Virus record (IMG/VR): IMGVR_UViG_3300029265_000645
Location: 1-27,948 of that record
Strand: one strand, 5' to 3'
Length of the DNA: 27,948 nt
Origin: a virus
The notes under the pieces were generated by a model. The model was not told the DNA's origin, made no database searches, and saw nothing but the letters and a program-made list of their open reading frames with translations. How positions within the stretch are numbered: the stretch's first letter is position 1; every line of letters starts with the position of its first letter. The position numbers and the translations under genes are program-made. This document shows positions 1 to 27,948 of this stretch, one piece after another.

Positions 1-140
1 AACCCATTTTCTACAGCGTCTTTGTTTTTAGCTTTAACTGCTCTAAGACAATCGCCTTGTCCAACCCCAATTTCTAAATAATCTTGGTAATTATACTCAT
101 CAATTAAATAATTTAGTAAGTCATATCTTAAAACTTCCAT
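1..140 (-). CDS. Class I SAM-dependent methyltransferase, N-terminal fragment
   Basis: Only the first 46 or so residues lie in the window; the gene runs off the left edge. Residues 22-30 read LEIGVGQGD, the glycine-rich motif I that binds S-adenosylmethionine in class I methyltransferases. The preceding stretch (NYLIDEYNYQDY) resembles the Methyltransf_24-type proteins often found beside glycosyltransferases. The ATG lies 2 bases past the stop of the upstream GT2 gene, so the two are probably co-transcribed. The substrate cannot be told from this fragment; a sugar or glycan methylation role is inferred only from the glycosyltransferase neighbours. Confidence 0.72.
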   Translation of the reverse strand, partial: MEVLRYDLLNYLIDEYNYQDYLEIGVGQGDCLRAVKAKNKDAVENG

Positions 141-142
141 GC

Positions 143-766
143 CTATAAAGTATTATAATAGTTATTTTGTTCTTCTTGTTTTGTTATAGTTTTAGGATGG
201 TATAAAGCTAATTCAGGCATACCTGGTAGTAAAGCATATGTTTCAAAACCTTCTAGTTTTTCATGTACCTTATTAACCCATTTAATATTAGGTTTATTTT
301 TCCAAATACGCCATTGATAATCAGGCCAATTGACTCTATCTTGAGAATCTACCTTCCATCCCCATTTTTTAATATGTTCCTCAGTTAAACCTGAAACCTT
401 ATTTACTCTAGGTACTAAATAAACTTCATTATCTGGGTTTCCTTCAAGTATTGAAGGTAATTTCTCAATTAATATTTTATGAGGTAACTCATCAGCATCA
501 ATTTGAAATATATAGTCACCACTACATAATTTAGTTAGTTCATTTTTCCAATCTGCAAAATGATGTTTAAATGTTTTTGCATAATAACTACAACAATCAT
601 CACCTTTTAATTCACTAACACGTTGCCATACTTCAGGTGTACCCTTTTTCTTATCAAATAAAATAACGATTTCATCTTCTTTACGTTTTGCCTTTATAAG
701 AAAATTTAATAAACGAGTTATTTCATCTAATTCATTACAAACTGTTATTGCATAACTTATCTTCAT
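143..766 (-). CDS. Family 2-like glycosyltransferase
   Basis: This 207-residue protein opens with SYAITVCNELDEI, the usual first strand of GT-A family 2 enzymes. It carries a DAD motif at residues 90-92 (FQIDADELPH), expected to bind the metal and nucleotide sugar. A later RIWKNKPNIKWVNKVHEKLEG stretch resembles the acceptor-side segment of GT2 proteins of the WaaE/SunS type. It is short for the family, consistent with a single catalytic domain with no membrane segment. It sits in a block with a methyltransferase and two GT4 enzymes. It probably transfers a sugar to a virion protein, a surface glycan or modified DNA; the acceptor is unknown. A copy of the TTCGTATATT motif lies 20 bases before its ATG. 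Confidence 0.8.
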   Translation of the reverse strand: MKISYAITVCNELDEITRLLNFLIKAKRKEDEIVILFDKKKGTPEVWQRVSELKGDDCCSYYAKTFKHHFADWKNELTKLCSGDYIFQIDADELPHKILIEKLPSILEGNPDNEVYLVPRVNKVSGLTEEHIKKWGWKVDSQDRVNWPDYQWRIWKNKPNIKWVNKVHEKLEGFETYALLPGMPELALYHPKTITKQEEQNNYYNTL

Positions 767-768
767 AT

Positions 769-1212
769 CTATTCTGGTAATATTCCAATATACGAAAGAG
801 CATCTAGGTAATCACGTTCTTTAAAATATTTTATGGTAGACATATCTGCTCTATATGATTGCCCCTTATATTTTTCTTTATCTTCTTCAGATACTTCTAT
901 TGACTTTACAGCTCCCCAAGACCAATTATCTTTGTCTGGCCCTGAAGCAAATAACATTCCTTGTTCTGGGATATTAATTGTATTAGGTAACCAAATAAGG
1001 TCTGTTTTTGGGTCTGTCCAAGCTAAATCTTTATAAATTTCAGGTAAAGTTAATACCTGTTCTTTATAAAATTCTGTTCCCTCTTTCATAAGAGTATTAG
1101 TCCAGAAACCACATGATAAACTCATATAGTTGGTTATATCTCCATTTACTTCTATTCTATAACATAAATCACCACCTGATTTGGGGCAATCTACTATTTC
1201 ATCGTATTTCAT
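769..1212 (-). CDS. Phage protein of unknown function in the glycosyltransferase block
   Basis: This 147-residue soluble protein has no motif I recognise. It has three N-terminal cysteines (residues 9, 17 and 34) and is rich in tryptophan and acidic residues. It has no signal peptide or membrane segment. It starts one base after the stop of the upstream GT4 gene and ends two bases before the GT2 gene, so it belongs to the same transcript. Its last codons contain the TTCGTATATT motif (787-796), which may serve as a promoter for the following genes. A role in glycan transfer is possible from context only. Confidence 0.7.
   Translation of the reverse strand: MKYDEIVDCPKSGGDLCYRIEVNGDITNYMSLSCGFWTNTLMKEGTEFYKEQVLTLPEIYKDLAWTDPKTDLIWLPNTINIPEQGMLFASGPDKDNWSWGAVKSIEVSEEDKEKYKGQSYRADMSTIKYFKERDYLDALSYIGILPE
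787..796 (-). promoter_or_regulatory. TTCGTATATT motif before the GT2 gene
   Basis: The coding strand reads TTCGTATATTGG, ending 20 bases before the GT2 ATG. It matches the element repeated nine times in this window, always in this orientation. It lies within the 3' end of the preceding gene, so coding constraint could also explain it. Promoter function is inferred from recurrence and position. Confidence 0.5.
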
Positions 1213-1213
1213 A

Positions 1214-2518
1214 TTATTTTATTTTAGGTAGTTTTACGTCAGTATTAAATTTAATATCTTCAGGCATTGCTAAATCCATTTTTTTAGGAAATTTAGGTAT
1301 ATTTGCATCTAAAATATTATCTACTAACTCTTTCATATGATCAAAACTAAAATTGGTTTTAACATAATAACCTTGTTGTTTAGCTTTACCTGTTAATGAT
1401 TTATATTTTTCATATACATTTTTAAATACTCTATTCATTTGCATTATATCAGGTGAAAACCATGATGTTTGAGGTAATAACCATCTATTAGCAGCACTTT
1501 GATGTACTGGTTCTAATTTCCCAGGTATTAAAACAGTATAATCAGGATTTAAAAAATCCAAATGTCCAGACCAATTAGAAGCTATAATAGGTTTTTTAGA
1601 TAATCCAAATTCTAATAATGGTCTACCAAAACCTTCTCCCTTAGTAAAACTAACCATTGCTTTTACTTTAGGGTGATTATATAACTCATTCATTTCAGAA
1701 TTACTAAAATCTCCATTTAATAAATAAACATTGGGTAATGTCTTAGCCCCTTTAATTTGATTTCGTATACCTTTTATTTTTTCTAGAATACTATCTCTAC
1801 TTATATAATTTTCTACACCTTCAGATGTTTTTAAAATTAAGGCTGGTGGGCTTTTTCTATTTTTAAATGTTTCAAAAAATACTTTAATAGTTTGACCTAT
1901 ATTTTTTCTATCATGACCTAAATCACCTGGCATCCACATACCAACAAATAAATAACAAAATTGTTCTTTAATTTCACTTAAATCTAATTTTACTTCATTA
2001 GCTGGTAAATGTTTGTAAACATCTAAATCCGCACCTTCAAATACAACGTGTATAGGTTTAGTAGATTTAACTTTTCCTGTTATTTCGTTAGTTTGTTTAT
2101 CTCTTTTATCAAATACAACATCTTCAAATACTTTCTTACTATGTTTAGATGAAACCCAATTCATGTTCATTCTATTTAAACCTTCAACCCATGTTCCATC
2201 ACAACCTGTACTTTCAATACCAGCTGTACATCCAATGTTATATTTTCCTACGGCTTGGAATTCACTTGGAATTGTAATTTGCATCCAAATATCAGCGGTT
2301 GTACCTTTAGGTATATTGGGTACTTGTAATTTAGCTAAACTATCAAATTTAGGATGTGCGTTACAAAATCCTAAGGTACAGTCACCCCATCTTTGACTTA
2401 ATAACTTAACATCATATTTATCTAGTTCTATAATTGCTTTAATTATATCTCTAGATCTTGCTCCATAACCACTGTAAGTGTCAAATGGGGAACTTATATA
2501 AAAACTTGGTTTGCTCAT
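1214..2518 (-). CDS. Family 4-type (GT-B) glycosyltransferase
   Basis: This 434-residue protein has the two-domain GT-B layout. The N-terminal loop (SGYGARSRDI, residues 16-25) follows the first strand. The C-terminal domain contains GEGFGRPLLEFG, giving the E-x7-E motif of retaining GT4 enzymes at E295 and E303, followed by PIIASNWSGHLDFL, the usual nucleotide-binding segment. There is no membrane segment, so it is probably cytoplasmic. Its ATG overlaps the upstream GT4 stop by one base, which points to translational coupling of the two. Donor and acceptor are not predictable from sequence. Having two different GT4 proteins side by side suggests sequential addition of sugars to one acceptor. 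Confidence 0.86.
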   Translation of the reverse strand: MSKPSFYISSPFDTYSGYGARSRDIIKAIIELDKYDVKLLSQRWGDCTLGFCNAHPKFDSLAKLQVPNIPKGTTADIWMQITIPSEFQAVGKYNIGCTAGIESTGCDGTWVEGLNRMNMNWVSSKHSKKVFEDVVFDKRDKQTNEITGKVKSTKPIHVVFEGADLDVYKHLPANEVKLDLSEIKEQFCYLFVGMWMPGDLGHDRKNIGQTIKVFFETFKNRKSPPALILKTSEGVENYISRDSILEKIKGIRNQIKGAKTLPNVYLLNGDFSNSEMNELYNHPKVKAMVSFTKGEGFGRPLLEFGLSKKPIIASNWSGHLDFLNPDYTVLIPGKLEPVHQSAANRWLLPQTSWFSPDIMQMNRVFKNVYEKYKSLTGKAKQQGYYVKTNFSFDHMKELVDNILDANIPKFPKKMDLAMPEDIKFNTDVKLPKIK

Positions 2519-3966
2519 TAGTATATTAATTTATGGTTTAAAAATTTACCTTTATATTCATTAGTATTGATAATATGGTTTCCTGTTTTTGGTTTCCATG
2601 TTGAAAATAATTCATCCATAGAAGTTAAAAACCTACTAGCTTGGTGTTTATGTGTAAACCCAGCTTCATCACTAACTGCCCATTTCCTTCCTTTATAACC
2701 TCTTTCTTTTCTTTCTTTAGGGTCCATGTTATAAAGTTCTATTATCCTTTCAGTTGCATCTTCCCATGCACACCTATCATCATAAATGTAAGGTGTTGGA
2801 GGAGAACCTTGCATTGATCTACTTGTTGGATAAACTGGAAATGCCCATTCACCATGTTCTTTATAAGTACCTCTATGATTAGAAGGCACATCAGCACTTG
2901 GTGTAAACCATTCCCCATTATCATCAACAAATCTCATTTGATCTTGCATACCACCCGTTGCATTAGCTATAATTGGAGTACCTGATAGTATAGCTTCAGT
3001 AAGTGTTAACCCCCAACCTTCATTTGATGTTAATAATATTTGAGCATCAGCTATGTTATATAAATAATTTAATTCATGTGGTGGTAATTTAGCAGTTGAA
3101 AATATAATACACTCTTTATATTTTTCATCAAATAATAGTTCAGCAACTTTAACTAAATTGGTACCATGTTCTGATGAAGGTTCAGTATGTAAAATAAATC
3201 TACATTTTAAAGCCTTTTCTAATGGTAAAGAGTCTAATAATCCTCTAAAAGCTAACATACTATCAGGTATCTGTTTCCTCCTTATGTTTCTTGAATTAAA
3301 GAATAATGTAAAATCAATATCGGCATTACCTTGTACTTTATTTTTAAATTCTAGGTATTTACCATAATCTTTATCTAATTCTGTTATAGGTCTAAATACA
3401 TCTGAATTTAAACCATGAGGAACATAGTTACAAATTCTATCTTCAATATCATCACCTAATACTGTTTTATTGATGAAAACGGTTTGTTTAGATATACCCA
3501 TTAATAAATCACATGATTGATAAAATGGTTTATTATAAAGTGGAGCAGGTAAATCATCCCAAATATTTAAATAAGTAATTGGAATTGTTTTCCTAATTTC
3601 ACCTTCCATTTTAAATATATGTTGAAAATATCTTGGATCCGTAATAAGTAGTATTGCATCTGGTTTTTCTCTTGCTACTATCTGTCTAAATAGATTTGAG
3701 TCACCATATCCATCTACAGGATATAAAAAACATGAAGCATCTTCAATCCCAGCAAATTTACTTACATCTGCACTCATATCTAATGCCTTACCTTTTTCAG
3801 GATGTTTAATAGAACCTGCAATTTGGCACCAATTATAACGGTGAGCTGTATGTATTACAATTTCTTTACCTACTGTTGCTACACCTGAATGTACCCTAAT
3901 ATCATCTGTGATTAATAATATTTTCTTCCTTTTATCTTTAGGAAGATATTCAAAACTTTTATTCAT
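2518..3966 (-). CDS. Family 4-type (GT-B) glycosyltransferase
   Basis: This 482-residue protein begins ILLITDDIRVHSGVATVGKEI, typical of the donor-side Rossmann domain of GT4 enzymes. It has the linker-region motif YVPHGLNSDVFRP at 181-193 and the E-x7-E motif at E316 and E324 (NEGWGLTLTEAILSGTPIIA). The length is normal for the family. It is the first of two coupled GT4 genes and overlaps the next by one base. It begins 13 bases after the stop of a small ribbon-helix-helix protein. Identification as a glycosyltransferase is firm; the sugar and acceptor are unknown. Confidence 0.87.
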   Translation of the reverse strand: MNKSFEYLPKDKRKKILLITDDIRVHSGVATVGKEIVIHTAHRYNWCQIAGSIKHPEKGKALDMSADVSKFAGIEDASCFLYPVDGYGDSNLFRQIVAREKPDAILLITDPRYFQHIFKMEGEIRKTIPITYLNIWDDLPAPLYNKPFYQSCDLLMGISKQTVFINKTVLGDDIEDRICNYVPHGLNSDVFRPITELDKDYGKYLEFKNKVQGNADIDFTLFFNSRNIRRKQIPDSMLAFRGLLDSLPLEKALKCRFILHTEPSSEHGTNLVKVAELLFDEKYKECIIFSTAKLPPHELNYLYNIADAQILLTSNEGWGLTLTEAILSGTPIIANATGGMQDQMRFVDDNGEWFTPSADVPSNHRGTYKEHGEWAFPVYPTSRSMQGSPPTPYIYDDRCAWEDATERIIELYNMDPKERKERGYKGRKWAVSDEAGFTHKHQASRFLTSMDELFSTWKPKTGNHIINTNEYKGKFLNHKLIY

Positions 3967-3979
3967 CTAATTTTAATTT

Positions 3980-4168
3980 TTATAGTTCGATATTTGTTTG
4001 ACTTGTAATTTGTTTTCTAAAATCTTCGTTTGTAAGGTATAGATAAATAGATCTATCTGCTAGTTTTTGGAATGAGAATTTTCGTTTCACACATTCAATT
4101 TTAAAATTTTCAAACAGGTCTGCTTGAACTTTAACACTCGTTAGTGTCATTTTGTTTGGGTTTGCCAT
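3980..4168 (-). CDS. Small ribbon-helix-helix-like DNA-binding protein
   Basis: This 62-residue protein has a short strand (TSVKVQADL) followed by two predicted helices (FENFKIECVKRK and FQKLADRSIYLYL). That is the order seen in ribbon-helix-helix repressors of the Arc/MetJ/CopG type. It is basic in the N-terminal half. The start has the AT-rich leader AAATTATG, common in this genome. It could be a phage transcription regulator, but the fold call rests on pattern alone. It lies at the head of the glycosyltransferase block, with a 56-base gap to the upstream nuclease gene. Confidence 0.6.
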   Translation of the reverse strand: MANPNKMTLTSVKVQADLFENFKIECVKRKFSFQKLADRSIYLYLTNEDFRKQITSQTNIEL

Positions 4169-4224
4169 AATTTAATTTTTAATAACGTTATATTTGTCTA
4201 TACGTATATGAATATTCCTCTAAT

Positions 4225-5199
4225 TTACAAAAAGTCTAAACCCGCTCCACATAATTCTTTTTCTTCCTTATAAGGGCAAAAATTACAGGTCCATTTTGAT
4301 GGTGTTTTAGGGTAAATAACATCTTTTATATCTCCACTAGAATTAAAACATTCATGTATAAAATCTTCAATTGCGTTCCTCGCCCTACCTAATTTAATTT
4401 TTCCGCTAGGAGGAGTAAACTGTTGCACTCTATATGCTTGATAAGGTGACATTAACTTTTCGTCATCCATATCTAATACTTTTCGTTTAAGTATAAAAAA
4501 TTCAATTTCAATTTTATCTAATGGTATACCATATTGTTCTGAAAAGTATTGTTTGTATAATAATAATTGAAATTGTTTGTTTTCGTCTTTTTTGTTATAA
4601 TCGTTCCATCCTTTAGTACTTGTCTTTATGTCGATTATCTTGAATGTCTCTGTTGCTTCATGGTATGTTACGACATCTAGATACCCCATGTATAATACGT
4701 TATTATACATTTTATTTGGCGCTATTATCATCGGTACTTCACCACCTACTAAATATGTGCCTTTTTTCTTAAAGTATCGACTACGTTTTTTCTTAAACCA
4801 TTCTAATATGGCAATACCATCTTCAAAAAATTCTCTCATTTCGGTTGCATCCGAAAAGTGACTATTTTTATTTGTTTTGTATTGCTTATTATATTCACCT
4901 ATAAAACTTTCTTGGAATTTTTCTTCCATGTTTATAGATCTATCAGCATATGCAGCACTATTTTCAAACATTACATCTAAATAATGTTGAATAACTTCAT
5001 GCATTGCAGTTCCAAATACAGTATGAATAGAAGATGTAAACCTCTTAATTTTATCCTTGTATTGGAGTTTCCAACGATGAGGGCAACCTCTAAAAATAGA
5101 CATTTGGGAATAACTAATATTCTTCTGGAATGCAAAATTAATTCCAGGAGGTGGGTTATTCTTTATCTCCTTTACAATGTTCGGGACTTTTCTAGCCAA
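4225..5199 (-). CDS. PD-(D/E)XK nuclease with Cas4/RecB-like iron-sulfur cysteines
   Basis: This 324-residue protein has the RecB/Cas4 exonuclease layout. The opening ISYSQMSIFRGCPHRW includes C39 and is followed by H67, E154, D175, the IIDIKTS core (D190, K192) and the QxxxY motif near 211-215. Three C-terminal cysteines (C305, C308, C317), with C39, match the four-cysteine Fe-S cluster of Cas4/AddB-type nucleases. It is expected to cut or resect DNA, probably in phage recombination or host DNA breakdown. The start is TTG at 5199, the only start that keeps the conserved N terminus, because an in-frame stop lies two codons upstream. It overlaps the GT17 gene by 28 bases. Confidence 0.82.
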   Translation of the reverse strand: MARKVPNIVKEIKNNPPPGINFAFQKNISYSQMSIFRGCPHRWKLQYKDKIKRFTSSIHTVFGTAMHEVIQHYLDVMFENSAAYADRSINMEEKFQESFIGEYNKQYKTNKNSHFSDATEMREFFEDGIAILEWFKKKRSRYFKKKGTYLVGGEVPMIIAPNKMYNNVLYMGYLDVVTYHEATETFKIIDIKTSTKGWNDYNKKDENKQFQLLLYKQYFSEQYGIPLDKIEIEFFILKRKVLDMDDEKLMSPYQAYRVQQFTPPSGKIKLGRARNAIEDFIHECFNSSGDIKDVIYPKTPSKWTCNFCPYKEEKELCGAGLDFL

Positions 5200-6035
5200 A
5201 ATTTATAGTTTTTAGGGAGATATTTGTTATCTTTAATTGGTAATTGATAAAAATAATTATTTTCTTCCCTTTCAGGGAATATATCTTTTCCTTCGATTAT
5301 TAAGTTCCTAATCTTTTCAGGATCTTTAATTTCATCTAAATTAAATTCTTGGTGTGCGTAAGATTCTAGTTTTTCAATTATTTTATCTTCAGTCATAAAA
5401 AATGTAAGGTGCCAACCCCCTTCTAAAACCGCATACCATTCTGAATGTCTAATTTCAGACATAGATAATTTATCTTTAAACAGTGTTTCATAATGGAATA
5501 TTTTACATTTAGTAGATTTCATTGGGTCCTCTAATGTATTTAATCTGGTAGTTAAATTATAATAATACCAATCCATACACATTCCAATTGAGCCATAAGG
5601 TACTGAAGTTCTATGAAATTCTTTTATAGTATTTGTATCAGGTATTTCATCTAAATCTGATAGTATTACTATGTCAAGGGGACTTAGTGATAAATGGCTT
5701 AATGGTATTTTTATAGCATTTCTTTGGTATTCCTCTCGGAACCAATCATGTTTGCTATCTTCACCTATAGGTAAATCGTCTACTACATAATAGTATATTT
5801 TATGTAACCACTTTTTAAATCTTTTTTTATTTTTTAGGAAATTTAATTCTTTTGGTTTTCCCGAATGTGTTTGGGTTGCTTCAACTAATATAAAAGTATC
5901 TACTACATCGTCTAATTCCGTTAATCGGAATTCAAGCATATCTAATTCATTATAAAAAGTAAAACAGTCTATAACCCTTTTATCTTTATCCTGATATCTT
6001 TCTTGTTCAACTGTATCAAACTTCTTCTTAGCCAT
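5172..6035 (-). CDS. Family 17-type glycosyltransferase
   Basis: From the chosen start (MAKKKF) the protein has 287 residues. Its N terminus, VIDCFTFYNELDMLEFRLTE then FILVEATQTHSGKPKELNF, is the signature of GT17 enzymes, which include beta-1,4-mannosyl-glycoprotein N-acetylglucosaminyltransferase. A DLDE motif at 127-130 probably binds the metal and sugar nucleotide. The start at 6035 follows the upstream stop by one base (TAAAATG); an in-frame ATG at 6056 would overlap that gene by 20 bases and is less likely. GT17-like enzymes also occur in viruses, so the family is plausible here. The acceptor is unknown. Confidence 0.83.
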   Translation of the reverse strand: MAKKKFDTVEQERYQDKDKRVIDCFTFYNELDMLEFRLTELDDVVDTFILVEATQTHSGKPKELNFLKNKKRFKKWLHKIYYYVVDDLPIGEDSKHDWFREEYQRNAIKIPLSHLSLSPLDIVILSDLDEIPDTNTIKEFHRTSVPYGSIGMCMDWYYYNLTTRLNTLEDPMKSTKCKIFHYETLFKDKLSMSEIRHSEWYAVLEGGWHLTFFMTEDKIIEKLESYAHQEFNLDEIKDPEKIRNLIIEGKDIFPEREENNYFYQLPIKDNKYLPKNYKFWLEKSRTL

Positions 6036-6036
6036 T

Positions 6037-6441
6037 TTATTTTTTCCATTTATCACGACCTACTAAAAGACCAATTATCCCATAATTAGCAATATCAATA
6101 AATGTATCTTCCATACCTTCACCTTTAACAAATGATCTACCATTAATTAATAGATTTTTAAGACGTGAAATTTTGTCTGTAAGTCTGATACATAACCCTG
6201 TTAATGAGAATTTTTTATCATCTTTATTAGTTAAATCACCACCTAAAGCAATATTATTTAAACCATAATCCATATGTTTACGAGCAAACATTTCATACAT
6301 TTCCTCTTGTATAATTTTAAATTCATTTGATAATTCAGAATATTCTTCTTCAAAGATAGCTATATCTGATTTTGGGGATTTTGCATCCGAAATTTCTCTA
6401 CTGCTCATAGTTTCGTGGTATTTAGATATGGAACTACCCAT
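6037..6441 (-). CDS. DUF1599/Nmad1-like phage protein
   Basis: This 134-residue protein contains KHMDYGLNNI, GLCIRLTDKISRLKNLL and DTFIDIANYGIIG. These match the pattern of the DUF1599 family, named nucleotide modification associated domain 1. Members are common in phages and are thought to act in nucleotide metabolism, though I know of no established reaction. The D-x-x-x-R/K and D-x-x-N-Y residues suggest an all-helical fold resembling MazG-type pyrophosphohydrolases. It overlaps the upstream small gene by 8 bases. The family name hints at DNA modification, which is notable beside the 7-deazaguanine genes, but that link is only suggestive. Confidence 0.65.
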   Translation of the reverse strand: MGSSISKYHETMSSREISDAKSPKSDIAIFEEEYSELSNEFKIIQEEMYEMFARKHMDYGLNNIALGGDLTNKDDKKFSLTGLCIRLTDKISRLKNLLINGRSFVKGEGMEDTFIDIANYGIIGLLVGRDKWKK

Positions 6442-6673
6442 TAACTTGTGTTTTATTTGTTAAATTATGACCAAAATATAAATTTAAAGTAGCAATTCTG
6501 TCATCAGCGTCAACTAACATTATGAGTGCTTCTTCGGCATTTTTATAATAATCACCTGTTGAATGATCACCAATACCAACTCCTTTATCACCTAATAAGT
6601 TTAGTGATAAAAGTGCCTTAGCTTTATCTGCTTCTGCAGATGTCATAAACATATTGTATAATTCTTTTGTCAT
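6434..6673 (-). CDS. Small phage protein of unknown function
   Basis: This 79-residue, mostly helical soluble protein (helix with EADKAKALLSLNLL; then DYYKNAEEALIMLVDADDRIATLNLYFG) has no recognised domain. It is coupled to the clamp loader small subunit by a 4-base ATGA overlap upstream and overlaps the DUF1599-like gene by 8 bases downstream. That places it in the replication transcript. A TTCGTATATT-type motif (6719-6728, TCGTATATT) lies 45 bases before its ATG. Confidence 0.7.
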   Translation of the reverse strand: MTKELYNMFMTSAEADKAKALLSLNLLGDKGVGIGDHSTGDYYKNAEEALIMLVDADDRIATLNLYFGHNLTNKTQVNG

Positions 6674-7083
6674 TTTGATATTGTTTTAATTTCTTTTTTA
6701 TTTAACCCTATTGACGTCAATATACGACCTATTTCGTCGGTATCCAAAATTTCTATGTATTCTCTTGTTTCTTTTGATGAACACTCCCAATATGATGATA
6801 AATGTTCTACTAAATCTTTATTTGATTGTTTTACTTTAGATTTAATATATTTACTCCATTTTTTATTTTTAGGAATGTATTCTTTATAAACAGAGTATAT
6901 TTCTTTTTTATTTTGTGGGTTTATTTTTTGAACAAAATTTACTATATCCAAAAAATCAGGATTCATAGATAAAAATCTATGTACCATGTAACTATTCCAT
7001 AACTCCCAATCTTTATTAGAAAAGGAGTTAGGGTCAGCTTTAATTGAGTTGATTTGATTTAACCAATCCCAAATGTTTTTCAT
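6670..7083 (-). CDS. Clamp loader small subunit, T4 gp62-like
   Basis: This 137-residue protein starts IWDWLNQINSIKADP and continues with NKDWELWNSYMVHRFLSMNP. That is the layout of the bacteriophage clamp loader A subunit (T4 gp62): a short helix, then an aromatic-rich YMVNRxLS-type segment, then a KWSKYIK region. In T4, one gp62 joins four gp44 subunits to load the gp45 clamp at primer ends. It lies two genes after the gp44-like ATPase in the same transcript, as in T4-like phages where 44 and 62 are adjacent. The one-base TAATG overlap with the upstream gene supports coupled translation. Confidence 0.8.
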   Translation of the reverse strand: MKNIWDWLNQINSIKADPNSFSNKDWELWNSYMVHRFLSMNPDFLDIVNFVQKINPQNKKEIYSVYKEYIPKNKKWSKYIKSKVKQSNKDLVEHLSSYWECSSKETREYIEILDTDEIGRILTSIGLNKKEIKTISK

Positions 7084-7370
7084 TATTTAGAATCGATACC
7101 ACCTGTTAATAGTATACTTTCCTCAGCTAATTCTTCTCTTAATTCTACTGGGATACCATCTGCTACTATCTTTTTAGTATATGGATCAATAAATACTGGT
7201 ATTGGCATTACTGCATCACTATCAGTACCTGTAATAAATTTACTAATTTTTCTAAGAATGACTGCTGATTCAAAGATGTTTTTACCTTCTGAATTTAATA
7301 GTCCTTCTGTTGTAGTTAAGTCAACATTCATTTGAGGTTGTTGACCACCGGGATTTCCTTGATTTTTCAT
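7083..7370 (-). CDS. Phage protein of unknown function between the clamp loader genes
   Basis: From the ATG at 7370 the protein has 95 residues; a longer form from a GTG at 7397 is possible but adds only a lysine-rich tail. The N terminus (NQGNPGGQQPQM) looks disordered. The rest is compact and acidic, with ESAVILRKISKFITG and PIPVFIDPYTKKIVADG. I recognise no family. Its position between gp44-like and gp62-like genes, which adjoin in T4, makes a replisome accessory role possible, but nothing in the sequence shows one. Confidence 0.65.
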   Translation of the reverse strand: MKNQGNPGGQQPQMNVDLTTTEGLLNSEGKNIFESAVILRKISKFITGTDSDAVMPIPVFIDPYTKKIVADGIPVELREELAEESILLTGGIDSK

Positions 7371-7398
7371 TTTTTCTTTGTTTTTGATTAATTTCACT

Positions 7399-8316
7399 TT
7401 ATTTATTATTAATTATATTCTGGATTAAACTCATTATATTAATTTCTTTATCAATTCTAAAATTAGCTTGATATAAATGTTCATTTACTAAAATAGCAAC
7501 TGTACCCTCTTTACCTGGGATGTATTTAGAAGCATTTTCATATAAAAATCTAAATAATTCATCAAAATCATCTACGTTTGCATCAGCAATAATTTGTCTA
7601 ATTTTAGTAAATGATGATTTAGGTTTTTTTAATTCATCAATAATAGAGGTCATATAGCTAGTACTTACAAGCAAAGAATCATCTAGTGTTAACTTGTCCT
7701 TAATAGTGCTTGCTTGAATAGTATTAAGCATTTTACGTAAGTCCGGATAGAACTTATTTACAATTTTACCAATGGCTTTAGGTTCATAACTTATGCTTTC
7801 CTTATCACAAATACTAGCTAAATGTACAGCGACCTCTTTTTTAGTTGGTGGAACAACTTTAATTGTTTGACACCTGGATTGTAATGGATCAATAATACGT
7901 TCTACAAAGTTACAAGTTAAAATAAAACGTGTTGTAACTGAGTATGTTTCTATAATGTTTCTAAGTGACGCTTGTGCGTTAATGGTTAAAAAATCAGCTT
8001 CATCTAGTATTACAACCTTAAGAGGTTTAAATGATGCTACCATTGCGAAGCTAGAAACCTTATCTCTAATAGTTTCTATACCACGTTCATCAGAGGCATT
8101 AATGTAAATATAATCACAATCTAAATTGTTAATTATTATCTTAGATAATGTTGTTTTACCAGTACCTGCAGGTCCATAAAATAAATAGTTTTGAATGTCA
8201 TTTTGATCTAACTGTTTAGATATTGATGTTTTTAACTGTTTGTTACCAACATATGTATCTAGACTGATAGGTCTATACTTTTCATTCAATAAACTATTTT
8301 TTCTAATACTCTCCAT
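7399..8316 (-). CDS. Clamp loader AAA+ ATPase subunit, T4 gp44-like
   Basis: From the ATG at 8316 the protein has 305 residues. It starts NEKYRPISLDTYVGN, the usual beginning of replication factor C-type loaders. It has Walker A GPAGTGKTT, Walker B VVILDEAD and the SRC motif (LQSRCQ) carrying the arginine finger, followed by a lid and collar region. It should form the ATPase core that opens and loads the gp45-like clamp. The open frame extends upstream to a GTG at 8385 inside the preceding gene, but homology begins just after 8316. It overlaps the upstream gene by 14 bases. Confidence 0.88.
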   Translation of the reverse strand: MESIRKNSLLNEKYRPISLDTYVGNKQLKTSISKQLDQNDIQNYLFYGPAGTGKTTLSKIIINNLDCDYIYINASDERGIETIRDKVSSFAMVASFKPLKVVILDEADFLTINAQASLRNIIETYSVTTRFILTCNFVERIIDPLQSRCQTIKVVPPTKKEVAVHLASICDKESISYEPKAIGKIVNKFYPDLRKMLNTIQASTIKDKLTLDDSLLVSTSYMTSIIDELKKPKSSFTKIRQIIADANVDDFDELFRFLYENASKYIPGKEGTVAILVNEHLYQANFRIDKEINIMSLIQNIINNK

Positions 8317-8569
8317 ATATGGAATACTTTTGTATTGGTTCTGGTTTAATTTCTTCTTTTGTTGTAGATATAGCAAATAGTTCACTTTTAAGTGGTGCTA
8401 ATCTATATTCTCCTTTAAATCCTGTTTTTACCATATAAGCCTCTAAAGTATTTGTTAGAGATGGATGTGTAGGACCATCTGGTTCATTTGCAACTAGTCT
8501 CCACTTATCTCCTGGTGGAACTCTACGAGCAATTAAGATATTTTCTTCTGTTATTTTTGTTTTTGACAT
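8303..8569 (-). CDS. Phage protein of unknown function before the clamp loader
   Basis: From the first ATG (8569) the product has 88 residues: a basic N-terminal half (IARRVPPGDKWRLVANEPDGP), then HPSLTNTLEAYMVKTGFKGEYRL. I recognise no domain. It is the first gene after a strong terminator and a TTCGTATATT element. The element ends only 6 bases before the ATG, so its mRNA would have almost no leader. It opens the transcript that includes both clamp loader subunits. Confidence 0.65.
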   Translation of the reverse strand: MSKTKITEENILIARRVPPGDKWRLVANEPDGPTHPSLTNTLEAYMVKTGFKGEYRLAPLKSELFAISTTKEEIKPEPIQKYSIYGEY

Positions 8570-8575
8570 GGCCGT

Positions 8576-8585
8576 AATATACGAA
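8576..8585 (-). promoter_or_regulatory. TTCGTATATT promoter element for the clamp loader operon
   Basis: On the coding strand the terminator T-run passes directly into TTCGTATATTACGG. The ATG follows 6 bases later. A start signal is needed here because the preceding operon ends at a terminator, which makes this one of the better supported copies of the repeated element. The close spacing implies a leaderless or nearly leaderless mRNA. Confidence 0.65.
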
Positions 8586-8613
8586 AAATAAATGGGGGAG
8601 ACAAGCTCCCCCA
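8584..8613 (-). terminator. Rho-independent terminator after the chaperone operon
   Basis: Read on the minus strand, TGGGGGAG pairs with CTCCCCCA across the 5-base loop CTTGT, giving an 8-pair GC-rich stem. It is followed directly by TTTATTTTT. It lies just after the stop of the histone-like gene and closes the unit that begins at the promoter element near 11151. It is the strongest terminator visible in the window. Confidence 0.88.
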
Positions 8614-8619
8614 ATTAAA

Positions 8620-8787
8620 TTATTTAGATTCTGCTACAGATGCTTTTTTATAAGGAGAAATTAGATTTTTAATCTTCATTGCTGCTTTTCTTGCTCTCTG
8701 TTGTGATGCTTTAGTAGTACCACTGTGTTCTGCTACTAAGGTATTGAAATTTTCTTCAATTGCCTCAAATAATTCTTGTTTGTTCAT
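8620..8787 (-). CDS. Small histone H1-like DNA-binding protein
   Basis: This 55-residue protein starts NKQELFEAIEENFNTLVAEH and continues TTKASQQRARKAAMKIKNLISPYKKASVAESK. The layout is an acidic amphipathic helix followed by a lysine/arginine/alanine-rich segment with an RARKA core. It resembles the short histone H1-like (Hc1-type) proteins common in Bacteroidetes, which have a similar helix followed by TRARKA. It is probably a nucleoid-type protein that binds or condenses DNA. It is the last gene of the GroES/GroEL unit and ends just before the terminator. The family call rests on pattern and size only. Confidence 0.68.
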   Translation of the reverse strand: MNKQELFEAIEENFNTLVAEHSGTTKASQQRARKAAMKIKNLISPYKKASVAESK

Positions 8788-8819
8788 AATTGTTTTTTAG
8801 TTATTTATTTATTTACTTA

Positions 8820-10457
8820 TTAAAATCCTGGGTTTACTGGTGGAACTCCGTTTCCGTTTCCATTTTGTTTAAATTCATCTGAATCTTTATCATCAGTTAT
8901 AGTACATTCGGTTAATAAAATTGTACCTGCTACTGATGCTGCATTTTGTAATGCTGATCTAGTTACTTTAGTTGGATCAATAATACCTGCTTCTTTAAAG
9001 TTAATTACTTCACCTGATTCAACATCAACTCCTGCCCAATTATTATCGCCTGAATCAACTAATTTGTATTTACCTAACAGTTGAGCATCAGTTTGAGAAT
9101 AACCTGCATTAATTAAAATTTGTTCAAATGGTTTACCACAAGCATTATAAACTATTTTAGCACCAACGTTGTTAACATTAATACTTTCTCTAGCATATAA
9201 TAAAGCAGCTCCTCCTCCAGGTACAATACCTTCTTCGATAGCAGCTTTAGTTGCATGTAATGAATCATCAATTCTATCTTTCTTTTCTTGCATTTCAGTT
9301 TCTGTAAATCCACCAACATGAATTATAGCTACACCACCTGTAAATTTAGATAGTCTATTTTGTAGTTGCTCTACTTCATATGGAGTATTTGCTTTATCTA
9401 TTTGAACCTGTAATTCATCAATTCTTTTTTCAATAGCTTCAACTTCTCCTTTACCATCAACAATTGTAGTTTGTTCTTTTTCAACGGTTACTACTCTTGC
9501 TTCTCCAAACCACTCCCAACTAAATTTATCAAGTTTCATTCCTTTTTCTTTACTGAATACCTGACCTCCTGTTGTAATAGCTATATCTTCTAATACTAAC
9601 TTTCTTTTATCTCCAAATTCTGGGGATTTAACAGCACATACAGCTAAAGTACCTCTCATTTTGTTTACAATTAAAGTAGCTAATGCTTCATTATCAACAT
9701 CATCAGCGATAATTAATAACGATCTTCCTTGGCTACCTACTGCTTCTAAAATTGGTAATAACTCTTTTACTGAATTTAATTTCCCATCTATCATTAATAT
9801 AGCTGGATTTTCTAATACTGATGTCATTGTATTATTATCAGTAACAAAATAAGGTGATTTATAACCTCTGTCAAATTGCATACCTTCAACAGTTTCAATG
9901 TAAGTATCTCCTGTTTTAGATGATTCTATATGTACTACACCTTTTAATCCAACTTTATCAATTGCTGTTGAAATTAATTTTCCTACTTCAACATCGTTGT
10001 TAGCAGATACAGTAGCAATTTGTTCTAATTGTTCTTCGTTTGAAATATCTTCTGATATGTCATTATTTAAAGTGTATAATACCTCTTTAATTGCTTTATC
10101 AATATCTCTTTTTATCTGCACTGCATTATCTCCTTGGTCAAGACTTTTTAATCCATCTTTTACCATTGCTCTAGCTAGTAAAGTTGATGTTGTTGTACCA
10201 TCACCTGCTTTGTCAGCTGTTTTAATTGCAGCCCATTTTACTAATTGTACTCCTAATTCTTGGTTAGGTTCTTTTAATACAATATTTTTAGCAACTGTAA
10301 CACCATCTTTAGTACTTTGAGGTGCATCTAAAATACCCCTTCCAATTACTACATTACGACCATTAGGTCCTAAGGTTGAAACTACAGCATCTGCTAAAAT
10401 ATCAATACCTTTTACTAAGTTTGCTCTTGCTTCAGAGCCAAATTCTACTTTTTTCAT
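8820..10457 (-). CDS. groEL: Phage-encoded GroEL chaperonin
   Basis: This 545-residue, full-length group I chaperonin has N-terminal STLGPNGRNVVI, the nucleotide-binding GDGTTT at 85-90, and IDDSLHATKAAIEEGIVPGGGAALL, which contains the ATP-hydrolysis aspartate. Apical-domain segments such as YKSPYFVTDN and KMRGTLAVCAVKSPEFGDKRK are present. The usual Gly-Gly-Met tail is replaced by an Asn/Gly/Pro-rich end (NGNGNGVPPVNPGF). It overlaps groES by one base, so the two are translationally coupled. It should fold phage or host proteins during infection, perhaps capsid or replication proteins. Divergence in the equatorial insert (EWFGEARVV) and tail sets it apart from typical host copies. Confidence 0.95.
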   Translation of the reverse strand: MKKVEFGSEARANLVKGIDILADAVVSTLGPNGRNVVIGRGILDAPQSTKDGVTVAKNIVLKEPNQELGVQLVKWAAIKTADKAGDGTTTSTLLARAMVKDGLKSLDQGDNAVQIKRDIDKAIKEVLYTLNNDISEDISNEEQLEQIATVSANNDVEVGKLISTAIDKVGLKGVVHIESSKTGDTYIETVEGMQFDRGYKSPYFVTDNNTMTSVLENPAILMIDGKLNSVKELLPILEAVGSQGRSLLIIADDVDNEALATLIVNKMRGTLAVCAVKSPEFGDKRKLVLEDIAITTGGQVFSKEKGMKLDKFSWEWFGEARVVTVEKEQTTIVDGKGEVEAIEKRIDELQVQIDKANTPYEVEQLQNRLSKFTGGVAIIHVGGFTETEMQEKKDRIDDSLHATKAAIEEGIVPGGGAALLYARESINVNNVGAKIVYNACGKPFEQILINAGYSQTDAQLLGKYKLVDSGDNNWAGVDVESGEVINFKEAGIIDPTKVTRSALQNAASVAGTILLTECTITDDKDSDEFKQNGNGNGVPPVNPGF

Positions 10458-10828
10458 TATTTGTTGTATTTTAAATCGTTAATTTCCTCTGATGTTAAGT
10501 TTTCCTTTGTATCTTCTAATACTTCAGATACTTTTATTTCTCTTTTTACCCTAGCTAGTATTTGGTTTTCTGGTCCAATTAAGTACTCAGTTCCATCATA
10601 TACTAATTTAGTAAAACCTTGGGTTGGTAGCACTACAATATCTCCTACTTTTGATATTGTTTCTAAAAAACTTCCAAATTGTGTCGGTTGTCCAGGACCA
10701 ACAGCAATAACTTCCCCCTTTTCGTTTAAATCCTTGCCCATATCTGGAACAATGATTCCACCGTATTTTACTTCTTCGTTTTCAATAGGTTTTACGATAA
10801 CCGCGTTAAATAGTGCTTCTAATTTCAT
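10457..10828 (-). CDS. groES: Phage-encoded GroES co-chaperonin with C-terminal extension
   Basis: This 123-residue protein has the GroES fold pattern: NAVIVKPIENEEVKYGGIIVPD, a mobile-loop region with GKDLNEKGEVIAVGPG, then VGDIVVLPTQGFTKLVYDGTEYLIGPENQILA. It is about 25-30 residues longer than typical GroES because of a charged tail (SEVLEDTKENLTSEEINDLKYNK). It should cap the adjacent GroEL. It follows a small unknown gene with which it overlaps by 23 bases, and is coupled to groEL by a one-base overlap. The mobile loop is shortened and polar compared with cellular GroES, which may tune its pairing with the phage GroEL. Confidence 0.9.
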   Translation of the reverse strand: MKLEALFNAVIVKPIENEEVKYGGIIVPDMGKDLNEKGEVIAVGPGQPTQFGSFLETISKVGDIVVLPTQGFTKLVYDGTEYLIGPENQILARVKREIKVSEVLEDTKENLTSEEINDLKYNK

Positions 10829-11123
10829 TTGTGTAACTTTTAATGTTTGTTTCTATTAATTTAAATTTCTCGATTATTTGATCTAGGTCATTTGTTTCTC
10901 TATTATGTAGAGAGTTTTTTGCTATATACTCCAACGCCATACCTAGATCAGCATAATAACTTTGGGGTTTTGCATACTCTTTGATATTCCCTTTAGACCT
11001 AAAATGATCTTGATTGGGAATAACCCGTTCATTAACGGTGTAACAATTATCATCTTTAGTGATAAAATACGGTTCTAAACGTGGATCCTCGATCTTTGTT
11101 AGACTTTTAGCTTTTCTTGCCAT
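10806..11123 (-). CDS. Phage protein of unknown function leading the GroES-GroEL operon
   Basis: This 105-residue soluble protein begins with a basic segment (MARKAKSLTKIEDPRLEPYF), then CYTVNERVIPNQDHF, and ends in a helical region (LDQIIEKFKLIETNIKSY). I recognise no family. It is the first gene after the promoter element at 11151-11160 and overlaps groES by 23 bases, so all four genes of the chaperone unit are probably co-expressed. It could be a phage substrate or partner of the chaperonin, but that is only positional inference. Confidence 0.65.
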   Translation of the reverse strand: MARKAKSLTKIEDPRLEPYFITKDDNCYTVNERVIPNQDHFRSKGNIKEYAKPQSYYADLGMALEYIAKNSLHNRETNDLDQIIEKFKLIETNIKSYTNEIRSTI

Positions 11124-11150
11124 ATAACTTTTATTATTTTATGTTACGTA

Positions 11151-11160
11151 AATATACGAA
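11151..11160 (-). promoter_or_regulatory. TTCGTATATT promoter element for the chaperone operon
   Basis: The coding strand reads CTTTCGTATATTTACGTAACAT in a true intergenic gap, 27 bases before the first ATG of the GroES/GroEL unit. The same element and spacing appear at 23789-23798 (27 bases) and 25594-25603 (29 bases). No clear -35 box is shared, as would fit a late-type phage promoter that depends mainly on a -10 element. Confidence 0.68.
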
Positions 11161-11197
11161 AGAAACATCGCTAGGACACGCTTTTCTTAAATTACCT

Positions 11198-11623
11198 TTA
11201 TTTTATTTTAATAGACTTTGGTTTAGCTTCATCAGCTAAGGGAATAAAGATTGTCAATAAACCATTAAGCATTTCTGCTTCAGTAATTGATAAATCAAAT
11301 TTAGGAGCTATCTTATATCTTAAGTCAAAAGATTTTTTAGATAGACCATGATAAATATAACCTTCAAAATCATCTCCTTTATCTTCAGATTTTTTATAGG
11401 TTATTTCTAAAACATCCCCTTCGATATTAAGGATAACATCTTTTTTAGTTAGCCCAGTACAGGCAACTTCAAAATGAAGTCCTATGTCATCATAGAAAAT
11501 ATTAAGTGGGTGTGGTTGTTTGGAATTTAATGCTGGTGCGAATTTCTCCTCAGCATTGAAGTGATTCTTAAATAGAATGTCGAAAGGACTTAAGTGCCTC
11601 TCTAATAGTTGTAATGTACTCAT
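11198..11623 (-). CDS. Hsp20-family small heat shock protein
   Basis: This 141-residue protein has an alpha-crystallin domain spanning roughly residues 38-132. It includes LHFEVACTGLTKKDVILNIEGDVLEITYKK, the conserved L-x-I-x-I-P-type strand (LNGLLTIFIP) and a C-terminal I-x-I motif (SIKIK) used in oligomer assembly. Such proteins hold unfolding proteins for refolding by ATP-dependent chaperones. Its own TTCGTATATT element lies 86 bases upstream, followed by a leader with a stable UUCG-loop hairpin. Small heat shock proteins are also found in T4-like cyanophages, so a viral copy is not unusual. With GroES and GroEL next to it, the phage carries a three-part folding cassette. Confidence 0.9.
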   Translation of the reverse strand: MSTLQLLERHLSPFDILFKNHFNAEEKFAPALNSKQPHPLNIFYDDIGLHFEVACTGLTKKDVILNIEGDVLEITYKKSEDKGDDFEGYIYHGLSKKSFDLRYKIAPKFDLSITEAEMLNGLLTIFIPLADEAKPKSIKIK

Positions 11624-11638
11624 ATCATTTGTTTTTGT

Positions 11639-11653
11639 GGAGCCGAAGCTTCC
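11639..11653 (-). other. UUCG-loop hairpin in the Hsp20 leader
   Basis: On the minus strand GGAAGC and GCTCC pair around a TTCG loop closed by C-G, with one bulged A. This is the very stable cUUCGg tetraloop. It sits 15 bases before the Hsp20 ATG and is followed by ACAAAAACAAAT, not a T-run, so it does not look like a terminator. It could stabilise the mRNA 5' end or modulate translation. Confidence 0.5.
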
Positions 11654-11709
11654 GGTTAAATTAAAACATAACTACGCGCCCTAGCTGCATGTTACTTTAT
11701 TATACATAT

Positions 11710-11719
11710 AATATACGAA
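11710..11719 (-). promoter_or_regulatory. TTCGTATATT promoter element for Hsp20
   Basis: The coding strand reads TTCGTTCGTATATTATATG in the 116-base gap between the oxygenase and Hsp20 genes. It is one of four copies that lie outside coding sequence. It leaves a leader of roughly 80 bases before the Hsp20 ATG, the longest in the window. Confidence 0.62.
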
Positions 11720-11739
11720 CGAAAAGTCGCCCCTCCAAG

Positions 11740-12414
11740 TTATTCTGCATCAAAGAAAAACATTTGCCATAATCTTCCTGATTCTATATCATGACCAAAA
11801 TAGTCTTGAGCTGCATGAATTGAATGTGCATCAAATATTACTAATCTGTTATATACATTACCTGCTACATCAACATTTTCGTAAGGATGTGGATCAACAA
11901 ATGTGTGTTGGTTAAAAGCATTATCAATAGTAAGCACACTACCATCTTCTTGTTTAATTTGGTCGTGACTATGTCTAACCTTAGTTTCTTTATGTTGCAT
12001 TAACCTTGTTCCTGAAGATACTGGAGCATTTGGTGTTAAATAAATCATACCAGCCCATAATTGTTGGTCACAATGATAAACTAAAGAAGTACCAGCTATT
12101 GCTGATTGGAATCTACCGTTCATTCCATACTCTTCCCACATTTTTTGTCCAGTAATTTTTAGACCCATTATTTTTTCAAATTCCTCTTTTACACCATCAA
12201 AGAAATGTTGTTTTCTAGTACGCATACCTAAGTATCCTGGATCATCAAAATAATATTGTTTTAAGGCATATGCTCTAAGTGCATCTGGATCTTCATAAAA
12301 ATTATCTACTACCCATAATCTAGTATCAGGTTTTTTACTTACTTTAAATTCATTCGAATGTATTTGTCCATAAGGACTATCTGAATTACTATCTGTTTTT
12401 TTAATTTTGCTCAT
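11740..12414 (-). CDS. 2OG-Fe(II) oxygenase-like protein, copy 1
   Basis: This 224-residue protein starts TRLWVVDNFYEDPDALRAYAL. It has a YHCDQQLWAGMIYLTPNAPVSSGTRLMQHKET region and ends FDAHSIHAAQDYFGHDIESGRLWQMFFFD. H114 and D116 form the HxD iron pair, H200 is the likely third ligand, and R214 the likely 2-oxoglutarate contact. It shares its whole layout with the protein at 23835-24422, including the LTPxAP and HAAxxYFG segments, so the two are paralogs. The substrate is unknown; protein, sugar or nucleobase hydroxylation are all possible. It lies 9 bases after the sliding clamp gene. Confidence 0.76.
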   Translation of the reverse strand: MSKIKKTDSNSDSPYGQIHSNEFKVSKKPDTRLWVVDNFYEDPDALRAYALKQYYFDDPGYLGMRTRKQHFFDGVKEEFEKIMGLKITGQKMWEEYGMNGRFQSAIAGTSLVYHCDQQLWAGMIYLTPNAPVSSGTRLMQHKETKVRHSHDQIKQEDGSVLTIDNAFNQHTFVDPHPYENVDVAGNVYNRLVIFDAHSIHAAQDYFGHDIESGRLWQMFFFDAE

Positions 12415-12423
12415 AATTTTAAT

Positions 12424-13161
12424 TTATTCGTTTCTAGCTATATAATAAATACTACTTGATTTTTTGTTACTTAATTCCCCATGAAATTCTATCTTCATCA
12501 TACCTTTTTTGTATAATTTAATATTACAACTATCCATGTCTTTGTTACTACTTAATATGTCTTTAAATACGTTAGAATCAAAAGGCATTTGAATATCTTT
12601 ATCTTTTATTTCACCTTGTATTTGATATGTGATTTTATTTGAAAAACCTTCTTTATCCCCAAATAAAAACTCAACAATAGGACTTCCATCTAAATCTTCT
12701 GTTGTTTGAATTAACATTTGGTCTACATCATTTAAAGCATTTTTAGCTTTAATTAAATAGCTAATATCATCAGAAGATACATCTAATTCAACATCAATAT
12801 TTTCATCAGCATCTTCATACCAAGTTACTTTACCCATTATTAATGGATCAGCTAATGAATAATCTAATGAATAATTATTGTCAGCTAAATATAATTTTCT
12901 ATGTAATTGGTTATTTTTTTCAGTAGTAATCATTAATTCACCTGAAGTGATTGATAATAATTTACTTAATTTATGAGTATCAAATATCCCTAATTCACAA
13001 TCAGCAAAATTAAAATCATCTAAAAACACTTTACAGGCTCTACCTTTAACGCCTGCATATACTGTTAAAGTATTATCTTTAATTCTCCATTTAACTTGGT
13101 TATTTAAACCATTTAAATAATATTTTTGAATTACGGACTCTAGTGAATTTTTGTTTATCAT
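12424..13161 (-). CDS. DNA polymerase sliding clamp, T4 gp45-like
   Basis: This 245-residue protein is slightly longer than T4 gp45. The segment CELGIFDTHKLSKLLSITSGELMITTE matches the phage clamp pattern (xLGIYDLxKLLxxLS). A second domain follows, ending IKLYKKGMMKIEF and SSIYYIARNE. It should form a trimeric ring that tethers the polymerase and, in T4, activates late transcription. It follows the C-terminal polymerase fragment by 24 bases, matching the tight grouping of replication genes. If late transcription is clamp-dependent as in T4, this protein would also matter for the TTCGTATATT promoters. Confidence 0.82.
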   Translation of the reverse strand: MINKNSLESVIQKYYLNGLNNQVKWRIKDNTLTVYAGVKGRACKVFLDDFNFADCELGIFDTHKLSKLLSITSGELMITTEKNNQLHRKLYLADNNYSLDYSLADPLIMGKVTWYEDADENIDVELDVSSDDISYLIKAKNALNDVDQMLIQTTEDLDGSPIVEFLFGDKEGFSNKITYQIQGEIKDKDIQMPFDSNVFKDILSSNKDMDSCNIKLYKKGMMKIEFHGELSNKKSSSIYYIARNE

Positions 13162-13185
13162 AATATGTAAGGTACAACTTTTATT

Positions 13186-14163
13186 TTAAATTTCAAAGGA
13201 ATTTAATGAATTAATGTAAGGATTTAAATCTAAAGACCATTCTAAATCGCTAAAAAATCCTTCTAATTTGTTTAATAGAATTGACTCAAATACTTTCTTT
13301 CTATCAGCATATTGATTTAAGAATTCCTGTACTTTAGCTGGTATTTCGTGATCAAAAAATGCTAAACCATCTATTTTATATGGATTTTCTCTTAAATGAA
13401 TCCATTTGATTTTATCTGCATTAGTCATTAAAGGGTATTTTTTGTCTAATTGCCACAATTTTAATAAATCATTATATCTAATTGCTGCTTTAACAGGTGC
13501 AGGTGCTCCTAATTGCCTTTGAGCTTTACCTTCTTTCTTTTTACTTAATGGTTTAAGAATCTCAGTAAATATTTCTCCTGCTCTAGTATTTCTACCTTGA
13601 TACTTATCTATTTTATTAATTCTAGTTGGATTACCTAATTTAGTTAGTGGGATTGTACCATCTAATATTTTTTCTTTAAATACTTTAACTTGCTCAAGGA
13701 TACTGTCTTTCTGCTCACCCTTTAAAACTTGTTGTAAAATATCATTAAAAAACTCCCCTAAAATAGGCGGGAAATTAGCTTTCATAAACTCTAAACCTTT
13801 AATGTCTAGTGTTTCTTTATCAACTCCTTCTTGTTTTGTAATCCATTGAGCATAACGTCTAGTTGCTCTAAAATAAGCTGAACGTATAACACATTCAGTT
13901 TTCATTTCTAATCTATGTGTTTTAACATTAAATGCTTCACGTGCTAGTCTATCATAATCTTCATTAATAACATCTTGGTACTTTAATGCTACCTTTTCTA
14001 AAATATCATCCTTTTCCTTATCTGTAAATTCTTCAAAATTAGGATATAGATGCATTAACAGAGGTTCGGCATTAAAATAATTCGAATCTGTGTCTACATA
14101 GGCACAAAGATTTGTATCTTTCTCATCGCAAATCCACCATGGAGTATCTTGTAAGTGCTTCAT
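13186..14163 (-). CDS. Family B DNA polymerase, C-terminal fragment (gp43-like)
   Basis: This 325-residue protein begins only 20 residues before motif C (AYVDTDSNYF; catalytic D24 and D26), which should sit deep inside a family B polymerase. The rest fits the palm and thumb, including RRYAQWITKQEGVD and KLGNPTRINKI. Exonuclease, motif A and motif B are missing here but are present in the product of 14957-16702. The two must assemble to give an active enzyme. The C terminus (SLNSFEI) is hydrophobic and acidic like a clamp-binding tail. It has its own ATG, four bases into the end of the preceding gene (ATGA overlap), so this is a true separate gene rather than a frameshift. Confidence 0.88.
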   Translation of the reverse strand: MKHLQDTPWWICDEKDTNLCAYVDTDSNYFNAEPLLMHLYPNFEEFTDKEKDDILEKVALKYQDVINEDYDRLAREAFNVKTHRLEMKTECVIRSAYFRATRRYAQWITKQEGVDKETLDIKGLEFMKANFPPILGEFFNDILQQVLKGEQKDSILEQVKVFKEKILDGTIPLTKLGNPTRINKIDKYQGRNTRAGEIFTEILKPLSKKKEGKAQRQLGAPAPVKAAIRYNDLLKLWQLDKKYPLMTNADKIKWIHLRENPYKIDGLAFFDHEIPAKVQEFLNQYADRKKVFESILLNKLEGFFSDLEWSLDLNPYINSLNSFEI

Positions 14164-14528
14164 CTATATTCTTTTACGTCTTTAAAATTTGATCCCGATA
14201 TAATGTTAATGTCATTCTTTAATTGACTTCTAACTTCATTATATGTAAATATCATTCTTGATGATTTTCTAAATTCTTTATCACTTATGCTTTTATCTCT
14301 AACTTTATTTTCGAGATCCCATAATATACGATTTACTTTAGCCAACTCCAAATATAATACTTTAATTTCTTTACCATTTTTTGTAAATAAATCTATAACA
14401 CCCTGATTTAATTTTAAAAATTCAACTTCAACATTAGCTAGATTATCGGGATTTACCATATTTAGTTTTTTTATTTCTAAAATTGATACTCTATCTAATA
14501 ATTCTCCGTGTGAAATTTCTATTTTCAT
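14160..14528 (-). CDS. DUF6165-like small protein
   Basis: This 122-residue helical protein starts MKIEISHGELLDRVSILEIKKLNM and continues NVEVEFLKLNQGV. This resembles DUF6165 proteins, which begin with a V/I-S-x-GELxDKxxILEIK segment and usually accompany glycosyltransferase and surface polysaccharide genes. Its function is not known to me. It lies between the two halves of the DNA polymerase, linked by ATGA overlaps on both sides. An imperfect copy of the repeated motif (14323-14331, TCGTATATT) lies within it and may drive the polymerase C fragment and clamp. Confidence 0.62.
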   Translation of the reverse strand: MKIEISHGELLDRVSILEIKKLNMVNPDNLANVEVEFLKLNQGVIDLFTKNGKEIKVLYLELAKVNRILWDLENKVRDKSISDKEFRKSSRMIFTYNEVRSQLKNDINIISGSNFKDVKEYR

Positions 14529-14683
14529 GCTATAATTATTAAAAATGGTACAGCTAATACAGTTAGACCTAATAAGATTCTAGTTAAAGGTTTCTGTTCC
14601 CAGTGATTTTCATAAACTATTAAATGAAATAGAAATGACAAAGGTAAACAGAGTAGTATTAAAAGTGTTTCTAGTATATTCAT
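14525..14683 (-). CDS. Small membrane protein with two helices
   Basis: This 52-residue protein starts MNILETLLILLCLPLSFLFH, has a polar turn with NHWEQKP, and then a second hydrophobic helix, RILLGLTVLAVPFLIIIA. It should be an inner-membrane hairpin. The ATG lies one base after the stop of the gene upstream, and the stop overlaps the next ATG (ATGA). The clean hydrophobicity and coupling on both sides support a real gene. I recognise no function; phages often carry such small membrane proteins. Confidence 0.68.
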   Translation of the reverse strand: MNILETLLILLCLPLSFLFHLIVYENHWEQKPLTRILLGLTVLAVPFLIIIA

Positions 14684-14684
14684 A

Positions 14685-14960
14685 TTAAAATGTTCTTTCT
14701 CCTGGTAATGGTGGGACTTTTACTGGTTTTTCTCCTTTAGAATTAACATCGTTTCTTTCTTTTACTTCTACTTTATACTTAACCCCAGCAACTTTAAAGT
14801 TACCTCCTTGTTTAAGCATTTTTTTAAAGAAGTTGGTTTGAACGTCATTCCATTCTTCACTTCTAGTTATCAGTTCTTCTTTAGTAAGGGGTTTTTCTTC
14901 ATTACCAATAACCTCTGTAACTGTCTGGTTGCTTCTAATAGATTGTTTTTTTAATGTCAT
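14685..14960 (-). CDS. Small phage protein of unknown function between polymerase halves
   Basis: This 91-residue, polar and basic protein has a helical middle (TKEELITRSEEWNDVQTNFFKKMLKQGG), a short strand-rich stretch (FKVAGVKYKVEVKER) and a proline-rich tail (KVPPLPGERTF). I see no endonuclease motif such as GIY-YIG, LAGLIDADG or HNH. This matters because a homing endonuclease would be the expected cause of a split polymerase gene. It overlaps the end of the polymerase N fragment by 4 bases. Confidence 0.68.
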   Translation of the reverse strand: MTLKKQSIRSNQTVTEVIGNEEKPLTKEELITRSEEWNDVQTNFFKKMLKQGGNFKVAGVKYKVEVKERNDVNSKGEKPVKVPPLPGERTF

Positions 14961-16702
14961 ATTTCTAGTTTAATCTCGTTACGTAATACTTTATTCATAT
15001 GCCTGTTAGCACATAATGCACTTTCTTGAATAATTCTATGCCCTGATAATGTAATAGCTCTACTAATCATGTATTTAGGTAAACCATACCTAAAGGTAGG
15101 CAAAGCAGTAGCTCCATATAAGGAGTTAAGTAAAATCTTCATTGTATATTGCATTAGATGGTAATGTTCCCCTTCTGTTTTGTTACCTTCTTTAAATGCT
15201 TTCTTCATTTTATTTTTATATATAACCCTTTCATCAAACCAAATATTTAAAACTGTTGCTAATACCGATTCTTTGTCTTGAGTAAAGAAACACCCATTAG
15301 CTGATACAGCTAAGTTGTCCTGTTCAATCATTGATATTAATTTTTCAGTACTAACATATGTTTGTCTACCTTTTGAATTTTCAACTAATAATTCTTCCTC
15401 AGGATCGCGTTCTTTTAAGTCGTTAAGGCCCAAGCGATTATTACGGTCATCTGATGTTACGATATGTCCCACCAAAGTTTCTCGGCCTATGTTAATAGAC
15501 ATAATTATACATGGATACAGCGATGTTAAATCCTCATCAAACATATACTTGTATAATCCCGCTTTAGGACAAAATAAATAACCCCCAGCATAAGTTGAAT
15601 CTAGATCTTTTTTACCAGATGGTCTATAAGGTGGAATTATGTTTTGAGATAACAAATAAGCAGATATTGCTCCATCTTGAGTAACACTATTAGAATATAC
15701 TTCGCTGTAATTATGTTTACCTTTATGTGAAATGTTTTTAGTTAAAGCAATATATTGGAGTTTTTCATCTAATAACTTTAATATCTTAACATCCATAAAG
15801 TTATATTCAATAAACTTATGAATATCAGTTTCAAATAATCTATCTAAATTACCTTCATATTCAATTTTATTTACACCCGCATATTTTTCTCCAATGGCAT
15901 CTAATTTATAACTAGGTTCATCTTTCCAACTATACTTTTTATGTAAACGAATATAATCTAAAGATTCAACCCCAACAATGTCTACAAATTGGTCTCTTTT
16001 AGCCCAAGCTGATATCCATTTACCTTCTTTTGTTTTAAACCAGGATTTTTTCTCGGTTTTAACCTTACCTATAGGAGATAAATAACTAGCAAATTCTTCC
16101 CCTAATACATTACAAATTCTATAATATAAATAAGGAATATCAAAATAATCACTATTATAACCTATTAAAATATCAGGATTAATATCTCTAAAACATTCTA
16201 TAAACTTACCTAGTAATTCTTTTTCGGTTTTTACAGGTATGATTTCTTTGTTTTTATTTTCACCTGTTTTAGTGTGAGATAATACATTTTTTTTATCTAA
16301 AACTAATATCGCCCAATGGTCTTCGGTTTTATCCCACCAAGCTATAGAAGTAATAGGCATTGGTGCACTTTCGATATATTCTTTTGTTAATGCACCTCCT
16401 ATTTCACACTCAATATCAAAAAATAATTCTTTATGTCCAGTAGAAGGCTCATCATTTACCCCATATTTTTCTATTAGAAATTTTTGGTGTGGTTTTATAT
16501 CATGAAAATGTAAATCTGGATCACTTCTGTACCATTGGTTTGTTTTGGTTAGTGTTTCACCCTTTAAACCAACTAATTTACCATTAGGGTCTTCTTTATA
16601 TGCAGTATTCCACCATTCAATTTCATCATATCCTCCTTCATCCCACAAATGGATTTTGTATTTATTTTCCTTTATTTTAGTTGCGTAACATTTTTTATAC
16701 AT
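14957..16702 (-). CDS. Family B DNA polymerase, N-terminal fragment (gp43-like)
   Basis: This 581-residue protein carries the proofreading exonuclease motifs Exo I (FFDIECE, 95-100), Exo II (GYNSDYFDIPYL, 181-192) and Exo III (YNFMD, 300-304). It also has polymerase motif A (DLTSLYPCII, 391-400) and motif B (KILLNSLYGAT, 522-532). It stops about 50 residues after motif B, before motif C, which is supplied by the gene at 13186-14163. It should be the replicative polymerase of the phage together with that fragment. The break falls in the palm between motifs B and C. The ATG overlaps the stop of a tiny upstream gene. Confidence 0.92.
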   Translation of the reverse strand: MYKKCYATKIKENKYKIHLWDEGGYDEIEWWNTAYKEDPNGKLVGLKGETLTKTNQWYRSDPDLHFHDIKPHQKFLIEKYGVNDEPSTGHKELFFDIECEIGGALTKEYIESAPMPITSIAWWDKTEDHWAILVLDKKNVLSHTKTGENKNKEIIPVKTEKELLGKFIECFRDINPDILIGYNSDYFDIPYLYYRICNVLGEEFASYLSPIGKVKTEKKSWFKTKEGKWISAWAKRDQFVDIVGVESLDYIRLHKKYSWKDEPSYKLDAIGEKYAGVNKIEYEGNLDRLFETDIHKFIEYNFMDVKILKLLDEKLQYIALTKNISHKGKHNYSEVYSNSVTQDGAISAYLLSQNIIPPYRPSGKKDLDSTYAGGYLFCPKAGLYKYMFDEDLTSLYPCIIMSINIGRETLVGHIVTSDDRNNRLGLNDLKERDPEEELLVENSKGRQTYVSTEKLISMIEQDNLAVSANGCFFTQDKESVLATVLNIWFDERVIYKNKMKKAFKEGNKTEGEHYHLMQYTMKILLNSLYGATALPTFRYGLPKYMISRAITLSGHRIIQESALCANRHMNKVLRNEIKLEI

Positions 16703-16797
16703 TAAATATCTTTTTCACGTTTAAATATGTCATGGAATAAATCCATTATAGCATACATTAAAGCCATACCCATTGCAATACCTATAAATATTTCCAT
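16702..16797 (-). CDS. Very small single-helix membrane protein
   Basis: This 31-residue protein has one hydrophobic helix (MEIFIGIAMGMALMYAIM) followed by a charged end (DLFHDIFKREKDI). It is joined by TAATG one-base overlaps both to the MazG-like gene before it and to the polymerase gene after it. Overlapping start and stop codons on both sides are the main evidence that it is translated. No function is evident. Confidence 0.6.
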   Translation of the reverse strand: MEIFIGIAMGMALMYAIMDLFHDIFKREKDI

Positions 16798-17354
16798 TAT
16801 ATTATTGTTTCAACCTCATAAAACCTTTGTAATTCCTCATCACTAAAGAACTGATGTAAATCCGGTCTGTAGTAATTAATGTTTTTCATTACTTTTTTGT
16901 CTCTTGTTCTATAGACAATAAACCGTCCTTCCTCAAGTTTCTCAAAATGACACTCCTCACCTTGCTCCTTACTTCTTTGGCTGACGGTGAGTATGGCTTC
17001 TTCTTCAGTCTTGCAAGCTTTAGACATATTAGATCCTTGTACTTCTTGATAGGCTGGCCATATCTTATCCTTAAGGCCATGTAACATAGTACCGTTCCCA
17101 AGGGAAACATAAGTAATGTCGCACAAAGCATCCAGAACTTCCACAATGTCGCCTCGTTCGCAAGCTTCTCTATATTCTTCAAGTTCTTCGAGTATGAAAT
17201 CGTAAACAAACTGCCATTCTTTTTTTTCTGGGATTGTTGGATCATAATTATTAGGTTTGCCAAATGTGGCGTTAAAAGTCTCTACTTCATCTACAAATGG
17301 TACTCCATTAACCCATGTAGGTAATTCTTCTTCTTCAAATAATTTATATTGCAT
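16797..17354 (-). CDS. MazG-like nucleotide pyrophosphohydrolase
   Basis: This 185-residue protein contains the E-E-x-x-E-x(n)-D-x-x-x-D core of the all-alpha NTP pyrophosphohydrolases: FILEELEEYREA with E56, E57, E59 and E60, then VLDALCDITYVSLG with D75 and D79. EVQGSNMSKACK follows, as in phosphoribosyl-ATP pyrophosphohydrolase-like phage proteins. It would hydrolyse nucleoside triphosphates to monophosphates, cleaning or adjusting the nucleotide pool. A C-terminal 65-residue extension is less conserved. It lies 5 bases after the phosphoribosyltransferase gene, suggesting a nucleotide-metabolism pair. Confidence 0.8.
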   Translation of the reverse strand: MQYKLFEEEELPTWVNGVPFVDEVETFNATFGKPNNYDPTIPEKKEWQFVYDFILEELEEYREACERGDIVEVLDALCDITYVSLGNGTMLHGLKDKIWPAYQEVQGSNMSKACKTEEEAILTVSQRSKEQGEECHFEKLEEGRFIVYRTRDKKVMKNINYYRPDLHQFFSDEELQRFYEVETII

Positions 17355-17359
17355 AACTT

Positions 17360-17752
17360 TTATTTTAAGTAATCTTGTATTGTTTCACTATCTTCTCTTT
17401 CCCATGGATAAACTATCCAATCGTTTTCTAATACCGTAGTAGCAAATATATGAGGTCTATAACAAGCTAATATTTTATGATGTAAAACAGCATGATAAAC
17501 TCCAGGTGCCTCAGATAATGTTTTTCCTGAGTCGCAAATATCATCTACTACTAATGTATTTCTACCTATTGCTTGTACATAAGGTAAATCTAATTTATGA
17601 GATATTAATACGGCGGGTATTAATCCACCTCTAGCTATCCCATGTACAGAATCTATATTAGGATAATCACTAATTATTCTTTCAGCTACGATATCAACTA
17701 GACTATTAATATCATTCCAACTTAAATATATTTTAGATGTTGTGTCCCCCAT
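17360..17752 (-). CDS. Phosphoribosyltransferase, purine salvage type
   Basis: This 130-residue type I phosphoribosyltransferase has a conserved DSVHGIARGGLIPAVLISHKL segment. It also has the PRPP-binding loop TLVVDDICDSGKTL at 66-79 and WIVYPWERED near the end. The last resembles the base-side tail of xanthine/guanine phosphoribosyltransferases. It likely forms purine nucleotides from free bases and PRPP. It overlaps folE by 20 bases. A role in recycling guanine or a deazaguanine-like base freed by DpdA-type exchange is an attractive idea, but nothing in the sequence proves it. Confidence 0.8.
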   Translation of the reverse strand: MGDTTSKIYLSWNDINSLVDIVAERIISDYPNIDSVHGIARGGLIPAVLISHKLDLPYVQAIGRNTLVVDDICDSGKTLSEAPGVYHAVLHHKILACYRPHIFATTVLENDWIVYPWEREDSETIQDYLK

Positions 17753-18425
17753 TGTTTATTTTTAATGAATCAAAAAACTCTTTACGAGCTAAATTATCGT
17801 TTTGTTTAAATACACCATTTGCTTTAGTTGTAACCATTGCAGCTCCTTTATGTTTTACTCCTCTACAAGAAACACAATTGTGTGTTCCTACTATAGTAAT
17901 AATAACACCTAAATTACCATCTGTAATTTTATTTACAGCATTATGTATTGCTGATGTTAACTGTTCTTGTATTGCTCCTCTTCTACCAAATAATTCTACT
18001 ATTCTATTTAGTTTAGATAAACCAATAACTTGACCATCTGCTCCTGCTATATATCCTATATGAACAACTCCCCCAATTGTTTGATGATGATGAGAACACA
18101 TTGAATTTAACGGTATATTACGTTCTATAACAATGCCATCATAACCATCTGATGGAAATGATGTAATTGGAGACATTGCTGTGTATCTACCAGCCCATAA
18201 ATCGTTCACATAAGCTTTAGCTACACGTCTTGGTGTTTCGTTTGAATTTGGATCATTTTTCCAATCACATTTTAATGCATCTAAAAACTTACCAAAAGCT
18301 TCAGTTGCATCTTCTATCATGTATTGTTTATCTTGATCGGATAATGGAAAACCTTTGGCGACACCATTTGCAAAACCTTCTTGTACTACTTCTAATTCCT
18401 CGTGAATTTTTCTACGTTTGTTCAT
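17733..18425 (-). CDS. folE: GTP cyclohydrolase I
   Basis: This 230-residue protein has the family hallmarks. C110 and H113 lie in NSMCSHHHQTIGGVVHIGY, C184 in THNCVSCRGV, and these supply the active-site zinc. VIGLSKLNRIVELFGRRGAIQEQLT is the conserved helix. It converts GTP to dihydroneopterin triphosphate, the first step to 7-deazaguanines. All zinc ligands are present, in contrast to the QueC and QueD encoded nearby. It fits as the entry enzyme for a phage-made preQ0-type base. Its ATG overlaps the end of a small upstream gene by about 14 bases; the copy of the repeated motif at 18521 lies 95 bases upstream. Confidence 0.93.
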   Translation of the reverse strand: MNKRRKIHEELEVVQEGFANGVAKGFPLSDQDKQYMIEDATEAFGKFLDALKCDWKNDPNSNETPRRVAKAYVNDLWAGRYTAMSPITSFPSDGYDGIVIERNIPLNSMCSHHHQTIGGVVHIGYIAGADGQVIGLSKLNRIVELFGRRGAIQEQLTSAIHNAVNKITDGNLGVIITIVGTHNCVSCRGVKHKGAAMVTTKANGVFKQNDNLARKEFFDSLKINNGGHNI

Positions 18426-18549
18426 TTATATAACTTTTTAATTTATCTATTAATAATAACACATCATCTGGGTCCATTGTAATAGCACAGCATGTGTTTA
18501 CATTTTCCTCTATATCGTCCAATATACGAAGGGCTTCTGGCTTTTCCAA
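18412..18549 (-). CDS. Small acidic protein of unknown function, TTG start
   Basis: An open frame of 45 codons fills the gap between the oxygenase and folE. From a TTG at 18549 it reads LEKPEALRILDDIEENVNTCCAITMDPDDVLLLIDKLKSYINEQT in sections, with helix-like patterns at both ends and two adjacent cysteines. The composition looks like real protein rather than noncoding DNA. The oxygenase stop lies one codon before, in the same frame. An internal ATG would give only about 16 residues. It overlaps folE by 14 bases. Start and expression are uncertain. Confidence 0.5.
   Translation of the reverse strand: MEKPEALRILDDIEENVNTCCAITMDPDDVLLLIDKLKSYINEQT
18521..18530 (-). promoter_or_regulatory. TTCGTATATT element upstream of folE
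   Basis: The coding strand reads CCCTTCGTATATTGGACG, about 95 bases before folE. It lies inside the small open frame at 18412-18549 and may be partly coding. It could drive folE, the phosphoribosyltransferase and the MazG-like gene. Confidence 0.45.
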
Positions 18550-18552
18550 ATG

Positions 18553-19173
18553 TTAGCTTGTAAATTCTAACCAAGTAGTTAAAATATATTTATCACTAGA
18601 TTCAGGCATATATCCTTTATGTATATAAGGCCAACTAGCAGGATGAATAATTAACTTACCAATTTCAGGTTTAACTTTAAAAAAATCGTCTGCTCCCTTT
18701 TCTTTAAATAAAAACCCAGTTTCACCACCTTTTTTAACAGTATTTAAATAAAGGATAAAAACAAATAATCTTCTTGAAGTATTTACATCTTCTTTTTCTA
18801 CGTGCCAAGCATTATAATGTCCTTCATTTTTGTCGTACTTTTGAATTTGTAAAAGAGGATAGGAACATTTACCATTTACTAAAAAATGATGGTCAAATAT
18901 ATCACGATGGGGGTATTTTTCTAAGTAACCATCAGATAAAGTTTTATTAAAACCATTCATTACCATACTAGATAAACTAGCATTGCCTGTACCTGGGCTG
19001 TGTAAGATTTCGTAATCTTTAGTTTTTTTAATCTTGGTGTCTATACCTGCCCCACTTGTTCCTATTATAGTATTATTTAGATCATTTTCATAATCAAACT
19101 TACTAATTAGGGAGTTGCACTCACTTTCTGTAAATGCGTTTGGGAAAATTCCTATTGTATCTTTAAATTCCAT
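18553..19173 (-). CDS. 2OG-Fe(II) oxygenase (prolyl 4-hydroxylase-like), copy 2
   Basis: From the ATG at 19173 the protein has 206 residues. The core LQIQKYDKNEGHYNAWHVE gives an H124-x-E126 iron pair in place of the more common HxD. RRLFVFILYLNTVKKGGETGF is the conserved strand region, and KLIIHPASWPYIHKGYMP supplies H185, with K195 or nearby as the likely 2-oxoglutarate contact. This matches P4H-type phage oxygenases rather than the LTPxAP type of the other two copies. A longer frame from 19197 would overlap the zinc-ribbon gene. The substrate is unknown. It sits between QueE and FolE, so a role in tailoring a modified base is a possibility worth testing. Confidence 0.8.
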   Translation of the reverse strand: MEFKDTIGIFPNAFTESECNSLISKFDYENDLNNTIIGTSGAGIDTKIKKTKDYEILHSPGTGNASLSSMVMNGFNKTLSDGYLEKYPHRDIFDHHFLVNGKCSYPLLQIQKYDKNEGHYNAWHVEKEDVNTSRRLFVFILYLNTVKKGGETGFLFKEKGADDFFKVKPEIGKLIIHPASWPYIHKGYMPESSDKYILTTWLEFTS

Positions 19174-19279
19174 GTTTTGTTTTTTTACAACTTCCACAAG
19201 TTTTTCTATACCCTGCGTTTAAAGACCCACATGAGCAAGTCCAAGCTGTATCTGTTAATTTTTTTCCTTTTTCTCTCAT
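19163..19279 (-). CDS. Zinc-ribbon micro-protein
   Basis: This 38-residue protein has an N-terminal basic stretch (MREKGKKLTDTAW), then TCSCGSLNAGYRKTCGSCKKTKHGI. The C-x-C and C-x2-C pairs (four cysteines, 13 residues apart) match a zinc ribbon. Its ATG overlaps the queE stop by one base (TAATG), and its stop overlaps the next ATG. It is absent from simple length-based gene calls, but the motif is clear. It could bind nucleic acid or a partner enzyme of the modification cluster. Confidence 0.7.
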   Translation of the reverse strand: MREKGKKLTDTAWTCSCGSLNAGYRKTCGSCKKTKHGI

Positions 19280-20064
19280 TAAACTTCTCTCTGATCTTCA
19301 AATGCAATGATATGAGGTCTCCATGTCATTCTATACCCATTATCTCTTACCCAATCGAATACTACTGGGTATGATTTAAATAATGATTCTCTTGAATCAC
19401 CTGCGGGCATAAACCATACTTTTTCAGGTTTAACCTCTAATATAGAAATACATTCCATAATTTCAGCTAACGCTCCTTCATCTTTACCATCCCATACTGG
19501 TTTAATATGATAATCTGAATGGTATTCAATAGATTGTTTTATTGCTTCATAATTAAGCCTAAGCTTATTATGTCTATCAATCATTCTTTGGTCTGTAATT
19601 GCTCCTTGAGGAGTAGATACCCCAAGCACAGGTACACTATTGGAGAACTTAGGACTAATAGAAAGCAAATTAATAGGATAATCAGTTGGTAGAAAATGGC
19701 TTCCTTCAGTTTCGATAGTAATAAAAATATCTTTTTCATGAGCAAAATGTGTTAATTCATTTACTAAAGCAGGATGCATAGTAGGTGAACCACCTGTAAG
19801 CATCATCTCTTTTATATGAGGGTTATCTTCATACGCTTTAATAATGTCTTTAAAATTAAAATGTCCTTTTTCTGGATGGATACTTGTATACCAACTATCA
19901 CACCAGCCTCCTTCTCCAAAGAAACATCTATGAGTACACCCTGTAGTTCTAATAACTACTGTAGGGTAACCGGCTCTTGATCCTTCTGATTGTACTGCTG
20001 TGTAGATTTCTACGATTGGAAGATTCTTTTCGTAGTCTGTAACCCTTTTTAATTGTTTGTGCAT
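19279..20064 (-). CDS. queE: QueE-like 7-carboxy-7-deazaguanine synthase
   Basis: From the ATG at 20064 the radical SAM protein has 261 residues. It contains IVEIYTAVQSEGSRAGYPTVVIRTTGC, with cysteines C43, C47 and C55 (spacing CX3CX7C) that should bind the Fe4-S4 cluster. LTGGSPTMHP is the SAM-binding region equivalent to GGEP. It would convert 6-carboxy-tetrahydropterin to 7-carboxy-7-deazaguanine. The CX3CX7C spacing differs from the canonical CxxxCxxC and from the long-loop forms, showing a special insert, FFGEGGW. The longer frame from 20202 lacks homology in the first 46 residues and overlaps queD. Confidence 0.87.
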   Translation of the reverse strand: MHKQLKRVTDYEKNLPIVEIYTAVQSEGSRAGYPTVVIRTTGCTHRCFFGEGGWCDSWYTSIHPEKGHFNFKDIIKAYEDNPHIKEMMLTGGSPTMHPALVNELTHFAHEKDIFITIETEGSHFLPTDYPINLLSISPKFSNSVPVLGVSTPQGAITDQRMIDRHNKLRLNYEAIKQSIEYHSDYHIKPVWDGKDEGALAEIMECISILEVKPEKVWFMPAGDSRESLFKSYPVVFDWVRDNGYRMTWRPHIIAFEDQREV

Positions 20065-20107
20065 ATTGTTAATTTTTTTGAGTGGTTTTTCATTCACTAT
20101 TATATAA

Positions 20108-20572
20108 CTACTCGCAGTAATATGCTGCGTTTTTACCATGTTCCATGAATTTAACTTTTGTAACTTTAACTCTGCCTTCAGTTTCAGTTGTAACAAATTC
20201 ATTCAACTTATTATAAATATATTCAGCAAATTTTTCAGCGCCAGTTGCGGGTAGTATTCTTACTTGAGCTACATTTGCATCTCCCATTTGTTTAAATGCC
20301 GCTAAAAAGGGATCATCTTCTGCTACTATTATAGTATGATCAAACATATAATCCATCCATGCTTTTGGAGACATATCATCTATTTTGGTTTTAGCCCTTT
20401 TCATTCCTCCAAAATCCCAAACCCAATTTCTATGATCTAATTCCCCCTCAAAATATACTTTAAAAGAAATTCCATAACCATGTATAAATTTACAATGTGT
20501 ATCTTCTGCTTTCCATTGACGAAACACTGTACTAAAACCGTCAAAAATTTTACTTGATTGATGTTTACCCAT
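20108..20572 (-). CDS. queD: QueD-like 6-carboxy-tetrahydropterin synthase with altered zinc site
   Basis: From the ATG at 20572 the protein has 154 residues. It has the T-fold features VWDFGGMKRAK, FDHTIIVAEDDP (D78, H79), LPATGAEKFAEYIYNKL and a C-terminal glutamate (E144), plus the catalytic-type cysteine in THCKFIHGYG (C27). In canonical QueD the zinc histidines are in F-x-A-A-H and L-H-G-H. Here the first aligns with F17 and the last with Y33, leaving only H31. The enzyme would normally form 6-carboxy-tetrahydropterin from dihydroneopterin triphosphate. Whether it binds zinc in another way (for example through H26) is unclear. It overlaps the thioredoxin gene by 8 bases. Confidence 0.82.
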   Translation of the reverse strand: MGKHQSSKIFDGFSTVFRQWKAEDTHCKFIHGYGISFKVYFEGELDHRNWVWDFGGMKRAKTKIDDMSPKAWMDYMFDHTIIVAEDDPFLAAFKQMGDANVAQVRILPATGAEKFAEYIYNKLNEFVTTETEGRVKVTKVKFMEHGKNAAYYCE

Positions 20573-20807
20573 TATACCATGATTTAATTTGTTCCAATGG
20601 AAGAGCACCTGTTATTCTACTAAGTTCATTTCCACTACTATCTACTTTAACTAAGGTAGGAACATTTCTAATACCATATTTTGTTGATAGTTCCTGATCA
20701 GTGTCAACATTAATTTTTTGGTATGGAAGACCACTTTTTTCCATTATGGGTCCTAACATTTTACATGGTCCACACCAATTTGCTGAAAAATAATAAATTT
20801 TATTCAT
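20565..20807 (-). CDS. Thioredoxin
   Basis: This 80-residue thioredoxin-fold protein has the active site SANWCGPCKMLGP (C12 and C15) followed by INVDTDQELSTKYGIRNVPTLV with the conserved cis-proline. It lacks the first strand and helix of full-length thioredoxin, so it is a short phage form. It could supply reducing power to phage enzymes such as ribonucleotide reductase or support radical SAM chemistry. It overlaps queD by 8 bases and follows a small membrane protein, placing it inside the deazaguanine operon. Confidence 0.9.
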   Translation of the reverse strand: MNKIYYFSANWCGPCKMLGPIMEKSGLPYQKINVDTDQELSTKYGIRNVPTLVKVDSSGNELSRITGALPLEQIKSWYNG

Positions 20808-20823
20808 ATTTAATTTTTAATTG

Positions 20824-20988
20824 TTATACTAATTCTTCTCCTATACCTACTACTTCGCTCAATATAAGTAAAATAACTGCGATATCCAAGCTAAACCATA
20901 AGGCTCCATAACCTAATAGGCGGATTGCTGATTTAACGAAACTAATTTGTTGATGTTTTTTAGCATCTGGTAATTGTTGTTTTTTCAT
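20824..20988 (-). CDS. Small membrane protein
   Basis: From the ATG at 20988 the protein has 54 residues: a basic start (MKKQQLPDAKKHQQ), a short amphipathic helix (ISFVKSAIRLLGYG) and a hydrophobic helix (ALWFSLDIAVILLILSEVVG). The same open frame continues upstream through the tRNA gene to 21060, which cannot be coding, so the start at 20988 is preferred. Similar small proteins seem common in marine phages, from memory. The function is unknown. Confidence 0.7.
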   Translation of the reverse strand: MKKQQLPDAKKHQQISFVKSAIRLLGYGALWFSLDIAVILLILSEVVGIGEELV

Positions 20989-21002
20989 GTATAAATATTT
21001 AG

Positions 21003-21075
21003 TTGTCCCGCTAGGTCTCGAACCTAGACTCTTCTGCACCAAAAGCAGACGTGTTACCAATTACACCACAGGACA
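21003..21075 (-). tRNA. tRNA-Gln (anticodon TTG)
   Basis: The minus strand folds as a full cloverleaf. The acceptor stem is TGTCCTG with CGGGACA. The D arm contains AATTGGTAAC. The anticodon stem TCTGC/GCAGA has the 7-base loop TTTTGGT with anticodon TTG. The T arm is CTAGG-TTCGAGA-CCTAG. The discriminator base is A and CCA is not encoded. It decodes CAA. It lies between a secreted protein gene and the small membrane protein gene, inside the operon, and may supplement the host pool for an A+T-rich phage. Confidence 0.95.
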
Positions 21076-21083
21076 TTTAATTG

Positions 21084-21458
21084 TTAAAAACTAACGTAAT
21101 TGCTTACTTTAGTAAATATCCAAGCTTTTCCTGGTCCTCCTTCACTATCAGGTTTACTTACAATTAATTGTAACCCCTTAAGGTAAAATAGTAATCTATA
21201 TTTTTCATCAATTTTCTGAACATAGATGTATTTTTCCTCTAAATAGAAATTACCACTAACATAATTCCCTAATCCATCATATCTAACAAATTCATTAGGG
21301 GCTTTACCATCTAGGTATTTCATCTGCAAAATTTGATTTCCATCATAACTCTGCCAAGTACCATAAATATCATCCCCTCCTGGGTTTCCAATTCTTTTTG
21401 TTTGAGAATAAGAATTAAATGTTAACAATAAAGTTAATAATATAATTAGTTTTTTCAT
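21084..21458 (-). CDS. Secreted protein of unknown function
   Basis: This 124-residue protein has a clear signal peptide (KKLIILLTLLLTFNSYSQ), ending in the Tyr-Ser-Gln that is typical of Bacteroidetes exports. The mature part is strand-rich and contains DDIYGTWQSYDGN, FVRYDGLGNYVSGNFYLEEKY and KGLQLIVSKPDS. The GTW segment recalls lipocalin-like proteins but this is weak. It should act in the periplasm or outside the cell. It is odd to find it between QueC and the tRNA. It may alter the host envelope, perhaps in superinfection exclusion. Confidence 0.68.
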   Translation of the reverse strand: MKKLIILLTLLLTFNSYSQTKRIGNPGGDDIYGTWQSYDGNQILQMKYLDGKAPNEFVRYDGLGNYVSGNFYLEEKYIYVQKIDEKYRLLFYLKGLQLIVSKPDSEGGPGKAWIFTKVSNYVSF

Positions 21459-21462
21459 AATA

Positions 21463-22290
21463 TTAGTCTAAAGATTTAATTGCTACGTGATCTGTTAATA
21501 CACCCTCAACATGAGATCTAGCTACTTCATAATCCACTGGTCCACTTTCGTCTTCATATTGAACGGGATCTTTCCTACCCAAAGTAATAAATGCTTCAAT
21601 TCGTTCAACAGACGAAGCAGATTTATAATCACTATTCCCACTAGGAAAAGGTTTATAAGAAGTGTTAGTTCTAGAATAAACTTCATCGAATCCAATAAAT
21701 AATCTTTCACATAATGTAAGTCCATCTTTTAATATACCTAATTTGTCTGTTAATAAATATGGAGTAAAATAACCCACTCTTTCATGCTCCCAATTACCTT
21801 CTCTAAAGGCTTTATCATCTGCATCTCTAAATTCTTGTCTACAATCAGGATAAACAGCATGATCTCCAGCATGTATTCCTAAAGCAATATCACAATTTTC
21901 TTCTGTTCTATTTGCTATTGATAATGCTACTGCTTGAGTAATAGAAGCAAATATTTTATTTCTGTTAGGCACAACAGTTTCTTTCATGTTATCGTTTTCA
22001 TAATGTCCTTCTGGTACATCATCTCCACCATCAACTAATGCAGAATCTAATAAATCAGCTAACCCATCTAATTTGATTTGTCGATAATTAACTTTATGTC
22101 CTTTATCTGCTAGGTAATCTACTAACTGTTGAGCTCTTTCTAATTCTACTCGATGTTTTTGACCGTAATCAAAAGAAATACCTGTTACTGTATCATACTC
22201 AGTTAATGCTCTTAGTAATAGTGTTGAAGAATCCATTCCTCCACTTAATGAAACTACACAATGTTTTTTTGCCATAGATAATTTTGCCAT
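21463..22290 (-). CDS. queC: QueC-like 7-cyano-7-deazaguanine synthase lacking the zinc cysteines
   Basis: This 275-residue ATP-PPase has the SGGMDSS loop at 16-22, ISFDYGQKHRVEL, VVPNRNKIF at 107-114 and HAGDHAVYPDCRQEF, all family features. QueC normally converts 7-carboxy-7-deazaguanine to preQ0 through an amide. The C-terminal zinc motif (TWxCY...CGxCxxC) is missing its metal ligands. Here the region reads TNTSYKPFPSGNSDYKSASS, with S211, D221, S224 and S227 at the four cysteine positions, while ERIEAFITLGRKDP that follows is conserved. The fold is kept but the metal site is not. It ends 4 bases before the next gene, in the same transcript as DpdA. Confidence 0.88.
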   Translation of the reverse strand: MAKLSMAKKHCVVSLSGGMDSSTLLLRALTEYDTVTGISFDYGQKHRVELERAQQLVDYLADKGHKVNYRQIKLDGLADLLDSALVDGGDDVPEGHYENDNMKETVVPNRNKIFASITQAVALSIANRTEENCDIALGIHAGDHAVYPDCRQEFRDADDKAFREGNWEHERVGYFTPYLLTDKLGILKDGLTLCERLFIGFDEVYSRTNTSYKPFPSGNSDYKSASSVERIEAFITLGRKDPVQYEDESGPVDYEVARSHVEGVLTDHVAIKSLD

Positions 22291-22331
22291 AATTTATTTT
22301 ATTAATTTTTGCCAGGTATTTTGCGTATAGG

Positions 22332-23141
22332 CTAACGCTTGTAAATGTCTATTGGTTTATAATTATTAATTTCTCTAAATCTATTTGTATTATGAACAAC
22401 ATTCAAGTAATCAACTTTTTCATAATCAATTTTATAAAAATCATTCATGTTTGCTTTTGGTTTATTATTTAAACCATTATCCTTATACCAAATTCCTTCT
22501 AATGCCGCCATTACTGGGTTTGAAGTATCAATTGATTCTATTCTAGGGTCATTATCATACCAACCAAATTCTTGGGGTATCGAACAACCTAGTAAATGAA
22601 ATTTAGTATCTTTTAATTCACTTAAGTTTAATAATCCCTGTACAAACCGTACTCTACCTAATGCCTTCCCCATATCAGTATTAGTATGTGGGAAAAAATC
22701 ATTATACCAAGTAGCACCATAAGATACACATAATTTTTCATAACCTAATCCCACTAGTAGATTAGCACATAAATATGCTTGATTTTTATTTTCCCCTTGA
22801 ATTACAGCAGTAATTTTAGTTTTTTTAGGGTATTTAAATTGTCTCCAGTATTTAGCTTGGGCTGCTGTACTACCACAACTCATCCAAACATCTGGTACTA
22901 TAAATTCATCAGGTTCTAATTCTGTAATCCAATGTAGTAATCTTTCACTATTATATGCTTTCCCTAATTCATGAAGTGAATTATCCATAATAACATATCT
23001 ACCTTTATCTCTAGCATCTATAAAATATTGTTTATATTCTTCATCTATATCTAATAAATGAGGTAAACAATAATCATAATCATTGAACTCAGAGGATGCT
23101 GATAAAAGACATCTTGGTACTTCGTGTGATATTTTAGGCAT
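22332..23141 (-). CDS. DpdA-like DNA 7-deazaguanine transglycosylase (TGT fold)
   Basis: This 269-residue protein resembles phage DpdA, a relative of tRNA-guanine transglycosylase. GRYVIMDNSLHELGK carries D53 in the position of the TGT general base. PDEFIVPDVWM gives D84, TAVIQGENK follows, then KLCVSYG and FHLLGCSIPQEF. RIESIDTSNPVMAAL carries D205 where TGT has its nucleophile. The family swaps guanine in DNA for a 7-deazaguanine base. The zinc motif of bacterial TGT is absent. It overlaps the AT-hook protein gene by 8 bases and is followed by queC. Exchange of bases in phage DNA is inferred from homology and context. Confidence 0.75.
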   Translation of the reverse strand: MPKISHEVPRCLLSASSEFNDYDYCLPHLLDIDEEYKQYFIDARDKGRYVIMDNSLHELGKAYNSERLLHWITELEPDEFIVPDVWMSCGSTAAQAKYWRQFKYPKKTKITAVIQGENKNQAYLCANLLVGLGYEKLCVSYGATWYNDFFPHTNTDMGKALGRVRFVQGLLNLSELKDTKFHLLGCSIPQEFGWYDNDPRIESIDTSNPVMAALEGIWYKDNGLNNKPKANMNDFYKIDYEKVDYLNVVHNTNRFREINNYKPIDIYKR

Positions 23142-23634
23142 ATTTTTTTGGTCGTCCTCTACGAGAGACTTTAATTTGTTTACTGTATTTATCTTCGATA
23201 ATATAATAAAGATCTATCAGTTCTCCACTGCATTTTAAACATTCTTCTACAGTTTGTTCTTTTGTAATGTCAAAATGTTTAACAAAATGAGCATATAATG
23301 ATTCTAATCTAGATATTTCATCTTTTTCATAATCTTCCCACAATCTTTTACGACGAGCTTTGAGCATTGCTCCTTTTTCGTTGAATTTTGCTATATCATA
23401 GTCACACTCTACTTCTAATTCATTTAACATATATTCACATAAATACGCTTGCCACCCAAAACAAGACCCATCAAAATCACCATTAAATATTTTATCTCTA
23501 AAGCTAGACTTATAAGGTAATGGTTTATTTTTTGCTTCGTACCAACGCCACCACATAAATCTATTATAGTTTAATGGTTGATAGTTTTTTAGGCGTCTTT
23601 CAATGGTAGATTTTTTATGAGGTATATTAAACAT
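23134..23634 (-). CDS. Phage protein with a C-terminal AT-hook-like motif
   Basis: This 166-residue soluble, charged protein starts IERRLKNYQPLNYNRFMWWRWYEAKNKPLP. It has a helical middle (KRLWEDYEKDEISRLESLYAHFVKHF) and ends in SRRGRPKKYA. The GRP core flanked by basic residues is the AT-hook DNA-binding motif. I do not recognise the rest. It overlaps DpdA by 8 bases and the small membrane protein upstream by 8 bases. A role as a DNA-binding partner that guides base exchange is inferred from position and the motif only. Confidence 0.68.
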   Translation of the reverse strand: MFNIPHKKSTIERRLKNYQPLNYNRFMWWRWYEAKNKPLPYKSSFRDKIFNGDFDGSCFGWQAYLCEYMLNELEVECDYDIAKFNEKGAMLKARRKRLWEDYEKDEISRLESLYAHFVKHFDITKEQTVEECLKCSGELIDLYYIIEDKYSKQIKVSRRGRPKKYA

Positions 23635-23761
23635 TTCCTTCTAGTATTGCTGCTAGAACAATCATAACATAACCAAAACCAAATATGGTTAAAGTTGTTA
23701 TAAAGTTAGCTAATGCTCCTATTGGATTTTCCTTGACTAAATCGTAAAATTCTTTGATCAT
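23627..23761 (-). CDS. Small membrane protein heading the deazaguanine operon
   Basis: This 44-residue protein starts MIKEFYDLVKENPIGALANF and continues as one long hydrophobic helix (ITTLTIFGFGYVMIVLAAIL). A TTCGTATATT element ends 27 bases before its ATG in a true intergenic gap. Its stop overlaps the start of the AT-hook gene. This position makes it the first gene of the DpdA-QueC transcript. It is too short for routine calls but well supported by composition and position. The function is unknown. Confidence 0.66.
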   Translation of the reverse strand: MIKEFYDLVKENPIGALANFITTLTIFGFGYVMIVLAAILEGNV

Positions 23762-23788
23762 AACCTTTATTTTTATTATTATACCGTA

Positions 23789-23798
23789 AATATACGAA
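23789..23798 (-). promoter_or_regulatory. TTCGTATATT promoter element for the deazaguanine operon
   Basis: The coding strand reads GGGTTCGTATATTTACGG in the 73-base gap after the oxygenase gene. It has the same 27-base spacing to the next ATG as the chaperone operon copy. It is outside any gene, which makes it a strong candidate promoter for the DpdA-QueC-QueD-QueE transcript. Confidence 0.68.
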
Positions 23799-23834
23799 CC
23801 CTTATTCAGGTAGCCAAACTATTTGCGGGGTATC

Positions 23835-24422
23835 TTATTGGGTGTTGAAGAAAAATGTTTGGTGTAGTCTACAATATTCAGGACCAAAACCAAAGTATTG
23901 TACTGCAGCATGATAATAATCTCCATAATAAATTACAGCTCTATTGTATACGTTTGCTATATAATCTATTTGTTCCCAACGAGTAAAATCTTGACCATCT
24001 GATGCTATAGTCTCATGTAATTCCTTATTAAGAGTGCCATCTTTAAGTAGTGGTGGTTTGATTAATCCTGTTTCTTTATGTCTATAAATTCCAGTACCGG
24101 TTTCTATTGGAGCATCTGGTGTTAAATATATTACACATGCATATGTTGTGTAATTATCTGAATGTACCCAGCATTTATCTAAGGCAGTGCATAAATTAAA
24201 ACAACCATTAGGAGTAGTAGGATCATTGTAAGCCTCATGGTCTATTTTTTGATTTAAAGCATTTTCAAATGCTGCTAGAACTGATGGGTCTTTAACTGAT
24301 TCTGTTCTTTTTCCAGGATGATTACCTTTTTTATCATACCATTCCATATTTAAGGCTTCTTGCCTAACGAAATCTGGATCTGAATAAAAATCATCTAATA
24401 TTATTAAACTTTGTCTTGACAT
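23835..24422 (-). CDS. 2OG-Fe(II) oxygenase-like protein, copy 3
   Basis: This 195-residue protein is a paralog of the 11740-12414 protein. It starts SLIILDDFYSDPDFVRQEALNM, has CWVHSDNYTTYACVIYLTPDAPIETGTGIYRHKETG, and ends YGDYYHAAVQYFGFGPEYCRLHQTFFF. H87 and D89 are the likely HxD pair, H171 the third ligand and R185 the 2-oxoglutarate contact. The protein is 29 residues shorter at the N terminus. It is the last gene before the promoter at 23789. The substrate is unknown. Confidence 0.76.
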   Translation of the reverse strand: MSRQSLIILDDFYSDPDFVRQEALNMEWYDKKGNHPGKRTESVKDPSVLAAFENALNQKIDHEAYNDPTTPNGCFNLCTALDKCWVHSDNYTTYACVIYLTPDAPIETGTGIYRHKETGLIKPPLLKDGTLNKELHETIASDGQDFTRWEQIDYIANVYNRAVIYYGDYYHAAVQYFGFGPEYCRLHQTFFFNTQ

Positions 24423-24424
24423 AA

Positions 24425-25564
24425 CTATTTTTTATTATTTTTAATTCTTTTAATTTTATCTAAAAGATTAGTTCTTCTACTTTCCTGCCCAACATAAACT
24501 CCTAATTTTGTTTTAGGTAAACTATCAAGTTCTTCTTCTAGTAATTTTAATTTTGATTCTGCTGATTCATAATGTGTTCCCTCATTTCCATTTTGTCCTA
24601 TTATATTCATTCTATCTTCATCATAATCATCGGGAAAGCAAGTATAATCAGTAATTGGAAAATCAAATTCTTTATCTATTTCTACAGTAGTAGTAGGACC
24701 CTTTTCTTTTTCTTTAACTTTTTCTCCATACAAGTTATCTCTATATTTTATTTTTGGGTAGGCCCTATCAAAGGCAAAGTTAGCAGCTACAACTAAAGAT
24801 ATAGCTAAAGGATCAAATACAAATATTATAATAAGTAACAACCAATTTATAATTTGATCCATAGGATAACCGGTCAAACCCGATAGATACTGCAGTGGTC
24901 CTAATTCTCCAGCGACCTCGTTGCTGTTATCTAACTTCAGCACTTGTAGTTGAAATTTTTGTAAGCTATCTGATGCTACAATCCTTTTAGATTGTACCAA
25001 TTTACGATTTTCTTCTTCAACTTCAATACGCTTTTGGGCCATTCTAAGCTCGGTAGTAGAGATTGTTGATCGAAAGCCTGTAGATACCGAGGTGTCTCGT
25101 ACTTGGATGTTTGAAACTTTTGCATTAGATAAAGTACTAATGTTACTAGATATTCTGTCAATTTCTGTATCATATCTTGTTACATCATTTTGATAAAAAT
25201 TAATTTTTTTATTTATAAACTCTTTCTGATTTTCAACCATAGACAATTTAGAATATGTCTCTTGATATGCAGCACTTAAAAATCCATAAATACCCATACT
25301 AGTTATTAATACTAATACTACAGTTGATATAGATAAATAAGTTCTTAGGGTTTTGTTAATTGTATCCCAGTATTGATATAATAATGAAGCTGTAACTAAT
25401 TTAGCAAATTCTAATGAACCCGCCATTATAATAACTTCAAGTGATGCCCCCGCAAATAACTTACTTAAACCACTAACAGAATAAAATGCTGCTGATGCCG
25501 AAACAGACAAAGCTGAGAGGGCTATTAAGAAGGGAAATAATCCTTTTTTTATTTTTAATAACAT
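24425..25564 (-). CDS. Coiled-coil membrane protein
   Basis: This 379-residue protein has three N-terminal hydrophobic helices (about 8-28, 38-60 and 78-100). A long charged coiled-coil stretch (about 100-215) has SMVENQKEFINKKINFYQND and MAQKRIEVEEENRKL. Another membrane helix follows (WLLLIIIFVFDPLAISLVVAANF), then a polar acidic tail. Such proteins are often labelled coil-containing proteins in phage genomes, from memory. The layout suggests a large periplasmic or cytoplasmic coiled-coil domain between membrane anchors. No enzymatic motif is seen. It follows the DUF5675 gene by 11 bases. Confidence 0.78.
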   Translation of the reverse strand: MLLKIKKGLFPFLIALSALSVSASAAFYSVSGLSKLFAGASLEVIIMAGSLEFAKLVTASLLYQYWDTINKTLRTYLSISTVVLVLITSMGIYGFLSAAYQETYSKLSMVENQKEFINKKINFYQNDVTRYDTEIDRISSNISTLSNAKVSNIQVRDTSVSTGFRSTISTTELRMAQKRIEVEEENRKLVQSKRIVASDSLQKFQLQVLKLDNSNEVAGELGPLQYLSGLTGYPMDQIINWLLLIIIFVFDPLAISLVVAANFAFDRAYPKIKYRDNLYGEKVKEKEKGPTTTVEIDKEFDFPITDYTCFPDDYDEDRMNIIGQNGNEGTHYESAESKLKLLEEELDSLPKTKLGVYVGQESRRTNLLDKIKRIKNNKK

Positions 25565-25575
25565 ATTTTTAGTTT

Positions 25576-26049
25576 TTATACCGAATCGTAGTCAATATAC
25601 GAAATTTCTACCTCGTCTCCACGCTCAAGTGCTTCTGCTATTGGAGGATATATTCTTCTATAAGCATCTACTGATGCTCCTATAAAACCGTCTTTAGATT
25701 TTGTTATATTCTGTGTTTGTGTATCACCTACTAACAAACAACCTGCAGTATGTTCATCTGTATTACCAGTATGAATTAAAATATACTCAAATCCTGGTAC
25801 ATCTTGTACATGGAGCATACCTTTATGCATAGAACCATATTTGGCTGCATATTTAGCATGAAAACCACCTACTTTTCTTAATTTAACGTTATAAGTACCT
25901 TCAGGGATTCTTGTCTCTGATTTTATTTTATCTTTTCGGTATTCATCTTCTAATGTATATGCTAGAAATTTTCTTTCTGCTGTTACATCAAATAGTGCTC
26001 CATTAGTGGAGTCCTTTTGTGAACTAAACCTAATTACTTCTAGTTTCAT
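25576..26049 (-). CDS. DUF5675-like protein, possible peptidoglycan-acting enzyme
   Basis: From the ATG at 26049 the protein has 157 residues. It contains LAYTLEDEYR, IPEGTYNVKLRK, MLHVQDVPGFEYILIHTGNTDEHTAGCLLVG and AYRRIYPPIAEAL. These match the DUF5675 family of phage and Bacteroidetes proteins. H93 and C104 (HTGN...AGC) recall the H-G...S-x-G-C motif of L,D-transpeptidases, so a cell-wall role is plausible but unproven. It has no signal peptide. The longer frame from 26106 is not needed, and the start at 26049 overlaps the stop of a tiny upstream gene (ATGA). Confidence 0.74.
   Translation of the reverse strand: MKLEVIRFSSQKDSTNGALFDVTAERKFLAYTLEDEYRKDKIKSETRIPEGTYNVKLRKVGGFHAKYAAKYGSMHKGMLHVQDVPGFEYILIHTGNTDEHTAGCLLVGDTQTQNITKSKDGFIGASVDAYRRIYPPIAEALERGDEVEISYIDYDSV
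25594..25603 (-). promoter_or_regulatory. TTCGTATATT element before the coiled-coil membrane protein
   Basis: The coding strand reads AATTTCGTATATTGACTACG, ending 29 bases before the ATG at 25564. It lies within the 3' end of the DUF5675 gene (encoding ISYIDYD). Spacing matches the intergenic copies, supporting a promoter role despite the overlap. Confidence 0.55.
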
Positions 26050-26135
26050 TTTTTCATGTGTTTTGTTAAATTGGGATACATATCGTAAAATACATCTGAT
26101 ACCCATTTTTCTATTTTTAATATTAATTTTTTCAT
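26046..26135 (-). CDS. Possible very small protein before the DUF5675 gene
   Basis: A 29-codon frame reads MKKLILKIEKWVSDVFYDMYP and NLTKHMKK, an amphipathic helix. It begins shortly after the hairpin at 26151-26170, and its TGA overlaps the next ATG. The ATGA overlap and AT-rich start are supportive, but the length makes it uncertain. Confidence 0.45.
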   Translation of the reverse strand: MKKLILKIEKWVSDVFYDMYPNLTKHMKK

Positions 26136-26150
26136 AGTTAGTTATAAATC

Positions 26151-26170
26151 CCCGTATCTTTCGATACGGG
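26151..26170 (-). terminator. Hairpin with GAAA loop, possible terminator
   Basis: An 8-pair perfect stem (CCCGTATC with GATACGGG) closes a 4-base loop, GAAA on the minus strand. The sequence after it (GATTTATAAC) is A/T-rich but lacks a solid T-run, so termination may be weak. It separates the small membrane proteins from the DUF5675 gene and may also act as an RNA stability or processing element. Confidence 0.5.
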
Positions 26171-26190
26171 AATAAATATTGAACACCCCC

Positions 26191-26421
26191 CTATTTTTTA
26201 ACTATGTTATACAAAACAAAAGCTCCTACTAAACCTAGTAGTCCTTCTGCGTTAAGTGATCCTAAAATTCCCATGATATTACCTACCACGGATATTTCAG
26301 GCCAAAAAGGGATTCCTGCTCCTTTGAATAGTACTTCCATTACTACTCCAAAAGCGATTAAAGACACACCTATGTGAGTCAGTTTGTCAGCCCAAGAGCC
26401 GACTTTGTTTAGAATTTCCAT
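26191..26421 (-). CDS. Small membrane protein, possible holin-like
   Basis: From the ATG at 26421 the protein has 76 residues: an amphipathic start (MEILNKVGSWADKLTHIG), a hydrophobic helix (VSLIAFGVVMEVLF), an aromatic turn (GIPFWPEISVVGN) and a second helix (GLLGLVGAFVLYNIV). Size and layout resemble small phage membrane proteins, including holins. An upstream frame from 26460 adds a non-conserved hydrophobic tail and is less likely. Neighbouring small membrane proteins and the DUF5675 gene make a lysis role possible; this is inference. Confidence 0.68.
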   Translation of the reverse strand: MEILNKVGSWADKLTHIGVSLIAFGVVMEVLFKGAGIPFWPEISVVGNIMGILGSLNAEGLLGLVGAFVLYNIVKK

Positions 26422-26464
26422 TAAATTGGGTTTTAAGTTAAACAATACGATAACTAGCAACTAT

Positions 26465-26701
26465 TTACTCCCCGGTATTTTTTTTACCGAAAATTTTGCC
26501 AACCTCAGCGATTCCGAATGAACCGAGGGTTATGATTACAAAGGAATTGTAAATGTAATCTTGTATTTGAAGTTCTTTTCCATATATTCCAGTAACAATA
26601 TCTACTACTGCAAATATGACCATTACGAGGAAGGACATAAATCCTACTACGCTTTTTTCATTAATATTATTGTCGTCATTGAACAAATTTTTAAATGCCA
26701 T
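26465..26701 (-). CDS. Small membrane protein, possible holin-like
   Basis: This 78-residue protein has a polar start (MAFKNLFNDDNNINEKS), then two hydrophobic helices (VVGFMSFLVMVIFAVVDIVTGIY and YIYNSFVIITLGSFGIAEVG) and a basic end (KIFGKKNTG). It is shaped like a two-helix holin, with the loop GKELQIQD. It is followed 43 bases later by another small membrane gene. No specific family is recognised. Confidence 0.7.
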   Translation of the reverse strand: MAFKNLFNDDNNINEKSVVGFMSFLVMVIFAVVDIVTGIYGKELQIQDYIYNSFVIITLGSFGIAEVGKIFGKKNTGE

Positions 26702-26722
26702 CTGTTTAGTTTTTAAATATTA

Positions 26723-27154
26723 TTAAAACTGAGCTTCCCTTTTAACTACTTCTATAGCTCTTAACATTTTGGGATAATCTACAGGACATAAAAGATCTAA
26801 TCCTGCTTTGGCTTTAAATTTTATATAGGCATCTCCTTGTGTATACACTAATAAAGTTGGGGCCATTCTTATTCTAAGTTCTTTTTTCATTAATGGAGCT
26901 TTTGCAATATCTATACGATAATATTTTACTCCTTCTAAATCTATTAATTTTTGCCAGTCTGGAAAGGCATTTGCCTTATTAAATTCTGCCCAAAATTCTA
27001 TTACAATAATATCTGCATTGTCATCATCAAACCCACCTTTAGGTTGGATTGTGTCTTCAAAATTACTATCATCAATCCAATATTCTTCTGGTACTGTACT
27101 TTGAGATATAATAAATTGGGGGATTGACAGTAGTAATATTATTAGATTTCTCAT
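26723..27154 (-). CDS. Secreted thioredoxin-fold protein without the CxxC motif
   Basis: This 143-residue protein has a signal peptide (RNLIILLLSIPQFIISQS) and a thioredoxin-like body. IIVIEFWAEFNKANAFPDWQKLI replaces the normal WCxxC segment, and MKKELRIRMAPTLLVYTQGD contains the cis-proline region. There is no redox cysteine pair, so it cannot act as a normal disulfide exchanger; it may be a periplasmic binding or structural variant. It starts one base before the stop of... the neighbouring 106-residue gene is adjacent with no gap, suggesting one transcript with the membrane proteins nearby. Confidence 0.76.
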   Translation of the reverse strand: MRNLIILLLSIPQFIISQSTVPEEYWIDDSNFEDTIQPKGGFDDDNADIIVIEFWAEFNKANAFPDWQKLIDLEGVKYYRIDIAKAPLMKKELRIRMAPTLLVYTQGDAYIKFKAKAGLDLLCPVDYPKMLRAIEVVKREAQF

Positions 27155-27475
27155 TTATCTATTTTTCTGTATATCGTAAAGGCGTTCATCTAGTTTTTCT
27201 AATTTTGCTAGAATATCTTCAACGTCTTCTTGAGTGTCCATAATGGTTTGTCGGATAAGTTCATCCTTTAAATCGTACTCTATTCTTTCTATTGGTGGTA
27301 GAGGTAATTCCATAGCTCTTGCTATGTCAGCTTGTAGTGTAAACCACATTCCAATTACCGTAGCCATACCCACTCCAAACATTCCAATTGTTTTAAAGTC
27401 TAATGAAAAATCTGGTTTGCCATCTCCATCGACGTCTATACCAAGTTTTGTTTCTTCACCTATCTTACGTGCCAT
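27155..27475 (-). CDS. Membrane protein with DxDxDG loop and coiled coil
   Basis: This 106-residue protein begins MARKIGEETKLGIDVDGDGKPDF, with a D-x-D-x-D-G loop (D14, D16, D18, D22) like the calcium-binding loops of dockerin or EF-hand type repeats. A membrane helix follows (IGMFGVGMATVIGMWFTLQ), then an acidic coiled coil (DTQEDVEDILAKLEKLDERL). It is immediately followed by the secreted thioredoxin-fold gene. The topology suggests a small membrane anchor with a helical tail. No known family is recognised. Confidence 0.66.
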   Translation of the reverse strand: MARKIGEETKLGIDVDGDGKPDFSLDFKTIGMFGVGMATVIGMWFTLQADIARAMELPLPPIERIEYDLKDELIRQTIMDTQEDVEDILAKLEKLDERLYDIQKNR

Positions 27476-27480
27476 AAATT

Positions 27481-27948
27481 TTATTTAAATGTATAATTAA
27501 TACCTACTGTGGATTGAAATAATTCACTGTCCCACATTTTAGAATATTCTCCTTCTACAAATACTCCTAGGTGTTTTCCTACTTTCCAACCAAAATTAAC
27601 TCCATAGGAATAATCATTCCATTGTTCTAGTTCTGCATTTGCCATTAATCCTCCTTTACCCCAATTGTTTCTATTTAGATATGAAAATTCTTCATCTCCA
27701 GCTACATATTTGTGAAAGGGAAGAATGTAATTTGCGTATGCATGTAACCAAAATTTATTTTGATAATGGTAATAATCAAAACCAACTATAGGTGCTATTT
27801 CAACCCAAGGATCTAACAATTCCCATTGTTCTCCGTTGTATCGATTCATTAAATCAGTAAATACATTTTCTCTAAAGTCAAGATCAGAATAAGCTACTAT
27901 ATTCCCGTCTGCATCTTTCCAGATCCAGTCTTGTGTTTCTTCTCCAGT
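27481..27948 (-). CDS. Outer-membrane-type beta-barrel protein, 5' end beyond the window
   Basis: The frame is open to the right edge, giving 155 residues of the C-terminal part; the ATG at 27849 is internal, not a start. The sequence alternates polar and aromatic residues in strands (WLHAYANYILPFHKYV, YSYGVNFGWKVGKHLGVFVEGEYSKMW) and ends STVGINYTFK, the terminal strand pattern of outer-membrane barrels. The N-terminal part visible here (DWIWKDADGNIVAY) carries more polar turns. A phage-encoded barrel could alter receptors or block superinfection, but could also be a virion-associated protein. Confidence 0.72.
   Translation of the reverse strand, partial: TGEETQDWIWKDADGNIVAYSDLDFRENVFTDLMNRYNGEQWELLDPWVEIAPIVGFDYYHYQNKFWLHAYANYILPFHKYVAGDEEFSYLNRNNWGKGGLMANAELEQWNDYSYGVNFGWKVGKHLGVFVEGEYSKMWDSELFQSTVGINYTFK

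Follow-up and report, generated by a model that had tools for sequence, protein, structure and literature searches.

The window, that is, the whole stretch of 27,948 nucleotides of IMG/VR virus record IMGVR_UViG_3300029265_000645, belongs to a phage contig of a marine bacterial virus. Its minus strand carries a conserved block of genes, the products of which can be assigned to enzyme families by sequence and, in one case, to the TGT/DpdA fold by a structural model. The features are as follows.

14957-16702, minus strand: family-B DNA polymerase, first half, closing the conserved block (phrog_262, 2e-104)
16797-17354, minus strand: MazG/PRA-PH-like nucleotide pyrophosphohydrolase (PF01503, 40.8 bits)
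17360-17752, minus strand: XGPRT-like guanine phosphoribosyltransferase, PRTase (PF00156, 31.2 bits)
17733-18425, minus strand: folE (PF01227, 142.5 bits; cut-off 27)
18553-19197, minus strand: 2OG-Fe(II) oxygenase, P4H-like, accessory (PF13640, 37.1 bits)
19279-20064, minus strand: queE, radical SAM CDG synthase (PHROG QueE, 6.3e-53; start placed from relatives)
20108-20572, minus strand: queD of the FRQ/HGY type (PF01242, PTPS, 54.7 bits; PHROG QueD, 1e-39)
20565-20807, minus strand: thioredoxin, trx (PF00085, 51.5 bits)
21002-21075, minus strand: tRNA-Gln (UUG), within the cluster (ARAGORN)
21463-22290, minus strand: zinc-less queC, 275 aa (PF06508, 128.5 bits)
22332-23141, minus strand: predicted DpdA-type DNA-guanine transglycosylase, 269 aa (AlphaFold2 fold, match to 7ui4)

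The preliminary description had placed FolE, QueE, QueD, QueC and a TGT-like protein on one strand, and had read them as a phage route by which GTP is converted into a 7-deazaguanine that a DpdA-type enzyme puts into DNA. The arrangement is confirmed by protein families and fold, and the route is supported by these together with conserved gene order. The genes queC, queD, queE and mazG all occur in 55/55 IMG/VR loci spanning dpdA to the polymerase (the latter present in all by selection, as the set comprises loci reaching both genes), trx occurs in 53/55, and the detected core genes are co-oriented throughout; the same block on one strand in every locus means that the clustering is not due to chance. 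The context had also been read as a single program, from gene overlaps and one promoter element. The overlaps were borne out, with 20 nt between folE and the phosphoribosyltransferase gene, 8 nt between orf166 and dpdA, and 8 nt between trx and queD provided that queD begins where that of its relatives does, whereas the promoter was rejected as a sign of one program, since sigma-70-like sites (52 vs 46.2 +/- 6.9 in shuffles) show no excess over chance. The 2OG oxygenase was rejected as a core modification gene, being found in 4/48 distinct loci. The tRNA-Gln (UUG) lacks G34 and is therefore not a TGT/queuine substrate.

The AlphaFold2 model of the 22332-23141 protein (pLDDT 90.2) shows a TIM barrel of the TGT type. 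The first 34 Foldseek hits among PDB structures are all DpdA/TGT entries, headed by DpdA 7ui4 (E 1.5e-6), which VIA-align superposes on the model (Z 16.2; 229 residues, 3.3 A); tRNA TGTs tie with it (Z 15.6-16.1). The comparison with DpdA structures, suggested earlier as a check, thus finds the TGT/DpdA fold and not its absence. The family assignment rests on fold rather than sequence, because a profile search for TGT relatives placed designed TIM barrels on top and 7ui4 at merely E 0.44. NCBIfam and PADLOC gave no match for the protein, Pfam gave only DUF6610 (E 0.01, 15.9 bits, below the cut-off of 27), and phrog_19058, of unknown function, was matched at 5e-42. The closest named sequence relatives are a Campylobacter phage protein, unannotated in its 14 records (for example in CP220) and 36-38% identical over 95% coverage (E 1e-39 to 4e-38), and the annotated DpdA (DNA guanine transglycosylase) of Flavobacterium phage vB_FspM_immuto, 34% identical. 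Residues D53, N54, D84, Q115, G185 and D205 are invariant across 17 diverse relatives, and D53, D84 and D205 lie at or just past strands of the model, a placement read from the model itself rather than from residue-level superposition. In TGTs the catalytic aspartates are located at strand ends (D102 and D280 in the Z. mobilis enzyme). The window protein presumably belongs to the DpdA3 group, and we take the Campylobacter phage enzyme to be the DpdA3 of Cui et al. 2023, a subfamily in which guanine is reportedly replaced completely.

All four zinc cysteines of QueC are replaced in the window protein, by Ser, Asp, Ser and Ser in the alignment, and the motif C(x)8CxxCxxC is present in 2/51 full-length distinct family members and missing from the other 49. 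The signature motifs are found in 49/51; in particular, the window QueC retains SGGxDS, YxQxHxxE, VPxRN and YPDC plus the essential Tyr, which aligns (by alignment only) with the position lethal to E. coli QueC when mutated. Across 115 loci, QueC was zinc-less in 103 and zinc-type in 2, with 10 left unassigned. PMC13329287 describes zinc as required for QueC, assigns the canonical enzyme to cluster 1 of PF06508, and states that mutation of one Tyr abolishes the activity of E. coli QueC. The window enzyme would thus have to work without zinc, the absence of which could alter its activity. The QueC-like defence enzymes Cap9 and QatC have a fold in common with it (Z 16.9-18.1), but retain a zinc-Cys motif according to PMC13329287, and QatC has lost the signature motifs, which are preserved in the window QueC. 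A zinc-less QueC with every catalytic motif bears on the role of zinc, a hallmark in the 2026 family survey.

QueD shows a comparable loss. Two of its three zinc histidines, the positions of which are assumed from E. coli QueD, are replaced (FRQ/HGY type, alignment of 22 sequences), and the conserved catalytic Cys is present; HGY occurs in 71/74 family members, the remaining 3 being unmatched by the pattern. Bacterial QueDs with FRQ..HGY may exist. Window-type QueD was found in 0/61 Bacteroidota genomes, 0/60 Pseudomonadota and 0/115 of the class of the MAG G054, with G054 and a second MAG, G052, set apart in this survey as both already hold phage contigs. One pseudomonadotal genome (G539) gave a single QueD hit, at 35% and with HGH, and G052 carries a second window-type QueD gene on another contig. 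The listed queE reading frame is longer than its relatives (~261 aa), which begin at its residue 47; the Pfam Radical_SAM score of 28.6 bits falls just below the cut-off of 29.5, and the cluster loop has the variant spacing CX3CX7C in 35/35 sequences. FolE retains what we take to be its zinc ligands, CSHH and HxCxxCRG, in 39/39 sequences, for which reason pathway-wide zinc sparing was kept only as part of the closed-cycle reading set out below.

A guanine-type PRTase, drawn from one of two families, stands between queE and mazG in 65/65 complete loci. It is of the xanthine-guanine type (XGPRT) in 54 and of the hypoxanthine-guanine type (HGPRT) in 11 (one of these, L172, called from 34% identity), with FolE in 59/65 loci and FolE2 in 6/65; two long relatives' contigs were used in PRTase searches only. 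On the DpdA tree there are at least four changes of PRTase type and at least five of FolE type. The window enzyme has the PRPP motif and 6-oxopurine pocket of XGPRT, with D70, D71, D74, T78, W112, P116 and W117 invariant and K93 nearly so in 11 sequences, the roles of the pocket residues presumably being those of E. coli Gpt; NCBIfam xanthine PRT matches at E 8e-13, yet under the curated cut-off. In a Stenotrophomonas phage a PRTase domain is fused to FolE within a QueE-QueC-QueD-TGT cluster, a Pseudomonas phage likewise has a FolE-PRTase fusion in its QueE-QueC-QueD cluster, and in Brevundimonas phage MaInes an XPRT directly follows FolE. The window PRTase matches 22/50,697 phage records, 21 of them plausible real phages, and the six examined all carry pathway genes. 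Skure (a CAjan relative) and Tres (a Rosebush relative) have no PF00156 match and lie outside the 22 hits; PF00156 overlooks both the FolE-fused domain and the CP220 PRTase, itself a hit near threshold (E 9e-4) with Arg in place of the pocket Lys. CAjan and Rosebush have 28-32% of G replaced, according to PMC6884629, and the missing match in their relatives suggests that replacement of this extent can do without a PRTase. Because synteny extends over the entire block and takes in the polymerase, PRTase conservation alone is no proof of a link, and weight is therefore placed on the family switches and the FolE fusion.

Several known systems resemble the window. Campylobacter Firehammervirus CP220 likewise has a short homologous DpdA, QueD and PRTase, with QueC known from its relative WX1, but its genes are scattered rather than in one block, and WX1 QueC keeps the zinc cysteines and has FPDC and YGSNH, in contrast to the zinc-less window QueC with its canonical pocket. 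Phage immuto, which was isolated on an environmental Flavobacterium, holds, like the window, QueD, QueE, PRTase, FolE, a MazG-like protein and DpdA in one region, and its QueC is zinc-less and 68% identical (tblastn); its queC lies outside the cluster, however, and its polymerase is of family A, whereas the window has queC inside and a family-B enzyme. Seuratvirus CAjan and Rosebush, which carry dPreQ0 (group 2 of PMC6884629), share FolE, QueD, QueE, QueC and DpdA without an amidotransferase. Their DpdA is of another type, judging by a Stenotrophomonas phage protein that resembles the Tres TGT-like protein and gave no profile match to window DpdA; Skure and Tres also differ in having zinc-type QueC and no PRTase match. 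Cellulophaga phage phiST has a distantly homologous DpdA (hhalign probability 97.7%), an HGY-type QueD, MazG and, elsewhere, a PRTase, but no QueC is annotated within the two regions viewed.

The absence of QueF, noted earlier for the window, holds outside it too (0/47 relatives' contigs), and a formyltransferase was found in 0/16. The QueF search matched immuto and phiSM but not CP220; immuto encodes both enzymes, and the searches among relatives of the window recovered neither. Since no QueF was detected in 47/47 contigs, ADG or preQ0 is the probable product rather than preQ1, as judged from gene content. DpdA does not fix the product, because homologous enzymes accompany both CP220-like dADG and immuto-like preQ1 chemistry. 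Both preQ0 and a preceding intermediate, as proposed earlier, remain candidates: Campylobacter phages, the closest related group whose modified base is known, are reported to be highly modified with dADG (PMC6884629), but the QueC site of the window is of the canonical preQ0 type.

We read the block, with a probability of roughly two in three, as a phage DNA-modification operon making a 7-deazaguanine and using its PRTase to recycle expelled guanine. FolE, QueD, QueE and QueC would convert GTP into a free base, which may be the amide (ADG) or the nitrile (preQ0). Once phage DNA has been replicated, the DpdA-type enzyme would insert this base in place of guanine, probably at a large share of positions, and thereby hide the DNA from restriction enzymes. 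Every swap would set one guanine free, and we propose that the PRTase beside folE joins this guanine to PRPP as GMP, which host kinases would raise to GTP, to be used by FolE and for DNA precursors. Replacing most guanines of a large genome would be a real guanine drain. A PRTase that holds its position across lineages, changes family and is elsewhere fused to FolE points to a possible fate of the expelled guanine, a question that no paper was found to pose in the openly licensed literature, surveyed mostly at listing level. A broader version is held tentatively, at somewhat less than even odds: heavy 7-deazaguanine modification would run a closed guanine cycle, in which a dedicated, obligate PRTase (XGPRT and HGPRT interchangeable, sometimes FolE-fused) returns guanine to GTP, combined with zinc shedding in a marine lineage (zinc-free QueC, zinc-site-less QueD, and FolE2 for FolE in some).

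The strongest competitor, unlikely though it seems to us, concerns the base. A zinc-less QueC might halt at the amide ADG or join CDG to another amine, giving dADG or a new amide in DNA, as the replacement of four cysteines across the family, the zinc requirement described in PMC13329287 and the dADG of the Campylobacter group with its homologous DpdA (PMC6884629) might suggest. The retained signature motifs and aligned Tyr argue against this, and zinc loss does not track dADG: as a cause of dADG it is unsupported, since WX1 QueC has all four cysteines, and immuto pairs the same zinc-less QueC with a QueF match, which suggests that preQ0 is made there unless the host supplies it. A chance placement of a PRTase serving general nucleotide salvage, as is typical of large phages, is less probable still; trx and MazG in the block are in keeping with it, but the rarity of the PRTase among phage records, its company of pathway genes in all six phages examined, the constant position despite changing type, and the FolE fusion favour a link to modification.

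Two further explanations would change what the PRTase or the TGT-like protein does. If the PRTase turned the 7-deazaguanine base into a nucleotide, some or all of the modified base could be incorporated by the polymerase as a dNTP, leaving DpdA only to complete or correct the result; PRTase, MazG and DNA polymerase do share the block, and MaInes has a PRTase, a dNMP kinase and a ribonucleotide reductase adjoining folE. We consider this improbable, as DpdA is present and dpdA inactivation in CAjan abolishes all modification (PMC6884629), the two alternating PRTase families have guanine as their shared substrate, and the fusion partner is FolE, the first enzyme, not QueC, the last. Least probable is that the TGT-like protein makes a queuosine-type modification of tRNA and the cluster serves translation. 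The fold, the equal Z of tRNA TGTs, the phage tRNA inside the cluster, and at most weak partial QueC matches across the 51 other genomes from a single putative host family are compatible with it; against it stand the top structural rank of the DNA enzyme 7ui4, the Gln-UUG identity of a tRNA without G34, sequence relatives in Campylobacter phages and in the annotated immuto DNA guanine transglycosylase, and the lack of QueF in 47/47 contigs, though a host could supply one. The PRTase and the zinc-less QueC allow the questions to be posed of how high replacement arises and which base goes in.

The guanine phosphoribosyltransferase, the zinc-site loss in QueC as well as QueD, and the relationship between DpdA and a Campylobacter phage protein all go beyond the preliminary description. 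Relatives of the window DpdA were also found on contigs in 10 MAGs, with labels as diverse as Flavobacteriaceae, Pelagibacter, Legionellales, Acidimicrobiaceae and an archaeon.

The gene block of the 27,948-base IMG/VR virus record looks like a 7-deazaguanine pathway of the phage kind, in which DpdA resembles that of Campylobacter phages, QueC is zinc-less and a guanine phosphoribosyltransferase (PRTase) is apparently obligate. The whole block is carried on the minus strand, and its genes are listed here in transcription order.

23134-23634, minus strand, 166-aa ORF
22332-23141, minus strand, TGT-like gene (DpdA-type)
21463-22290, minus strand, queC
after queC, minus strand, small lipoprotein-like ORF (the name is our own reading)
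next in order, minus strand, tRNA-Gln(UUG)
20565-20807, minus strand, thioredoxin
start at 20572, minus strand, queD
start at 20064, minus strand, queE
between queE and folE, minus strand, 2OG oxygenase
next in order, minus strand, folE, overlapped over 20 nt by the PRTase ORF
17360-17752, minus strand, XGPRT-like PRTase
between the PRTase and polymerase genes, minus strand, MazG-like gene
13186-16702, minus strand, family-B DNA polymerase in two ORFs

The identities of FolE, QueD, QueE and QueC are supported by Pfam, PHROGs and NCBIfam. Each of the four scores under its curated NCBIfam cut-off, and QueE is one bit short of that of Pfam Radical_SAM. The queE and queD starts, taken from comparison with relatives, are shorter than the longest ORFs. 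Together with the fold of the TGT-like protein, these assignments bear out the single-orientation set of FolE, QueD, QueE, QueC and a TGT-like protein reported in the preliminary description, whose observation was right and whose interpretation was mostly right.

The 22332-23141 protein has no match among the NCBIfam or PADLOC models, and in Pfam only a sub-threshold one to DUF6610. Its structure model, built from 35 family members (mean pLDDT 90.2), retrieves the DNA preQ0 insertase DpdA (7ui4) as the first Foldseek hit in the PDB (E 1.5e-6), followed by tRNA TGTs; VIA-align against 7ui4 gives Z 16.2 over 229 residues, with tRNA TGTs tied. The model thus shows a TGT fold, the lack of which the preliminary description had named as grounds for refutation. 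In sequence, it matches 29 of 50,697 phage records, including 14 Campylobacter phages (36-38% identity, 95% coverage) and four records of the Flavobacterium phage immuto (34%), where the protein is annotated as a DNA guanine transglycosylase; the remaining matches, to Bacillus, Weizmannia and Cellulophaga phages, are weak. DpdA3 was reportedly named by Cui et al. in 2023 for complete replacement in such phages, and the window DpdA likely belongs to this group.

Two scans of viral contigs yielded a sample of at least 130 loci, at least 115 of them with distinct dpdA DNA. Among the matches listed, 55 loci span both dpdA and the polymerase gene; each has queC, queD, queE and mazG and carries its detected core genes on one strand, while thioredoxin is found in 53, folE in 49, the XGPRT-like gene in 48, and all nine genes in the same order as in the window in 33. 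Two genes are regarded as passengers, since among the matches listed the 2OG oxygenase occurs in 4 of 48 distinct loci and the lipoprotein-like ORF in 3. Thioredoxin adjoins queD in the commonest gene orders. The polymerase is split in the window into ORFs of 581 and 325 aa, separated by two small ORFs; it also forms two ORFs in all 16 relatives showing both halves (some cut at the locus end), and the reading frames of the halves overlap at loci L025, L027, L110 and L117.

The 17360-17752 protein keeps the PRPP motif and purine-pocket residues of an XGPRT-like PRTase. In a census of 65 loci with a complete queE-mazG interval (62 from IMG/VR and three MAG contigs, one immuto-like), 54 have the XGPRT-like gene there, and coordinates place an HGPRT-type PRTase in the same interval in the other 11, so that a guanine-type PRTase of either family is present in 65/65; an earlier count by XGPRT profile alone gave 57/63. 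Three HGPRT-type proteins tested against NCBIfam HGPRTase score 128-141 bits, slightly below the cut-off of 150; the protein at locus L172 has only 34% identity to the query, and four weak XGPRT-profile matches proved to be the same HGPRT ORFs. Of the 65 loci, 59 carry FolE; in the other six (L051, L062, L068, L080, L096, L127) FolE2, GTP cyclohydrolase IB, takes its place, as confirmed by NCBIfam in 5/5 tested, with L068 assigned by similarity only. On a DpdA tree of 56 distinct proteins (two loci skipped, seven duplicates merged, Campylobacter phage CP220 added), PRTase type requires at least four changes and FolE type five, some branches being weakly supported. A search of the phage collection with the window PRTase gives 22 records. 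One is an unverified contig of 4 kb whose genes look bacterial; of the other 21, six were opened, and all six carry 7-deazaguanine genes. The HGPRT query retrieves 18 phage records (15 unannotated, a Salmonella contig and two Acinetobacter records with hpt), most of which, judging from names alone, are taken for bacterial DNA.

In a Stenotrophomonas and a Pseudomonas phage record, the PRTase domain is N-terminal in a 297-aa protein, with FolE making up residues 118-296, and the fusion sits within a QueE-QueC-QueD cluster. The Stenotrophomonas cluster is followed by a protein annotated as queuine transglycosylase, which resembles its counterpart in Mycobacterium phage Tres (32% over 177 residues). 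PF00156 detects neither the fused domain nor the CP220 PRTase; NCBIfam matches the fused domain weakly to XPRT (4e-4). According to PMC6884629, about 32% of G is replaced in CAjan and about 28% in Rosebush. Their respective relatives Skure and Tres gave no PRTase match with the window PRTase or PF00156. Guanine is the substrate common to XGPRT and HGPRT. Base exchange by DpdA frees guanine, and the PRTase would recycle what is expelled. Such recycling appears a better fit than the making of a nucleotide from the completed base, because the block invariably retains a guanine PRTase of one family or the other and because of the fusion with FolE, the enzyme that uses up GTP in the first step of the pathway. 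A search of openly licensed literature, chiefly titles and abstract openings, did not turn up this recycling role.

PMC13329287 defines canonical QueC by the motifs SGGxDS, YxQxHxxE, VPxRN and YPDC, by a Tyr of the zinc region that is essential, and by the zinc motif C(x)8CxxCxxC. On alignment, the window QueC has every feature except the last, its zinc Cys positions being Ser, Asp, Ser and Ser. Among 115 loci listed, 103 have the zinc-less type, two the zinc type and ten, several truncated, are unresolved. At L061 (7462-8199) and L062 (5757-6494), the zinc-type QueC, about 30% identical, replaces the zinc-less one; it is without exact YPDC and YxQxHxxE. Against the NCBIfam QueC cut-off of 150 bits, L061 scores above (173) and the window below (126.5). 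The window QueC model (pLDDT 83.2) has the QueC fold (3bl5, Z 18.8), with matches also to Cap9 and QatC. As an exact DNA pattern without mismatch, the zinc-less motif occurs in 1/395 Bacteroidota and 1/200 Pseudomonadota genomes, both MAGs already carrying the phage contig. In QueD, two of three zinc His are gone in the aligned sequences, including immuto, phiST and phiSM, whereas CP220, Skure, Tres and the Stenotrophomonas phage are without this loss; HGY occurs in 71/74 family members, and FolE retains its zinc ligands. A second FRQ/HGY QueD-like gene (L189, 51% identical) lies on another contig, C86, of the Flavobacteriales MAG G052.

The product base is most likely ADG or preQ0, since neither QueF nor formyltransferase was found in the relatives' contigs searched and QueC is not fused to a glutaminase. 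The absence of QueF described for the window extends to 47 relatives' contigs (some 119-164 kb), which may be incomplete, and formyltransferase was likewise found in none of 16, with the same caveat. Among isolates, QueF searches match immuto and phiSM and not CP220; formyltransferase matches immuto and not CP220. The absence of Gat-QueC also holds, the 275-aa QueC being unfused to glutaminase and covering just positions 142-361 of the PHROG profile. The window DpdA's relatives in Campylobacter phages speak for ADG, the QueC pocket and immuto for preQ0.

Among the 52 genomes of the G052 family, the putative host family, a full-length QueC match occurs in G052 alone, on its phage contig. Of the other 51, 34 give weak partial matches and 17 none, the best single match scoring 23.2 bits (cut-off 22; 26.9 in one genome with neighbours), and on this genomic evidence the family may lack preQ0 synthesis. 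Elsewhere in the window, 11740-12414 and 23835-24422 encode two related, far-apart proteins (phrog_1644, named minor coat protein), and 8820-11623 a phage GroEL together with what we read from sequence as adjacent GroES-like and Hsp20-like genes.
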